DNA of 62,853 nt. It comes from Stutzerimonas stutzeri (lineage in GTDB: Bacteria > Pseudomonadota > Gammaproteobacteria > Pseudomonadales > Pseudomonadaceae). Below are positions 1-62,853 of this stretch, one piece after another. The position numbers and the translations under genes were made by a program. Under the pieces are notes generated by a model. It did no database searches and was not told where the DNA came from. It saw only the letters and a list, made by a program, of their open reading frames with translations. The stretch lies in assembly GCF_024448985.1 (NCBI RefSeq), contig NZ_JAMOII010000021.1:1-62853 (forward strand). The letters are read 5' to 3'. Position 1 is the stretch's first letter. Each line of letters begins with the position of its first letter.

Positions 1-19
1 AGTAATCATTCGGTGGTGG

Positions 20-46
20 AAAAAGGGCCTCTTGGGGCCCTTTTTC
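20..46 (+). terminator. Rho-independent terminator upstream of the S10 operon
   Basis: A GGGCC/GGCCC stem flanked by A5 and T5 tracts forms a typical intrinsic terminator, with the T-run at 41-45. It would end a transcript entering from the left edge. In pseudomonads that would be the str operon ending in tuf, which is inferred because tuf is not in the window. Confidence 0.85.
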
Positions 47-62
47 TATTGCTGATCATTTA

Positions 63-91
63 TTGACACCCTCTGGACGCATCCGTACAAT
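63..91 (+). promoter_or_regulatory. Sigma-70 type promoter for the S10 operon
   Basis: TTGACA at 63-68 and TACAAT at 86-91 are separated by 17 bases, a near-consensus sigma-70 promoter. It lies between the terminator at 20-46 and rpsJ at 156, so it is the obvious promoter for the S10 operon. Transcription would start near 98-100 and leave a leader of about 55 nt. That is too short for the long L4-responsive leader known from E. coli. Confidence 0.75.
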
Positions 92-155
92 TGCGCCTCC
101 TTTTACCGGGCGTATTGCGTTTGGTAGGGATGGCTAATTGGAGTCTGAGGTCAAA

Positions 156-467
156 ATGCAAAACCAACAAATCCGTATTCGGTTGAAGGCTTTTGACCAT
201 CGCCTGATCGATCAATCAACCCAGGAAATCGTGGAAACCGCGAAACGTACTGGTGCTCAGGTGCGTGGTCCGATTCCACTGCCGACCCGCAAAGAGCGGT
301 TCACTGTTCTGGTTTCTCCGCATGTCAACAAAGATGCGCGCGACCAGTATGAGATCCGTACTCATAAGCGTGTGCTGGACATCGTTCAGCCAACCGACAA
401 AACCGTCGATGCGCTTATGAAGCTTGATCTTGCGGCTGGCGTGGAAGTGCAGATCAGCCTCGGCTAA
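156..467 (+). CDS. rpsJ: 30S ribosomal protein S10 / NusJ
   Basis: Small-subunit head protein that also acts as the NusB partner in transcription antitermination. The 103-aa product starting [19 protein letters not shown] has the family's usual length. An upstream in-frame TTG at 138 would add six unrelated residues, so ATG 156 is preferred; it has the purine-rich GAGTCTGAGG upstream. It is the first gene of the S10 operon, behind the promoter at 63-91, with 81 nt to rplC. Confidence 0.97.
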
Positions 468-548
468 AACTTCGAGTTTTAGTCGTGTAACGCTCTGAAA
501 TGGGCGGCCATAGCGGGTGAAAGCCCCGTACACTCAAGAGGTTACAAC

Positions 549-1184
549 ATGACTATTGGTGTAGTCGGTCGTAAGTGCGGTATGACCCGCGTTTTCACCG
601 AAGATGGTGTCTCTGTTCCGGTCACGGTCATTGAGATCGAGCCGAACCGCGTCACTCAGTTTAAGAATGAAGAGAGCGATGGCTATCGCGCTGTGCAGGT
701 AACTGTCGGCGAGCGTCGTGCGTCCCGTGTTACCAAGGCTCAGGCTGGCCATTTCGCCAAGGCGAACGTTGCTGCCGGTCGTGGCGTCTGGGAATTCCGT
801 CTCGATGGTGAGGAATTCCAGATTGGTGACCAGATCAACGCTGAAATTTTCCAGGCTGGACAGATGGTGGATGTCACCGGTCAGTCCAAGGGTAAAGGCT
901 TTGCCGGTACCATCAAGCGCTGGAATTTCCGTGGTCAGGACAATACCCACGGTAACTCCGTTTCCCACCGCGTTCCGGGTTCGATTGGCCAGTGCCAGAC
1001 TCCTGGTCGTGTTTTCAAGGGCAAGAAGATGTCCGGGCACATGGGCGCCGAGCGCGTAACCGTGCAGTCCCTGGAAATCGTGCGTGTCGATGCAGAGCGT
1101 AACCTGCTGCTGGTGAAGGGCGCAGTGCCCGGCGCCACTGGTGGTGACGTTGTCGTGCGTCCGGCTGCCAAGGCTCGCGGGTAA
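549..1184 (+). CDS. rplC: 50S ribosomal protein L3
   Basis: Early-assembly 23S rRNA-binding protein of the large subunit. The 211-aa product opens [16 protein letters not shown], a classic L3 start. It carries the conserved loop around residues 140-160 ([17 protein letters not shown]) that extends toward the peptidyl-transferase centre; its Gln is the site methylated by PrmB in relatives. An AGAGG ribosome site precedes the ATG. Second gene of the S10 operon, 12 nt before rplD. Confidence 0.97.
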
Positions 1185-1196
1185 GGGGGAGTTCAC

Positions 1197-1799
1197 ATGC
1201 AATTGAATGTAAATGGCGCACAGGCCATCGAAGTCTCCGAGCAAACCTTTGGTGGTGAGTTCAATGAGACGCTGGTGCACCAGGCAGTCGTCGCCTATAT
1301 GGCTGGCGGTCGTCAGGGCAGCAAGCAGCAGAAGACTCGCTCCGATGTCTCGGGTGGCGGTAAGCGTCCCTGGCGTCAAAAAGGTACTGGCCGCGCTCGT
1401 GCGGGTACCTCGCGTGGTCCGATCTGGCGTGGCGGTGGCGTAACATTCGCTGCTCGTCCGCAGAACCATGAGCAGAAGCTCAACAAGAAGATGTACCGCG
1501 CAGCGCTGCGTTCCATTCTCTCCGAGCTGGTTCGTTCCGAGCGTCTGGTCGTCGTTGAAGATTTCGCCGTCGACAGCCCCAAGACCAAGCTGCTTGCCAA
1601 CAAGCTGACCGGTATGGGCCTGAATGACGTACTGATCGTTTCCGATGCTGTCGATCAGAACTTGTATCTGGCGGCTCGCAACCTGCCGCACGTCGATGTT
1701 CGTGACGTCCAGGGTTCCGATCCCGTCAGCCTGATCGCCTATGACAAGGTGTTGATCACCGTGTCGGCTGTGAAGAAATTCGAGGAGCTGCTGGGATGA
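1197..1799 (+). CDS. rplD: 50S ribosomal protein L4
   Basis: Large-subunit protein lining the exit tunnel and, in E. coli, the autogenous repressor of the S10 operon. The 200-aa product has the expected L4 layout. Residues about 35-100 contain the basic extended loop with the [15 protein letters not shown] motif that reaches the tunnel constriction. A GGGGGAG ribosome site precedes ATG 1197. Its stop overlaps the rplW start by 4 nt (ATGA), implying translational coupling. Confidence 0.97.
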
Positions 1800-2095
1800 A
1801 CCAGGAACGCGTATTCAAAGTCCTGCTTGGTCCGCACGTCTCCGAGAAGGCAACCATGCTGGCTGACAGCAAGAGCCAGTTCGTTTTCAAGGTTGCTACT
1901 GATGCAACCAAGCTGGAAATCAAGAAGGCCGTCGAAAGCCTGTTCAACGTGAAAGTCGCCAAAGTCAGCACTCTGAATGTTCAGGGCAAGACAAAGCGTA
2001 CTGCTCGCGGTCTGGGCAAGCGTAACGACTGGAAGAAGGCGTACATCGCCCTTCAGCCCGGCCAGGATCTCGATTTCTCCGGCAACGCTGAGTAA
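1796..2095 (+). CDS. rplW: 50S ribosomal protein L23
   Basis: L23 sits at the polypeptide exit and docks trigger factor and SRP. The 99-aa product ([20 protein letters not shown]) is of normal length. It contains the exit-site contact region and the conserved [18 protein letters not shown] block near residues 65-85. It overlaps rplD by 4 nt and is followed 14 nt later by rplB. Confidence 0.97.
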
Positions 2096-2109
2096 GGAAG
2101 GGGTGCATC

Positions 2110-2931
2110 ATGGCAATCGTTAAATGCAAACCGACTTCCGCGGGCCGCCGTTTTGTGGTCAAAGTGGTCGGTCAGGAGCTGCACAAAGGCGCTCCTTATG
2201 CTCCGCTGCTCGAGAAGAAGTCGAAGTCTGGCGGTCGTAACAATAACGGTCGAATCACCACTCGTCACATCGGTGGTGGTCACAAGCAGCATTACCGTCT
2301 GGTCGATTTTCGTCGCAACAAAGATGGTATTCCAGCCATCGTTGAGCGCGTTGAATATGACCCGAACCGTACTGCGCACATTGCGCTGCTCAAGTACGCG
2401 GATGGTGAGCGCCGTTACATCATTGCCCCTAAGGGCGTGAGTGCTGGTGATCAGCTTCTCTCGGGCGTCAACGCGCCGATCAAGGCTGGTAACAGCCTGC
2501 CGCTGCGCAATATTCCGCTGGGTTCTACCATCCACGGTGTGGAGCTGAAGCCGGGCAAGGGTGCCCAGATCGCTCGTTCCGCTGGTGCGTCGGCTCAGTT
2601 GGTGGCGCGTGAGGGTGCATACGTGACGCTGCGTCTTCGCTCCGGCGAAACACGCAAGGTGCTGGCTGAGTGCCGCGCCACTCTGGGTGAAGTTTCGAAT
2701 GCCGAGCATAGCCTGCGTTCGCTGGGTAAAGCCGGTGCCAAGCGCTGGCGTGGCGTTCGTCCGACCGTCCGCGGCGTGGCGATGAACCCGGTTGATCACC
2801 CGCATGGTGGTGGTGAAGGTCGTACCTCTGGTGGTCGTCATCCGGTGTCGCCGTGGGGCTTCCCGACTAAGGGCGCGAAGACTCGCTCGAACAAGCGCAC
2901 CGACAACATGATCGTCCGTCGCCGCAAGTAA
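2110..2931 (+). CDS. rplB: 50S ribosomal protein L2
   Basis: Universal 23S-binding protein needed for subunit association and peptidyl transfer. The 273-aa product has the usual length, an OB-like N-terminal domain, and an SH3-like domain. The diagnostic C-terminal segment [18 protein letters not shown] around residues 225-242 contains the conserved histidine (H229 in E. coli numbering). A GGAAGGGG ribosome site precedes ATG 2110. Confidence 0.98.
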
Positions 2932-2947
2932 CTAGAGGGATACGACA

Positions 2948-3223
2948 GTGCCACGTTCTCTGAAAAAAGGTCCTTTTATCGATCTTCACCTACTGAAGAA
3001 GGTCGAGGTGGCAGCGGAAAAGAATGATCGCAAGCCGGTGAAAACTTGGTCGCGTCGTTCGATGATTCTGCCGCAAATGGTCGGTTTGACCATCGCTGTG
3101 CATAACGGTCGCCAGCACGTCCCCGTTCTCGTGAACGAAGACATGGTCGGTCATAAACTCGGCGAGTTCGCTGGTACCCGCACCTATCGCGGGCACGTAG
3201 CGGACAAGAAAGGCAAGCGCTAA
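2948..3223 (+). CDS. rpsS: 30S ribosomal protein S19
   Basis: Head protein that pairs with S13 near the A site. The 91-aa product reads (M)[19 protein letters not shown], the standard S19 start. The start codon is GTG at 2948, unlike its ATG-starting neighbours, preceded by AGAGGGA. The C terminus ([15 protein letters not shown]) is the conserved basic tail. Spaced 16 nt from rplB and 13 nt from rplV. Confidence 0.97.
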
Positions 3224-3236
3224 GGGGTAAGGAAAG

Positions 3237-3569
3237 ATGGAAGTAGCCGCTAAGTTGTCGGGCGCTCGCATCTCCGCCCAGAAAGCCCGCCTGGTCGCCG
3301 ACCAGATCCGCGGGAAAGGGGTGGGCGAGGCGCTCAACCTGTTGGCTTTCAGTAGTAAGAAAGCCGCCGAGATCATGAAGAAAGTGCTGGAGTCGGCCGT
3401 GGCCAACGCCGAGCACAACGAAGGCGCTGACGTGGACGACCTGAAGGTTTCCACCGTCTTCGTCAACGAAGGGCGTTCGCTTAAGCGCATCATGCCGCGT
3501 GCCAAAGGCCGCGCTGATCGCATCGTCAAGCGGTCTTGCCATATCACTGTCAAGGTTGCGGACAAGTAA
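3237..3569 (+). CDS. rplV: 50S ribosomal protein L22
   Basis: L22 spans the exit tunnel opposite L4 and contacts all six 23S domains. The 110-aa product starts [23 protein letters not shown]. The tunnel beta-hairpin lies around residues 80-100 ([18 protein letters not shown]), where macrolide-resistance changes occur in relatives. Nothing unusual is seen in the loop. A GGGGTAAGGA ribosome site precedes the ATG. Confidence 0.97.
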
Positions 3570-3582
3570 CGGAGTCGATCAG

Positions 3583-4269
3583 ATGGGTCAGAAAGTACAT
3601 CCCACTGGCATTCGCCTGGGAATCGTCAAGGAGCACACCTCCGTCTGGTACGCAGACGGTCGTACGTACGCCGATTATCTGCTTGCAGATCTGAACGTGC
3701 GTGAGTATCTCCAAGACAAATTAAAAAGCGCGTCCGTAAGCCGTATTGATATCCATCGTCCGGCTCAAACAGCACGCATCACCATCCACACCGCTCGTCC
3801 CGGCATCGTGATCGGCAAGAAGGGTGAGGATGTTGAAAAGCTGCGTCAGGACCTGACCAAGCAAATGGGTGTGCCTGTGCACATCAACATCGAAGAAATC
3901 CGCAAGCCGGAACTCGATGCAATGCTGGTAGCACAGAACGTCGCTCAGCAGCTGGAGCGTCGCGTGATGTTCCGTCGCGCCATGAAGCGCGCGGTACAGA
4001 ACGCGATCCGCATTGGTGCCAAGGGCATCAAGATCCAGGTGAGCGGTCGTCTGGGTGGGGCTGAAATCGCCCGTACGGAATGGTATCGGGAAGGTCGTGT
4101 GCCGCTGCACACCCTGCGTGCCGATATCGACTACAACACCTACGAAGCACACACCACATACGGTGTGATCGGCGTCAAGGTCTGGATCTTCAAGGGCGAA
4201 GTAATTGGTGGTCGCCATGAAGAGCTCAAGCCGCAAGCGCCTGCGCCTCGTAAAAAAGCTACCAAGTAA
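3583..4269 (+). CDS. rpsC: 30S ribosomal protein S3
   Basis: Head protein at the mRNA entry, part of the ribosomal helicase site. The 228-aa product starts [23 protein letters not shown] domain at about residues 40-110 carries the [10 protein letters not shown] motif, the nucleic-acid-binding GxxG loop. The frame is open further upstream to 3499, but ATG 3583 is preceded by a GGAG site and gives the canonical MGQK start. A Pro/Lys-rich tail ([11 protein letters not shown]) closes the protein. Confidence 0.97.
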
Positions 4270-4281
4270 GGAGTACGCCAA

Positions 4282-4695
4282 ATGTTGCAACCAAAGCGTA
4301 CAAAATTCCGCAAGCAGATGACTGGTCACAACCGTGGCTTGGCTCAGCGCGGTAGCAAAGTCAGCTTCGGCGAATTCGCTCTGAAATCTGTCGCTCGTGG
4401 TCGCCTGACCGCGCGTCAGATCGAGTCCGCACGTCGTGCGTTGACTCGTCACGTTAAGCGTGGCGGCAAGATCTGGATCCGCGTTTTCCCCGACAAGCCC
4501 ATTTCTAAAAAGCCGCTTGAGGTGCGGATGGGTAAAGGTAAGGGTAACGTCGAGTACTGGGTAGCCCAGATTCAGCCGGGCAAAGTGCTCTACGAGATCG
4601 AGGGTGTTTCCGAAGAGCTGGCGCGTGAGGCATTCGCCCTGGCCGCTGCAAAGCTGCCGCTCGCCACCTCCTTTGTTAAGCGGACGGTGATGTGA
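4282..4695 (+). CDS. rplP: 50S ribosomal protein L16
   Basis: Large-subunit protein near the A-site tRNA elbow, required for late 50S assembly. The 137-aa product starts [19 protein letters not shown]. The conserved [20 protein letters not shown] block lies around residues 70-90; its Arg is the site hydroxylated by RoxA/YcfD in E. coli. The stop overlaps the rpmC start by one base (TGATG). Confidence 0.97.
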
Positions 4696-4886
4696 TGAAA
4701 GCGAATGAACTTCGTGATAAATCCGCTCAGCAGCTGAACGAGCAATTGCTCGAGTTGCTGCGCGACCAGTTCAATCTGCGTATGCAGAAAGCAACTGGCC
4801 AGTTGGGGCAGTCTCACCTGCTCTCGCAAGTCAAGCGCGACATCGCTCGTGTCAAGACTGTGCTCAACCAGCAGGCAGGTAAGTGA
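4695..4886 (+). CDS. rpmC: 50S ribosomal protein L29
   Basis: Small helical protein at the tunnel exit next to L23. The 63-aa product, [18 protein letters not shown], is identical in length to the E. coli protein. A GTG three bases upstream could also start the frame, but ATG 4695 gives the normal N terminus. It overlaps rplP by one base. The rpsQ start lies 2 nt beyond its stop. Confidence 0.96.
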
Positions 4887-4888
4887 TC

Positions 4889-5155
4889 ATGGCTGAAGTT
4901 GAAAAAACTGTCCGCACGCTGACTGGCCGCGTCGTCAGCGACAAGATGGACAAAAGCATCACCGTTCTGATCGAGCGTCGCGTAAAGCACCCGATCTACG
5001 GTAAATACGTGAAGCGTTCGACCAAACTGCACGCCCACGACGAAACCAACCAGTGCCGTATCGGCGACAAGGTCACGATTCGTGAGACTCGTCCGCTGGC
5101 AAAGACCAAGTGCTGGATGTTGGTTGATGTCGTTGAACGTGCCGTCGAAGTCTAA
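4889..5155 (+). CDS. rpsQ: 30S ribosomal protein S17
   Basis: Primary 16S rRNA-binding protein with an OB fold. The 88-aa product starts [23 protein letters not shown] and includes the conserved [19 protein letters not shown] segment around residues 35-55. ATG 4889 is preferred over GTG 4883, which would add two residues. The AGGCAGGTAAGTG upstream, inside the end of rpmC, can serve as ribosome site. Confidence 0.97.
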
Positions 5156-5178
5156 GGGCTAGGGGTCGGAGAAATTAT

Positions 5179-5547
5179 ATGATTCAGACTCAATCCATGC
5201 TCGATGTGGCCGATAACAGTGGCGCTCGTCGCGTCATGTGTATCAAGGTGCTCGGCGGCTCGCACCGCCGTTACGCCGGCATTGGCGACATCATCAAGGT
5301 TACCGTTAAGGAAGCGATTCCGCGTGGCAAGGTCAAGAAAGGCCAGGTAATGACTGCGGTTGTAGTCCGTACCCGTCACGGTGTTCGTCGTCCGGACGGC
5401 TCCATTATTCGCTTCGATGGCAACGCTGCTGTTCTGTTGAACAACAAGCAGGAGCCTATTGGCACCCGTATTTTCGGGCCGGTGACGCGTGAACTTCGTT
5501 CCGAGAAGTTTATGAAGATCGTCTCGCTCGCGCCTGAAGTGCTGTAA
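5179..5547 (+). CDS. rplN: 50S ribosomal protein L14
   Basis: First gene of the spc group. L14 forms an intersubunit bridge with 16S helix 14 and is the docking site of RsfS. The 122-aa product starts [21 protein letters not shown], an invariant L14 opening, and has normal length. A GGAGAAATT site precedes the ATG. There is only a 23-nt gap after rpsQ and no obvious terminator, so S10 and spc genes may be co-transcribed here. Confidence 0.97.
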
Positions 5548-5558
5548 GGAGAAGCCGC

Positions 5559-5873
5559 ATGCAAAAGATTCGTCGCAACGACGAGATCATCGTCATCGCC
5601 GGCAAAGACAAGGGCAAGCGCGGTAAGGTGCTCCGGGTTCTCGCTGACGACCGTCTGGTCGTCGGTGGTATCAACCTCGTGAAGCGTCATACCAAGCCTA
5701 ACCCGATGTCGGGCGTTCAAGGCGGTATCGTCGAAAAAGAGGCACCTCTGCACGCCTCTAACGTCGCTATCTTCAATGGCGAAACCAACAAGGCTGATCG
5801 CGTTGGTTTCAAAGTAGAAGACGGCAAGAAAATTCGTGTCTTCAAGTCGACCCAAAAGCCGGTTGAAGCTTGA
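5559..5873 (+). CDS. rplX: 50S ribosomal protein L24
   Basis: Assembly-initiator protein of the 50S subunit. The 104-aa product has an N-terminal KOW motif ([20 protein letters not shown], residues about 8-27), the hallmark of L24. Length and C-terminal basic region are normal. AAGGAG precedes the ATG. It lies 11 nt after rplN and 19 nt before rplE. Confidence 0.97.
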
Positions 5874-5892
5874 GACTGCTAGGTAGATAACC

Positions 5893-6432
5893 ATGGCACG
5901 ACTAAAAGAAGTTTATCGGAAGCAAATCGCTCCCAAGTTGAAGGAAGAGCTTCAGCTTGGCAACGTGATGGAAGTTCCGCGCATCACCAAGATCACCCTG
6001 AACATGGGTATCGGCGAGGCGATCGGTGACAAGAAGATCATCGACAACGCAGTTGCCGACCTGGAAAAAATCACCGGCCAAAAGGTCGTCGTGACTCACG
6101 CTCGCAAGTCCATCGCTGGCTTCAAGGTCCGTGAAGGCTGGCCGATCGGTGTCAAGGTGACGCTGCGCAGTGATCGTATGTACGAATTCCTGGATCGTCT
6201 GCTTTCGATCTCCCTGCCTCGGGTTCGCGACTTCCGCGGCCTGAATGCCAAGTCCTTCGATGGTCGCGGCAACTACAGCATGGGCGTGAAAGAACAGATC
6301 ATTTTCCCGGAAATCGATTACGACAAAATCGATGCCCTGCGTGGTCTGGACATCACGCTGACCACTACTGCTCGGACGGACGAAGAGGGGCGCGCGCTGT
6401 TGCGTGCTTTCAACTTCCCGTTCCGTAACTGA
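5893..6432 (+). CDS. rplE: 50S ribosomal protein L5
   Basis: 5S rRNA-binding protein contacting P-site tRNA and S13. The 179-aa product starts [20 protein letters not shown] and has the conserved NMGIGEA (about residues 36-43) and GKK/DNA helper segments. The C terminus includes [19 protein letters not shown], typical of the family. Normal length and spacing. Confidence 0.97.
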
Positions 6433-6444
6433 TAGGAGTAGGAA

Positions 6445-6750
6445 ATGGCTAAGCAAAGCATGAAGAACCGTGAGCTGAAGCGTCAGCAAACGGTTGCTAA
6501 GTACGCTCAGAAGCGTGCCGCGCTGAAGGCTGTCATCGCTAATCCCGAGTCGTCTCCTGAGGCGCGTTGGGAGGCCCAGGTCGCCCTGCAGAAGCAGCCG
6601 CGTGATGCCAGCGCTTCGCGTCTGCGCAATCGTTGCCGTCTGACGGGTCGTCCGCATGGCGTGTATCGCAAGTTCGGTCTTGCACGCAGCATGCTGCGTC
6701 AGGCTGCGATGCGTGGTGACGTACCGGGCCTGGTGAAAGCCAGCTGGTAA
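6445..6750 (+). CDS. rpsN: 30S ribosomal protein S14 (zinc-independent form)
   Basis: Head protein next to S10 and S19. The 101-aa length and absence of a CxxC pair show the long zinc-independent (C-minus) type. The family block [19 protein letters not shown] is present near residues 62-80. A TAGGAGTAGG ribosome site precedes it. It is followed by an unusually long 185-nt gap before rpsH that contains two hairpins. Confidence 0.96.
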
Positions 6751-6788
6751 AAAGCCGCTCCGGCCTCGTTGTCGGAGCTGTGGTCTCG

Positions 6789-6814
6789 AATCAAGCCCCT
6801 TATGGGGCTTGATT
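6789..6814 (+). repeat. Perfect 11-bp inverted repeat inside the spc operon
   Basis: AATCAAGCCCC and GGGGCTTGATT are perfect inverted complements around a TTAT loop. It lies 38 nt after the rpsN stop. It is followed by CGTTTCTG rather than a T-run, so it is a weak terminator, a processing site, or a mRNA 3'-end stabiliser. No protein-coding potential is visible around it. Confidence 0.7.
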
Positions 6815-6892
6815 CGTTTCTGAACTGTCTCTAGAATGTCCGGCTCGCCCGAGTCACGCCTTTAGGCGTCCGCTCATTTAGCCGGCGACAAG

Positions 6893-6915
6893 AGCCCTAG
6901 CGGGCTTATTTTTTT
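6893..6915 (+). terminator. Terminator-like hairpin between rpsN and rpsH
   Basis: AGCCC/GGGCT pair around a TAGC loop and are followed by TATTTTTTT, the shape of a short intrinsic terminator. It ends 20 nt before the rpsH ATG, so it would reduce transcription into rpsH unless antitermination or translation relieves it. The stem is only 5 bp, so strength is uncertain. Confidence 0.55.
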
Positions 6916-6935
6916 GAATTAGGAGCCAAGCGCCC

Positions 6936-7328
6936 ATGAGTATGCAGGACCCGTTAGCGGACATGCTAACTCGTATCCGTAATGCCCAGATGGCCGAAAA
7001 GTCCGTCGTAAGCATGCCGTCTTCCACATTGAAGGTGGCTGTAGCCAACGTTCTTCAAGGTGAAGGCTATATCGCAGGATACAACGTCAGCAGCGACGCC
7101 AAGCCGCAGCTGTCTATCGAGCTCAAGTACTTCGAAGGCCGTCCGGTTATCGAAGAGTTGAAGCGCGTAAGCCGTCCTGGCCTTCGCCAGTACAAATCCG
7201 TTGATCAGTTGCCGAAAGTACGCGGCGGTCTGGGTGTTTCGATCGTGTCCACCAACAAAGGTGTGATGACTGATCGGGCTGCTCGCGCTGCTGGCGTTGG
7301 CGGCGAAGTGCTCTGCACAGTGTTCTAA
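6936..7328 (+). CDS. rpsH: 30S ribosomal protein S8
   Basis: 16S central-domain binder and, in E. coli, the spc-operon translational repressor. The 130-aa product starts [22 protein letters not shown] and ends in the conserved [19 protein letters not shown]. Length is normal. TTAGGAGCC precedes the ATG. It is separated from rpsN by 185 nt holding two hairpins, so expression of this second half of the spc operon may be adjusted separately. Confidence 0.97.
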
Positions 7329-7340
7329 GGGGGGATAAGC

Positions 7341-7874
7341 ATGTCTCGCGTTGCTAAGAACCCCGTCAAGCTGCCCGCTGGTGTTGAATTCAACATGGCC
7401 GGCCAGCAGCTTTCGGTGAAGGGTGCCAAAGGCACTCTCGAACTGAACGTGCACTCGTCTGTGGAAGTGATCCACGAGGCCGGTGAGCTCCGTTTTGCTG
7501 CGCGTAATGGCGATCAGCAGAACCGTGCCATGGCCGGTACCACCCGTGCGCTGGTTAACAACATGGTAATCGGTGTCAGCCAGGGCTTCGAGCGCAAGCT
7601 CCAGCTGGTCGGTGTTGGTTACAAGGCGCAAGCCAAAGGTCAAGTGCTGTCCCTGGCCCTCGGCTTCTCGCACCCGGTGGAATATGAACTGCCGCAAGGC
7701 GTTACCGCTGAGACCCCCAGCCAGACCGATATCCTGATCAAGGGTGTCGATAAGCAACTGGTCGGTCAGGTGGCCGCTGAAATCCGTGACTTCCGTCGCC
7801 CTGAGCCTTACAAGGGCAAAGGCGTACGTTACTCGGACGAAGTGGTCCGTCGTAAAGAAGCTAAGAAGAAGTAG
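7341..7874 (+). CDS. rplF: 50S ribosomal protein L6
   Basis: Factor-binding-centre protein near the sarcin-ricin loop. The 177-aa product contains two tandem alpha/beta domains typical of L6. The C-terminal signature [18 protein letters not shown] (about residues 152-170) is present. GGGGGGATAAG precedes the ATG. Normal length. Confidence 0.97.
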
Positions 7875-7884
7875 GGCATAGCAA

Positions 7885-8235
7885 ATGAGCGTAAAGAAAG
7901 TTACTCGTCTGCGTCGCGCTCGCAAGGCACGCCTGAAGATGCGCGAGCTGGAAACCGTACGCCTTTGTGTGTACCGCTCTTCCCAGCACATCTACGCCCA
8001 GGTCCTTTCGGCCGACGGCGGCAAGGTCCTGGCCAGTGCCTCGACTCTCGACAAAGAACTGCGCGGCGGTGCCACTGGCAACGTCGACGCTGCCAAGAAA
8101 GTTGGTCAGCTGGTCGCTGAGCGTGCTAAGGCCGCAGGTGTCACCCAGGTGGCGTTCGACCGTTCTGGCTTCAAGTACCACGGTCGTGTTAAGGCACTGG
8201 CTGATGCTGCTCGTGAAGGCGGGCTGGAGTTCTAA
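7885..8235 (+). CDS. rplR: 50S ribosomal protein L18
   Basis: 5S rRNA-binding protein of the central protuberance. The 116-aa product starts [22 protein letters not shown], a basic arm typical of L18. It ends [17 protein letters not shown], the standard C terminus. It lies 10 nt after rplF and 3 nt before rpsE, a tightly packed segment. Confidence 0.97.
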
Positions 8236-8238
8236 GTT

Positions 8239-8739
8239 ATGGCATATAACGAGCAAAAGCGCGACGAAGGCTACATTGAGAAGCTGGTTCAAGTTAACCG
8301 CGTCGCCAAGACTGTAAAAGGTGGTCGTATCTTCACTTTCACCGCGTTGACCGTGGTGGGTGATGGTAAAGGCCGTGTAGGTTTCGGTCGCGGCAAGTCC
8401 CGCGAAGTCCCTGCTGCCATCCAGAAGGCCATGGAGGCGGCGCGCCGCAACATGATCCAGGTCGATCTGAACGGCACCACGCTGCAATACGCCACCAAGG
8501 CTGCGCATGGCGCTTCCAAGGTGTACATGCAGCCTGCTTCCGAAGGTACCGGTGTCATCGCCGGTGGTGCCATGCGCGCCATTCTGGAAGTTGCTGGCGT
8601 GCAGAACGTCCTGGCCAAGTGCTACGGCTCTACCAATCCGGTGAACGTGGTTCATGCCACTTTCAAAGGTTTGAAGGCCATGCAGTCGCCTGAGTCGATC
8701 GCTGCAAAGCGTGGCAAGAGCGTTGAGGAGATTTCCTGA
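8239..8739 (+). CDS. rpsE: 30S ribosomal protein S5
   Basis: Small-subunit protein controlling decoding accuracy; loop changes confer spectinomycin resistance in relatives. The 166-aa product has the N-terminal double-stranded-RNA-binding domain with the spectinomycin loop region [15 protein letters not shown] near residues 18-32. The S5 C-terminal domain follows, ending KRGKSVEEI. Normal length. It starts 3 nt after the rplR stop. Confidence 0.97.
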
Positions 8740-8741
8740 TC

Positions 8742-8921
8742 ATGGCTAACACCGTCAAGGTCACGCTGATCAAAAGCGTCAGCGGTCGTATCCCCAATCA
8801 CAAGCTTTGCGTCAAGGGCCTCGGCCTTCGTCGTATTGGTCATACTGTCGAAGTTCAGGACACTCCTGAAAATCGGGGCATGATCAACAAGGCTTATTAC
8901 ATGCTCCGTGTGGAGGGCTAA
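8742..8921 (+). CDS. rpmD: 50S ribosomal protein L30
   Basis: This 59-aa gene fills the space between rpsE and rplO. Translation reads [18 protein letters not shown]... and ends ...[12 protein letters not shown], a clear L30 of ordinary bacterial length. The central [15 protein letters not shown] block (about residues 28-42) is the family core. ATG 8742 is 2 nt beyond the rpsE stop, so initiation is probably coupled. Non-essential in E. coli. Confidence 0.96.
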
Positions 8922-8924
8922 GCC

Positions 8925-9359
8925 ATGCAACTGAACGATCTGCGTTCTGCGCCAGGCGCCCGTCGCGAAAAGCTGCGTCCGGGCCGTGGTATCGGCAGCG
9001 GTCTCGGCAAGACCGGTGGTCGTGGTCACAAGGGTCAGACTTCCCGCTCCGGCGGCAAGATCGCTCCCGGTTTCGAAGGCGGCCAACAGCCTTTGCATCG
9101 CCGTCTGCCGAAGTTCGGTTTCGTCTCCCTGAAAGCTATGGATCGTGCTGAAGTACGCACCTCCGAGCTGGCCAAGGTTCAAGGCGACATCGTGACCGTG
9201 CAGAGCCTCAAGGATGCCAACGTCATCAACCAGAACGTGCAGCGTGTGAAAGTCATGCTGTCCGGCGAAGTTGGTCGCGCGGTAACTCTGAAGGGCATCG
9301 CCGCCACCAAGGGTGCGCGTGCGGCTATCGAAGCAGCTGGTGGCAAGTTCGAGGAATAA
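8925..9359 (+). CDS. rplO: 50S ribosomal protein L15
   Basis: Late-assembly 23S-binding protein. The 144-aa product starts [22 protein letters not shown] and has the Gly/Arg/Lys-rich extended N-terminal arm ([17 protein letters not shown], about residues 22-38). The globular C-terminal domain follows. The stop TAA directly abuts the secY ATG with no spacer, implying translational coupling. Confidence 0.97.
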
Positions 9360-10834
<1,475 letters not shown>

Positions 10835-10853
10835 TTGTGAGCTAAGGCTCGAG

Positions 10854-10877
10854 CCCGGTAGCTAGTGCGCTGCCGGG
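10854..10877 (+). promoter_or_regulatory. Hairpin in the spc-alpha intergenic space
   Basis: CCCGGTAGC pairs with GCTGCCGGG (one wobble) around a TAGTGC loop. It is followed by TTGATTATTTGTTATT, which is T-rich but not a clean tract. It may attenuate or terminate spc transcription before rpsM. The remaining 10878-10965 leader has no long ORF. A structure for S4 autoregulation, known in E. coli, was not identified by eye. Confidence 0.5.
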
Positions 10878-10965
10878 TTGATTATTTGTTATTACAGCGT
10901 TAGTATCTCGCGCCCTTTTCTTGGCTTCCGGGGCGTTGGGTAGCTGTCAATTGGAGTTTCACTGA

Positions 10966-11322
10966 ATGGCCCGTATTGCAGGCGTAAACATTCCGGATAA
11001 CAAGCACACTGTTATCTCGCTGACCTACATCTATGGTGTTGGTCGCACTCGCGCGCAGACTATCTGCGCAGCTACCGGCGTAAACCCGGCGGCGAAAATT
11101 AAGGATCTCTCCGACGAGCAGGTCGAACTGCTGCGCGGCGAAGTGGCAAAGTTCATCGTTGAGGGTGATCTGCGTCGCGAAGTCAACATGAAGATCAAGC
11201 GCTTGATGGACCTGGGTTGCTACCGCGGCCTACGTCATCGTCGTGGTCTGCCAGTACGCGGTCAGCGTACCAAGACCAACGCCCGCACCCGTAAGGGCCC
11301 GCGCAAGCCGATCCGCAAGTAA
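10966..11322 (+). CDS. rpsM: 30S ribosomal protein S13
   Basis: Head protein forming bridges to L5 and contacting P-site tRNA. The 118-aa product starts [24 protein letters not shown], an unmistakable S13 opening. It ends with the basic tail [18 protein letters not shown]. First gene of the alpha operon, preceded by TTGGAG and a 131-nt leader carrying a hairpin. Confidence 0.97.
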
Positions 11323-11341
11323 TCGCGTAGGAATTTAAGTA

Positions 11342-11731
11342 ATGGCAAAACCTGCTGCTCGTCCTCGTAAAAAAGTCAAAAAGACAGTGGTCGATGGGAT
11401 CGCCCATATCCACGCGTCTTTCAATAACACCATCATCACGATCACCGATCGCCAAGGCAATGCTTTGTCCTGGGCTACTTCCGGTGGCTCGGGCTTCCGT
11501 GGTTCGCGTAAAAGCACTCCGTTCGCTGCTCAGGTAGCGGCAGAGCGCGCCGGCCAGGCGGCTCTGGAATATGGCTTGAAGAACCTCGACGTCAACGTCA
11601 AGGGTCCAGGTCCAGGTCGTGAATCCGCCGTTCGTGCTCTGAACGGCTGTGGTTATAAAATCGCCAGCATCACCGACGTGACGCCAATCCCGCATAACGG
11701 GTGCCGTCCGCCGAAGAAGCGCCGCGTGTAA
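11342..11731 (+). CDS. rpsK: 30S ribosomal protein S11
   Basis: Platform protein lining the mRNA path in the E site. The 129-aa product contains [22 protein letters not shown] (about residues 20-40, partly quoted) and the invariant C-terminal [18 protein letters not shown]. Length normal. It lies 19 nt after rpsM, with TAGGAATTTAAGTA as the leader. Confidence 0.97.
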
Positions 11732-11748
11732 TCAGGAGACAGTGAAGA

Positions 11749-12369
11749 ATGGCTCGTTATATTGGTCCCAAGTGCAAACTGTCTCGTCGTGAAGGCACCG
11801 ATCTCTTTCTGAAGAGTGGTGCGCGCGCGCTCGAATCGAAGTGCAACATCGAAACCCCACCAGGTGTTCACGGCCAGCGCCGTGGTCGTCTGTCTGATTA
11901 CGGTACTCAGCTGCGCGAAAAGCAGAAGGTCCGTCGTATCTATGGCGTGCTCGAGCGTCAGTTCAGCGGTTACTACAAGGAAGCTGCCAGCCGCAAGGGC
12001 GCTACCGGCGAGAACCTGCTGCAACTATTGGAATGCCGTCTGGATAACGTGGTGTACCGCATGGGCTTCGGCTCCACTCGTGCGGAATCCCGTCAGCTGG
12101 TTTCCCACAAGTCGATCACCGTCAACGGCCAGACCGTGAACATTCCGTCCTACCAGGTCAAAGCTGGTGACGTAGTAGCCGTTCGCGAGAAGTGCCGTAA
12201 CCAACTGCGTATCGCCCAAGCCCTGGAACTGTGCACACAGCGCGGTCGTGTTGAGTGGGTCGAAGTAGATGCCGATAAGAAATCCGGCGTTTTCAAGAAT
12301 GTTCCGGCTCGCAGTGACCTGTCTGCCGACATCAACGAAAACCTGATTGTCGAGCTCTACTCCAAGTAA
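11749..12369 (+). CDS. rpsD: 30S ribosomal protein S4
   Basis: Primary 16S 5'-domain binder and, in E. coli, the translational repressor of the alpha operon. The 206-aa product starts [23 protein letters not shown]. It carries an S4 RNA-binding domain at about residues 96-160 ([21 protein letters not shown] region). Cysteines near the N terminus do not form a complete zinc site. AGGAGACAGTGAAG precedes the ATG. Confidence 0.97.
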
Positions 12370-12391
12370 GGGCTAGAAAATAGGTGTATCC

Positions 12392-13393
12392 ATGCAGATT
12401 TCGGTAAATGAGTTCCTGACCCCCCGCCATATCGATGTGCAGGTGGTCAGTCCGACCCGTGCCAAGATCACTCTCGAGCCTCTCGAGCGTGGTTTCGGCC
12501 ATACCCTGGGCAACGCGCTGCGTCGTATTCTGTTGTCCTCCATGCCCGGCTGTGCTGTGGTCGAGGCTGAGATCGACGGTGTGCTCCACGAGTACAGCGC
12601 TATTGAGGGCGTGCAGGAAGATGTCATTGAAATCCTGCTCAATCTCAAAGGTATCGCCATCAAGCTGCACGGCCGTGATGAAGTGACCTTGAGCCTGGTG
12701 AAGAAGGGCGCGGGCGCTGTTACCGCTGCCGATATCCAGCTGGATCACGATGTCGAAATCGTCAACGGCGATCATCTGATCGCCAACTTGGCGGCTAATG
12801 GTTCGATCAACATGAAGCTCAAGGTCGCTCGCGGCCGTGGTTACGAGCCTGCTGATGCGCGTCAGAGCGACGAGGACGAAAGCCGTAGCATCGGTCGTCT
12901 GCAGCTCGACGCCACCTTCAGCCCGGTGCGTCGCGTGGCTTATGTAGTCGAAAACGCTCGTGTCGAGCAGCGTACTAACCTGGACAAGTTGGTCATCGAT
13001 CTGGAAACCAATGGCACCTTGGATCCCGAAGAGGCGATCCGTCGTGCCGCGACTATTCTGCAGCAGCAGCTGGCCGCGTTTGTCGACCTCAAGGGTGACA
13101 GCGAGCCGGTTGTAGTAGAGCAGGAAGACGAGATCGATCCAATCCTTCTGCGTCCGGTTGATGATCTGGAGCTGACCGTTCGTTCGGCTAACTGCCTCAA
13201 AGCAGAAAACATCTACTACATCGGTGATCTGATTCAGCGCACCGAAGTCGAGCTGTTGAAAACGCCGAATCTGGGCAAGAAGTCTCTGACCGAAATCAAA
13301 GACGTTCTGGCCTCTCGTGGTCTGTCCCTGGGCATGCGCCTCGACAACTGGCCGCCGGCAAGTCTCAAGAAGGACGATAAGGCTACGGCCTGA
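12392..13393 (+). CDS. rpoA: RNA polymerase subunit alpha
   Basis: The 333-aa subunit nucleates polymerase assembly through its N-terminal domain, including the [21 protein letters not shown] motif region near residues 33-53. Its C-terminal domain (about 250-320) contacts UP elements and activators. In that domain the helix-hairpin-helix segment [17 protein letters not shown] is clear. Usual pseudomonad length. It is preceded by rpsD and followed by rplQ after 45 nt. Confidence 0.98.
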
Positions 13394-13438
13394 TCGCCCA
13401 TAGTCACCGAACTGATCGTTTGGTAAGGAATTTCAATC

Positions 13439-13825
13439 ATGCGTCATCGTAAAAGTGGCCGTCATCTCAGCCGCACAAGCGCACACCGCAAGGCCATGTT
13501 CCAGAACATGGCGGTGTCGCTGTTCGAGCACGAACTGATCAAAACAACTCTACCTAAGGCCAAGGAACTGCGTCGCGTCGCCGAGCCGCTGATCACCCTG
13601 GCCAAGGAAGACAGCGTCGCCAACCGTCGCCTGGCTTTCGACCGTACTCGCTCGAAGGCTATCGTTGGCAAACTGTTCAACGACCTGGGTCCGCGTTACG
13701 CCACTCGCCAGGGTGGTTACCTGCGCATTCTCAAGTGCGGTTTCCGCGCTGGGGACAATGCGCCCATGGCCTATGTCGAACTGGTTGACCGTCCGGTTAC
13801 CGGTGAAGTGGAAGCCGCTGAGTAA
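13439..13825 (+). CDS. rplQ: 50S ribosomal protein L17
   Basis: Exit-tunnel rim protein. The 128-aa product starts [24 protein letters not shown], a highly conserved L17 N terminus, and has normal length. TAAGGAATTTCAATC precedes the ATG. It ends the alpha operon; a strong terminator follows 18 nt later. Confidence 0.97.
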
Positions 13826-13843
13826 GCCGAATTGCTTGTTCAG

Positions 13844-13875
13844 AAAAAAGCCGGGCACAAGCCCGGCTTTTTTTA
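13844..13875 (+). terminator. Rho-independent terminator of the alpha operon
   Basis: AAAAAAGCCGGGC and GCCCGGCTTTTTT pair around an ACAA loop, giving a GC-rich stem flanked by A and T tracts. It sits directly behind rplQ and would stop the ribosomal-protein transcript before the catalase gene. The symmetry allows function on both strands. Confidence 0.93.
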
Positions 13876-13991
13876 TGGTTGCTGATTAGCGAAAAGCTAT
13901 CAGGAAGCTCGTTTTAATGAATTAGCTTGTCTTTGCCGTTTCGCTAGAATCGCCTCCAAGCCAACCGATTGGCATTTAATGGAGAGACAGT

Positions 13992-15449
13992 ATGAGCGAT
14001 CAACCTATCCTGACCACAGCTTCCGGAGCCCCTGTCGCCGATAATCAGAACTCCCGTTCCGCAGGGGGGCGTGGCCCGCTTCTGCTGGATGACTTCCATC
14101 TTGTCGAAAAGCTCGCGCACTTCAATCGTGAAGTGATCCCTGAGCGTCGTGTACACGCTAAAGGGTCGGGCGCATATGGCACCCTTACGGTTACCGCAGA
14201 TATCACTCGCTACACCAGTGCCAAGCTGTTCGAGGCCGTCGGCACGCAGACGCCTCTTTTCCTGCGCTTCTCTACTGTGGGTGGCGAGCGTGGCTCGGCG
14301 GATACCGAGCGCGATCCGCGTGGCTTTGCGGTTAAGTTCTACACCGAGGAAGGCAACTGGGATGTGGTGGGTAACAACACGCCGGTGTTCTTTATCCGCG
14401 ACCCGCTCAAGTTTCCCGACTTCATTCACACGCAAAAGCGTGATCCGTGGAGCAATCTGAAGAGCCCGCAGATGATGTGGGACTTTTGGTCGCTCTCGCC
14501 CGAGTCATTGCATCAGGTCACCGTTCTGTTCTCGGACAGAGGTATTCCGGATGGCTACCGTTTCATGCACGGCTTTGGCAGTCATACCTTCAGTCTGATC
14601 AATGCCAGCGGGGAGCGGCACTGGGTGAAGTGGCACTACAAATCGATGCAGGGGATCAAGAATCTTGCGCCCGCCGATGCGGCGCATCTGGCCGGCACCG
14701 ACCCTGACTACGCACAACGCGACCTGTTCCACGCGATCGAGCGTGGTGAGTACCCGAAATGGCGTGTGTGCATGCAAGTCATGAGCGAGGCTCAGGCTGC
14801 TGAGCACCGGGAGAATCCCTTCGATGTGACCAAAACCTGGTCTCAGAAGGAGTTTCCTTTGATCGAGGTTGGCGTCATAGAGCTCAATCGCAATCCGCAG
14901 AATTACTTCGCCGAGGTTGAGCAGGCGGCTTTTGCGCCCAGCAATGTGGTGCCGGGGGTGGGCCTGTCGCCAGACCGAATGCTGCAGGGGCGGGTCTTCG
15001 CCTACGCTGATGCACATCGCTATCGCATTGGCACGAACCACCAGCAACTGCCCGTGAATGCGCCGAAGTGCCCTTATCAGAATTACCAGCGTGATGGCGC
15101 AATGCGCTTCGACGGTAATGGCGGCTCAGCGCCGAATTACGAGCCGAACAGCTTTACCTCGACACCGAAGCAGGCGCCTCGATATGCCGAGCCTGCACTT
15201 GCGCTGAGCGGGGCGGCTGACCGGCACGATCATCGAGTGGATGAGGACTACTACAGCCAGGCCGGCGCACTGTTTCGCCTGATGGATGCGGATCAGCAGG
15301 CACTGCTTGTCAGCAACATCGTTGGGGCCATGCAGCCGGTTACTCGCGACGTGCAACTGCGTCAACTGGCGCACTTCGCCAAGGCAGATCCGGCGTATGG
15401 CACAGGTATCGCTAAAGGGCTGGGTATCGATCCGAATCTGATCGCCTGA
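13992..15449 (+). CDS. katA: Monofunctional haem catalase
   Basis: Decomposes hydrogen peroxide in the cytoplasm (KatA type, small-subunit clade). The 485-aa product has the distal catalytic His near residue 55 ([13 protein letters not shown]), the catalytic Asn near 128 ([13 protein letters not shown]) and the haem-ligand Tyr near 338 ([14 protein letters not shown]). No signal peptide is seen. GGAGAGACAGT precedes the ATG. Its place after rplQ matches P. aeruginosa katA, but the bacterioferritin gene bfrA that I recall following it there is absent. Confidence 0.95.
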
Positions 15450-15466
15450 CGCGATTGTAGAAACAG

Positions 15467-15499
15467 AAAGCCGGGCATCGTAGTGGTGCCCGGCTTTTT
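15467..15499 (+). terminator. Rho-independent terminator after katA
   Basis: AAAGCCGGGCA and TGCCCGGCTTTTT form a strong stem around a short loop. It lies between the convergent katA (+) and uvrA (-) and could serve both transcripts. Confidence 0.9.
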
Positions 15500-15515
15500 G
15501 CATGGCGTTGCCAGG

Positions 15516-18353
15516 CTAGACGCGATCCCGCTCCAGCAGTGGCTTCAGGAAGTGACCAGTGTGCGATTGGGCCATGGCTGCCACTTCCTCGGGCGTGCCG
15601 GTGGCGATGATCTGGCCGCCCTTGGAGCCGCCTTCGGGGCCGAGGTCCACAAGCCAGTCCGCCGTCTTGATCACGTCCAGGTTGTGCTCGATGACCACCA
15701 CCGTATTGCCGTGATCGCGCAGGCGATGCAACACGTCCAGCAACTGCTGAATATCGGCGAAGTGCAACCCCGTAGTGGGCTCGTCGAGGATGTAAAGCGT
15801 CTTGCCCGTATCGCGCTTGGACAGCTCGCGAGACAGCTTCACCCGTTGCGCCTCGCCGCCGGACAGGGTGGTCGCGCTCTGGCCCAGCTTGATATAGGAC
15901 AGCCCCACATCGATTAGCGTCTGCAGCTTGCGTGCGACGGCCGGCACCGGATCGAAGAATTCGCGCGCCTCTTCGATGGTCATGCCCAGCACTTCAGTGA
16001 TGCTCTTGCCTTTGTACTTCACTTCCAGCGTTTCGCGGTTGTAGCGCTTGCCCTTGCACACATCACAGGGCACGTAGATGTCCGGTAGGAAGTGCATCTC
16101 CACCTTGATTACGCCATCGCCCTGGCAGGCTTCGCAGCGTCCGCCCTTGACGTTGAAGGAGAAGCGTCCGGGTCCGTATCCGCGTGAACGCGCTTCTGGA
16201 ACGCCGGCGAAGAGCTCGCGGATCGGCGTGAACAGCCCGGTATAAGTAGCGGGATTCGAGCGCGGCGTGCGTCCGATCGGGCTCTGGTCAATGTCGACGA
16301 CCTTGTCCAGGTGCTGCAGCCCGTCGAACGAATCATGGGGCGCCACCTCAAGAGTCGTCGCGCCGTTCAGGGCCGTGGCGGTGATCGGGAAAAGCGTGTT
16401 GTTGATCAGAGTCGACTTGCCCGAACCGGATACCCCGGTGATACAGGTGAGCAGGCCGACTGGAATCTCCAGATCGACGTTGCGCAGGTTGTTGCCGCGT
16501 GCGCCTTTAAGCCTGAGCAGCTTGTTGTTGTCGCGTGGAGTACGTTGCGCGGGATAGAGAATCTTCACCCGGCCTGAAAGATAGCCGCCAGTCAGTGAGG
16601 CTGGATTGTTCATCACCTCGTCCGGTGTGCCTTCGGCGACGATCTGTCCGCCATGCACGCCTGCACCGGGACCTATATCAACGACGTAATCGGCGAGGCG
16701 TATGGCGTCTTCATCGTGTTCGACAACGATCACCGTATTGCCGATGTCGCGCAGGTGACGCAGGGTGCCGAGCAGGCGTTCGTTGTCGCGCTGATGCAGG
16801 CCAATAGAGGGCTCGTCTAGGATGTACATGACCCCGACCAGGCCCGCGCCGATCTGGCTGGCTAGGCGAATGCGCTGAGCTTCGCCGCCGGACAGCGTGT
16901 CGGCGCTGCGGTCCAATGTAAGGTAGTCGAGCCCGACGTTGACCAGGAACTGCAGCCGTTCGCGGATCTCCTTGAGAATCTTGTCGGCGATCTCGCCGCG
17001 GCGGCCGGTGAGCGAGAGGCTGCCGAAATAGTCGGTGGCATCGCCGATCGGCAGACCGGTCACCGCCGGCAGGGTTTTATCGCCGACCCATACATGGCGT
17101 GCTTCACGGCGCAGTCGCGTACCGCGACATTCGGGGCAGGGCTGAGTGCTGAGGTATTTGCCCAGCTCTTCACGTACCGAATTGGATTCGGTTTCACGGT
17201 AGCGGCGCTCGAGGTTGGGGATGATTCCCTCGAAGGGGTGCGAACGTTTGTCGATATCGCCGCGATCGTTCAGATAGCGGAAATCCACGCTCTCCTTTCC
17301 GCTGCCGCGCAAGACCACTTTCTGCTGCTCTGCTGGCAGAGAGTCGAATGGCTCGTCGAGGCTGAAACCATAATGCGATGCGAGCGAACCGAGCATCTGG
17401 AAGTAATAGACATTGCGTCGATCCCAGCCACGAATGGCGCCCTCGGCCAGGGTCAGCTCGCCATTGACCAGGCGTTTGGCGTCGAAGAACTGTTTGACGC
17501 CCAGGCCATCGCAGGTCGGGCAGGCGCCGGCCGGGTTGTTGAACGAGAACAGCTTGGGTTCGAGCTCGCTGATCGAATGTCCACAAATCGGGCAGGCGAA
17601 GCGGGCGGAGAAGATCATCTCCTCGCTGTCATCGTCGTCGTCCATCGAGGCGACCAGCGCGATGCCGTCGGCAAGCTTGAGCGCCGTCTCGAAGGATTCG
17701 GCGAGACGCTGCTGCAGGTCGTTGCGCACCTTGAAGCGATCCACCACGACATCGATGGAATGCTTTTTCTGTTTGTCGAGTTTCGGCAGCTCGTCGAGCT
17801 CATAGAGCCGCCCGTTGACCCGCGCCCGCACGAAACCCTGCGCGCGCAGTTCGTCGAATACCGCCAGATGCTCACCCTTGCGCTCGCGAATGACGGGCGC
17901 GAGCAGCATCAGCTTACTGCCTTCCGATAGTGCCAACACCTGATCGACCATCTGGCTGACGGTCTGGGCTTCCAACGGGGCATCGTGATCCGGGCAGCGC
18001 GGCGTGCCTACACGCGCGTAAAGCAGGCGCAGGTAATCGTAGATCTCGGTGATGGTGCCGACGGTCGACCGGGGATTGTGCGAAGTCGACTTCTGCTCGA
18101 TGGAGATGGCCGGGGAAAGGCCTTCGATGGTGTCGACGTCGGGCTTTTCCATCATCGACAGAAACTGCCGAGCGTAGGCCGAGAGCGATTCGACGTAGCG
18201 GCGCTGGCCTTCGGCATAAAGCGTATCGAAGGCCAGCGAGGACTTGCCGGAACCCGACAGGCCCGTGACTACGATCAGTTTGTCGCGCGGCAGTGTCAGG
18301 TCGATGTTTTTCAAGTTATGGGTACGAGCCCCACGAATCAGAATCTTGTCCAA
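15516..18353 (-). CDS. uvrA: Excinuclease ABC subunit UvrA
   Basis: DNA-damage-recognition ATPase of nucleotide excision repair. From TTG 18353 the product is 945 aa starting (M)[18 protein letters not shown], the family N terminus and length; the longer frame to 18485 adds an unlike, low-complexity extension. Two ABC halves are visible: Walker A at residues 31-38 (GLSGSGKS) and in [14 protein letters not shown] signatures are [12 protein letters not shown] and [12 protein letters not shown]. Zinc modules are CPICGH...CPTC and CEAC...CDVC. No LexA box was recognised upstream. Confidence 0.97.
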
Positions 18354-18485
18354 AGCAGCCTCGCGTCGCGGGCGGAAACCCGAAATTATACGGCTTGGGG
18401 CGACACAGCGGCAAAGTAGCGAGCCTGTGCCGAACCGCGGGATGACTGTTAGAATCGCCGCCGGTTCATTCAGGCGAGACCCCAC

Positions 18486-19853
18486 ATGCAGGATCCCTAC
18501 AGCGAGCGCATGAGCGCCAGCGAAACTCGCGCAGCATCTGGGCTGGCCCTGGTTTTCGCGTTTCGCATGCTCGGCATGTTCATGGTGCTGCCAGTCCTGG
18601 CGACCTATGGCATGGAGCTGCAGGGAGCCACACCGGCACTGATTGGTCTCGCTATAGGTGCCTATGGTTTGACCCAGGCGGTGCTACAAATTCCGTTCGG
18701 CATGCTTTCTGATCGAGTTGGCCGTCTGCCGGTGATCTACTTTGGCTTGCTGATCTTTGCCGCGGGTGCGGTACTCGCCGCGACGGCTGATTCCGTTTGG
18801 GGCGTCATCGCCGGCCGCGTGCTGCAGGGCGCCGGTGCCATTTCAGCAGCGGTGATGGCGCTGCTCTCGGATCTCACCCGCGAGCAGCATCGCACCAAGG
18901 CGATGGCGATGATCGGTATGAGCATTGGTGTTTCATTCGCGGTGGCGATGATTCTCGGGCCGCTGCTGACGCGTGCGTTCGGTCTGTCCGGCCTATTCTG
19001 GACGACGGCGGGGATGGCGCTGCTGGGTGTGCTGGTCGTTGCCACGCTGCCGCGCGCCCATCGTCATCTGCGCCATCGTGAGTCGGGTGTAGCCAGGCAG
19101 GCGCTCGGCGAGACGCTGCGTCATCCGAGCCTCCTGCGCCTGGATTTCAGTATCTTCGTATTGCATGCGATTCTCATGGCCAGTTTCGTCGCATTGCCGC
19201 TGGCCTTGGTGGACGAAGCGGCGCTGCCCAGGGATGAGCACTGGTGGGTCTATCTCACCGCCCTGGTGGTCGGATTCTTCGGCATGGTGCCCTTCATCAT
19301 TTATGGCGAAAAAAAGCGACAGATGAAGCGCGTCGTCTTGGGCGCCGTGGGGGTTCTGCTATTCGCCGAGCTGTTCTTCTGGTGGCTCGGTAACGGACTC
19401 TGGGCATTGGTCGTCGGCATGATCGTGTTCTTCATCGCATTCAATCTGCTGGAAGCATCTTTGCCTTCGCTGATCAGCAAGGTGGCGCCGGCCGGTGGCA
19501 AGGGTACGGCGATGGGTGTTTACTCCACGAGCCAGTTTCTCGGTGCCGGTATTGGCGGCGTCCTGGGTGGATGGTTTTACCAGCAGGGCGGCCTTGCGCT
19601 GGTTTTCGCCGGCTGCGCCGTGCTTTGCGGGTTGTGGCTGATAGTGGTTTGGGGCATGCGCGAGCCGCCTTATGTCACCGGCTTGCGGCTGCCATTGTCG
19701 ACCGATGCGCTACGTAACCCCGCGCTCGCCGAGCATATGTTGGCGGTGCCTGGAGTGTCGGATGCCGTGGTGATTGCCGATGAGTCGGCCGCCTACGTCA
19801 AGGTCGACATGCAGGTGCTGGATCGGGAAGCGCTCGACCGCCTGGTCGCCTGA
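18486..19853 (+). CDS. MFS transporter, YajR-like with C-terminal YAM domain
   Basis: A 455-aa major facilitator with about twelve hydrophobic segments. Motif A is visible as [16 protein letters not shown] near residues 75-90. After the last helix comes a soluble tail of about 60 residues ([20 protein letters not shown]...), resembling the ferredoxin-like YAM domain of E. coli YajR. The substrate is unknown. A second ATG at 18510 would give a shorter N terminus ([10 protein letters not shown]) equally compatible with the family. It is divergent from uvrA and next to ssb, as I recall in P. aeruginosa. Confidence 0.88.
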
Positions 19854-20035
19854 ACGCCCTTTCGCTGATGCTGGCCGGGCGCGCTTCTCGCTGCCGACTA
19901 TGCCTCCGCTTGAGGCCATCCCGGTTGGCCGGCAAGGGGTGGTGAGGTAAGATTCACGGCCATTGGCTTTCGCCCCGTCACGGAGCGCTCTCCAGTGAGC
20001 CAACCCAAATTCATGTTCAAACAAAGGAGTTACCC

Positions 20036-20524
20036 ATGGCCAGAGGGGTGAATAAAGTCATCTTGATCGGCAATGTCGGCGGCGACCCGGAAACCCGCTA
20101 CATGCCCAATGGCAATGCGGTGACCAACATTACGCTGGCCACCACCGACAGCTGGAAGGACAAGCAGACCGGCCAGCAGCAAGAGCGCACCGAGTGGCAC
20201 CGTGTCGTGTTGTTCGGCAAGGTCGCTGAAATCGCTGGCGAGTACCTGCGCAAGGGCTCGCAGTGCTACATCGAAGGCCGCCTGCAAACCCGCGAATGGG
20301 AAAAGGACGGCGTCAAGCGCTACACCACCGAGATCGTGGTTGATATGGGCGGCACCATGCAGCTGCTCGGCGGCCGTGGTGGCAGTTCCGACGATGCGCC
20401 GCGTCAATCCCAGCCGCGTCCGCAACGCGAGCCGCAACAGCAGTCGCGCCCGCAGTCTCAGCCGCAGCCAGCTCAGCAGCCGGCACCGGACTACGACAGC
20501 TTCGACGACGATATTCCGTTCTAG
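20036..20524 (+). CDS. ssb: Single-stranded DNA-binding protein
   Basis: Binds and protects ssDNA in replication, repair and recombination. The 162-aa product has the OB fold at residues 1-110 ([21 protein letters not shown]...). A Gln/Pro/Arg-rich linker follows (about 115-150), then the acidic tip [11 protein letters not shown] that docks partner proteins. AAAGGAGTTACCC precedes the ATG, an excellent ribosome site. Confidence 0.97.
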
Positions 20525-20534
20525 AGTTCTCTCC

Positions 20535-21419
20535 ATGCGAATGCGCCTGATGCTGTTGGGCGGCGGCAATGCCCTGGGTCAGGCGCTGATCCGCCTCGGC
20601 GCCGAGGAAGATATAAGCTTCCTCGCACCGCGCCCGCCCGACCAGGGTTGGGACGCGCCCAGCCTGACCAAATTGCTCGACGACAATCGCCCGGATGTCG
20701 TGATCAACCTCGCCTATTATTTCGACTGGTTTCAGATCGGCCATGTCGATGAAATCGTGCTTGCCCATCAGGAGCGCGCGGTAGAGCGGTTGGCAGAGCT
20801 GTGTCAGCATCACGAGTTCGTACTGATGCAGCCGTCCAGTTACCGCGTGTTTGATGGCGCTCGCACCACCGCTTACAGCGAGAAGGACGAAGTGGCGCCG
20901 CTGGATGCGCGCAGCCGTGCGCTCTGGCGTATCGAGCAGAGCGTTCGCGCGCTCTGCCCGCGACACGTTCTGCTGCGGTTCGGTTGGTTGCTGGACGATA
21001 GTTCGGACGGTTTGCTGGGGCGGTTTCTGCAGCGTCTCGAACAGGACGAGGAGCTGTGTCTTGCTGATGACCGCCGTGGCAATCCGACGCCTGTCGACGA
21101 TGCGGCGCGTGTCATCCTCGCCGTGCTGAAGCAACTAGACTGTCGGGCGCCGCTGTGGGGCACCTATCACTATGGCGGGCACGAGGCGTCGACGCCGTTG
21201 GTGGTCGGCCAGGCGCTGCTTGCCGAGGCGGCCCACCATCGTCAGTTGAAAATCGATAGCCTGACCCCGGTCGCGCACGCAAGCTGTCCAGACGCTCAGG
21301 ACGAGCCGCAGCATGGTGTGCTGGCCTGCAAGAAAATATTCAATACTTTCGGAATCAAGCCGCGCGCCTGGCGTACCGGATTGCCGAGCCTGCTGGAGCG
21401 TTACTACCGACATGGTTGA
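20535..21419 (+). CDS. NAD(P)-binding sugar-nucleotide reductase (RmlD-like)
   Basis: The 294-aa product starts MRMRLMLLGGGNALGQALIRLG with a glycine-rich GGGNALG dinucleotide-binding loop. It has the short-chain-reductase pattern of the RmlD family, including a SSYRVFDG segment near residue 100 in place of the usual YxxK stretch. It probably reduces a keto-sugar, but the substrate is unknown and no other dTDP-rhamnose gene is nearby. It starts 10 nt after ssb and overlaps the next gene by 8 nt, so the two are probably co-translated. Confidence 0.75.
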   Translation: MRMRLMLLGGGNALGQALIRLGAEEDISFLAPRPPDQGWDAPSLTKLLDDNRPDVVINLAYYFDWFQIGHVDEIVLAHQERAVERLAELCQHHEFVLMQPSSYRVFDGARTTAYSEKDEVAPLDARSRALWRIEQSVRALCPRHVLLRFGWLLDDSSDGLLGRFLQRLEQDEELCLADDRRGNPTPVDDAARVILAVLKQLDCRAPLWGTYHYGGHEASTPLVVGQALLAEAAHHRQLKIDSLTPVAHASCPDAQDEPQHGVLACKKIFNTFGIKPRAWRTGLPSLLERYYRHG

Positions 21420-22341
21420 ATCACCGATTCTGGTTACCGGGGGCGCCGGCTTCATCGGCTCGAACCTCGTCGATGCATTGGTTGCTCGCGGCTATGCGGT
21501 ACGGGTGTTGGACAACCTGTCCACGGGCAAACGCAGCAACCTGTCGGACGCTGCAGGCGTGGAGTTGATCGAAGGCGACGTCGCCGACGCACAGGTCGTG
21601 CGGCGGGCCGTTCGTGGTGTGCGGGCTGTGGTGCATCTGGCGGCCGTGGCGTCGGTGCAGGCATCGGTCGATGACCCGGTGGGCACGCACCAGAGCAATC
21701 TGGTTGGCACCTTGAACCTGTGCGAGGCCATGCGCGAGGAGGATATTCGCCGAGTCGTCTTTGCTTCGAGCGCTGCTGTCTACGGCAACAATGGTGAAGG
21801 GCAAGCCATCGATGAAGCCACGCCGAAGGCACCGTTGACGCCCTATGCGGCGGACAAGCTCGCCAGCGAGCACTACCTGGATTTCTACCGACGCCAGCAT
21901 GGGCTGGAGCCGGTCGTCTTCCGGTTCTTCAACATCTTCGGTCCCCGCCAGGATCCTTCATCGCCGTACTCCGGGGTGATCAGCATTTTCACCGAGCGTG
22001 CGCAGAAAGGTCTGCCGATCGCGGTGTTCGGCGACGGCGAACAGACCCGCGATTTCCTGTACGTCGGTGATCTGGTCGAGGTGTTGGTGCAGGCGCTGGA
22101 GAGCACTGAAGTAGAGGCGGGTGCGATCAATGTCGGACTCAATCGCGCTACTTCGCTGAACGACTTGCTGGCGTCCATTAGCGATGTACTGGGCGGTCTG
22201 CCGCCGGTCAGTTACCAGGCGGCGCGAAGTGGCGATATCCGCCACTCGCGAGCCGACAATGCACGCCTGCTGCAGCGCTTTCGGTTGCCGGAGCCAGCCA
22301 CCGATATGCGGATGGGGCTGGCGAAATTGCTGGATCGCTAA
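21412..22341 (+). CDS. NAD-dependent epimerase/dehydratase (GalE/WbpP-like)
   Basis: A 309-aa extended short-chain dehydrogenase. GGAGFIGSNL near residues 9-18 is the NAD-binding loop, DNLSTGKRSNL binds the adenine side, and the catalytic SSAAVYG with YAADK (YxxxK) lies around residues 120-148. The FNIFGPRQDPSSPYSGVIS block is typical of UDP-hexose 4-epimerases. It overlaps the reductase by 8 nt. The pair may act in one surface-sugar pathway, which is inference; no glycosyltransferase is adjacent. A terminator follows. Confidence 0.85.
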   Translation: MVESPILVTGGAGFIGSNLVDALVARGYAVRVLDNLSTGKRSNLSDAAGVELIEGDVADAQVVRRAVRGVRAVVHLAAVASVQASVDDPVGTHQSNLVGTLNLCEAMREEDIRRVVFASSAAVYGNNGEGQAIDEATPKAPLTPYAADKLASEHYLDFYRRQHGLEPVVFRFFNIFGPRQDPSSPYSGVISIFTERAQKGLPIAVFGDGEQTRDFLYVGDLVEVLVQALESTEVEAGAINVGLNRATSLNDLLASISDVLGGLPPVSYQAARSGDIRHSRADNARLLQRFRLPEPATDMRMGLAKLLDR

Positions 22342-22360
22342 CAAAGGATCATGAAATGAC

Positions 22361-22388
22361 AAAGGCGCCCGAGGGCGCCTTTGCTTTG
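22361..22388 (+). terminator. Rho-independent terminator between epimerase and ompW
   Basis: AAAGGCGCCC and GGGCGCCTTT form a compact stem around a GA turn, followed by GCTTTG. It lies between the convergent epimerase (+) and ompW (-) and could work in both directions. Confidence 0.8.
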
Positions 22389-22414
22389 CTCAGCGCTCCG
22401 GTGGTCCGGTTTCG

Positions 22415-23101
22415 TCAGAACTTATAGCCGAGGCCGACCATGTAGACCATCGGGTCGACATCTACGTCGACCTTCACCTTGGCTCCGCCATAGCTCGTTG
22501 TGCCAGTCGTGTCGATATCGATATAGCGAACCTGAGCGTTGATCATCACGTTCTCGGTCAGCATGTAGTCCATGCCCATCTGGGCCGCCAGGCCCCATGA
22601 ATCTTTCATGTCCAGCCCGTTGAAACCTTTGCCTTCAGCCTCGCTGGTGAGTTTGTCGTCAAAGAACCATGTGTAGTTGATCCCTGCGCCGACATAAGGC
22701 TGGAACGCGGACTTATTGTCGAGCGGGTAGTAAACGATGCTGAGGGTTGGTGGCAAATGCTTGAGTTCGCCCAGCTTTCCGTTCAAGCCTGCAAACGCGC
22801 CAGGCATTCCGGAAACACCAACGTCGTGGGTGAAGGGGCTTGCAGCGAGCAGCTCAATACCAATTTTATCGGTCAGCATATAAGCGAAGTTCAAGCCCAG
22901 TTGGGTGTCGCTATCGAGGGTGGCCTTTGTTCCCGCGACGCTAGTCGAAAGCGCACCTACATAGATATCGCCACTGTCTTCACGCGGATCAACGGTGATC
23001 GCGCCGGCGCGCAGGATCACATCGCCTGCCTGATGGGCCTGGGCGAAGGGGGCGGCGAGTGCGACGGCCAGCACTGAAGCGGTAAACAGGGTCTTGCGCA
23101 T
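22415..23101 (-). CDS. ompW: OmpW family outer-membrane protein
   Basis: An eight-stranded beta-barrel porin-like protein of the outer membrane. From ATG 23101 the product is 228 aa with a signal peptide (MRKTLFTASVLAVALAAPFA, cleaved after AQA). Family segments are GDVILRAGAITVDP, LGLNFAYMLTDKIGIELLAASPFTHDV (about residues 65-90) and the terminal aromatic strand VGLGYKF. GGAGCTC lies 8 nt upstream of 23101, favouring it over longer starts. The ligand is unknown; OmpW homologues respond to iron, oxygen or stress in relatives. Confidence 0.93.
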   Translation of the reverse strand: MRKTLFTASVLAVALAAPFAQAHQAGDVILRAGAITVDPREDSGDIYVGALSTSVAGTKATLDSDTQLGLNFAYMLTDKIGIELLAASPFTHDVGVSGMPGAFAGLNGKLGELKHLPPTLSIVYYPLDNKSAFQPYVGAGINYTWFFDDKLTSEAEGKGFNGLDMKDSWGLAAQMGMDYMLTENVMINAQVRYIDIDTTGTTSYGGAKVKVDVDVDPMVYMVGLGYKF

Positions 23102-23247
23102 AATGAGCTCCATCGAGACGTGATCTGTTGCGTTGGAGCCATGGTAGGGCGCGATGCGCTGCCAAATATGATCCAGCTCAACGAAACGCTCCGCTTTGTC
23201 TGGGCTGCGACGTATTGCCCTGGGTTGCCTTCCTTTGTGCACCTAGA

Positions 23248-23262
23248 TGATAATGTTTCTCT
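23248..23262 (+). promoter_or_regulatory. Candidate Fur-box-like sequence
   Basis: TGATAATGTTTCTCT matches 11 of 15 bases of the 7-1-7 Fur pattern TGATAATCATTATCA by eye. It lies 35 nt before the first gene of a TonB operon, where iron control would make sense. The right half is degenerate, so this is tentative. Confidence 0.3.
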
Positions 23263-23296
23263 TTCGAGTTTGACCTTCGTCTGCAAGGATCCATTA

Positions 23297-24067
23297 ATGC
23301 AAGCCCTTATCCCCCGCCTCTTGGCGGTCGCCGTGTTGCCATGCTGCGTTCAGCTTCACGCAGCTCCGCTGGATGCTGCACTGGACGAAAGTCAGCGTCT
23401 GGCAGCGGAGGCCAAGGCATCTCAAGCACGCATTGAGCAGCTCGACGATGCCACCCGGCAGATGCTCAACGACTATCGCAACGCTGTGCAGCAGGCGGAG
23501 GCGCTGGAAGCTTATAACAAGCAGCTAACCGAACTCACCGCGGGGCAACGTAAGGAACTCGAAGGATTTCAGCGTCAGCTGGACAGCATCGAGCGCACCC
23601 AGGAGGCCGTTGCGCCACAGATGGGGCGGATGATCGATGTGCTCGAGGAATTCATCGCGGCGGATCTGCCATTTCTTCCCGACGAGCGCGCCGACCGCCT
23701 GGCCAGCTTGCAGGACATGCAGGCGCGCGCGGATATCAGCCTGGCCGAGAAATACCGTCGAATCCTCGAGGCTTATCAGATCGAAAGCGATTACGGCAGA
23801 ACGCTGGAAGCCTGGCGCGGCGAGCTGCCGGTCGAAGGTGGCAGCCGTAGCGTCGAATTTCTGCGCCTGGGACGGACGATGCTCTATTACCAGACGCTCG
23901 ATGCGCATGAGAGCGGCTGGTGGAATCCCCAGGCCGGTGCGTGGGAGACGCTTGACGCAAGCGCACGCCGGCCAATCACCAAGGCAATCGCCATTGCGCG
24001 CCAGCAGCAAGCGCCCAGCTGGCTCGAATTGCCGGTGAAGACTCTGGCCAAGGAGGCGGCGCAATGA
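23297..24067 (+). CDS. DUF3450 family periplasmic coiled-coil protein
   Basis: A 256-aa protein with a signal peptide (MQALIPRLLAVAVLPCCVQL, likely cut after LHA). A long coiled coil follows at about residues 25-110 (repeated Ala/Gln/Glu heptads). The C-terminal part contains VEFLRLGRTMLYYQTLD and GWWNPQAGAWE, typical of DUF3450. This family is generally the first gene of TonB2-type operons. ATG 23297 is chosen as giving the signal peptide. Its stop overlaps the next start by 4 nt. Function unknown, probably an accessory of the TonB motor. Confidence 0.85.
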   Translation: MQALIPRLLAVAVLPCCVQLHAAPLDAALDESQRLAAEAKASQARIEQLDDATRQMLNDYRNAVQQAEALEAYNKQLTELTAGQRKELEGFQRQLDSIERTQEAVAPQMGRMIDVLEEFIAADLPFLPDERADRLASLQDMQARADISLAEKYRRILEAYQIESDYGRTLEAWRGELPVEGGSRSVEFLRLGRTMLYYQTLDAHESGWWNPQAGAWETLDASARRPITKAIAIARQQQAPSWLELPVKTLAKEAAQ

Positions 24068-25410
24068 ACCGTTTATTGACTCTTTTGCTGATCGGCTTGT
24101 TGCCGGCGCTGGCTCAGGCAGCCGAACCGCTGACCCCCGATCAGCTGCTGCAACGCATCCGCAGCGAGCGCGCCGCGGAAGTCGAAGCCATGCAGGCGCG
24201 TGAGCAGGCGTTTATTCAGAATCGCAGTGAGCAAGCGCAACTGCTGGCGCGTGCCAACGCCGCGCTTGAAAAGCAGAAGGCCGAAGCCGAGCGTCTGAAA
24301 GCCGAGTTCGATCGTCAGGAGGCCGAACTGGCCGAGCAGGAAACACTACTGGCACAGCGGGTGGGCCATCTCGGCGAGCTGTTCGGCGTGGTTCGCCAGA
24401 GCGCAGGTGATATCGCTGGCCAGTGGCAGGACAGCCTGCTCAATGCCCAGTATCCGGATCGGCTGGCGCGGCTGAAGGCGCTGGCCGAAAGTCGTGCGCT
24501 TCCGTCCGCAGAAGATCTGGATGGCTTCTGGATGACCTTGCTCGAGGACCTCGCCGCCAGTGGGCGAGTCGAGCGGGTTGAGCTACCGGTCGTGGGCGCC
24601 GACGGTCAGCGCAGCGTTGAATCGGTGCTGCGGATCGGTGCTTTCTCCGTCTTCACCGATGATGCCTTCCTGCGTTACGACAGTGATGCCGGCGAGCTCC
24701 TGGCTCCGGCACGGCAACCTGCCGGGTTGGGCTTGGTCGATGATTACCTGAGCAACAGCGACGCGCTGGCTACCCTCCCGATCGATCCAACCCGCGGCTC
24801 GTTGCTTGCACAGCTGCAGCGCCAGCCGCAGCTATGGGATCGGGTTCAGCAGGGCGGTTTGGTCGGCTGGGTCATTTTGGTGCTCGGCGCCATCGGCCTG
24901 CTGTTGGCGATCTGGCGCATGGTCTATCTGACTGGTGTCGGGCGCGCTGTGGGTCGGCAGATGAATGAGCTGAACAAGCCGCGCGATGACAACCCGCTGG
25001 GTCGCATCATTGGCGTCCTCGGACCTAAGCCGCAACTGTCCGATCTGGAAACCCTCGAACTGAAACTCGACGAAGCGATTCTTCAGGAAACGCCGCCGCT
25101 GGAGCGTGGACAGCCGCTGCTCAAATTGTTGGCCGCCGTCGCGCCGCTGCTCGGGTTGCTGGGTACCGTGACCGGCATGATCGTGACCTTCCAAGCCATC
25201 ACCCAAAGCGGTGGCGGTGACTCGCGGCTGATGGCCGACGGCATCTCCCAGGCGCTGGTGACTACGGTGCTGGGGCTGGTTGTGGCGATTCCGCTGTTGT
25301 TTCTGCATAGCTTGCTGGCCAGCCGCAGCAAGGCGCTGATTCAATTGCTGGAACAACAAAGCGCTGGCCTGATAGCGCTGCATTTGTCGGGAACACCGCG
25401 CCGTGACTGA
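24064..25410 (+). CDS. MotA/TolQ/ExbB proton-channel protein with long periplasmic N-terminus (TtpC-like)
   Basis: The 448-aa product has a signal peptide (MNRLLTLLLIGLLPALAQAA), a charged coiled coil at about residues 25-105 and a periplasmic domain. A membrane helix near 265-285 (GWVILVLGAIGLLLAIW) precedes the ExbB core with LLGLLGTVTGMIVTF and ALVTTVLGLVVAIP at residues about 360-420. This matches the large ExbB-type TtpC proteins of TonB2 systems. It overlaps both neighbours (4 and 8 nt), so it is co-translated with them. Confidence 0.88.
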   Translation: MNRLLTLLLIGLLPALAQAAEPLTPDQLLQRIRSERAAEVEAMQAREQAFIQNRSEQAQLLARANAALEKQKAEAERLKAEFDRQEAELAEQETLLAQRVGHLGELFGVVRQSAGDIAGQWQDSLLNAQYPDRLARLKALAESRALPSAEDLDGFWMTLLEDLAASGRVERVELPVVGADGQRSVESVLRIGAFSVFTDDAFLRYDSDAGELLAPARQPAGLGLVDDYLSNSDALATLPIDPTRGSLLAQLQRQPQLWDRVQQGGLVGWVILVLGAIGLLLAIWRMVYLTGVGRAVGRQMNELNKPRDDNPLGRIIGVLGPKPQLSDLETLELKLDEAILQETPPLERGQPLLKLLAAVAPLLGLLGTVTGMIVTFQAITQSGGGDSRLMADGISQALVTTVLGLVVAIPLLFLHSLLASRSKALIQLLEQQSAGLIALHLSGTPRRD

Positions 25411-25948
25411 TCTGCACGGTAGCTGGCTGCGTCTGGTCGACAGCGGACACGCGCTGCTCGACTTCATGGCTGCGGGTGGCGTGGTGATGTGGGCGCTGGC
25501 CGGCTTGTGCGTGCTCTATTGGACGCTGGTGTTCGAGCGCCTGTGGTTCATGCGCCGGGTCTTTCCGCGTTGGGCCGAGACACGTCGCCAGGCTTGGGCG
25601 CGGCTGGGCGATGAGCCCGGCAGCTGGCAGCGCGCGGTACGCAGTACCTGGCTGGCTCAGGCCCAGCAGCAGCTCTCTGGCCCTTTGCGGATGAGTAAGA
25701 CACTGGTGGCGATGTGTCCGCTGCTCGGCCTGCTTGGCACCGTCAGCGGCATGATCGCGGTATTCGATGTGCTGGCGCTCAACGGCACCGGCAACCCTCG
25801 TGGCATGGCTGCGGGCGTCTGGCAGGCGACCCTGCCGACAATGGCTGGCATGGTGCTAGCCATCACTGGACTGTTCAGCCTGGCGCGCCTCGAGCGAATC
25901 GCGCGACTGGCTCTGGACCGGCTGGCCGACCAGCTGCGTCACGATTGA
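25403..25948 (+). CDS. ExbB/TolQ-type proton channel, short form
   Basis: The 181-aa inner-membrane protein begins at GTG 25403, overlapping the preceding gene by 8 nt. A first helix lies at about residues 22-42 (AAGGVVMWALAGLCVLYW). The paired core helices follow with CPLLGLLGTVSGMIAVFD and GMVLAITGLFSL. It would form the ion-conducting stator ring with the ExbD-type protein encoded next. Two ExbB-type proteins in one operon is the TonB2 arrangement. Confidence 0.88.
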   Translation: MTDLHGSWLRLVDSGHALLDFMAAGGVVMWALAGLCVLYWTLVFERLWFMRRVFPRWAETRRQAWARLGDEPGSWQRAVRSTWLAQAQQQLSGPLRMSKTLVAMCPLLGLLGTVSGMIAVFDVLALNGTGNPRGMAAGVWQATLPTMAGMVLAITGLFSLARLERIARLALDRLADQLRHD

Positions 25949-25958
25949 GGATTACTGG

Positions 25959-26369
25959 ATGCGTATGCGTCGTCACCACCAGCAGGAAGAAGACACCGGC
26001 ATCGACCTGACGCCGATGCTCGACGTGGTCTTCATCATGCTGATTTTCTTCATCGTCACCAGCTCCTTCATCAAGGAGTCCGGTGTCGAGGTTCAACGCC
26101 CGCAGGCCGATACCGCCAGCGCGCAGGACAAGGGCAACATCCTGATTGCGGTAACGGCTGAAGGTCAGGTCTGGATAGATAAGCAGGCGGTGGATGTACG
26201 CAGCGTGCGTGCGCATGTCGAGCGCATGCGTGTCGATCAGCCTGAGGGCGCCGTGGTGGTGCAAGCCGATCAGGATGCGCGCACCGGGCTCGTGGTTCAG
26301 GTCATGGATCAGGCGCGTCTGGCCGGGGTCCGGGACGTGGCGCTCGCTGCCAGTTCGGGAGTGCAATGA
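25959..26369 (+). CDS. ExbD/TolR biopolymer transport protein
   Basis: The 136-aa product has a short basic N terminus, then DTGIDLTPMLDVVFIMLIFF (about residues 12-31). This is the ExbD/TolR signature with the proton-carrying Asp in its single membrane helix. A periplasmic domain of about 90 residues follows. It partners the two ExbB-type proteins upstream. It starts 10 nt after the short ExbB gene and overlaps tonB by 4 nt. Confidence 0.92.
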   Translation: MRMRRHHQQEEDTGIDLTPMLDVVFIMLIFFIVTSSFIKESGVEVQRPQADTASAQDKGNILIAVTAEGQVWIDKQAVDVRSVRAHVERMRVDQPEGAVVVQADQDARTGLVVQVMDQARLAGVRDVALAASSGVQ

Positions 26370-27085
26370 TGGTCCGCGGGCTGGGCCGGATCGGGTTGTC
26401 CTTCGTCGCCGCTTGTGTGGTGGCGTTGCTGTTGTTCGCCTTGATGTTGAGCATGGTCACCCCGCCGCGCAGTGAAGTGGCAGACGATCCAGTAGCGATC
26501 GCCAACTTCGTGCGCATGGACAGCCGCAACGAAAGCGCCTCGACTCGTTCGCGACAGCAGGCTCCAGAGCCGCCGCAACCGAAGACACCACAACCGCCAA
26601 CCCCGCCCACGCCGAGCATGGCCAGCCCAAGCGCCAACCTGCCGAAACTCGACCTGCAGCTGCCGAACATCGACAGCGGGCTATCCGTCGCCAGCGCGCC
26701 AGCACCCAGCCTGAGCGGCCTGACCGCGGCGGCACCGGCCGCCACGCCGGCTCCTGCGCCCACTGCGGCCGCGGTCGCGGATACGGCGGCGCAGTCCGGC
26801 GGCCCAGAGCAGGAAGTCATGCCGCTGAACGATGTCCGCCCCGAATATCCGTACCGCGCGCGCCAGCGTGGCATCGAAGGTCATATCAAACTCGCCTTCA
26901 CCATCACGGCTGCGGGCAAAGTCGAGAACATCCGTGTTCTGGAAGCCTCGCCACGCAATGTGTTCGATCGTGAAGCGCGCCGTGCCGCCGCGCGCTGGCG
27001 TTTCGCGCCGCGTACCGAAAACGGCGCGGCGGTATCGCGTGAAGCGGTAAAAACTCTGCACTTCCGCCTGCAAGGAGAACGCTGA
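26366..27085 (+). CDS. tonB: TonB family energy transducer
   Basis: The 239-aa product has an N-terminal membrane anchor (about residues 8-32) and a Pro-rich spacer (EPPQPKTPQPPTPPTPS around 68-84) spanning the periplasm. The C-terminal TonB domain contains the DVRPEYPYRARQRGIEGHI motif (about 154-172), with RAAARWRFAPRTENG further on. It transfers energy from the ExbB/ExbD motor to outer-membrane receptors. No receptor gene is in this window, so the substrate is unknown. Paralogue number in the genome cannot be judged here. Confidence 0.93.
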   Translation: MMVRGLGRIGLSFVAACVVALLLFALMLSMVTPPRSEVADDPVAIANFVRMDSRNESASTRSRQQAPEPPQPKTPQPPTPPTPSMASPSANLPKLDLQLPNIDSGLSVASAPAPSLSGLTAAAPAATPAPAPTAAAVADTAAQSGGPEQEVMPLNDVRPEYPYRARQRGIEGHIKLAFTITAAGKVENIRVLEASPRNVFDREARRAAARWRFAPRTENGAAVSREAVKTLHFRLQGER

Positions 27086-27086
27086 C

Positions 27087-28178
27087 ATGCCTCGTTTGCT
27101 GCTGTTGATCTCATTGTTGTTCGCTGTCTCGACGCAGGCGGCCCAGACCATCGATCCGCTGGTGTTCAAGGCGCTTGAGCGCGCGCAGACCGCGCAGGAA
27201 AAAGGCGATTACAGCGCCGCGCGAAACGCGCTTACGCAAGCCGAGGCCAAAGTCGGCAGTGTCGAAGAGGCGCTGTTGTGGCGCAGCCGGGCTTATCTGG
27301 CCTGGGCCGAAGGCAACAACCGCCAGGCGCTGGAGTTGCTCGACAAGGCGATCACGAGCGGCAAACTGGACGAGGCGATGCTGCCCAACGAGCGGCTCAA
27401 TCTGGCGAAACTCAATCTGATCGAGCGACGTTATGCCAAGGTGATCAGCCTGCTGGGTTCGCCGGCCCAGGCAAGCGAGGAAGTACTGCAAATGCTGGTG
27501 CAGGCCTATCAGGGTCTTGGCCAGCACAGTAAGGCGTTGCCGCTGGCCGAGCGCTATGTGCAGGCCAACCCCAACGCGGCGGATACCTGGCTGCAATTCC
27601 TGGTTGCTGGCAATGCCGAACTGAAGCGTTACGAGACAGCGGAGCGGTGGCAGCGCAAGTTGCTGTCGCGCCATCCGAATGAGGCCAAGATCTGGCGTCA
27701 ACTGGCCGGGCTGCAACAGATGGCGGGTGATGAGGACAAGGCGCTTGCCACGCTGCGTGCCGCGCATGCCAAGGGTCTGCGTTTCAGCGAGGCGGAGTTG
27801 GATAATCTGGTGCTGCTTGCCAGCGCTGCGGATCAGCCCTGGCAGGGTGCCAAGCTGCTTGAAGGCATGCTTGAGTCGCGTTTGTTGGCGAGCAATGCCA
27901 GACGTCAGGAGCGCTTGGGCATGCTCTGGTGGCAGGCGCGCGAGCGCGCTGCTGCCGCGACGATCTATCGTCAGCTGGCCGCGCAGACGGCGAGCGCCAA
28001 GTTTTGGATGAACGTGGCTCAGCTGGAGCTTGAGCAGGCCCGCTGGCAGGCCGGGCTTGACGCTCTGAAACAAGCCGAGCGTGCCGGAGCAGAGCGGCGC
28101 CAGGTACGCGCTTGGCGTGAATGGGCCGAAGGTGAGCTGAGTTTCGAGCGCGAGCGTCAGATCGCACGCGTCAACTGA
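27087..28178 (+). CDS. TPR-repeat lipoprotein-like or periplasmic protein
   Basis: A 363-aa protein with a signal peptide (MPRLLLLISLLFAVSTQAAQ). It consists of repeated helical pairs typical of tetratricopeptide repeats, for example AQEKGDYSAARNALTQAEA and AYLAWAEGNNRQALELLDKA. No lipobox cysteine is visible, so it is probably soluble in the periplasm. It starts one base after tonB and closes the operon, a known place for TPR proteins in TonB2 systems. It may act as a scaffold, which is inference. Confidence 0.82.
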   Translation: MPRLLLLISLLFAVSTQAAQTIDPLVFKALERAQTAQEKGDYSAARNALTQAEAKVGSVEEALLWRSRAYLAWAEGNNRQALELLDKAITSGKLDEAMLPNERLNLAKLNLIERRYAKVISLLGSPAQASEEVLQMLVQAYQGLGQHSKALPLAERYVQANPNAADTWLQFLVAGNAELKRYETAERWQRKLLSRHPNEAKIWRQLAGLQQMAGDEDKALATLRAAHAKGLRFSEAELDNLVLLASAADQPWQGAKLLEGMLESRLLASNARRQERLGMLWWQARERAAAATIYRQLAAQTASAKFWMNVAQLELEQARWQAGLDALKQAERAGAERRQVRAWREWAEGELSFERERQIARVN

Positions 28179-28197
28179 AATGTAGGCGAGTCATCTC

Positions 28198-28294
28198 GTA
28201 GGGTGCGCTCTGCGCACCGACGTTGATGTATGTGGATGCCCCCCTCCGGATCATTTCGCTCTTTGATCCGCTCGGTGCGTGGAACGCACCCTAG
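28198..28294. repeat. Paired palindromes between convergent genes
   Basis: GGGTGCGCTCTGCGCACC at 28201-28218 and GGTGCGTGGAACGCACCC at 28274-28291 are each imperfect palindromes. Both are flanked by GTA/CTA in opposite orientation, giving a REP/BIME-like pair 55 nt apart. It fills most of the 165-nt space between the TPR gene (+) and DUF3299 (-). It could form transcript-end stem-loops for both. Confidence 0.6.
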
Positions 28295-28343
28295 CTTCGC
28301 ACCCGGCGCGCCGCGTCCCCAGGAAGCGGATAGCACTGCTTAC

Positions 28344-28868
28344 TTATTCCAGTTCGTAGAAATAGATTTTCTCTGCCGACATCCGATACCCGGCTTCGGC
28401 CAATTCGCTGCTGGCGTGCTCGACGCTAAGCGGACCTTCGATCCAGAAGGGCTGATAGAGCTGATCGACCTTCACACCCAACTCGCTGGTGGCATGCACG
28501 ATCTGGTTCGAGGGTGGCGGTGGGACGTGAATGCACGCACCGAAATAAGGCACCAGCAGGAATTCGGTAACGCGACCGTCCTCGCTCATGTCCAACGGCA
28601 CGATATAGCCCGGCAACTTCGCCTGGATGCCGTCCAGTGCCTCGACCACTGGTGCGGCGGGAGATTGTTGCATGGCCGCTGGACCGGTTTCGGCAGCCAG
28701 CGCATCGGCCAGTTGCGACATGTCGTGCATCGCGACGGGAGGCGGGGGTGGGGGTGCGTCGGCGGGAATTAGGTCCGACCACTGCAACTCGCGCACCTCG
28801 GCGATTGCGAGATTGGCCGCAAGGGTCAGCAGGACGGCAAGCAACAGATTTGGCACGGTCATCCTCAT
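28344..28868 (-). CDS. DUF3299 family secreted protein
   Basis: The 174-aa product from ATG 28868 starts MRMTVPNLLLAVLLTLAANL, a signal peptide. The mature part has a Pro run (ADAPPPPPPV) and then the DUF3299 core GYIVPLDMSEDGRVTEFLLVPY (split about residues 90-115) with FGACIHVPPPPSNQ. Its start overlaps the permease stop (ATGA), so it belongs to that operon. The function is not established; the CIHVPPPP segment may bind metal. The same four-gene order exists in P. aeruginosa (PA4063-PA4066), as I recall. Confidence 0.85.
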   Translation of the reverse strand: MRMTVPNLLLAVLLTLAANLAIAEVRELQWSDLIPADAPPPPPPVAMHDMSQLADALAAETGPAAMQQSPAAPVVEALDGIQAKLPGYIVPLDMSEDGRVTEFLLVPYFGACIHVPPPPSNQIVHATSELGVKVDQLYQPFWIEGPLSVEHASSELAEAGYRMSAEKIYFYELE

Positions 28869-30130
28869 AGTCGTATCGACAGGCCATCGGCCAGCGACTG
28901 CCGGTAAGCACGCCAGGCTGGTACGCAGCCGATCAGCAGCCCGGCCAGCAGTATCGCGGCAAGCAGCGACCATTCATAAGCGCTGGGCCAAGCCAGCGGC
29001 AGGTAGAGGCCGTACTTGGCCTGCAGCGGCGTCTGGGCCACGGCGATGGCTACATATAGCAATAACAGCCCGAGCAGCACACCGGCCAGCGCCAGGCTGA
29101 AGGCCTCGGCCACCAGCAGGCCGCCAATATGCCAGGGCCGAGCGCCCACCGAACGCAGGATCGCCATCTCCCGGCGCCGCTCGTTGAGGCTGGTCAGGAT
29201 CGCCGTCAGCATTCCGATGAGTCCGGTCAGCACGACAAACAGTGAAACCACGAACAGTGCCTTTTCCGCCGTGCCCATCAGGCTCCAGAGCTCCTGCAGG
29301 GCGACGCCGGGCAGGATCGCCAGCAGCGGCTCGCCGCGATACTGGTTGATCTCGCGCTGCAGGGTAAAAGTCGCGATCTTGCTGTTCAGGCCGAGCAGAA
29401 ACGCGGTGATCTGTTGGGGTTGCAGCGTGAGCTGGCGCGCCTGTTCGGCATCGATGCGGGCAGCGCCCTGCGCCGGCATGCCGTTCTGCCAGTCGATGTG
29501 CAGCGCTTCCATACCGGCCAGGTTGATGTGCAAGGTGCGATCGACCGGTGTCCCAGTGCGTTGCAGGATGCCCACCACACGGAACGGTTTGTCATCGTGC
29601 TTGATCAGGCTGACCGTCGCGACTCCGTGTGCCAGCACCAGCTGTTCGTCCAGCGTGTAGTCCAATGCACGCGCGACTTCGGCGCCAAGGACCACTTCGA
29701 AGGGATCGTCGGCAAAGGGCCGGCCTTCGGCAAGTTGCAGGGGTTGCTTGCGGCCGTAGCGGTAATGCTCGAAATAGTCGGCGCTGGTGCCCAGCACGCG
29801 ATAGCCACGGTGGGAGTCACCCAGCGAGATGGGAACCGCCCAGTCCACCTGGGGATGCTCGGCGAAATGCTCGAAGCTGCCCCAGCGAATGTTGTTGGTC
29901 GCGTTGCCGATACGAAACACCGAATACAGCAACAGATTCACCGAGCCGGAGCGGGCGCCGACGATCAGGTCGGTGCCGCTGATGGTGCTGGCAAAACTGG
30001 CGCGGGCTTCGGTGCGCACGCGCTCGACTGCCAGCAACAGGCACACCGACAGGGCGATGGCGAACACCGTGAGCAGGGCGGTGAAACGGCGATTGATCAG
30101 GCTCGCCAGGGCCAGGCGCAACAGGTACAC
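28865..30130 (-). CDS. ABC transporter permease, FtsX/MacB type
   Basis: The 421-aa product has an N-terminal helix (about residues 18-38) and a large periplasmic MacB-PCD-like domain. A C-terminal FtsX domain with three helices contains LNERRREMAILRSVGARPWHIGGL (about residues 308-331). With the ATPase encoded upstream it forms a type VII ABC complex, which usually acts on envelope or lipoprotein substrates rather than free ions. Genomic context points to a zinc-linked role. Confidence 0.88.
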   Translation of the reverse strand: MYLLRLALASLINRRFTALLTVFAIALSVCLLLAVERVRTEARASFASTISGTDLIVGARSGSVNLLLYSVFRIGNATNNIRWGSFEHFAEHPQVDWAVPISLGDSHRGYRVLGTSADYFEHYRYGRKQPLQLAEGRPFADDPFEVVLGAEVARALDYTLDEQLVLAHGVATVSLIKHDDKPFRVVGILQRTGTPVDRTLHINLAGMEALHIDWQNGMPAQGAARIDAEQARQLTLQPQQITAFLLGLNSKIATFTLQREINQYRGEPLLAILPGVALQELWSLMGTAEKALFVVSLFVVLTGLIGMLTAILTSLNERRREMAILRSVGARPWHIGGLLVAEAFSLALAGVLLGLLLLYVAIAVAQTPLQAKYGLYLPLAWPSAYEWSLLAAILLAGLLIGCVPAWRAYRQSLADGLSIRL

Positions 30131-30132
30131 GA

Positions 30133-30840
30133 TCAGGTCTCCGCGGCGCGGCTGGCGCGGTTGAGGTCGCTCAGCGACAGGCTGCGGTCGAACAGCGGCG
30201 CCAGGCTTTGGTCATGGCTGACGAACAACAGGCTCGAACCGGCTTCGCGGCATTCGGCGAACAACAGTTGGAGAAAGGCTTCGCGGCTGTCTGCATCCAG
30301 CGCCGAGGTGGGTTCGTCGGCGATTACCAGCTCCGGTTGGCCGATCAACGCACGCGCCGCGGCAACACGTTGCTGCTGTCCGATGGATAGTGCTTCGGCG
30401 CGTCGTTCGAACAACGCTTCGGATAATCCAAGATGCACTAACAGGCTCGCAGTCGCCTGCGCAACGCTACCGTGACGCTGACGGGCACGCTCGGCACGCA
30501 GTGTCGAAAAGCGGCAAGGCAGGCTCACATTTTCAGCGACCGAAAGAAATGGCAGCAGATTGAACTGCTGAAAGATATAGCCGGTGTGGTCGACTCGATA
30601 GCGATCCCGTGCACCGGAAGACAGCGTGGCGAGATCCGAACCGAGCAGGCGAACCGTTCCGCGCTGGGCTTTCTGCACGCCGCCTATCAGGCCGAGCAGT
30701 GTAGTTTTGCCGCTGCCGGACGGTCCTTTGAGAAACAAACTCTGGTTTCGCTCCAGTTCGAAACGAGGGATGTCGAGCAGTTCCGCCTGGCCAGGCCAGG
30801 CGAAGCCGAGTTCGTGAATTTCAAGCAGCGGAGCGGTCAT
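30133..30840 (-). CDS. ABC transporter ATP-binding protein (LolD/MacB type)
   Basis: The 235-aa ATPase has Walker A GPSGSGKTTLLGLI (about residues 39-52) and a Q-loop at YIFQQFNLLPFL. The signature segment is SIGQQQRVAAARALIG (LSxGQ with Ser-Ile), and Walker B LVIADEPTSALD is followed by an H-loop in LFVSHDQSL. It energises the permease encoded 2 nt downstream. It is second in the putative zinc operon. Confidence 0.92.
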   Translation of the reverse strand: MTAPLLEIHELGFAWPGQAELLDIPRFELERNQSLFLKGPSGSGKTTLLGLIGGVQKAQRGTVRLLGSDLATLSSGARDRYRVDHTGYIFQQFNLLPFLSVAENVSLPCRFSTLRAERARQRHGSVAQATASLLVHLGLSEALFERRAEALSIGQQQRVAAARALIGQPELVIADEPTSALDADSREAFLQLLFAECREAGSSLLFVSHDQSLAPLFDRSLSLSDLNRASRAAET

Positions 30841-30912
30841 TGATGATCTGAGTCGTTACGGGGAGTCGGGAGTTTACTGGCTCATGATCGGGTTGCGGCA
30901 GGCCGCGCCGGG

Positions 30913-31482
30913 TCAGAAGTCCAGCTGTGGATGTTCAGTAGTCAGCTGCGCGCCGCGCTGGCCGTTCGGACCGATCAGTTGTGTCTGGATCTGCTCGGTA
31001 GCCGGAAAGGCTTCAAACAGCCTCTGCAGATTGATTCCCTGCAGCGCCTCGGGATTCGCGCAGTCATAGCGGTAGCGAGCGTGAATGTCGCTGTGCTGGC
31101 TGTCATGGTCGTGATGTTCATGCGCGTGCTCAGCCGTTTCGGCGTTTGAGTGGAACAGCGGGCTCTCCAGCGCGACCGTTTTCAACGCGCAGCCGGCGGA
31201 CGCAGGTAAACCAAGCAGTGCGGCTGGCTGTTCCAGCTGCTTGTGCGCATCGGCGACCTTGCGCTCGTCCGCCGCGCTGCCCGGCGCATGCTCGAAGCCG
31301 ACCAGGTTTATCGCCGGGCTGCGCAGTTCGATGTCCAGCTCAGCGCGCTCCAGTGCGACATCCAGCTCCGCCGCGCCATGTACATGGGCGCCCAGGTTGC
31401 CGTGTTGATGATCAGGTGCCGGGTGTGCCTGTGCGAGGGTGGATAAAAGGATGAGGGGTAGTGCGAGTGAAAGGTAATGCAT
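30913..31482 (-). CDS. DUF2796 / ZrgA-like zinc-binding periplasmic protein
   Basis: A 189-aa protein with signal peptide (MHYLSLALPLILLSTLAQA). The mature N terminus HPAPDHQHGNLGAHVHGAAELDV is the DUF2796 opening, and a His-rich stretch near residues 115-135 (AEHAHEHHDHDSQHSD) likely chelates zinc. ZrgA of Vibrio/Pseudomonas-type operons is zinc-repressed. CAGGAGCTCGCC precedes ATG 31482. A Zur-like palindrome lies 23 nt further upstream. It heads the four-gene operon. Confidence 0.87.
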   Translation of the reverse strand: MHYLSLALPLILLSTLAQAHPAPDHQHGNLGAHVHGAAELDVALERAELDIELRSPAINLVGFEHAPGSAADERKVADAHKQLEQPAALLGLPASAGCALKTVALESPLFHSNAETAEHAHEHHDHDSQHSDIHARYRYDCANPEALQGINLQRLFEAFPATEQIQTQLIGPNGQRGAQLTTEHPQLDF

Positions 31483-31505
31483 GGCGAGCTCCTGGCCTTG
31501 AAGTC

Positions 31506-31522
31506 GTTACGTTATAACAAAG
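31506..31522 (-). promoter_or_regulatory. Candidate Zur operator
   Basis: GTTACGTTATAACAAAG contains the central palindrome GTTATAAC and resembles gammaproteobacterial Zur boxes (TGTTATA-TATAACA type). It sits 23 nt upstream of the ZrgA-like gene on the same side as its promoter. Zinc control of the following operon is inferred from this and from the His-rich first product. Confidence 0.6.
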
Positions 31523-31589
31523 GTGTGCCAAGACTGGCCAGCCCGTCGAAAGTCATGTGACCATGCCGTGGCTTTTCGGGAGATGAGAA

Positions 31590-31937
31590 ATGATTCGAAT
31601 TCGTGGGCATATCGGTGAGCTGCCGGTGGATCTGAGTGTGGAACTGAATGAACAGGATTGGGCGCAGCTGGCGCGGCAGCTGCCGGCGAGCGCCAATGTG
31701 CAGAGTATGCAGGCAGTGACCGAAGACGGCATCGATCCGCACTGGCTCGGCGCTCAGCAATTGTTACGCGATGTGGGGCGGATGGAGGGGCCGCAGCTGT
31801 TGGCCGAGCTGGAAGCCCTGAGCGGCAGCGCGCAGGCGGCGAAGCGCCTGCTGGTGCGTCTGCGCCATAACGCTCAGGTCAAGGTGCAGAGCAGCGCCGA
31901 CGCACCGATCTACAGCTGGGTAGGAAAGGCGGAATGA
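31590..31937 (+). CDS. Conserved hypothetical protein, 115 aa
   Basis: Starts MIRIRGHIGELPVDLSVELN. It is soluble with no signal peptide or membrane helix and is rich in Leu, Ala and Gln. The C-terminal half (LLRDVGRMEGPQLLAELEAL) is probably helical. No known motif recognised. GGGAGATGAGAA precedes ATG 31590. It is convergent with the peptidase gene, whose stop is 4 nt away. Codon use is like the neighbours, so it looks like a real native gene. Confidence 0.75.
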   Translation: MIRIRGHIGELPVDLSVELNEQDWAQLARQLPASANVQSMQAVTEDGIDPHWLGAQQLLRDVGRMEGPQLLAELEALSGSAQAAKRLLVRLRHNAQVKVQSSADAPIYSWVGKAE

Positions 31938-31941
31938 TTAC

Positions 31942-32802
31942 TCAGAGACGACTTGCCTGAAAGGTGTCGCAGCGGCCCGGCTCGCCACTGTCGAAGCCGG
32001 TACGAAACCACCTTACCCGCTGCGCCGAGGTGCCATGGGTGAAGGCATCCGGCACGACGCGCCCTTGGCTCTGCTTCTGCAGATTGTCGTCGCCGATGGC
32101 ATTGGCCGCGTTCAGCGCTTCCTCCAGGTCGCCTTCTTCGAGCCAATCATGGCGCTGCTGCGCATGGTACGCCCAGACACCCGCGAAGCAATCGGCCTGC
32201 AGCTCCTGGCGAACCAGCAAACCGTTGTCGCCTTCCATGCGGGCACCACGCTGGCGTGCGGCCTGCATCTGCTGAGACACGCCTAGCAACGTCTGCACGT
32301 GATGACCCACTTCGTGAGCGATGACATACGCCTGAGCGAAATCGCCTGCCGCGGAGAAGCGTGAGGCCATCTCGTCGAAGAATTGCAGATCAAGGTAAAC
32401 CTGACGGTCGCCCGGGCAATAGAAGGGCCCGACCGCAGAACTGGCGAAGCCACATGCCGAATTGACACCGCCACGGAAGAGCACCAGCGTTGGGTCGCGG
32501 TACTGCGAGCCGGATTGCTGAAATAAGGCGCGCCAGGTGTCTTCGGTATCACCCAGGATCGCCTGGACGAAGGCCACTTGCGGATCGTCGCCGCGCGCCG
32601 GTGTGTCGCTCTGCTGAGTGGGAGCCGGACCAGCCTGGTTCGCCAGCTGGCCAAGAATCTGCAGCGGGTCCTGGCCGGACAGCAATCCGATCACGACCAC
32701 CACCGCCACGCCCGCCAGACTCAGGCGCCCGCCACCGATGCCGCCGCGTCGGCCGTGGGCATCCACCACGTTGTCACTGCGCCGTGCTTTCTTCCAACGC
32801 AT
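31942..32802 (-). CDS. Neutral zinc metallopeptidase, YpfJ family
   Basis: The 286-aa product has a basic N terminus (MRWKKARRSDNVVDAHGRRG) and one membrane helix at about residues 27-45. The extracytoplasmic domain holds HEVGHHVQTLLG (HExxH-type active site, about residue 163). The region with FCPGDRQVYLDLQFFDEM-like sequence (here YCPGDRQVYLD) is the family hallmark. Substrate unknown. It is the only gene of its unit; its start is 91 nt from the DUF411 gene. Confidence 0.9.
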   Translation of the reverse strand: MRWKKARRSDNVVDAHGRRGGIGGGRLSLAGVAVVVVIGLLSGQDPLQILGQLANQAGPAPTQQSDTPARGDDPQVAFVQAILGDTEDTWRALFQQSGSQYRDPTLVLFRGGVNSACGFASSAVGPFYCPGDRQVYLDLQFFDEMASRFSAAGDFAQAYVIAHEVGHHVQTLLGVSQQMQAARQRGARMEGDNGLLVRQELQADCFAGVWAYHAQQRHDWLEEGDLEEALNAANAIGDDNLQKQSQGRVVPDAFTHGTSAQRVRWFRTGFDSGEPGRCDTFQASRL

Positions 32803-32893
32803 ACATGAGTCCTTCTACCAGACAGTGCTGGTGGATAGACCCCTCGTGCTGGTCGCTAATTCAGCCGGCAGCTTGCGCTTCGTCTGTTTTCGC

Positions 32894-33328
32894 TCAGCGC
32901 ACCGGGTAGTCGGCGAGTACCGATTCGTCGCCGCTTTTGCTCAAGCCGATCACCTTGTAGGCATCCTTGCGGTCGCCCATTTCCATACCTGGAGAACCCA
33001 TGGGCATGCCGGGCACGGCCGCGCCGATCAGATCCGGCTGGGCGCGAAGCTTGAGAATATCGCTGGCGGGCACGTGGCCTTCGACGAATTTGCCGTCGAT
33101 CACGCCGGTGTGGCAGGAGCCCAATCGGTGCGGAACGCCAAGCTTGGCTTTGACCGATGCCATGTCGGTTTCGACGTGATCGGTCACTTCGAAGCCGTTT
33201 TCCTCCAGATGCTTGATCCAGGACTTACAGCAGCCGCAGTTGGCGTCGCGGTGCACGTCGATGGCGATGGGCTCGGCTGCCTGAGCGAGGCTGGCGAAAA
33301 GGGCGGTAGCGAACAGGAGACGGCGCAT
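32894..33328 (-). CDS. DUF411 metal-binding protein
   Basis: The 144-aa product from ATG 33328 has a signal peptide (MRRLLFATALFASLAQAAEP). The DUF411 core contains DANCGCCKSWIKHLEENGF (about residues 27-45); the CGCC group plus later SCHTGVIDG and Met-rich PGMPMGSPGMEMG are typical of copper-linked DUF411 proteins. GGAGGAATTCTT precedes the ATG. It is a periplasmic metal-handling candidate, though it lies far from the cop cluster in this window. Confidence 0.85.
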   Translation of the reverse strand: MRRLLFATALFASLAQAAEPIAIDVHRDANCGCCKSWIKHLEENGFEVTDHVETDMASVKAKLGVPHRLGSCHTGVIDGKFVEGHVPASDILKLRAQPDLIGAAVPGMPMGSPGMEMGDRKDAYKVIGLSKSGDESVLADYPVR

Positions 33329-33509
33329 AAGAATTCCTCCGGGCGGGGTTGGCGGCAGCATACCGCCAAGACGTAGCCGTGCCCAAGTATCGGCCTGTGT
33401 GCAAATGTCGCAGTTTCGGGCGCATTGGTTTAGTTATGGGGCGAACCAAAGCGGGGCGTTTCGGTCCGATGACCACTGTGGTGCGCAGCCGCTATCAGGA
33501 GAGTTTTCG

Positions 33510-34100
33510 ATGCGTTTTGCCCGTTTCGTTCTGATTGTTCAGGCCGTAGTAATGATTGGTTTGAGCCTGGCTTATTGGCTGCGGCCTTATGAAATGGCCA
33601 ATCTGAACGGGATGCTGCTGATGGAGACCGCCTCGGTCAGCCATATGCGCGTCTATTACGGTGGGTTGCAGTTGGGACTGGCGCTGTTTCTGCTCTGGGC
33701 CATGCGCGCGCCGGAGCGTGTCCGGACGGCGCTGACGATGCTGGTTATTACTATGCTGGCGCTGGTTGCGGGACGGTTAGGTTCCTTGTGGCTGGACGGC
33801 GGCGAGTTGATCGGTTTCGACCTGGCCTCGTTGATCTATCGGGTAGGTGCCGCATTGCTCGCTGCAGTCGCGTTGCTGCTGATGCGTGAACGCCCGGTGG
33901 GTGAGCCTGTTGCCGAACCGGAAGTGGACCCCCGGCCCAAACGGCCTCTGATCGATGACGGGCCGCCCAAGCCGTTTCGCCTGGGTGACGGACCAGCGGC
34001 GCCAGCCGACCCTGAGCCTGCGTCAGGCCTTGAGCCGTTTCGGCGGGGTGATCCAGGCGGCCCATCGCTGGAAACGACGCCGGATTCGCCCGTCAGATAA
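33510..34100 (+). CDS. DUF4345-like inner-membrane protein with Pro-rich tail
   Basis: The 196-aa product (MRFARFVLIVQAVVMIGLSL) has four hydrophobic segments up to about residue 125. A charged, Pro/Asp-rich soluble tail follows (about 128-196), ending ETTPDSPVR. The membrane part resembles DUF4345. Function unknown. AGGAGAGTTTTCG precedes ATG 33510, so the upstream extension of the frame is not used. Confidence 0.72.
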   Translation: MRFARFVLIVQAVVMIGLSLAYWLRPYEMANLNGMLLMETASVSHMRVYYGGLQLGLALFLLWAMRAPERVRTALTMLVITMLALVAGRLGSLWLDGGELIGFDLASLIYRVGAALLAAVALLLMRERPVGEPVAEPEVDPRPKRPLIDDGPPKPFRLGDGPAAPADPEPASGLEPFRRGDPGGPSLETTPDSPVR

Positions 34101-34132
34101 CCAGTCCGCAGCGTTGCTGCTGGGTTCAGGCG

Positions 34133-35224
34133 TTAGCCGCGGCGCACCAGCAGCACGCCCGATTCCATATGGTGGGTATAGGGGAACTGGTCGAACAGCG
34201 CGCAGCGTTCGATGCGATGAGTGTCGTGCAGCTGGGCGATGTTCTGCGCCAGCGTCTCTGGGTTGCAGGAGATGTAAAGGATGCGCTCGAAGCGACGAGT
34301 CAGCTCGCAGGTGTCCGGGTCCATGCCGGCGCGGGGCGGGTCGACGAAGACGCTGCCGAAGTCATAGCTCTTCAGATCGATGTCAGCCAGCCGGCGGAAC
34401 GGGCGTACCTCGTTCAGCGCCTGGGTCAGTTCTTCGGCGGAGAGGCGCACCAGGCTGACGTTATAGATGCCGTTATCGTCGAGGTTGTGCAGGGCGGCAT
34501 TGACTGAAGACTTGCTGATCTCGGTGGCCAGTACCTTGCGCACGCGTGTGGCCAGCGGCAGGGTGAAGTTGCCGTTGCCGCAGTAGAGCTCCAGCAGGTC
34601 ATCGTCGCGCTCGCCCAGAGCATCAAAGGCCCAGTTCAGCATCTTCTGGCAGACCTCGCCGTTGGGCTGGGTGAAGGCGCCTTCCGGTTGGCGATAGCGG
34701 AAGGTGCGGCCAGCGACCACCAACTTCTCTTCCACGTAATCACGACCGATGACGATGCGCTTGCCTTTGGAACGGCCGACGATGCTCGCACCGAGCTGCG
34801 CCGCCAGCTGTTCGGCCTCGGCCTGCCAGGCGTCGTCCAGCGGTCGATGATAGGCGAGGGTGATCAGCGCGTCGCCGCTGAGCGTGGTCAGGAACTCTAC
34901 CTGGAACAGCTTGAAACTCAGCGTCTCGCTGGCCATCCAGGCGGCTTTCAGTTGCGGCATCAATTCGTTGATGCGGCGGCTGGCGATGGGAAAGTCGTCG
35001 ATCAGGATCGGCGTGCGGTTGTCGCCCGGCTCGAACATCGCGTAGTGGCGCTGACCATCCTCGCGCCACAGACGGAATTCGGTGCGCAGCCGGTAGTGCT
35101 CGCGCGGCGAATCGAAGACTTCCGGCGCTGGCGCGTCGAACGGCGTCAGCAGTTCGCGCAGCCGCTCGGCCTTGGCAGCGAGTTGAGTGTCGTAGGTGGC
35201 GGGGTCGAAGCGAAGATGAGTCAT
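34133..35224 (-). CDS. trmA: tRNA (uracil-5-)-methyltransferase TrmA
   Basis: Makes 5-methyluridine at position 54 of tRNA (and acts on tmRNA in E. coli) with SAM. The 363-aa product from ATG 35224 starts [15 protein letters not shown]. It has the SAM-binding [16 protein letters not shown] (about residues 212-227), [10 protein letters not shown] and the catalytic Cys in [14 protein letters not shown]. The frame continues upstream into repeat sequence to 35389, giving an unlike extension that is rejected. Confidence 0.95.
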
Positions 35225-35372
35225 GGTGGCGGCCGTTGCGTGGTGGCCGCGGCGTGTCCGCGCGGCGATCGATGACGAAGGCTGGGCTCGCGCCCACCGA
35301 TGGGGGCGCCGATTGTACGGAGCTGGGGCGGTATTGTCAGGGGCTGCACGGGCTCCGGCTACGAGTGGGGGA

Positions 35373-35451
35373 GGTGGGCTGAAGCCCACCCTACGCTAAT
35401 GAAGCCCGTAGCTCGTAGGGTGGGCCGGGCGGTGTTCCGCTTCAGCCCACC
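35373..35451. repeat. GGTGGGCTGAAGCCCACC-type repeat pair
   Basis: GGTGGGCTGAAGCCCACC at 35373-35390 (followed by CTAC) is a palindrome. A longer, interrupted copy GTAGGGTGGGC...TTCAGCCCACC spans 35415-35451 in the opposite sense. Together they form a BIME-like unit between the NCS2 permease gene and trmA. Related units occur at 28198, 40868 and 43071. Confidence 0.65.
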
Positions 35452-35468
35452 ACTCCCAAGCGAAGCGA

Positions 35469-36764
35469 TCAGCCGTTGAAAAAGCCCAGCTTGATCACGA
35501 ACAGAATCGAGAGGATCCACATCGCCGGGCTCAGTTCGCGCCAGCGGCCGGCCAGCAGCTTGACGGCGGTCCAGGCGATGAAGCCGAAGGCGATGCCGTT
35601 GGCGATAGAGAAGGTCAGCGGCATGGCCAAGGCGGCAACCACCACCGGCGCGGCAACGGTCATGTCGTCCCAGTCGATGCCGGCCAGGCTGCTCATCATC
35701 AGAACGGCAACGAACAACAGCGCGGGTGCCGTGGCATAGGCCGGCACGGCGCCCGCCAGCGGCGCGAAGAACAGGCTGAGCAGGAATAGCAGTGCCACCA
35801 CGCAGGCCGTCAGGCCGGTGCGTCCGCCGGTACTGATGCCGGCTGCCGACTCGATGTAGCTGGTGGTGGTGGAGGTACCCAGCGCCGCACCGGCCATGGT
35901 GGCGGTGCTGTCAGCCAGCAGGGCGCGGCCAAGGCGCGGCATCTTACCGTCCTTATCCAGCAAGTTGGCCTTCTGCGCCACGCCGATCAGCGTGCCGGAG
36001 GTGTCGAACAGATCGACGAAAAGGAAGGCGAAGATCACGCTGATCAACCCGATATCCAGCGCGCCGGCGATATCCAGCTGCATGAAGGTCGGCGCCAGCG
36101 ATGGCGGCATTGAGACCACCGCATCGAGCTCCGACAGCCCGAGCAGGATCGACAGTCCGGTGACCAGCAGAATGCCGATCATCACCGCGCCGGTGACCTT
36201 GCGATAGGCCAGCGCGGCGATGACGAAGAAGCCCAGGCAGGCCAGCAGCGGGCCGCCGGCGCTGAGGTCGCCCAGGCCCACCAGGGTGGCTGGGTTGTCA
36301 ACGACGATGCCTGCATTCTTCAGCGCGATGATCGCCAGGAACAGGCCGATACCTGCCGCAATGCCGGCGCGCAGCGGCAGAGGAATGCTGTGGATGATCC
36401 ATTCGCGGATCCTGAAGATCGACAGCAGAAAGAAGATCACACCGGAGAGGAACACCGCACCCAGCGCCGTCTGCCAGGTGTAGCCCATGGTCAGCACCAC
36501 GGTGTAGGTGAAGAATGCATTCAGCCCCATGCCCGGCGCCAGTGCGATCGGGTAGTTGGCCAGCAGCCCCATGATCGCCGAACCGATCGCACCCGCCAGG
36601 CAAGTCGCGACGAACACCGCACCATGGTCCATGCCGGCTTCGGCGAGAATGCTTGGGTTGACGAAGAGGATGTAGGCCATCGTCAGAAAGGTGGTGATAC
36701 CGGCCAAAAACTCGGTGCGCAGCGTGGTGTTGTGCGCTTTGAGTTGGAACAGCTTCTCCAGCAT
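35469..36764 (-). CDS. NCS2 family purine permease (AzgA/GhxP-like)
   Basis: The 431-aa inner-membrane protein starts MLEKLFQLKAHNTTLRTEFL. Family signatures are GITTFLTMAYILFVNP (about residues 22-37), GMGLNAFFTYTVV and the VFAFLFVDLFDTSGTL-type block (here SVIFAFLFVDLFDTSG, about 233-248). This points to adenine, guanine/hypoxanthine or xanthine uptake; exact substrate uncertain. The frame is open up to 37169, but only ATG 36764 gives the family start. It is divergent from a molybdenum-hydroxylase operon, which may act on a related heterocycle. Confidence 0.9.
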   Translation of the reverse strand: MLEKLFQLKAHNTTLRTEFLAGITTFLTMAYILFVNPSILAEAGMDHGAVFVATCLAGAIGSAIMGLLANYPIALAPGMGLNAFFTYTVVLTMGYTWQTALGAVFLSGVIFFLLSIFRIREWIIHSIPLPLRAGIAAGIGLFLAIIALKNAGIVVDNPATLVGLGDLSAGGPLLACLGFFVIAALAYRKVTGAVMIGILLVTGLSILLGLSELDAVVSMPPSLAPTFMQLDIAGALDIGLISVIFAFLFVDLFDTSGTLIGVAQKANLLDKDGKMPRLGRALLADSTATMAGAALGTSTTTSYIESAAGISTGGRTGLTACVVALLFLLSLFFAPLAGAVPAYATAPALLFVAVLMMSSLAGIDWDDMTVAAPVVVAALAMPLTFSIANGIAFGFIAWTAVKLLAGRWRELSPAMWILSILFVIKLGFFNG

Positions 36765-37122
36765 GGTGAATCCCCTTGTGTGCCGGTCGTGGCCTGGCGG
36801 TTGGGTAATGTCTGCCTCTCGGGACAGTCTCTCGCTACAGCAAAGCCTATAAGCGGGTTGCGCGCCAAGGCGGGGCATCTTACACCGGCCCCGCAGAGGG
36901 TTGAATTTCCCATTGCGTGACCAGCGGGTATCGCCAGCTGGCGCATCGATGCCCTTCGCCCTTTCGGGCAGTCGCTCATGAGTCACTCCGTCATCCGGCT
37001 GAACGTTCTTCCCGCCTGGGCAGTCGTACGCCAAGACGCACGGACAGCGCACCAGATGCCTGAGGTCCTCGGCGAACCTGCGAAGAACAGGTCGCGGACG
37101 ACTCCCGAACCGTGAGGCTGCC
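36765..37122. other. 358-nt divergent intergenic region
   Basis: Separates the NCS2 permease (-) from the Fe-S subunit gene (+) and must hold both promoters. GCGGGGC (36870-36876) and GCCCCGC (36888-36894) form a 7-bp hairpin, and GCCCTTTCGGGC at 36958-36969 forms a second. I looked for a purine riboswitch ahead of the permease and saw no convincing core. No small ORF with ribosome site was seen. Confidence 0.5.
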
Positions 37123-37656
37123 ATGAGCGAAACATCTCCTGCTGCAGGTGGGATTGCCGCCTGCTCCATTACCCTTGAGTTAAATGGCGAGAGCCGCCAA
37201 GTCGAGGTCTATCCCTGGACCACGCTGCTCGACCTGCTGCGCGAACAGCTGTCGTTGACCGGCACCAAAAAGGGCTGCGACCACGGTCAGTGCGGCGCCT
37301 GTACGGTGTTGCTCAATGGCAAACGGATCAATTCCTGCCTGACCCTGGCGATCATGCACGACGGTGCGGAGCTGACCACTATCGAGGGCCTGGCCCGGAA
37401 CGAAGAACTGCACCCGATGCAGGCTGCCTTCGTCAGCCACGACGCCTTTCAGTGTGGCTACTGCACGCCGGGGCAGATCTGCTCGGCTGTCGGCCTGGTT
37501 GCCGAGGGCCATGCACAGACCCGTGATGAGCTGCGCGAGCAGATGAGCGGCAACCTGTGCCGCTGCGGCGCCTACCCGAACATCCTCGCGGCCATCGAAG
37601 ACGCGATGCCGCAAACCCGCGTCCGCCTGACCGCCGTGCGGGAGGTGAAGCCATGA
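37123..37656 (+). CDS. (2Fe-2S)-binding subunit of a molybdenum hydroxylase (PaoA-like)
   Basis: The 177-aa small subunit has two [2Fe-2S] clusters. The plant-type set is CDHGQCGACTVLLNG...C near residues 48-70. The second set is CGYCTPGQ (about 108-115) plus CRCGAYPN (about 144-151). Unlike E. coli PaoA there is no twin-arginine signal, so this enzyme should be cytoplasmic. It overlaps the FAD subunit gene by 4 nt. The three genes follow the PaoABC order (Fe-S, FAD, Mo). Confidence 0.9.
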   Translation: MSETSPAAGGIAACSITLELNGESRQVEVYPWTTLLDLLREQLSLTGTKKGCDHGQCGACTVLLNGKRINSCLTLAIMHDGAELTTIEGLARNEELHPMQAAFVSHDAFQCGYCTPGQICSAVGLVAEGHAQTRDELREQMSGNLCRCGAYPNILAAIEDAMPQTRVRLTAVREVKP

Positions 37657-38639
37657 ATCCCTTCAGCTATGCGCGCCCCTCCGCGATCGATGAAGCCATC
37701 AGTCTGTTTCGCCCGGACAGCCGTTATATCGCCGGTGGCACCAATCTGCTCGATCTGATGAAGGAAAATGTCACCCGTCCGGCGCAGTTGATCGACATCA
37801 CCCAGTTGCCGATGAGCGATATCGAGGAAACTGCCGAAGGCGGTCTGCGTATCGGCGCGCTGGTGAGCAATTCGGAGCTGGCCTGGCATCCGCTGGTGCA
37901 ACGACGCTATCCGTTGCTGTCCCAGGCGATTCTCGCCGGGGCGTCGCCGCAGTTGCGCAACATGGCCACCACCGGCGGCAACCTGTTGCAGCGCACCCGT
38001 TGCTACTACTTCTACGACAGCACCACGCCGTGCAATAAACGAGAGCCCGGCAGCGGCTGTTCGGCGCGTGGCGGCCTCAACCGCATCCACGCGATTCTCG
38101 GTCACAGCGAGGCCTGCATCGCGGTGCATCCCTCCGACATGTGTGTGGCGCTGGCAGCGCTGGATGCCGTAGTGCATGTCCAGGGCCCACAGGGCGAACG
38201 GCGTATCGCCTTCGCCGACTTCCACCGCTTGCCTGATGATGCGCCGGAGCGCGACAACACCTTGGTCGACGGCGAACTGATCACTGCGGTCGAACTGCCG
38301 GCGCAGGGCTTTTCCGCGCATTGCAGCTACCTCAAGCTGCGCGACCGCGCCTCCTATGCGTTCGCCCTGGTCTCGGTCGCAGCCGCGCTGGAAATGGACG
38401 GCGGCACCGTTCGTGACGCCCGTCTTGCCATGGGGGGCGTGGCGCACAAGCCTTGGCGCAAGCAGGAAGCCGAAGCGCTGCTGGTCGGCAAGGCGCCGGA
38501 CGCGTCCACCTTCACCGCCGCGGCCGATGCATTGCTCGAAGGCGCCAGCGGTTTCGAACACAACGCGTTCAAGATCGAACTGGGCCGGCGCGCCATTGTT
38601 CGCGCCCTGACCGACGCTGCCAAAGGAGCCGCCCGATGA
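37653..38639 (+). CDS. FAD-binding subunit with extra Fe-S cysteines (PaoB-like)
   Basis: The 328-aa product starts MNPFSYARPSAIDEAISLFR. It has the FAD-binding YIAGGTNLLDLMKENV and the second FAD loop TTGGNLLQRTRCYYF. Residues about 122-143 hold the insert CYYFYDSTTPCNKREPGSGC, matching the cysteine arrangement that binds a [4Fe-4S] cluster in E. coli PaoB and is absent from ordinary xanthine dehydrogenases. It overlaps both neighbours by 4 nt (ATGA). Confidence 0.9.
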   Translation: MNPFSYARPSAIDEAISLFRPDSRYIAGGTNLLDLMKENVTRPAQLIDITQLPMSDIEETAEGGLRIGALVSNSELAWHPLVQRRYPLLSQAILAGASPQLRNMATTGGNLLQRTRCYYFYDSTTPCNKREPGSGCSARGGLNRIHAILGHSEACIAVHPSDMCVALAALDAVVHVQGPQGERRIAFADFHRLPDDAPERDNTLVDGELITAVELPAQGFSAHCSYLKLRDRASYAFALVSVAAALEMDGGTVRDARLAMGGVAHKPWRKQEAEALLVGKAPDASTFTAAADALLEGASGFEHNAFKIELGRRAIVRALTDAAKGAAR

Positions 38640-40840
38640 AACCCGCCACTTCCCCATTCGGCCAGCCCATCGACCGCGTCGACGGGCCGCTCAAAGTTAC
38701 CGGCCAGGCACGCTATGCCAGCGAGTTCCATGTGCCGGGGCTACTGTATGGCAGCGTGGTCAACAGCAGCATCGCGCCCGGTCGGATCGTCAATATCGAT
38801 GCCAGCGCGGCCGAGGCGGTGCCCGGCGTGGTGCTGGTGCTGACCCACCAGAATCGTCCGCCAATCGCCAGCTATGACGAGCCCTACGAGGACGACGATG
38901 CGGCGGAAGGTTCGCCGTTCCGTCCGCTGTACAACGACCGCATTCTCTACAGCGGCCAGCCGATCGCGCTGGTGGTGGCTGAAAACCTCGAACTGGCCCG
39001 TTATGCAGGGAGCCTGGTGCGGGTGGAGTACGAGCGCGAGCCTCACCGGACCGACCTAATCAGTGAACTGGAAAGCGCGCACAAGGCGCCGGCCGAGCTG
39101 CCGCCGCCGCGTGGCGATGTGGACGCTGCCCTGCGTGGCGCGCCGCTCAGGCTGGAGCTGGAATACAGCACGCCGGTGGAGCATCACAATCCGATGGAGC
39201 CGCACGCATCCACCGTCCACTACCTGCCCGAAGGCAAGCTGGAGATCTACGACAAGACCCAAGGCGTGCAGAACTGCATGCGCTATCTGGAAGGCGTGTT
39301 CGGCATGAAAGGCAAAGTCCGCGTGCTCTCGCCCTTCGTCGGCGGCGCTTTCGGCTCCGGTCTGCGTCCGCAGTATCAGCTGCCGCTGGCGGTGATGGCG
39401 GCGCTCAAGCTCAAGCGCTCGGTGCGCGTCACGCTCAAGCGCCAGCAGATGTTCACCTTCGGTTATCGCCCGCGGACCGTGCAGCGTTTTGCCATTGGCG
39501 CGGCGGCCAACGGCCAGTTACAAGCGATCCACCACCAGGCGATCGGCCAGACGTCGTCGTTCGAAGACTTCACCGAACATGAAGTCGAGTGGTCGGGGAT
39601 GCTTTATCAGTGTCCGAACGTGAAGCTCGATTACCAGCTGGTGCCGCTGGACGTCTACACGCCGCTGGACATGCGCGCGCCCGGCGCGGCCATCGGAGTT
39701 TATGCGCTGGAATGCGCCATGGACGAGCTGGCCTATGCGGCGATGGTCGATCCGTTGACGCTGCGCCTGACCAACTACACCGAGCGCAATGGCAACGAGG
39801 ACAAGCCCTATTCCAGCAAGGAACTGCGTCAGTGCTACGAGCAGGGCGCCGAGCGCTTCGGCTGGTCGCGCCGGTCGATGGAGCCGCGCAGCATGCGCGA
39901 CGGCAACCAGCTGATCGGCTGGGGCTTGGCCACGGGCGTCTGGGAGGCGATGCAGATGCCGGCCAGCGCCAAGGCCTGCATCGAGCCGGATGGTCGGTTG
40001 GTGGTCAGCAGCGCCACGGCGGATATCGGCACCGGCACCTACACGGTGATGACCCAGATCGCGGCGGCCGCCATGGGCTTGCCGATGGAGCGCGTGGAGT
40101 TCCGCCTTGGCGATTCGAACCTTTCTCAGGCTCCGCTGGAAGGCGGCTCGGCGACCGTTTCATCGGTGGGTAGCGCTGTGCAGCAGGCCTGTGAAGCGCT
40201 GTGCCAGAAGATACTGGATACCGCTCAGCAGACGCCGGTGTCACCATTCACCGGGGCCAAGCTCGACGACGTGGAATTCATCGACGGTCAGTTGCGATTG
40301 AAAGCCGCGCCCGCGCATAGCGTTGCGATCGAACAGGTCGTCGCCGTCACCGGCGTGCTCGAGGCCGAGGTGAGCATCAAGCCTGGCGAGAAGCGCAACG
40401 AATATGCCACTGCCACGCATTCGGCCGTGTTCGTCGAGGTGCGGGTGGACGAGGTGTTGGGTACCGTCAAAGTGACCCGCGTGGTCAGCGCCGTGGCGGC
40501 CGGGCGCATCGTCAATCCGAAGACGGCTGGTAACCAGATCGTTGGCGGGGTGGTCTGGGGCATCGGCCAGGCGCTGCACGAGGAAACCATGATCGACCAT
40601 GCGCTGGGCCGCTACATGAACCACAACCTGGCTGAATACCACGTGCCGGTGAATGCCGATATCGGCGACATCGACGTAATCTTCGTCGAAGAGAAAGACG
40701 AGATCGTCAACGCGCTCGGCTCCAAGGGAGTCGGCGAGATCGGCATCGTCGGTGTCGCGGCGGCGGTGGCCAACGCCATCTATCACGCCACCGGCAAGCG
40801 AGTGCGGGATTTGCCGATCACGATGGATAAGTTGCTCTGA
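38636..40840 (+). CDS. Molybdopterin-binding catalytic subunit (PaoC/xanthine-dehydrogenase family)
   Basis: The 734-aa product, close to E. coli PaoC in length, starts MKPATSPFGQPIDRVDGPLK. Cofactor segments include FVGGAFGSGLRPQYQ (about residues 234-248), RAPGAAIGVYALECAMDEL, and GSATVSSVGSAVQQAC. The C-terminal glutamate base is in GSKGVGEIGIVG (about 698-709). It likely oxidises an aldehyde or N-heterocycle; the adjacent purine permease hints at a heterocycle. No XdhC or chaperone gene is adjacent. Confidence 0.9.
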   Translation: MKPATSPFGQPIDRVDGPLKVTGQARYASEFHVPGLLYGSVVNSSIAPGRIVNIDASAAEAVPGVVLVLTHQNRPPIASYDEPYEDDDAAEGSPFRPLYNDRILYSGQPIALVVAENLELARYAGSLVRVEYEREPHRTDLISELESAHKAPAELPPPRGDVDAALRGAPLRLELEYSTPVEHHNPMEPHASTVHYLPEGKLEIYDKTQGVQNCMRYLEGVFGMKGKVRVLSPFVGGAFGSGLRPQYQLPLAVMAALKLKRSVRVTLKRQQMFTFGYRPRTVQRFAIGAAANGQLQAIHHQAIGQTSSFEDFTEHEVEWSGMLYQCPNVKLDYQLVPLDVYTPLDMRAPGAAIGVYALECAMDELAYAAMVDPLTLRLTNYTERNGNEDKPYSSKELRQCYEQGAERFGWSRRSMEPRSMRDGNQLIGWGLATGVWEAMQMPASAKACIEPDGRLVVSSATADIGTGTYTVMTQIAAAAMGLPMERVEFRLGDSNLSQAPLEGGSATVSSVGSAVQQACEALCQKILDTAQQTPVSPFTGAKLDDVEFIDGQLRLKAAPAHSVAIEQVVAVTGVLEAEVSIKPGEKRNEYATATHSAVFVEVRVDEVLGTVKVTRVVSAVAAGRIVNPKTAGNQIVGGVVWGIGQALHEETMIDHALGRYMNHNLAEYHVPVNADIGDIDVIFVEEKDEIVNALGSKGVGEIGIVGVAAAVANAIYHATGKRVRDLPITMDKLL

Positions 40841-40867
40841 AAGCAGCTGGACGCTGTAAGTGTCTCT

Positions 40868-40938
40868 GGTGGGCTGAAGCCCACCCTACATTGGCGGGCG
40901 CGGAACGCTACAGTCCGTAGGGTGGGCTTCAGCCCACC
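40868..40938. repeat. GGTGGGCTGAAGCCCACC-type repeat pair
   Basis: GGTGGGCTGAAGCCCACC at 40868-40885 (then CTAC) and GGTGGGCTTCAGCCCACC at 40921-40938 (preceded by GTAG) are inverted copies 30 nt apart. They lie between the convergent PaoC-like gene and rlmG, where they can form stem-loops at both transcript ends. Confidence 0.7.
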
Positions 40939-41026
40939 ACCATAGAGTGATACTGGCGGCCATCTTGGTGTCTGAAGCGGAGCGCCGCCGGTCCATCCTG
41001 GGTGTTCAGGCGAGCCGGTGCCTTGC

Positions 41027-42154
41027 TCACGCCTTGATCGCCCGTAGGATGACGAACTTGGGCGTCGCCGCCACCTGCTCGACCTTGCCGAACAGCCGTT
41101 TGAGCTTCAGGTGATAGCCCAGGTGGCGGTTGCCGACGATCCACAGCTCGCCGCCCTTGCTCAGTGCGGATTTGGCCTGAGTGAACATGCGCCAGGCAAG
41201 GAAGTCGCCGACCACTTGCTGCTGGTGGAAGGGCGGATTGCACAGCACCAGGTCCAGCGAGTCCGCCGGTTGTTCGGCCAGGCCGTCGCCGGCGCGGATC
41301 TCTGCCGGGCGTTCGCCAAGGATCGCTTGCCAGTTCTCGCGGGCCGATTGCACCGCCATGTAGCTTTCGTCCACCAGCGTCAGCCGTGCCTGCGGGTTAC
41401 CCAGTGCATAGACGATGCCGAGCACGCCGTTACCGCAGCCCAGATCGGCCACGCGCAAGTCGCCGAGTGCCTTGGGCAGGTGTGGCAGAAAGGCGCGCGT
41501 GCCGATGTCCAGGTCTTCACGACAGAACAGGTTGGCGTGGTTGAGCAGTCCGATGGCGGGCTGATCGAGGCGGTAGCGCGTGGGGTAGGGCGACGTCGGC
41601 ATCGGTTTTTCAGCGGGCGTTGCCGTCAGCAAACGGGCCTTCTTCACTGCCAGCGAGGCCTGCACCGGACCGATGTATTTTTCCAGCAGGTCGCCCGCCG
41701 CGCGCGGCAGATGCTTGATCATCGCTGCGGCGATCACCTGGGCGCCGGGTGCCAGCTGGCCGTGCAGGCGGATCAGCTGTTCTTCCAGCAATGCCAGGGT
41801 TTTCGGCACGCGGATCAGCACGAAATCGAACGGGCCGCTGGCGATCTGGCTGGCGGGCACGAAGACGATGCTGTCGCTCGGCAGGCCGTTGCGTGCCAGG
41901 TTCTTCTGCAACCCCAGGTGCGCTAGATGGGAATCGCCGCTGCTGGTCACCTGTGCATGGCACGCCAGCGAGGCGGCCAGGGCGCCGAAACCGTCGTTGA
42001 GAATCAGAATCCGACTGCCGGCCGGTAGGCCCTGCTCGTGTAACTGCCTCAGCAGATATTCATCGGCCGCGTCGAAGGCCTGTAGCGGTTCGTTCGGTTG
42101 TTCGGGCTGGCGGATCAGATCGAGGCGCGCATAGGGGGATTCGAGAATAGGCAT
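41027..42154 (-). CDS. rlmG: 23S rRNA (guanine-N2) methyltransferase RlmG
   Basis: SAM-dependent enzyme that makes m2G1835 in 23S rRNA. The 375-aa product starts MPILESPYARLDLIRQPEQP. It has the duplicated methyltransferase layout: a degenerate N-terminal half and an active C-terminal half with VADLGCGNGVLGIVYALG (about residues 235-252) and the substrate motif VLCNPPFHQQ (about 308-317). Size fits the RlmG/RsmC group. Divergent from fpr. Confidence 0.93.
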   Translation of the reverse strand: MPILESPYARLDLIRQPEQPNEPLQAFDAADEYLLRQLHEQGLPAGSRILILNDGFGALAASLACHAQVTSSGDSHLAHLGLQKNLARNGLPSDSIVFVPASQIASGPFDFVLIRVPKTLALLEEQLIRLHGQLAPGAQVIAAAMIKHLPRAAGDLLEKYIGPVQASLAVKKARLLTATPAEKPMPTSPYPTRYRLDQPAIGLLNHANLFCREDLDIGTRAFLPHLPKALGDLRVADLGCGNGVLGIVYALGNPQARLTLVDESYMAVQSARENWQAILGERPAEIRAGDGLAEQPADSLDLVLCNPPFHQQQVVGDFLAWRMFTQAKSALSKGGELWIVGNRHLGYHLKLKRLFGKVEQVAATPKFVILRAIKA

Positions 42155-42240
42155 AAGAACTGGCGGTGTTTGTCGGCGTCGGAAAGGTGTATCAAGGGCT
42201 TCACCCTCGAATCCGCAGATGTCCGCGAAGGGAGCGAAGT

Positions 42241-43017
42241 ATGACCGTCAGCGAAGAGAAGTTCACCCGCCAGCGCCTGCTCAGGGTGCAGACGCTGACG
42301 CCCAACCTGTTCACCCTGCGTACTACACGCGATCCGGGCTTCAGATTCACCGCCGGGCAGTTCGCCCGGCTGGGGGTGCGCAAGCCCAGTGGCAGCATCG
42401 TCTGGCGGGCTTATTCAATGGTGTCGGCACCGCACGACGAATTTCTCGACTTCTTTTCCATCGTGGTGCCGGACGGCGAGTTCACCAGCGAGCTGAGCCG
42501 GCTTAAGGTGGGCGACGAGCTACTGATCGACAAGCAGGCGTTCGGCTTCCTAACCCTGGACCGTTTCCCCGACGGGCGCGATCTCTGGTTGCTGGCCACC
42601 GGCACGGGGCTGGCGCCATTCCTCTCGATCCTGCAGGGCCTTGAAGTGTGGGAACGCTTCGAGCGCATCGTGCTGGTCTACAGCGCGCGCACCGAGTCGG
42701 AGCTGGCCTATCAGCAACTGATCCACGAATTGCCGGAGCGCGAATACCTGGAAGGGCTGGGCAGCAAGCTGACCTATTTGCCGGTCGTTACACGCGAGCA
42801 AGTGCCGGGTGCGCTGAACGGGCGCATCACCACGCTGATCGAAAACGGCGAACTGGAACGCGCCGCCGATCTGAAGCTTGACCCCGAGCATTCGCGCATC
42901 ATGCTTTGCGGCAACCCGCAGATGATCGAAGACACCCGCGCCATCCTCAAGACACGCGACCTCAACCTGGCTCTGACCCGCAGGCCGGGGCAGGTGGCGG
43001 TGGAGAATTATTGGTAA
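42241..43017 (+). CDS. fpr: Ferredoxin/flavodoxin-NADP+ reductase
   Basis: FAD enzyme moving electrons between NADPH and ferredoxin or flavodoxin. The 258-aa product starts MTVSEEKFTRQRLLRVQTLT. FAD-binding WRAYSMVSAP is near residues 59-68, the NADP site LLATGTGLAPFLSIL near 118-132 and LCGNPQMIEDT near 221-231. The C terminus VAVENYW is the bacterial (subclass IIA) type. In P. aeruginosa fpr responds to oxidative stress via FinR; no operator was recognised here. Confidence 0.94.
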   Translation: MTVSEEKFTRQRLLRVQTLTPNLFTLRTTRDPGFRFTAGQFARLGVRKPSGSIVWRAYSMVSAPHDEFLDFFSIVVPDGEFTSELSRLKVGDELLIDKQAFGFLTLDRFPDGRDLWLLATGTGLAPFLSILQGLEVWERFERIVLVYSARTESELAYQQLIHELPEREYLEGLGSKLTYLPVVTREQVPGALNGRITTLIENGELERAADLKLDPEHSRIMLCGNPQMIEDTRAILKTRDLNLALTRRPGQVAVENYW

Positions 43018-43070
43018 GGGGCTAGCTGGAAGAAAAAGCGACGTAGGTAACGCGGGATGGTCGCCAATAA

Positions 43071-43142
43071 GTAGGGTGGGCTTCAGCCCACCGATGTTTT
43101 TTCAGTCCGGCCCTTGCTGCGGGGGGCTAAAGCCCACCCTAC
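43071..43142. repeat. GGTGGGCTTCAGCCCACC-type repeat pair
   Basis: GTAGGGTGGGCTTCAGCCCA begins at 43071 and forms one palindrome to 43092. A degenerate inverted copy GGGGCTAAAGCCCACCCTAC ends at 43142. The unit lies between convergent fpr (+) and gdhA (-), next to a terminator. Confidence 0.65.
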
Positions 43143-43166
43143 GGGCTTAGCCTCAACCTCTTAAAC

Positions 43167-43203
43167 GAAAAGCCCGCACCGGACTATCCGGCGGGGGCTT
43201 TTG
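43167..43203 (-). terminator. Terminator between fpr and gdhA
   Basis: AAAAGCCCGCACCGG pairs with CCGGCGGGGGCTTTT around an ACTAT loop, with small mismatches. The A and T tracts on both sides allow termination in either direction. It is 35 nt beyond the gdhA stop. Confidence 0.82.
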
Positions 43204-43237
43204 CTTTCAGCTTCAGGCGTCCAGCTTCAAGCTGCCG

Positions 43238-44575
<1,338 letters not shown>

Positions 44576-44854
44576 TTAAAGAGCCCTCGTCGGACCGCTA
44601 GCAGCAGTCATTAAAATTTTTTTGGGCGGCGACTCTAACAAACAACTTTTGCACCGTGAAGGTGCCACATGGTCCGAAGTGTCGCATCTTGGTGCGTGAA
44701 TGGTCCGGCGCGGCTGTGAACTGCGTGCCACGAAGCAAGGAACTTCGGTGTGCCCGTATGACCGAAAAAGGAGGCGTGCGCGCCCTGGCGCGGCGCTGGA
44801 GGTCTGTTGCTGGTCTCGAATTCTCAACTGCCGGAAGAAAACCAAGGGGTGCAA

Positions 44855-45364
44855 GTGATAGTTGTGATCATGGGCGTATCTGGAAGCGGCAAAACGACCA
44901 TTGGCGAGCAGTTGGCCGCTCGCCTGGGGTGCGGTTTCTCGGATGCCGATGAGTATCACGGACCTGCCAACAAGGCGAAAATGGCCGCCGGAATCCCCCT
45001 CACCGACGAGGATCGCCAGCCATGGTTGCAAGCGATGCATGAAGCCATCGCCGAACGGGCACGTCAGGGAAAGGATCATGTTTTCGCCTGCTCGGCACTC
45101 AAACGTCGATATCGCGACGTACTGCGTGGCGAAGTTGCCGATGTGAGACTGGTGTTTCTACAGGGGCCTCGTGACGTGCTGGAGGAACGCATCGCCAATC
45201 GTCGCGGGCATTTTTTCGCCTCTGCGTTGCTGGATGATCAGCTCGCCAATCTCGAGCCGCCTGAGAAGAGTGAGGCGCTGATCATGGATATCCGCCAGGC
45301 ACCGGACGCGCTCATCGAGCAGATCGTCAAGGCGCTTGCTGCGACAGGATGCAACCAGGGCTAG
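44855..45364 (+). CDS. gntK: Gluconokinase
   Basis: Phosphorylates gluconate to 6-phosphogluconate for the Entner-Doudoroff route. From GTG 44855 the product is 169 aa. It has Walker A GVSGSGKTTIGEQLAARL at about residues 7-24, DADEYHGPANKAKMAAGIPL (substrate loop) and ACSALKRRYRD, all typical of thermoresistant-type GntK. AAGGGG at 44844-44849 supports GTG 44855; GTG 44849 or 44864 and TTG 44807 are alternatives. No gntR or gntT is adjacent. Confidence 0.88.
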   Translation: MIVVIMGVSGSGKTTIGEQLAARLGCGFSDADEYHGPANKAKMAAGIPLTDEDRQPWLQAMHEAIAERARQGKDHVFACSALKRRYRDVLRGEVADVRLVFLQGPRDVLEERIANRRGHFFASALLDDQLANLEPPEKSEALIMDIRQAPDALIEQIVKALAATGCNQG

Positions 45365-45424
45365 CGTTATGGCTCGCTTGGCCGCATCGTGGCTCGGCGC
45401 TTCTGATCGGTAAGAAAGCCATAC

Positions 45425-45452
45425 GAAAACGGAGCCTTTCGGCTCCGTTTTC
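45425..45452. terminator. Bidirectional terminator between gntK and ettA
   Basis: GAAAACGGAGCC and GGCTCCGTTTTC are perfect inverted complements around TTTC. A-rich and T-rich flanks suit termination of gntK (+) and ettA (-), whose stops are 60 nt left and 8 nt right of it. Confidence 0.88.
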
Positions 45453-45459
45453 GGTTGTG

Positions 45460-47154
45460 TTACTGCGCTAACTTCTTGTATTTGACGCGATGCGGCTGAG
45501 CGGCGGCGTCGCCCAAGCGCTTCTTGCGGTCGGCCTCGTACTCGGTGTAGTTCCCCTCGAAGAAGATGATGTCACCGTTGTCCTCGTAGGAGAGTATGTG
45601 CGTGGCGACCCGGTCCAGGAACCAGCGGTCGTGGGAAATCACGATCGCCGCGCCGGGGAAGTCCAGCAGCGCTTCTTCCAGTGAACGCAACGTTTCCACG
45701 TCGAGGTCGTTGGACGGTTCGTCGAGCAGCAGCACGTTGGCGCCTTCCTTGAGCGTCAGCGCCAGATGCAGACGGCCACGCTCACCACCGGACAGGTCCT
45801 TGACGAACTTCTGCTGGTCGCCGCCCTTGAAGTTGAAGCGCCCCACGTAGGTGCGCGAGGGGACTTCATAGTTGCCGATGCGGATCATGTCGGAGCCATT
45901 GGACACCGCTTCCCATACCGTCTTGCTGCCGTCCAGGTCCTCGCGGCTCTGGTCCACGCAGGCGACCTGCACGGTATCGCCGATCTCGATGCTGCCCGAG
46001 TCCGGCTGCTCCTTGCCCATGATCATGCGGAACAGCGTGGATTTGCCCGCGCCGTTGCCACCGATGACGCCGACGATGGCGCCCTTGGGCATGCTGAACG
46101 AGAGGTCTTCGATCAGGATGCGGTCGCCGTAGCCCTTGGTCACGTTCTTGAAGTCGATAACCTTATCGCCCAGACGCGGGCCGGCAGGGATGTAGATTTC
46201 GTTGGTCTCGCTGCGCTTCTGGAATTCCTGGGACTGCAGTTCCTCGAAGCGCTGCAGGCGCGCCTTCGACTTGGCCTGACGAGCCTTGGCACCCTTGCGG
46301 ACCCACTCCAGCTCTTCCTTCATGGCCTTTTCGTGGGCCGATTGCTGCTTGGATTCCTGCGCCAAGCGGTTGGACTTGGCTTCCAGCCAGCCGGAATAGT
46401 TGCCCTCGTAGGGAATGCCCGCGCCGCGGTCTAGTTCGAGAATCCAGCCAGCGACGTTGTCGAGGAAGTAACGGTCGTGGGTGATCGCCACCACGGTACC
46501 GGGGAAGTCGTGGAGGAAGTGTTCCAGCCAGGCTACCGAATCGGCGTCCAGGTGGTTGGTCGGTTCGTCCAGCAGCAACATGTCCGGCGCCGACAGCAGC
46601 AGACGGCAGAGCGCGACACGGCGCTTTTCGCCACCGGACAGGTGTCCAACCGTTGCATCCCACGGCGGCAGGCGCAGGGCATCGGCCGCGACTTCCAGCT
46701 GGCGCTCGAGATTGTGACCATCGCTGGCCTGCAGAATGGCTTCGAGCTTGGCCTGTTCGGCGGCCAGCTTGTCGAAGTCGGCATCGGGTTCGGCGTAGGC
46801 AGCGTAGACCTCATCGAGGCGCGCCTGCGCGTCCTTGATGCTGCTGACTGCTTCTTCAACTACGTCGCGAACCGTTTTGCTCGGGTCGAGCTCGGGTTCC
46901 TGGGGCAGGTAACCCACGTTCAGGTCGGGCATCGCCCGCGCCTCTCCGTCAAACTCCTTGTCAACGCCGGCCATGATTCTCAACAGCGTGGATTTACCCG
47001 CGCCGTTGAGGCCGAGTACGCCAATCTTGGCGCCAGGGAAAAAGGATAGAGAAATGTTCTTGAGAATCTCGCGCTTCGGCGGAACGACCTTGCTCAGCCG
47101 ATGCATGGTGTAGACGTAAGAGCCTGTTTTGCCTGATTTGTCACTTTTGGACAT
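45460..47154 (-). CDS. ettA: Energy-dependent translational throttle protein EttA (ABC-F)
   Basis: Ribosome E-site ABC-F ATPase gating elongation according to ATP/ADP. The 564-aa product has two ABC domains: Walker A GLNGAGKSTLLRIM (about residues 48-61) and GGNGAGKSTLFRMI (about 358-371); signatures LSGGEKRRVALC and LSGGERGRLHLA. Between them are the EttA arm and a Lys-rich linker. No membrane segments. The N terminus carries about 16 residues before MHRLSKVV. The integrase module starts only 148 nt from its start codon, so its promoter region abuts accessory DNA. Confidence 0.95.
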   Translation of the reverse strand: MSKSDKSGKTGSYVYTMHRLSKVVPPKREILKNISLSFFPGAKIGVLGLNGAGKSTLLRIMAGVDKEFDGEARAMPDLNVGYLPQEPELDPSKTVRDVVEEAVSSIKDAQARLDEVYAAYAEPDADFDKLAAEQAKLEAILQASDGHNLERQLEVAADALRLPPWDATVGHLSGGEKRRVALCRLLLSAPDMLLLDEPTNHLDADSVAWLEHFLHDFPGTVVAITHDRYFLDNVAGWILELDRGAGIPYEGNYSGWLEAKSNRLAQESKQQSAHEKAMKEELEWVRKGAKARQAKSKARLQRFEELQSQEFQKRSETNEIYIPAGPRLGDKVIDFKNVTKGYGDRILIEDLSFSMPKGAIVGVIGGNGAGKSTLFRMIMGKEQPDSGSIEIGDTVQVACVDQSREDLDGSKTVWEAVSNGSDMIRIGNYEVPSRTYVGRFNFKGGDQQKFVKDLSGGERGRLHLALTLKEGANVLLLDEPSNDLDVETLRSLEEALLDFPGAAIVISHDRWFLDRVATHILSYEDNGDIIFFEGNYTEYEADRKKRLGDAAAQPHRVKYKKLAQ

Positions 47155-47302
47155 GGTTTGATTCGCCTTTAATCCTGTGTCTTCAGTGCTTTGAATGGTA
47201 GCGGCAAGCGCTTAAATTAGGAAAATAAAACGTTAGGTTTGCGCTGGCCAGCCGATGCGCCTGACTATACTTAGAAAAAGTTAATTTTTATGAGGGAGCA
47301 AC
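47155..47302. other. Probable left junction of an integrated element
   Basis: This 148-nt AT-richer stretch lies between the divergent ettA and recombinase 1 genes. Chromosomal housekeeping genes end here and accessory genes begin. TGAGGGAGC at 47291-47299 is the ribosome site of recombinase 1. The exact attachment core could not be fixed, because no matching direct repeat was recognised elsewhere in the window and the right end is outside it. Confidence 0.45.
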
Positions 47303-48568
47303 ATGGGTTTGCAAGTCATAGAGCAGGTGGTGAATGCTGCTCGAAGAAAGATGCTGGTGCAAGACTGCATCCCGGTCTACTACCCCAACCTATACATCAC
47401 CATGGAGCACTCGGGCAGAGCCCTCGAAACAACCAAGAAGTACCTTGAGCATCTGGCTGTGTTTGAGGAGTTTCTGGCGTTTTCCTCCATTGATCTGATT
47501 TCTCACCTCGAACAGCGCCCTCACAGCCGGTACCTGACAGACAGTGAGCTTTCAAGGTTTGTGTCGGACGCGGGGTTCAGCAAGGAAACCTTGGCCATGA
47601 AGTATGCGGGGATGCGCTTGCATCCGACCGCCTACAAATCCGTTGGCAAAGTCCATGCGCAGCAGCGAATCGAGGCGGTACGCGACTATCTGGCCTTCCT
47701 CTATGACAAGTTGGGTGATCACTCAACACGATATGAGGCGGTTGACGATCTGAAGAAGCGCATCAACCGCAAGATCAAAGCGGCCAGCCCTGCGTGGAAA
47801 AAAACGCGAACGGACGAAATGAAGGGGCTTACTGCCCAGGAGCGAACTCGGTTGCTGGAAATCATGCATCCGAATAGCGCCGAGAATCCCTTTTCAGATG
47901 ACGCCATCAGGCTGCGTAACTACATCATTTTGCTGTTGGGTCTCGACATGGGGCTGCGACGCTCCGAGATGCTGCTGATCAAGACCAGAGATATTCACTG
48001 GCACAGTCGTCAACTGGCGGTGGTCAACCTCGAGGATGAGAGCATCGATCCACGAACCATGGCCCCGCAATTCAAAACCCACGAGCGCATGCTGGTGATG
48101 ACCGATGACCTGTATGACGCGATCACTGAGTACGAATCGAAATATCGCCACAGAAAGCCCCGTAGCGGCACATCGCAAGCAAGGAAGCATCCGTTTTTGC
48201 TGGTGGCGCACAAGCGAAATGAGGGCGGGCCTCTGACCATCAAGGCAGTGGATGGCGTTCTGTCGAGGGTTCGAGAAATAGCGCCGGAACTGGCTCATGT
48301 GCACCCGCATATTCTCAGGCATGACGCGGTCTACACCATGCTGGAAAGCATGCGTGAGGAGCTGGCAGCGCTCACGCCGGAGGATCGCACCACGCAAGTT
48401 CAAAAGACCCTGACATGGATGTTCGGCTGGAGTCCCGAGTCGAACATGCCCGGCCTCTACGGCGCAAAGTTCTGGAAGGAGGAGGCAGACAAAGCGATAC
48501 AGAAACGGGCCGAGCGGTTTACGTCCAGCCGTCATAAGGCCGGCATGACACCAGGAGGTTCAGCGTGA
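47303..48568 (+). CDS. Tyrosine recombinase 1 of a three-recombinase module (421 aa)
   Basis: A site-specific tyrosine recombinase. An N-terminal SAM-like core-binding region lies at about residues 35-140. The catalytic domain has Arg near 219-220 (GLRRSEML), H336-x-x-R339 (HILRHD) and the nucleophile Tyr near 386 (GLYGAKFW). All expected residues are present, so it looks active. The sequence is unlike phage or ICE single integrases in layout. It is first of four tightly linked genes; its stop overlaps the next start (GTGA). Codon use is less GC-biased than neighbouring core genes. Confidence 0.9.
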   Translation: MGLQVIEQVVNAARRKMLVQDCIPVYYPNLYITMEHSGRALETTKKYLEHLAVFEEFLAFSSIDLISHLEQRPHSRYLTDSELSRFVSDAGFSKETLAMKYAGMRLHPTAYKSVGKVHAQQRIEAVRDYLAFLYDKLGDHSTRYEAVDDLKKRINRKIKAASPAWKKTRTDEMKGLTAQERTRLLEIMHPNSAENPFSDDAIRLRNYIILLLGLDMGLRRSEMLLIKTRDIHWHSRQLAVVNLEDESIDPRTMAPQFKTHERMLVMTDDLYDAITEYESKYRHRKPRSGTSQARKHPFLLVAHKRNEGGPLTIKAVDGVLSRVREIAPELAHVHPHILRHDAVYTMLESMREELAALTPEDRTTQVQKTLTWMFGWSPESNMPGLYGAKFWKEEADKAIQKRAERFTSSRHKAGMTPGGSA

Positions 48569-50151
48569 ACATCGCCGTCGAAGCACTTCAGGCCCCCACA
48601 AAGGACAGCCTCGATGCATGGCTGAGCACGCCTCGCCTGGCGAAATGTGGGGAGGTGTTCACACCGACTCACCCCATGTGGAAACCCGATAAATCGGCCA
48701 CACACCCAGTCAACTGGAAAGCGGCCCTCGCCTGCGTCTCGCCGGATTGGCAGCCCTGGTTGCACGCCGCCATGGCCTATCGAATGGCTGATCATGCAAC
48801 GGGCTCGGTTGCTAAAGTCGCCAGTGTGTTGTCGCGGGCTGCTCAGGCCGGTCTTGACCCGCTCAACGAGGATCACCTGATCGCTCTGCGGGAGCGCTTT
48901 AACGTCAGCGAGTTCAGTCAGTTAGCCGCTTTCATGGCGTTTTGGCGCGACTGCGAATCCCTCGAACAACGTCCGCCGCAATCCCTGATCGAGGCCTACC
49001 AGGCACTGCCCAGAAAAAAGAAATCCAGCCACGATGTGATCCTCAGCCTGGACCCCGAACAGGGCCCGTTCACCCAGGTGGAGCAGGACGCGCTGCACCA
49101 ATGGATACATGAGCAGTTCTGTCACGGTCAGCTAGATCCCGACCAATACCTGTATCTGCGCCTGTTGATGATTTACGGGCAGCGTGGCGCTCAGGTGCGC
49201 ATGATGGTGTTTGGTGATTTAACGAAGACCGATCAGGGCTGCAAGGTCAGGTTTCATTGGGCAAAGCAAAAACACGGCGAGGCGGGTTGGCGAGCCAAGT
49301 CCGAAACCTTCAGTCTGGATGAGGACCTGTACAACACCGTGCAGGCCTACAAGGCCATGGTTCTGGCGCAACTCTGGCAAACCTATCCAGACCGCGCCTA
49401 CTGGGATGCAGCCATTGAGAATGTGCCGCTCTTTCGTCGGAAGATAGATGATGAAGCAGAATTTTTGGAACGGGTGAATCCCCCTGTTTTACTCGATAGC
49501 CCTCTGCAAAAAGCCCTCGAAGAGGCGCCGCAGCCAATCTTTCATGTTGGAGCAGGCACGGTTCAGGCATGGCTTGATCGCATCGAGCGGATGGAGGGCT
49601 TTCCAATTTCGCCTCGCACCCATCAGCCGCTGAAAGTGACGCGGGGGCACCGGTTCAGGCACACCCTCGGCACGGACTTGTCCAATGCCGGGCTGGATGA
49701 GTGGACGATGGCCAGCGCATTGATGCACAACAATACTCGGACAGTACGAAAGTACCGCCAGGTGTCGCCGGAGCTGCTGGCCTTGATCGACGCGAAGATG
49801 AGCGACCATCTGGCCTTGGTTGTGAATGCGTTCACCGGGATCATCGTCACGGATCGCACCTCAGCAAAAAACGGGGATCGAGCGGATCGACAAATCGAGG
49901 ATCTGGCAGTGTGCGGTGCCACTGCCGCCTGCCATCTCGATGCGCCCTTTACCTGTTACGCATGCGGAAAATTCCAACCCCTTCTGTACGCCAATCACCG
50001 CGCGGTTCTTGAGCGATTGGAACGTCGGCGGGCGCAAACCATTGCCACGGATAAAACGACCGGCGTGCTCTGGGATCGGGCCATTCTGGCGTGCCGCAAG
50101 GTGATTCTGGATTGTGAGGCCACGCGCCAATCAGGGAGGAAAGGCGAATGA
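48565..50151 (+). CDS. Tyrosine recombinase 2 of the module (528 aa)
   Basis: Begins at GTG 48565 inside the stop of recombinase 1. Catalytic residues are R207 (YGQRGAQ), H362/R365 (HRFRHT) and Tyr 397 (VRKYRQVS), so it should be active. It is longer than usual integrases, with about 110 residues after the Tyr. That tail contains C450, C456, C464 and C467 (the last two in FTCYACGKF), a possible zinc site. It overlaps recombinase 3 by 4 nt. The role within the trio is not known to me; coupled expression suggests a joint complex. Confidence 0.9.
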   Translation: MNIAVEALQAPTKDSLDAWLSTPRLAKCGEVFTPTHPMWKPDKSATHPVNWKAALACVSPDWQPWLHAAMAYRMADHATGSVAKVASVLSRAAQAGLDPLNEDHLIALRERFNVSEFSQLAAFMAFWRDCESLEQRPPQSLIEAYQALPRKKKSSHDVILSLDPEQGPFTQVEQDALHQWIHEQFCHGQLDPDQYLYLRLLMIYGQRGAQVRMMVFGDLTKTDQGCKVRFHWAKQKHGEAGWRAKSETFSLDEDLYNTVQAYKAMVLAQLWQTYPDRAYWDAAIENVPLFRRKIDDEAEFLERVNPPVLLDSPLQKALEEAPQPIFHVGAGTVQAWLDRIERMEGFPISPRTHQPLKVTRGHRFRHTLGTDLSNAGLDEWTMASALMHNNTRTVRKYRQVSPELLALIDAKMSDHLALVVNAFTGIIVTDRTSAKNGDRADRQIEDLAVCGATAACHLDAPFTCYACGKFQPLLYANHRAVLERLERRRAQTIATDKTTGVLWDRAILACRKVILDCEATRQSGRKGE

Positions 50152-52385
50152 CCGATGCGTTTGATTCTGAACTGACGAACAACATTGTTGATTTCAAGCC
50201 CAGGAGCCAACTGGCTACGGAGGCTCAGCTCACGGCGTTTATCGAATGGGCAAAACAGACCCTGCCCAAAGGCATTCCCAGTCGCGTGCACTCGAGTATT
50301 TGCTGGGAAGACGGCAGTTGGCACAAGCATGGCGTCCATAGCTGTAGCTTCACGGCGCTGGGATCGACCAACGCAGCCCCAAAGGCGATACAGGCACCCT
50401 TCACGGAGTTTGCCAAGGCCATCATGGTGTACCGACGGGTGTATTTGCAGAAAAAGGCAATTAAAGACTGGCTGACTGCCCTGAAGGTGCTGGAAGCCGC
50501 CTTGGTCGAGCTGACCGGCACGCGGGATGTGACGCAGGTGTCCGCCGCTGTCTGCAATAAAGCGTGCGAGCACCTGAGTCGTCACTGGGCAAAATGCAAC
50601 AACGCATACGTTAGCAGCAAGGCACTTGAGGCGCTCATCACCCTGATGCGGGCCAAAAAACTGCTCAAGGCCGATTTTCGGTGGACCTCTCCGCTGACGA
50701 TGAAGTCGCGTGGCACGCTCAAGCAGCAAAAAGCGGATCGGGAACAGAAACTGCCCAACCCCGAAGCGATCAAAGCGCTCGGGGAAGTGTTCACTAACGA
50801 ATTGACCCGCCCTCTGGATATCGTTGTGACATCCGCCTGTGCGCTGTTGCTGAGCGCCCCGAGTCGCGTGGGTGAGTTGGCGGATGTTGAATTGGATTGT
50901 CGGGTGTTCAAAGAGGATACCCACGGCAACCGGCGCATGTTCCTGCGCTGGTACGCGGAAAAGGTAAACCAGGTCACGCTGAAGCCAGTCGTTAAGCCCG
51001 AGATGGAGCCGGTCGTCGAGCGGGTCATCACCTTACTGAAACCGATCACCGATGAGGCGCGGGCTTACGCCGCCTGGCTGGAAGAGCATCCCGATGAGTT
51101 TCCGCCCCATGAAGGGCTGCCACTCAAGGGGCCTGATGAACCGCTTACCTATGCCGAAGCCTGTGCCGCGCTGAAACTCAGTGTTCATGAGAGCCACAAC
51201 CCGCGAACAACATTCCAAAATGGTTTCCTAAAACCCATGGAGAAGAAAAAGGCGCTCAGCCCCGCCGCCCGAGCCCTCTTGGCCGAGATTCGTGATGGTT
51301 TGGATGCCAGTAGAGGGAAGCGGATATACGTGAAGGACAAGCCAGGAGTCCAGGGTGTTGAGTTTGACGACCGGTGTGTGATCACGCTGCGCACGCTCAA
51401 TGCGCTGCTGCGTGAGAAGTATCTCCCAAAGGATTTTCCCTACACCACGCCGTACACGGAGGGCAAGGCGCGGGTGAAGTTTCGTGATGCCTTGTTCACC
51501 GTGCGCACGGGAGCGCTGGCTGAAGACGCAGGTGGCACTGCTGTGACGCACGGGTTTGGCGTAGAGATCGCGGCGAACCCTAACCGAATGAAGGCGCAAT
51601 TGGGCGGTTCGAACAAACCGAAAAGGAAAAGCCTGTTCGAGCGCTATGGCTATCCCGGCGTCAAGGTCAACACGCATGCGTTTCGGCACGAATTGAACAC
51701 GCGGATGCACGAGGCCGGTCTGTCGCAGCTCCTGATTGACGCCTTCTCTGGACGCACGACGATGGGGTCTATCTACAACCATGAGACCATCGAGGATCGT
51801 ACTCAAAGGGTTGCGGCTTACCACCCCAAAACGAAGCACAGCACCGCTGCTCAGCGTCTGGACAAGGTCAAAACCAATCAGCCGCTGACCCTGGCGGAGG
51901 TGAGGGAACTGCGCGAGGGTGAGCAAGACCGCATTATCCATCAAACCCATCTCGGCGTTTGTGCACACAACTTCGCATCCGAGCCCTGTCCGAAAATGGG
52001 TGCCTGTTTGGACTGCGGGCGGCTCGGTTGCGTCAAAGGGGATGACGTGAAGCTGGGCAACCTCATGGAAGAACGCGACGACCTTCAACGCCGCCTAGAT
52101 AAAGCCATGGATGCGCAGTCTCGTGGTGTGTTTGGAGCATCAGAGTCTGCCAAAAAACTGGGTGAGAAGCTCTTTAAGTGCGAGGCGCTCATCCAAACGC
52201 TGGAAAACCCCGAACTCGAAAACGGTGACATTGTGTGGAACGCCGACAACGGTTGGACGCTGACCAAGAACGCCGCCGCAATGTCGGGGTTGATCGAAGT
52301 CAAAGTCATTGAAGAGAACCAGGCGCAAGAGGCGTTGCCATCGTTGGATGACGTCTTAGCTTTGCTTGATGAGATCGAGGGTTAA
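50148..52385 (+). CDS. Tyrosine recombinase 3 of the module (745 aa)
   Basis: An unusually large tyrosine recombinase. Catalytic residues are R240 (APSRVGEL), H510/R513 (HAFRHE) and Tyr 543 (GSIYNHET). About 270 residues separate the Arg from the HxxR, far more than usual, so there is a big insertion in the catalytic domain. The tail has a cysteine cluster, C605, C614, C620, C623 and C628 (including CPKMGACLDCGRLGC), which may bind zinc. A coiled region follows. It overlaps recombinase 2 by 4 nt and is followed 2 nt later by the 132-aa gene. Confidence 0.9.
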   Translation: MTDAFDSELTNNIVDFKPRSQLATEAQLTAFIEWAKQTLPKGIPSRVHSSICWEDGSWHKHGVHSCSFTALGSTNAAPKAIQAPFTEFAKAIMVYRRVYLQKKAIKDWLTALKVLEAALVELTGTRDVTQVSAAVCNKACEHLSRHWAKCNNAYVSSKALEALITLMRAKKLLKADFRWTSPLTMKSRGTLKQQKADREQKLPNPEAIKALGEVFTNELTRPLDIVVTSACALLLSAPSRVGELADVELDCRVFKEDTHGNRRMFLRWYAEKVNQVTLKPVVKPEMEPVVERVITLLKPITDEARAYAAWLEEHPDEFPPHEGLPLKGPDEPLTYAEACAALKLSVHESHNPRTTFQNGFLKPMEKKKALSPAARALLAEIRDGLDASRGKRIYVKDKPGVQGVEFDDRCVITLRTLNALLREKYLPKDFPYTTPYTEGKARVKFRDALFTVRTGALAEDAGGTAVTHGFGVEIAANPNRMKAQLGGSNKPKRKSLFERYGYPGVKVNTHAFRHELNTRMHEAGLSQLLIDAFSGRTTMGSIYNHETIEDRTQRVAAYHPKTKHSTAAQRLDKVKTNQPLTLAEVRELREGEQDRIIHQTHLGVCAHNFASEPCPKMGACLDCGRLGCVKGDDVKLGNLMEERDDLQRRLDKAMDAQSRGVFGASESAKKLGEKLFKCEALIQTLENPELENGDIVWNADNGWTLTKNAAAMSGLIEVKVIEENQAQEALPSLDDVLALLDEIEG

Positions 52386-52387
52386 CG

Positions 52388-52786
52388 ATGGGGCATTTAA
52401 CGCCAAAGGATGAGAAACGCATCATTAAGCTGATTGAGGAATGGTCAGAGCCGAAGCTGACTTGGCCTTTGCTCGTTGAGGCCTGCAAAGAGAAACTGGG
52501 TATCAGTCGTGCTCGCCAGTCCCTGATGAATCTACCTGCCGTGGATTTAGCGATGAAGAATTGCAAGGCGGCATTGAAGGCTCAGAAGCTGAAGCCGGGC
52601 TGGATTAGCGATATTCAGGCCGCTAACGAGCACATTGAGAAACTGACAGCGAACAATCAGAAGCTGTTAGCTGCTGTTCGAGATATGCGTAGCCGGTTTT
52701 TGATTTGGCAAGCCAATGCGGATATGCACGGGCTAACGCAATCGATGTTGGAGCGGCCGGTTTCACAGCTTCAAAAGAAGATCTGA
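52388..52786 (+). CDS. 132-aa coiled-coil protein, fourth gene of the recombinase module
   Basis: Starts MGHLTPKDEKRIIKLIEEWS. It is soluble and mostly helical, with a coiled-coil stretch at about residues 75-100 (ANEHIEKLTANNQKLLAAVR). No catalytic motif is seen. Its position, 2 nt after recombinase 3, suggests a recombination accessory factor. As I recall, SE-type elements carry a similarly placed gene (srap) and GInt islands a fourth gin gene; equivalence here is inferred from position and size only. Confidence 0.75.
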   Translation: MGHLTPKDEKRIIKLIEEWSEPKLTWPLLVEACKEKLGISRARQSLMNLPAVDLAMKNCKAALKAQKLKPGWISDIQAANEHIEKLTANNQKLLAAVRDMRSRFLIWQANADMHGLTQSMLERPVSQLQKKI

Positions 52787-52790
52787 TCCG

Positions 52791-52919
52791 GTGTTCGGAA
52801 ACTTGTACCTGGAAAAGACTCATGGCAGCTACGTCCTGAAATTCAAGCACTCGGATCATGCTCCGCGCTACGTTCTGGAAGGGGACGAATTGATGATCCG
52901 GCCGTATTGCAAGCCATAA
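52791..52919 (+). CDS. Possible 42-aa small protein
   Basis: An open frame from GTG 52791 to TAA 52917-52919 encodes about 42 residues (FGNLYLEKTHGSYVLKFKHS near the start, ending IRPYCKP). The composition looks protein-like, but no good ribosome site precedes the GTG and the frame is open further upstream inside the previous gene. It may be the end of a fifth module gene or chance. Confidence 0.3.
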   Translation: MFGNLYLEKTHGSYVLKFKHSDHAPRYVLEGDELMIRPYCKP

Positions 52920-53173
52920 TCAGGGATGCGGGTACCAGAGGAGCAAAAGTCGCAGATCACATAATCATGGCTACCGTCGCCAGCGATTTAATTTCCATGC
53001 TCACACCTGAATAATTTTCTTGTGAATGAAGCGGTCTGTTGCAGCTGGCCAACAATGACCGCTTTTGACCGCTTTGAGCCTTTCGGATTAGGCAGGAATC
53101 GGCCCAGAGTGTGTAAAAACATCCCGGTAAACCCTTGCTATGATTTCCGAGAATCTCATCGCAAGGGACGCCC
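52920..53173. other. Intergenic stretch before a truncated transposase
   Basis: No ORF of note. TGACCGCTTTTGACCGCTTT near 53055-53074 is a short direct repeat. The start of the truncated IS1182-like element probably lies in its right part, where GTGTGTAAAAACATC (53109-53123) might belong to the IS end; this is not proved. Confidence 0.35.
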
Positions 53174-53497
53174 ATGAAACGGTTTATCCAGGGTGAACAT
53201 CGAGGTCAAAGCACCTTACTTCCCGAAAGCCTCGACGACTACGTCAGCGATACCAATCCGGTTCGGGTGGTTGACGTTTTCGTCGATGAACTCGATTTGG
53301 CCAATCTAGGTTTTGATGGCGTCATTCCAGCCGAAACCGGCAGACCTGCCTACCACCCGGCGATCCTGCTGAAGATCTACATCTACGGTTACCTAAACCG
53401 AATTCAATCGAGCCGACGTCTGGAGCGAGAAGCCCAGCGCAACGTCGAACTCATGTGGCTAACCGGGCGTTTGATGCCCGATTTCAAGACCATCTGC
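53174..53497 (+). pseudogene. Truncated IS1182-like transposase (N-terminal part)
   Basis: MKRFIQGEHRGQSTLLPESL starts a DDE transposase N-terminal domain of the IS1182/IS1380-like group (DUF772 type). YHPAILLKIYIYGYLNRIQS (about residues 58-77) and RRLEREAQRNVELMWLTGRL are characteristic. At MPDFKTI the frame runs into the terminal repeats of an IS21-family element and ends. The rest of the transposase is not found on the other side of the IS21 element. It is a non-functional relic. Confidence 0.8.
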
Positions 53498-53565
53498 GGA
53501 TTCCACGCCATTCGGACACTCAGCCCACGCTGATCCGGACACCTGTTCCACGTTCATTCGGACAG
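53498..53565. repeat. Left terminal tandem repeats of the IS21 element (3 copies)
   Basis: Three related 22-mers at a 23-bp period, each of the form ...TCCACG..nATTCGGACAC, for example CCCACGCTGATCCGGACAC at 53524-53542. In IS21-type elements such repeats bind the IstA transposase. Confidence 0.8.
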
Positions 53566-53599
53566 GCAGTCGGAGCGCAGCGACGCAGGGGTGGCATTG

Positions 53600-54355
53600 T
53601 TAGTCTGAGGTGCCCGGCGTCGTCAATTTCTGCGTCCGTTTGCGCATTGATTCACCCTCCAGATTGATCCGATAAGCGTTGTGCACCAGGCGGTCGAGGA
53701 TGGCATCGGCCAGGGTCGGATCGCCGATCAGTTCGTGCCAGTTGTCCACCGGCATCTGGCTGGTGACGATGGTCGAGCGCTGGCCGTAACGGTCGTCCAG
53801 TAGCTCCAGCATGTCGCGCCGTTGCTCGCCGGTGAACGGGGCCAGGCCCCAGTCGTCGAGGATCAGCAGGTCGGTCTTGGCGTAGCTGCTCATCAGCTTG
53901 GCGAAGCGGCCGTCGCCATGGGCCAGACCCAGTTCTTCCAGCAAACGTGGCAGGCGCAGGTAGCGCACGCTGTAGCCCTCCCGGCAGGCCTGGTGGGCCA
54001 GGGCGCAGGCCAGCCAGGTTTTACCGACACCGGTGGGGCCGCCGATGATCAGGTTGAGGCCGTCGCGCAGCCACTGACCACTGCTCAGTTGCAAGATCAG
54101 CGCCTTATCCAGTCCGCGCGGGCTGCGGTAGTCGATGTCTTCGAGGCAGGCGTTGTGCTTGAGCCGGGCCTGGCGCAGGCGGCTGCTCAGGCGCTTGTCA
54201 TCGCGTTCGGTCAGCTCGCGGTCGACCAGCAGGCCGAGGCGTTCTTCGAAGCTCAGGCTGTCGATGTCCGGGGTTTTCAGTTGTTCATTCAGCGCCTTGA
54301 GCATGCCGTGCAGGCGCAGGGTTTGCAGCTTGTCCAGGGTCGGATGGGGCAGCAT
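53600..54355 (-). CDS. istB: IS21 family helper ATPase IstB
   Basis: A 251-aa AAA+ ATPase that selects target DNA for the IstA transposase. From ATG 54355 it starts MLPHPTLDKLQTLRLHGMLK. Walker A is GGPTGVGKTWLACALAHQA (about residues 107-125), Walker B DLLILDDWGLAPF (about 166-178), and sensor/Arg segments IVTSQMPVDNWHELIGD. Complete. Upstream frame extension to 54499 overlaps istA and is not needed. Confidence 0.92.
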   Translation of the reverse strand: MLPHPTLDKLQTLRLHGMLKALNEQLKTPDIDSLSFEERLGLLVDRELTERDDKRLSSRLRQARLKHNACLEDIDYRSPRGLDKALILQLSSGQWLRDGLNLIIGGPTGVGKTWLACALAHQACREGYSVRYLRLPRLLEELGLAHGDGRFAKLMSSYAKTDLLILDDWGLAPFTGEQRRDMLELLDDRYGQRSTIVTSQMPVDNWHELIGDPTLADAILDRLVHNAYRINLEGESMRKRTQKLTTPGTSD

Positions 54356-54372
54356 GGTGGGATTCCTTGGGG

Positions 54373-55902
54373 TCAGTGGTAGTAGGCGGATCCGCGCAGG
54401 TTGGCGTGGTCGTCCGGCAGTAGCGGCAGGTTGGTTTGAACTAGCGGCAGGTTTTCCAGCCCCTGGCGCAGGATCGATTCGAGGCTCTTGTAGCTGCACG
54501 TGCCGAGGCTGATGGCGCGACGGCAGGCCAACTCCAGACGCGCCTCACCGTGGGTTTTACCCAGGCGCAGGATGCCCAGGCAGGCCCGGTAGCCCTGCTG
54601 CGGATGGATGCGCCGTTCGAGGATGTGCCGGATCACGCCGGCGGTGTTCGGCCCGGTCTGCTCGGCCCAGCGGATCAGCCGTTGCGGCGTCCACTCGGCA
54701 TGCTCGCGATGGCTCTTGGGCATGTGCTCGGCCTGCGTGCTGTGCCTGCCCTTGTGCATTGAGCGCAGGTGGCTGGCCACCCGCTGGTTGGCGTGGAAAC
54801 ACTCGACGGTGCGCGCCGTCAGGCGCACCTCCAGCTGCTTCTTCACCAGTTGATACGGCACCGAGTAGTAATGCCCATCGACCTCGACGTGGTAGTCGAT
54901 GTGCACCCGCGCCTTCTTCCACTCGGCGTAGACGTAGGGTTGCTCCGGCAGGGGGCGCAGCGCCGGACGATCCAGAGCTTCGAAGGCCGTCTGGCGCGAG
55001 CCCGGCAGCTTGCGAAACGGTCGTCGGTTGAGCCGCTCCAGCAACCCGGCGATAGCGCTGTTGAGTTCATCCAGGGAGAAGAACTGGCGGTTGCGCAGGG
55101 CGGCGAGGATCCAGCGTTCAACCACCTGCACGCCGACTTCGGCCTTGGCCTTGTCGCGCGGTTTGCGTGCCCGCGCCGGCACCACCGCCACGCCATAGTG
55201 CTCGGCCAGATCGCGGTAGCTCGGGTTGATGTCCGGCTCGTAACGATGGGCCTTGCTCACCGCGCTGCGCAGGTTGTCCGGCACCACGATCTCCGGCACC
55301 CCGCCGAGGAAGGCGAAGCAACGGGTATGCGAGCCCAGCCAGTCCGGCAGCTGCTGCGACCAGGTGGCTTCGGCGAAGGTGTAGCTGGACGCGCCAAGCA
55401 CCGCGACGAACACCTGCGCCTGGCGGATCTCGCCGCTGTGGCGATCGATAACCGGCACCGTCTGGCCAGCATAGTCGACGAACAGCTTCTCGCCGACGCG
55501 GTGCTCCTGACGCATCACCACGTCCAACTTGCCCTGCCAGGCTCGGTAGTGCTCACAGAACCAGCTGTACTGAAAGCCCTGCGGCTGGCTCAGGCGGTAC
55601 TCCTGCCAGAGCAGCGCCAGGGTTACGCCGGGGCGGCGCAGTTCGGCATGCACCCATGCCCAATCGGGTAAAGGCCGCTTCTCACTGGCAACCGCCGGGG
55701 CCGGCGGGAACAGTTGCTGCTCCAACTCGGCATCGGACAACGAACAGGGCCAGGTGAGGCCGCTGGCGGCAAAACGGCAGAGGTAATCACCGGCACTGCT
55801 GTGGCCAATGCCCAGGCTGCGGGCGATCTTGCGCACGGACAGGCCGCAGTCGAACTTGAGGCGTAACACCTCTCGGATTTTACGCATGGATAAACGCTCC
55901 AC
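54373..55902 (-). CDS. istA: IS21 family transposase IstA
   Basis: A 509-aa DDE transposase. The N-terminal helix-turn-helix is KFDCGLSVRKIARSLGIGH (about residues 14-32). The integrase-core Asp is in LFVDYAGQTVPVIDR (about 143-157), the second Asp in IVVPDNLRSAV and the Glu in KAKAEVGVQVVERW. The C-terminal part handles terminal repeats. It appears intact, so the element may be mobile. It precedes istB by 17 nt. Confidence 0.92.
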   Translation of the reverse strand: MERLSMRKIREVLRLKFDCGLSVRKIARSLGIGHSSAGDYLCRFAASGLTWPCSLSDAELEQQLFPPAPAVASEKRPLPDWAWVHAELRRPGVTLALLWQEYRLSQPQGFQYSWFCEHYRAWQGKLDVVMRQEHRVGEKLFVDYAGQTVPVIDRHSGEIRQAQVFVAVLGASSYTFAEATWSQQLPDWLGSHTRCFAFLGGVPEIVVPDNLRSAVSKAHRYEPDINPSYRDLAEHYGVAVVPARARKPRDKAKAEVGVQVVERWILAALRNRQFFSLDELNSAIAGLLERLNRRPFRKLPGSRQTAFEALDRPALRPLPEQPYVYAEWKKARVHIDYHVEVDGHYYSVPYQLVKKQLEVRLTARTVECFHANQRVASHLRSMHKGRHSTQAEHMPKSHREHAEWTPQRLIRWAEQTGPNTAGVIRHILERRIHPQQGYRACLGILRLGKTHGEARLELACRRAISLGTCSYKSLESILRQGLENLPLVQTNLPLLPDDHANLRGSAYYH

Positions 55903-55972
55903 AACGACCTCTCTGCTTCGAAAAAGAGATCGATGGTAGTGAATAAATCCTGCGTGGCTGCCTGCCAGAAAA

Positions 55973-56086
55973 GTGTCCGGATGACCGTGGAGTCGGTGTC
56001 CGGATGCTTGTGGAATGAGTGTCCGGATCAGCGTGGAATCACTGTCCGGGTGCGCGTGGAATGGGTGTCCGAGTCAGCGTGGAATC
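55973..56086. repeat. Right terminal tandem repeats of the IS21 element (5 copies)
   Basis: Five copies, each starting GTGTCCGG(or a variant) and ending GTGGAATC/G, for example GTGTCCGGATCAGCGTGG at 56019, at an exact 23-bp period. They are inverted relative to the three at the left end. The asymmetry, five against three, is clear in the sequence. Confidence 0.85.
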
Positions 56087-56090
56087 CGCA

Positions 56091-56627
56091 ATGACCGTCT
56101 TCTTCATTCGTCCGGCCGGCAGCAACCCGATGGCCTATTGGTTTATCCATCTGGCGAACAACTACCGCGCTAATGATGTGATGAAGAAGATCCACTGGAA
56201 ATACGGCAACAACTTTTCCCATATGCTGTCGCCTTCCAGCTTTTTTGGTTACGACGCCAATCGGGATATCGCCGTGACAGGTCAGCACGATTTGCTGCTG
56301 GATGAGCACCACTTCGACGATGCCACGGATGACCGCATCCGTGGCGAGCTTTCAGAGCTCTTGCCTAAGCAGGTCTACGAGGTTGAACGGCAACCTTTTC
56401 TGGGCCTGATGAGTGGATTGACCAATTACACCATGGCTGACGAGCTTCGTGTAAAGCAGGCGCTCGGTATGGCTGTCGCGACCGGTGATCTGCTGGCGAT
56501 CGGCAAAGATGGCAAAACTAAGCGCCGCAAGGGCACAAGCATCAAATCTACTGACATTTTGATAGCGCCCCCGCAGCGACCCATCTTCTTCCTGCCGCCA
56601 CTGAATAAGTATAACTCAGAAGGCTAG
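56091..56627 (+). pseudogene. Truncated gene, possibly the C-terminal part of TcmP
   Basis: About 178 residues (from VFFIRPAGSNPMAYWFIHLA) remain of a larger protein cut off by the IS21 right end. The HLANNYRANDVMKKIHWKYG segment and GYDANRDI resemble the C-terminal part of three-Cys-motif partner proteins (TcmP), by memory and not searched. ATG 56091 lies at the IS boundary, so any translation would be incidental. It ends before copR, on the opposite strand. Confidence 0.5.
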
Positions 56628-56692
56628 GCTCGGCCCGGGACAGACCAGGTAGAGTAGTTGGCCCATCGAGAGAAGATAGCTGCTATTACACT

Positions 56693-57373
56693 CTAGGCGT
56701 CTGGCGCGTCGATCAAATAGCCCATCCCACGAGCTGTTTGTATGAGCTTCGGCTCGAATTCATCATCAATTTTCGCTCTCAGCCGCCGTACCGCCACCTC
56801 GATCACATTGGTGTCGCTATCGAAGTTCATGTCCCATACCTGGGAGGCAATGAGCGATTTGGACAGGACTTCCCCGCGACGCCTAAGCAATAGCTCAAGA
56901 AGTGCGAATTCCTTGGCGGTTAGGTCTATGCGTTTCCCCGAGCGCGTAACCCGACGTCTCAGCAGATCCATCTCAACGTCGAGGAGCTTGAGTATCGTTT
57001 GGTTGGGAGCATGGTTGCCGCGGCGAAGCAACGTACGGATCCTGGCGAGCAATTCGGAGAATGCAAACGGCTTGATAAGATAATCATCAGCGCCCAGCTC
57101 CAACCCCTTTACGCGATCCTGTACCCCATCTCTGGCGGTGAGGAAAAGCACGGGGACCTCATTACCGGCCGCGCGGACTTTCTGTAAAACCTGCCACCCA
57201 TCCAAACCAGGCATCATCACATCTAAGATGAGCAGGTCGTATGCCGCATTAAGCGCATGCTGAGCAGCATCGGTCCCATTCAGAACCCGATCGACAGTGA
57301 AGCCCGCCTCAGTGAGCCCCTGCTGTAGGTAGGTGCCCGTTTTCGGCTCATCTTCAGCAACAAGAAGCTTCAT
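56693..57373 (-). CDS. copR: Heavy-metal response regulator CopR/CusR
   Basis: A 226-aa OmpR-class regulator. The receiver domain has the acidic pocket VAEDEPKT near residues 5-12, phosphorylated Asp 51 ([13 protein letters not shown]) and Lys in [11 protein letters not shown]. The C-terminal winged helix ([15 protein letters not shown], then [21 protein letters not shown]) binds DNA. In relatives it activates copper genes. The usual partner copS is missing: only 65 nt of unrelated sequence and the truncated gene follow its stop. It is divergent from the cop genes. Confidence 0.93.
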
Positions 57374-57435
57374 TGAAAGTACTCCGCCTGCATTGAGATC
57401 ACAGTGTGCCGACTCTCAGATCTTGCAGCCAGTAC

Positions 57436-57452
57436 CTTACAGAAACGTAATG
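57436..57452 (+). promoter_or_regulatory. Candidate CopR box 1 (near copR)
   Basis: CTTACAGAAACGTAATG, an imperfect inverted pattern CTTAC-N6-GTAATG. It lies 63 nt upstream of the copR start, where it could mediate autoregulation. Same layout and spacing as boxes at 57656 and 58370. Confidence 0.55.
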
Positions 57453-57655
57453 CCCGCATCATCTGTCTGACAGCTTGTAGCGCTAACGTCTACATCAGCA
57501 GTTGCTCCCACACTCTGCTTTTTGGCCTTTTCCATGCTCCTTTGGCCTATCGGCGCCTAGATGGCGCCTTTTTTTTGCCGGCAGGAAACAAGGCCTATTG
57601 TCAGAACGAAAAGCGCATACACGCTTTCGCTTTCGCTAACTGCTTGCCTGCATTA

Positions 57656-57672
57656 CTGACGAAACCGTAATG
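57656..57672 (+). promoter_or_regulatory. Candidate CopR box 2 (before PtrA-like gene)
   Basis: CTGACGAAACCGTAATG, with CATTAC immediately left giving an additional inverted CATTAC...GTAATG. It lies 114 nt before the PtrA-like ATG. Confidence 0.55.
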
Positions 57673-57785
57673 TCTAGATCAGGGATCTGACAGGAACGCT
57701 CGGTTAGCTTAGACACAAGCCCTAGCCCAAGACTCTGCTTAGAGCGGTGCTGGGTAGTTCATGTCTTTCAACGAGGTAACAAGCG

Positions 57786-57995
57786 ATGAAACTTTTCAGA
57801 TTTCTTTCCGTACTGCTCGCCATCGCGGCAAGCTCTACCTATGCGATGGCAGAGGGTGGTGGTGATCGTACCTTTGCTCGTCTGGAGCAGGCTCGCCAGC
57901 TAGCGATCGCTAGTTATCAGGCTGACAAGAAGGACCAATCTCAGGAGGTAGTCTCAAAGGCAGCTTCAACGAAGCACGCTCACGCTAACTGCTAA
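57786..57995 (+). CDS. Small secreted PtrA-N-terminal-like protein
   Basis: 69 aa with a signal peptide (MKLFRFLSVLLAIAASSTYA, then MA/EGGGDRTF). The mature start EGGGDRTFARLEQARQLAI resembles the N-terminal domain of PtrA, a copper-induced protein of P. aeruginosa reported as a type III secretion repressor. The C-terminal KHAHANC offers His and Cys ligands. A probable periplasmic copper-linked protein; its function here is unknown. GAGGTAACAAGCG precedes the ATG. Confidence 0.75.
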   Translation: MKLFRFLSVLLAIAASSTYAMAEGGGDRTFARLEQARQLAIASYQADKKDQSQEVVSKAASTKHAHANC

Positions 57996-58537
57996 TGCGA
58001 AGCCTTATGCAAATTTAACCATGCGGCTCTGGTAACTATGGCAGCTTCTACGAACGTTGTAGCTGCCATGGTGTTGCCACTTGCAGCCTCAGTTGGAAGA
58101 ACTAGCGAAGTCGTATTAGCCGCTCACATTTTTAAGCGGCATCGCCAACTATGCGACATAAATTGGAAACAATAGAAGCGTGGTCGAAATATAGTGATTG
58201 GAAGGCAGCCGCTATTAGATTTCTGATGTTCGACTTTCAATGAGCATCATTGCAGCCACATCCTTCAAATAAATCAAAAGTTCCGTCCCAAGGTAAAGCT
58301 ATTGCGCAGCCTCCATACAGAAATCGACGTGGTCAGGTGATTTCTTGATCGCTTTTGATGCGTTTTAAGCTTACAAAAATGTAATCACGCATCTTTCTCA
58401 GGCATGCCATATTTACGAATAAAGGCGAGTCGCTTGATAAGACACCGTGCCCGAGCTTTTAAGATCAATTAACGCTGGCAACATCAACCCTCAGGGCTGG
58501 TTTCGGCTTGGCTCCTTAGCTTGATTGGAACGTACAC
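57996..58537. other. 542-nt non-coding region upstream of copA
   Basis: AT-richer than the flanking genes, with no credible ORF. ATGGCAGCT (58038-58046) and AGCTGCCAT (58061-58069) form a hairpin with a 14-nt loop that may end the small upstream transcript. A CopR-like box lies at 58370. The leader of copA would start after it. The length suggests lost genes or decayed DNA. Confidence 0.5.
58370..58386 (+). promoter_or_regulatory. Candidate CopR box 3 (before copA)
   Basis: CTTACAAAAATGTAATC, the closest of the three to an inverted repeat (TTACA...TGTAA). It is 152 nt upstream of the copA ATG. Confidence 0.6.
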
Positions 58538-60391
58538 ATGCAACGTAAAACCTCTAGGCGAACCTTTGTTAAAGGCTTGACTGCCGCAGGCCTCCTTGGC
58601 GGTCTTGGTTTGTGGAGAGCTCCGGTCTGGGCAGTGAGTAGCCCCGGCCAGCCCAGCGTACTAACCGGCACGGAGTTCGATCTACTGATTGGGGAGACGC
58701 CGGTCAACATCACCGGCGCGGCTCGGACGGCAATGACCATCAACGGCACTATTCCAGGACCGCTTCTTCGTTGGCGTGAAGGGGATACGGTCACGCTGCG
58801 GGTCAGGAATAAGCTGAGCGAAGATACATCCATTCACTGGCACGGCATGATCCTGCCGGCCAACATGGATGGCGTGCCTGGACTGAGCTTCCACGGCATC
58901 GCTCCCGATGGCATGTATGTCTACAAGTTTCAGGTTAAACAGAACGGTACCTATTGGTACCACAGTCATTCAGGCCTACAAGAGCAGCTTGGTGTCTATG
59001 GTCCGTTGGTCATCGATGCGAAGGATCCCGAACCGTTCAGCTATGACCGCGACTATGTGGTGATGTTGACTGATTGGTCCGATGAGGATCCTGCTCGAAT
59101 CCTTTCTAAGCTCAAGAAGCAGTCCGATTATTACAACTTCCATAAGCGCACTGTCGGAGACTTCATTAACGATGTGAGCGAAGACGGGTGGGCCGCAACG
59201 ATTGCAAATCGGAAGATGTGGGCTCAGATGAAGATGAGCCCCACCGACCTCGCCGACGTAAGTGGCTACACCTATACCTACTTAATGAACGGCCAAGCAC
59301 CCGACGGGAACTGGACCGGTATCTTTAAGCCCGGCGAGAAGCTTCGTCTGCGGTTCATCAACGGCTCGGCCATGAGCTATTTCGATGTCCGCATTCCAGG
59401 GCTGAAGATGACTGTAGTCGCAGCCGACGGCCAATACGTCAACCCCGTTAGCGTCGACGAATTCCGCATTGCCGTGGCAGAGACCTACGATGTGATTGTC
59501 GAGCCTGCAACCGAGCAGGCTTACACGATCTTCGCCCAATCGATGGACCGCACAGGGTACGCCCGTGGCACGCTAGCGGTTGCCGAAGGGCTGAGCGCTC
59601 CTGTTCCAGAAACCGATCCTCGACCGCTAATCACCATGGACGATATGGGGATGGATCACGGCAGTATGGGCGGTATGGCGGGCATGGACCATGGCGGCGG
59701 CATGCAGGGCGACATGGGTGCGATGGACCATAGCAACATGTCCGGTATGAACCACGGTGACATGCAGGGAATGGGCGGCATGGGCGCAATGTCCGGAATG
59801 GATCACAGCAAAATGGCTGGGATGTCAGGGATGGACCACTCTGGGATGGCGGGTATGAGCGGAGGTATGCAATCGCACCCGCCCTCAGAGTCCAATAACC
59901 CACTGGTGGATATGCAGACCATGAGCCCGACTCATAGGCTAAACGATCCCGGTATTGGCTTACGAGACAACGGCCGCCGAGTCCTGACCTATGGCGACTT
60001 GAGCAGCACTTTCCCGGATCCGGACGGCCGCGAGCCAAGTCGGACGATCGAACTCCATCTCACCGGCCACATGGAGAAGTTCTCCTGGTCATTTGACGGC
60101 ATAGAGTTCTCTGATTCGGAGCCCCTGCGGCTCAAATATGGCGAGCGAGTACGCATCACGTTGGTTAACGACACCATGATGACCCATCCGATTCATCTGC
60201 ATGGTATGTGGAGCGATCTTGAAGATGAGAACGGAAACTTCATGGTTCGCAAGCACACGATCGACATGCCTCCAGGTTCAAAGCGCAGCTACCGCGTGAC
60301 AGCTGATGCACTCGGGCGTTGGGCTTATCACTGTCACCTACTGCTTCACATGGAAATGGGCATGTTTCGTGAAGTCCGAGTGGATGAGTAA
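58538..60391 (+). CDS. copA: Copper-resistance multicopper oxidase CopA/PcoA
   Basis: Periplasmic cuprous oxidase. The 617-aa product has a twin-arginine signal (RRTFVKGLTAAGLLGGLGLW near residues 6-25). Copper sites are HWHGMILP and WYHSHSG in domain 1 and HPIHLHGM and HCHLLLHMEMGM at the C terminus, covering type 1, 2 and 3 centres. Residues about 365-445 are Met/His-rich (MGGMAGMDHGGGM type repeats) and should bind Cu(I). It is first of four genes in the cluster. Confidence 0.96.
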   Translation: MQRKTSRRTFVKGLTAAGLLGGLGLWRAPVWAVSSPGQPSVLTGTEFDLLIGETPVNITGAARTAMTINGTIPGPLLRWREGDTVTLRVRNKLSEDTSIHWHGMILPANMDGVPGLSFHGIAPDGMYVYKFQVKQNGTYWYHSHSGLQEQLGVYGPLVIDAKDPEPFSYDRDYVVMLTDWSDEDPARILSKLKKQSDYYNFHKRTVGDFINDVSEDGWAATIANRKMWAQMKMSPTDLADVSGYTYTYLMNGQAPDGNWTGIFKPGEKLRLRFINGSAMSYFDVRIPGLKMTVVAADGQYVNPVSVDEFRIAVAETYDVIVEPATEQAYTIFAQSMDRTGYARGTLAVAEGLSAPVPETDPRPLITMDDMGMDHGSMGGMAGMDHGGGMQGDMGAMDHSNMSGMNHGDMQGMGGMGAMSGMDHSKMAGMSGMDHSGMAGMSGGMQSHPPSESNNPLVDMQTMSPTHRLNDPGIGLRDNGRRVLTYGDLSSTFPDPDGREPSRTIELHLTGHMEKFSWSFDGIEFSDSEPLRLKYGERVRITLVNDTMMTHPIHLHGMWSDLEDENGNFMVRKHTIDMPPGSKRSYRVTADALGRWAYHCHLLLHMEMGMFREVRVDE

Positions 60392-60403
60392 GAGGAACTT
60401 TAT

Positions 60404-60706
60404 ATGGGAAATTTTATGAAGCGTAAGACTCTTATCGGCAGCGCGTTTATATTCAGTTTGCTGGGCATAATGAATATGTCAGCTGCGTTTGCAGATCAAA
60501 AACATGATCAACACAAGCAATCATCGGCTTCGTCGCAAAACCCGGTCAACAAGCCGGCATCTCAGGCACCAGAAACTTCTGATTCCGAAATGAACCACGG
60601 CGACATGGATCATGGCTCGATGGACCATGGTGATATGGACCACGGCAAAATGGGTCATGACCCGAAGGCTACTGGTGCTAAGGTGGATTCACACCATGAC
60701 CATTAG
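60404..60706 (+). CDS. Small Met/His-rich copper-binding protein
   Basis: A 100-aa protein with an N-terminal signal-like segment ([20 protein letters not shown], cleaved near AFA). Residues about 62-90 have tandem MxHGDMDHG-type repeats ([20 protein letters not shown]), the same motif as in CopA and CopB. Probably a periplasmic copper buffer. ATG 60416 (MKRKTL) is an alternative start. It overlaps copB by 11 nt. Not a standard named cop gene that I recognise. Confidence 0.8.
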
Positions 60707-61694
60707 ATCTTGTCGCTTTGCTCTGATTGCGCTCGGAGTTTCGTTGAGCGCAGCGGCTGGAGGGACAGCCAACGCTGCCGAGATGATGGATCACTCGATG
60801 CATCAAACCCCTCCCACTGAGGCAGCTCAAGCCCCTGCATCTTCAGCCAAGCCCGCAGCTAAGAATCATGGCTCCGGTGGGCAAATGGACCACTCCGCAA
60901 TGGGTCATGGTGCGATGGACCATAGCAAGATGAACCATGGCCAAATGAAGCATGACGATACGCTCGAAATGCCCGGCATGGTTCATCCCTCGTTCATTCC
61001 AGTATTGACCGATGCGGATAGAGAAGCGGCTTTCCCTGGTCTTCAAGGTCATACGGTCCATGACAAGTATCTGGCCTGGTTTCTTCTGCTAGATCAACTT
61101 GAGTACCAGAACGCAAATGAAGGTAGCACCCTCAGTTGGGAAGCTACTGCCTGGGTTGGTGGCGATATCAATCGATTCTGGTTTCGCTCGGAAGGTGAGC
61201 GAACGAATGGCGTTACTGAAGACGCGGAAATTCAGGCGCTCTACGGGCGTGCCATCAGCCCCTGGTGGGATGTGGTAGCAGGTGTTCGCCAGGACTTTAA
61301 GCCAGAGTCGCCGCAGACGTGGGCGGCTTTAGGCGTCCAGGGGATGGCTCTGTATGGGTTTGAGGCGGAAGCCACCGCCTTCGTCGGTGAAGGTGGGCAG
61401 ACAGCAGCACGTTTTGAAGGCGAGTACGACATTCTCCTCACTAACCGGCTCATCCTCCAACCGACTGCCGAGCTCAATTTCTATGGCAAGGACGATCCTG
61501 CACGCGGAGTGGGCGCTGGTCTCGCAAATACAGAGGTGGGGCTCCGCCTCCGATACGAAATCGTTCGTGAGTTCGCACCGTACATCGGCGTCACGTGGAG
61601 CCGGGCATACGGTAATACCGCTGATATGGCGAGAGATGACGGCGAAGACCTAGATGAGGCGCGGTTCGTTGCTGGCATCAGGCTTTGGTTTTAA
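60696..61694 (+). CDS. copB: Copper-resistance outer-membrane protein CopB/PcoB
   Basis: The 332-aa product from ATG 60696 has a signal peptide ([20 protein letters not shown], ending ANA). A Met/His repeat region follows at about residues 60-90 ([18 protein letters not shown]). The CopB beta-barrel (about 115-332) includes [21 protein letters not shown] (split) and ends FVAGIRLWF. It would contribute to copper handling across the outer membrane. It overlaps the small Met/His protein gene by 11 nt. Complete. Confidence 0.94.
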
Positions 61695-61703
61695 GGACCC
61701 TCG

Positions 61704-62519
61704 ATGAAAAGAATAATTATTAGCTTCGCTGCCTTCTGTGCTCTAGGCCTGTTGGTAGTGGCCGGAGTTGTTTTCTCAGGACTGATTAGCGTTGCCGCGG
61801 ATGATCCTCATACGGGAGTCGTGCACGCATTCCTGGAAACTGCTCGCAATCGCTCGATTGAGGCTCGCTCCGAAGACATAGCCGTGCCATCTCTCGACGA
61901 TGAAGACCAAATCCGCGCCGGGGCGGGGAACTACGACTCGATGTGTGTGGGTTGTCATTTGGCGCCAGGCATGGCTGAGACCGAGCTAAGCAATGGCCTT
62001 TATCCCGCTCCACCCAGCCTGGCTGAAGCGGGGCCATACGATGACCCAGCAAAAACATTTTGGGTCATCAAGCATGGCATCAAGGCCACTGGTATGCCTG
62101 CGTGGGGTAAAAGCATGGCTGACCCGTACATATGGGGGATGGTGGCTTTCCTGCAGAAGCTTCCTGAGCTAGATGAAGGAGCGTATCGAGCGCTCGTTGC
62201 GTCTAGCGGTGGTCATCAGCATGGTGGTGGGGAGACCCCAGCTGGGCACGGTGATCAACATGGTGAGATGACCACGGACGATCATCATCAGGACAACAGT
62301 AGCAGCTCGGATCACCATGGCTCTAGCAGCTCGGGTGGAGCAACCGGCCAATCAGGCTCCGGGCATCATGGTGATAGCGAAAGCGATGACCATCACGCTT
62401 CCGACGAGCCCCAGGCGGTAGAGCACAGCAATGGCAGTGACAGTGCCGATGCCGATGCCGAAGGCAAATCCCCTTCAGAAAACCATGTGCACGCAGACGG
62501 GAAGCAACACGAGCACTAA
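61704..62519 (+). CDS. Membrane-anchored or secreted cytochrome c with His-rich tail
   Basis: The 271-aa product has one N-terminal hydrophobic segment (about residues 5-30), an uncleaved anchor or signal. The haem motif CVGCH lies near residue 81, with MPAWG (about 131-135) as the probable Met ligand. From about 168 to the end the sequence is low-complexity, rich in His, Ser, Gly and Asp (for example HHGDSESDDHH), a potential metal sponge. It starts 9 nt after copB; a copper-redox role is inferred. Confidence 0.88.
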   Translation: MKRIIISFAAFCALGLLVVAGVVFSGLISVAADDPHTGVVHAFLETARNRSIEARSEDIAVPSLDDEDQIRAGAGNYDSMCVGCHLAPGMAETELSNGLYPAPPSLAEAGPYDDPAKTFWVIKHGIKATGMPAWGKSMADPYIWGMVAFLQKLPELDEGAYRALVASSGGHQHGGGETPAGHGDQHGEMTTDDHHQDNSSSSDHHGSSSSGGATGQSGSGHHGDSESDDHHASDEPQAVEHSNGSDSADADAEGKSPSENHVHADGKQHEH

Positions 62520-62853
62520 CATCCGGTATGTGTGCCTACGCGGTTCTGACCAGGCTCTTAGAAAGGCGCCTCAGCACAAGCAGAGGGGGCGGCCCTAGGC
62601 CATCCTAGTCGACGCAACGGTACCGGAGGGCTCTGCGATTGATTCCCAAGACGCTAGGCCGCAGGGCTAGTAACTCACGTAGTTAAGCGGCTTTCGCTCC
62701 GGCGGTTCCCCAGTAAGGGCTCCCAGTCGTGGCGACAGGGAGCTTGCCATACCCCACTCATCATCTAGAACAGGCTAGCGAAGCCGGCCAGGCAATCTAT
62801 TGGCTTGTCGCCCCCCAACCGCGCCCGCATAGATCCCCGGTGCGGTTGGACGG
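62520..62853. other. 334-nt terminal stretch without recognised features
   Basis: No ORF with ribosome site and no clear IS end or attachment core was found. GGTGCGGTTGG near the right edge cannot be evaluated because the window ends. The integrative element probably continues to the right. Confidence 0.5.

Follow-up and report, generated by a model that had tools for sequence, protein, structure and literature searches.

The GInts, for which Tn6571 family is another name and which are represented by Pht-PAI of P. syringae pv. phaseolicola 1448A and a GInt of P. stutzeri DSM 4166 (PMC5385486), share the gene order ginABCD and occupy the 5′ end of an ABC transporter gene. Their attL and attR are short, imperfect direct repeats with a 6-nt spacer, the right end is AT-richer, and the varied cargo, which includes copper resistance, ranges from 2.5 to about 76 kb ("at least 76 kb"). 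In one relative the four Gin proteins act together, all four genes being needed, and the element is excised as a circle (PMC5385486). The published GinD has a helix-loop-helix C-terminus resembling TnpC of Tn554, to which it has been compared (PMC5385486).

Three other systems are close enough to warrant comparison. SEs (strand-biased circularizing elements) also carry four genes at their left end, the second of which, tfp, encodes a recombinase fold without catalytic residues; on integration the attB spacer enters attL and the incoming spacer attR (PMC10214605). The SE circle carries the spacer of the donor's left flank. GInt and SE proteins form separate clusters, with no similarity between them (PMC10214605). 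Tn554 leaves a 6-bp footprint (PMC10214605) and encodes two recombinases and TnpC. Finally, RITs have three adjacent tyrosine recombinase genes, with products of 315-410 aa (PMC10214605).

The ginABCD operon

The stretch of DNA analysed here (the window; 62,853 nucleotides) is an entire contig, C21, of a draft genome of Stutzerimonas stutzeri (4.23 Mb, 52 contigs). Its element is almost certainly a GInt of the published family found at the 5′ end of ettA. As the initial annotation had claimed, three genes for large tyrosine recombinases, their starts overlapping stops, precede a 132-aa ORF, all on the + strand: ginA (47303..48568; 421 aa), ginB (48565..50151; 528 aa), the recombinase-like ginC (50148..52385; 745 aa) and ginD (52388..52786). 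Pfam and homolog alignments support the first three, together with NCBIfam for ginB and hhalign for ginC. The catalytic positions claimed for these proteins (RR219-220/HILR336-339/Y386 in GinA, R207/HRFR362-365/Y397 in GinB and R240/HAFR510-513/Y543 in GinC) were likewise confirmed.

The Pfam Phage_integrase model scores GinA at 44.1 bits and GinB at 29.7 bits, both above its cut-off of 27.1, and GinC at 15.3 bits, under that cut-off, with its HxxR...Y stretch detected; because of these scores, the recombinase observation is not a product of chance. GinB also matches the full NCBIfam model NF041502 ("site-specific integrase") at 234 bits, under the model's cut-off of 350. Among distinct homologs, R219, H336, R339 and Y386 of GinA are kept in 27/27; for GinB the counts are 48/49 for R207 (the exception being an X), 41/49 for H362, 45/49 for R365 and 49/49 for Y397. 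GinB also has H388, which, like these four residues, is kept in most homologs. Past the catalytic Tyr, conserved Cys residues that resemble metal-binding modules are found in GinC (C605-C628; 16 sequences) and GinB (C450-C467). Family and domain searches with GinD gave no match of note; homologs of it adjoin every close GinC, and its size and place fit the published GinD.

The preference of the initial annotation for GInt- or SE-like layouts over RIT was borne out in that the GInt layout fits; the SE and RIT layouts do not, given the catalytic residues of GinB and the protein sizes, respectively. Membership among the RITs was rejected because products of 421, 528 and 745 aa exceed 315-410 aa (PMC10214605), and the fourth gene and long cargo also set the locus apart from their description. 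Tn554 shares the 6-bp measure with the spacer here, but lacks a counterpart of the third recombinase and is set apart by description too. As a GInt, the element is of a known kind and an ordinary member of it. Three points go beyond the available portions of PMC5385486 and PMC10214605: the replaced start of ettA, the direction in which spacers are placed and the catalytic set of GinC.

The operon has relatives in Stutzerimonas stutzeri, S. kunmingensis, S. xanthomarina and S. chloritidismutans, among others. GinC relatives also occur in 54 plasmid records, 31 of them from Escherichia, and all but one are less than 60% identical. On plasmid pT75-VIM (CP113227.1, 158355-172583), ginC and a ginD-like gene (81% identity) adjoin tmexCD-toprJ; the annotation places ISPst3 upstream of ginC and lists neither ginA nor ginB.

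Ends, cargo and the replaced start of ettA

The target is an ettA-like gene for an ABC-F ATPase (45460..47154, - strand), recognized from its ORF, genome comparison and Pfam, and its 5′ end is chimeric. Between ettA and the element lies the attL spacer AGACGT (47112..47117), which is the ettA target of empty genomes; it is followed by the left terminus AAGAGCC (47118..47124), where bearers and empty genomes diverge. A strong ettA match was counted in 54 of the 56 genomes of the genus, the remaining two being incomplete. At these readable loci 11/54 are occupied and 43/54 empty, so the genes are not core genome present at the same place in all relatives, in agreement with the initial annotation. 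In the 11 bearers the match to the window runs on through 47154, and in the other 43 it ends at 47118. A close GinC relative is present in 11/56 genomes (81-95% identity in the ten other than ours), and these are the same 11 genomes whose ettA begins with the element's codons; any GinC relative at E 1e-10 or better is found in 20/56.

The right end was sought, as had been proposed, by comparison with an empty relative. The flank of G041, a genome of the same genus that is 94% identical over the ettA stretch of the window, was found on contig C10 of the genome analysed here from base 64527, with the junction reading TAATAGCGCAGAT-ATGCAT-ATTGAGCCATGG. Together, the native flank and the junction place the left end at window position 47118 and the right end at C10:64521. 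The sites therefore read AGACGT-AAGAGCC (attL), ATGCAT-ATTGAGCC (attR) and AGACGT-ATTGAGCC (attB). As in published GInts (PMC5385486), the end repeat is short and imperfect, with a 6-nt spacer, and the right end is AT-richer, with a G+C of 0.46 in the element's last 200 bases vs 0.60 before.

The cargo begins at 52787..62853 and continues on C10:1-64521. A direct overlap of at least 15 bases between the ends of the window and C10 was not found. A P. luteola plasmid has the last 2.25 kb of the window next to the first bases of C10, overlapping by 7 bases, and the same junction occurs on an S. stutzeri plasmid with the two parts 3 bases apart. If this plasmid-derived join holds in our genome, the island is about 80 kb long (80,257 bp), a little beyond the published range; in relatives whose two ends share a contig, the islands span roughly 29 to 74 kb.

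The copper genes, which the initial annotation had counted as cargo, do lie inside the element, given that two plasmids join the window to C10 and that C10 reaches the right end; copper resistance is part of the varied cargo of published GInts also (PMC5385486). After two transposase-like ORFs named by eye (53174-53533 and 53600-55902) come genes for a CopR-like response regulator (56693..57373, -; Pfam Response_reg and Trans_reg_C), the multicopper oxidase CopA (58538..60391, +; Pfam Cu-oxidase families), CopB (60612..61694, +; Pfam CopB, 309.8 bits) and a cytochrome c (61704..62519, +; Pfam Cytochrome_CBB3). On C10, the metal cargo comprises two RND pumps, a heavy-metal P-type ATPase and a cation diffusion facilitator. 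Defence is represented by a Gabija pair at C10:47365-50945 (L079:7365-10945; GajA 887.5 bits, GajB 791.9 bits), with type I methyltransferase and specificity subunits to its right. A repeat of about 180-190 bp occurs three times in the cargo at 97-99% identity (C10:40705-40885, 47043-47223 and 51075-51259).

Parts of this cargo recur in relatives. The island of G048 shares a 17.9-kb stretch with C10 at 98% identity, and that of G034 resembles stretches of C10 near the right end (75-92% identity). G042 carries the first 6 kb of C10 (98% identity) at a place other than its ettA island, and in G041, G034 and G048 portions of this block recur elsewhere at 81-94%; because of these copies, which count against our overall explanation, the block is not private to the island.

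The start codon of ettA and its first 12 codons (MSKSDKSGKTGS; 47119..47154, -) are borne by the element, as the comparison of bearers with empty genomes reveals, and EttA begins with MAQYVYTMHR in empty genomes vs MSKSDKSGKTGSYVYTMHR in bearers. We refer to this segment as the cap. It is present at 35/39 left ends examined (11 bearers of the genus and 28 further loci, four of which, L123, L126, L127 and L128, are without the terminus pattern and were left out of the cap set). Eight of the 35 loci represent the same genome twice; after removal of repeats, 16 distinct forms occur among 27 loci, one in Marinobacter. Most changes in the cap are silent when read in the ettA frame (pN/pS 0.30 vs 1.18 and 1.71 in the shifted frames), and its codons, judged by their pattern of change, show purifying selection.

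The cap is, in our estimation, highly likely to be the start that ettA uses. Transcription running outward into the ABC transporter gene has been reported for a GInt (PMC5385486), and a scan for the sigma-70 consensus between ettA and ginA found none. A replaced start codon or replaced N-terminal codons are not mentioned in the main texts of PMC5385486 and PMC10214605, in the portions available. A second, unrelated GInt, with only about 29% GinC identity, lies in the start of another gene in G047 and G037 and supplies MTIYKSNTDRVVVLD where the native sequence is MRSVVLD. We take this gene, from its sequence, to be dnaQ.

Two loci with the cap, L102 and L114, are not at ettA. At L114 (and L157; Pseudomonas sp. 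Irchel 3E13, NZ_FYDX01000012.1), the GInt splits a UvrD-like gene that has homologs on plasmids, and the halves of that gene lie near opposite ends of the 234-kb contig, as would be expected of a circular replicon.

Spacers and the direction of integration

The spacers of 17 GInts at ettA with both ends known were compared in pairs; islands at ettA with attR only (G152, G359 and G410) and those with attL only (G005, G027, G403, G406, G411, G412, G420 and G425) were left out. In the ettA frame, 17/17 attL spacers encode Tyr-Val. The attR spacer equals it in three (G053, G054 and G418) and differs in 14/17, in which 13 sequences are found; the arms beside the attR spacer are conserved despite this variation. 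Thus, in 14/14 informative insertions at ettA, the target's spacer is in attL and the incoming one in attR. This is the placement described for SEs (PMC10214605), confounded here by selection at ettA. The direction of GInt integration with respect to spacers is not described in the main texts of PMC5385486 and PMC10214605, in the portions available, and, according to the latter, strand bias in the recombination of GInts "remains elusive". Judging from spacer placement, integration is likely to be directional.

The strongest competing explanation is ordinary, unbiased integration by tyrosine recombinases, in which heteroduplex spacers can be resolved to either sequence, following the scheme of PMC5385486, and in which the pattern at ettA only reflects selection for intact EttA. 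The attL spacer lies within ettA codons, where some incoming spacers would create a stop, and such selection could by itself give rise to the attL side of the ettA pattern; circles with either spacer have also been found (PMC5385486). Spacers that would be silent in ettA or are seen in other bacteria (ATACGT in G409; AGATAT in G042 and G413) nevertheless occur only in attR. Further, two insertions, the only ones free of this confounding, break the gene they enter and still follow the rule. In G398, a gene other than ettA is split by the island, and the attL spacer, CAGCGC, is that of an intact homolog (90% identity, 200 aa). In the second, copy b of G047, the target is known from five identical empty copies in four other genomes (GGTC-TCCAGA-ACAACTG), and TCCAGA is kept in attL with AACAGC in attR. 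We thus consider unbiased integration unlikely.

The genome G047 has two GInt copies on one chromosome (L176, L177, L185 and L186), 99.9% identical over 18.3 kb, one at dnaQ and the other in another gene. Both carry AACAGC in attR, a spacer found in neither attL. If one copy gave rise to the other, this is contrary to a strict SE cycle, and the pair does not support a rule by which the circle takes the donor's left-flank spacer; the departure favors the unbiased alternative to that extent. Taken together, the spacer placement, the G047 pair and the circles with either spacer (PMC5385486) lead us to conclude that integration is probably directional and excision perhaps not.

Where the incoming spacers come from can be seen in part. 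The attR spacer of G398, AAACGT, is the ettA spacer of another bearer, G400, making ettA its possible source, and the AGATAT in attR at two ettA sites matches ettA spacers of other genomes. The ettA target pattern was found in 86 of 274 sampled gammaproteobacterial genomes, with spacers of the types Tyr/Phe-Val and Tyr/Phe-Ile, among them the one giving AGATAT; the Tyr-Ala type was not found among the 86. An origin of all odd attR spacers in the ettA of other bacteria was rejected, most being without a source in this list. In G410, where a UvrD-like gene is split and homologs are intact, the two spacers are a single base apart, at the third position of a codon, and the case is therefore not decisive for the rule.

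It is improbable that the island is a relic that no longer moves. Insertion-sequence-like genes lie within it, and the ginB of one relative, L125 (from the same genome as G054), is split in two frames; against these stand the four intact gin genes of the window, ends that match those of relatives with different cargo, and the 13 different attR spacers among 14 islands, which point to repeated insertion in the family. Scarcely credible is the idea that the element is an SE, with which it shares spacer placement, four genes and about the same protein sizes, since tfp is without the catalytic residues that GinB has (PMC10214605), the first GInts were of this family and had this target gene (PMC5385486), and GInt and SE proteins cluster apart (PMC10214605).

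The catalytic set of GinC and a proposed mechanism

GinC has been described as being without the first Arg (PMC5385486) and without the RHRY motif (PMC10214605), in the portions of those papers available. In contrast to the residues reported missing there, its sequence suggests a complete set, and we regard it as fairly likely that GinC is catalytically complete. R240, E243 and K272 are invariant in 38 distinct homologs; H510, R513 and R536 are kept in 37/37 that reach that region, the 38th having a gap. Y543 is present in 34/38, the remainder being one gap, one F and two R, and the distant GinC rows shown in the alignment have a Tyr two residues beyond the Y543 position. The context of the first Arg, APSRVGEL, resembles what we take to be the usual box I.

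Profile comparisons reach only part of this set. The HxxR...Y parts of GinC and GinB pair in hhalign (E 3.4e-4); R240 of GinC pairs with R207 of GinB, and K272 with K234, only in an insignificant alternative alignment (E 0.72). A comparison with GinA by hhalign gave nothing useful, the GinC alignment, searched as a profile against the PDB, had no match up to E 1, and Pfam gave none on the box I fragment of GinC or of one relative. An AlphaFold model of GinC (16 sequences; mean pLDDT 47) was of too low quality to be used. Domain models may miss GinC on account of its long stretch between K272 and H510.

Our overall explanation, which we hold to be very highly probable, is of a GInt that probably recombines directionally at the 5′ end of ettA, with the cap as a likely repair of the gene and the cargo riding along. 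In the proposed mechanism, recombination between the ends of a circular form and the 5′ end of ettA, centred on the 6-bp spacer, would be the joint work of GinA, GinB, GinC and GinD. Strand exchange would be directional, leaving the target's spacer in attL and sending the circle's to attR. The left end would then repair the damage by giving ettA an in-frame start codon and 12 codons, and an outward promoter at that end, as published for a relative, would drive the gene. Metal-resistance and defence genes would be carried as cargo, and spread between cells would probably be via plasmids or other vehicles.

For the family as a whole, we put forward a broader proposal that seems to us evenly balanced: that GInts are strand-biased and SE-like in integration and are run by three catalytically complete recombinases, and that GInts at gene starts carry replacement start modules, which arose independently for ettA and dnaQ. 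If the active site of GinC is really complete, there would be three catalytic recombinases rather than two and a helper. The spacer comparison provides natural evidence for a bias in integration; if that bias is true, the 6-bp spacer of attR would be a readable record of an island's previous home and may let the earlier homes of such islands be traced. Likewise, a replaced start of ettA, if it functions as proposed, would explain how, in many species, an island can occupy the first part of a conserved gene.
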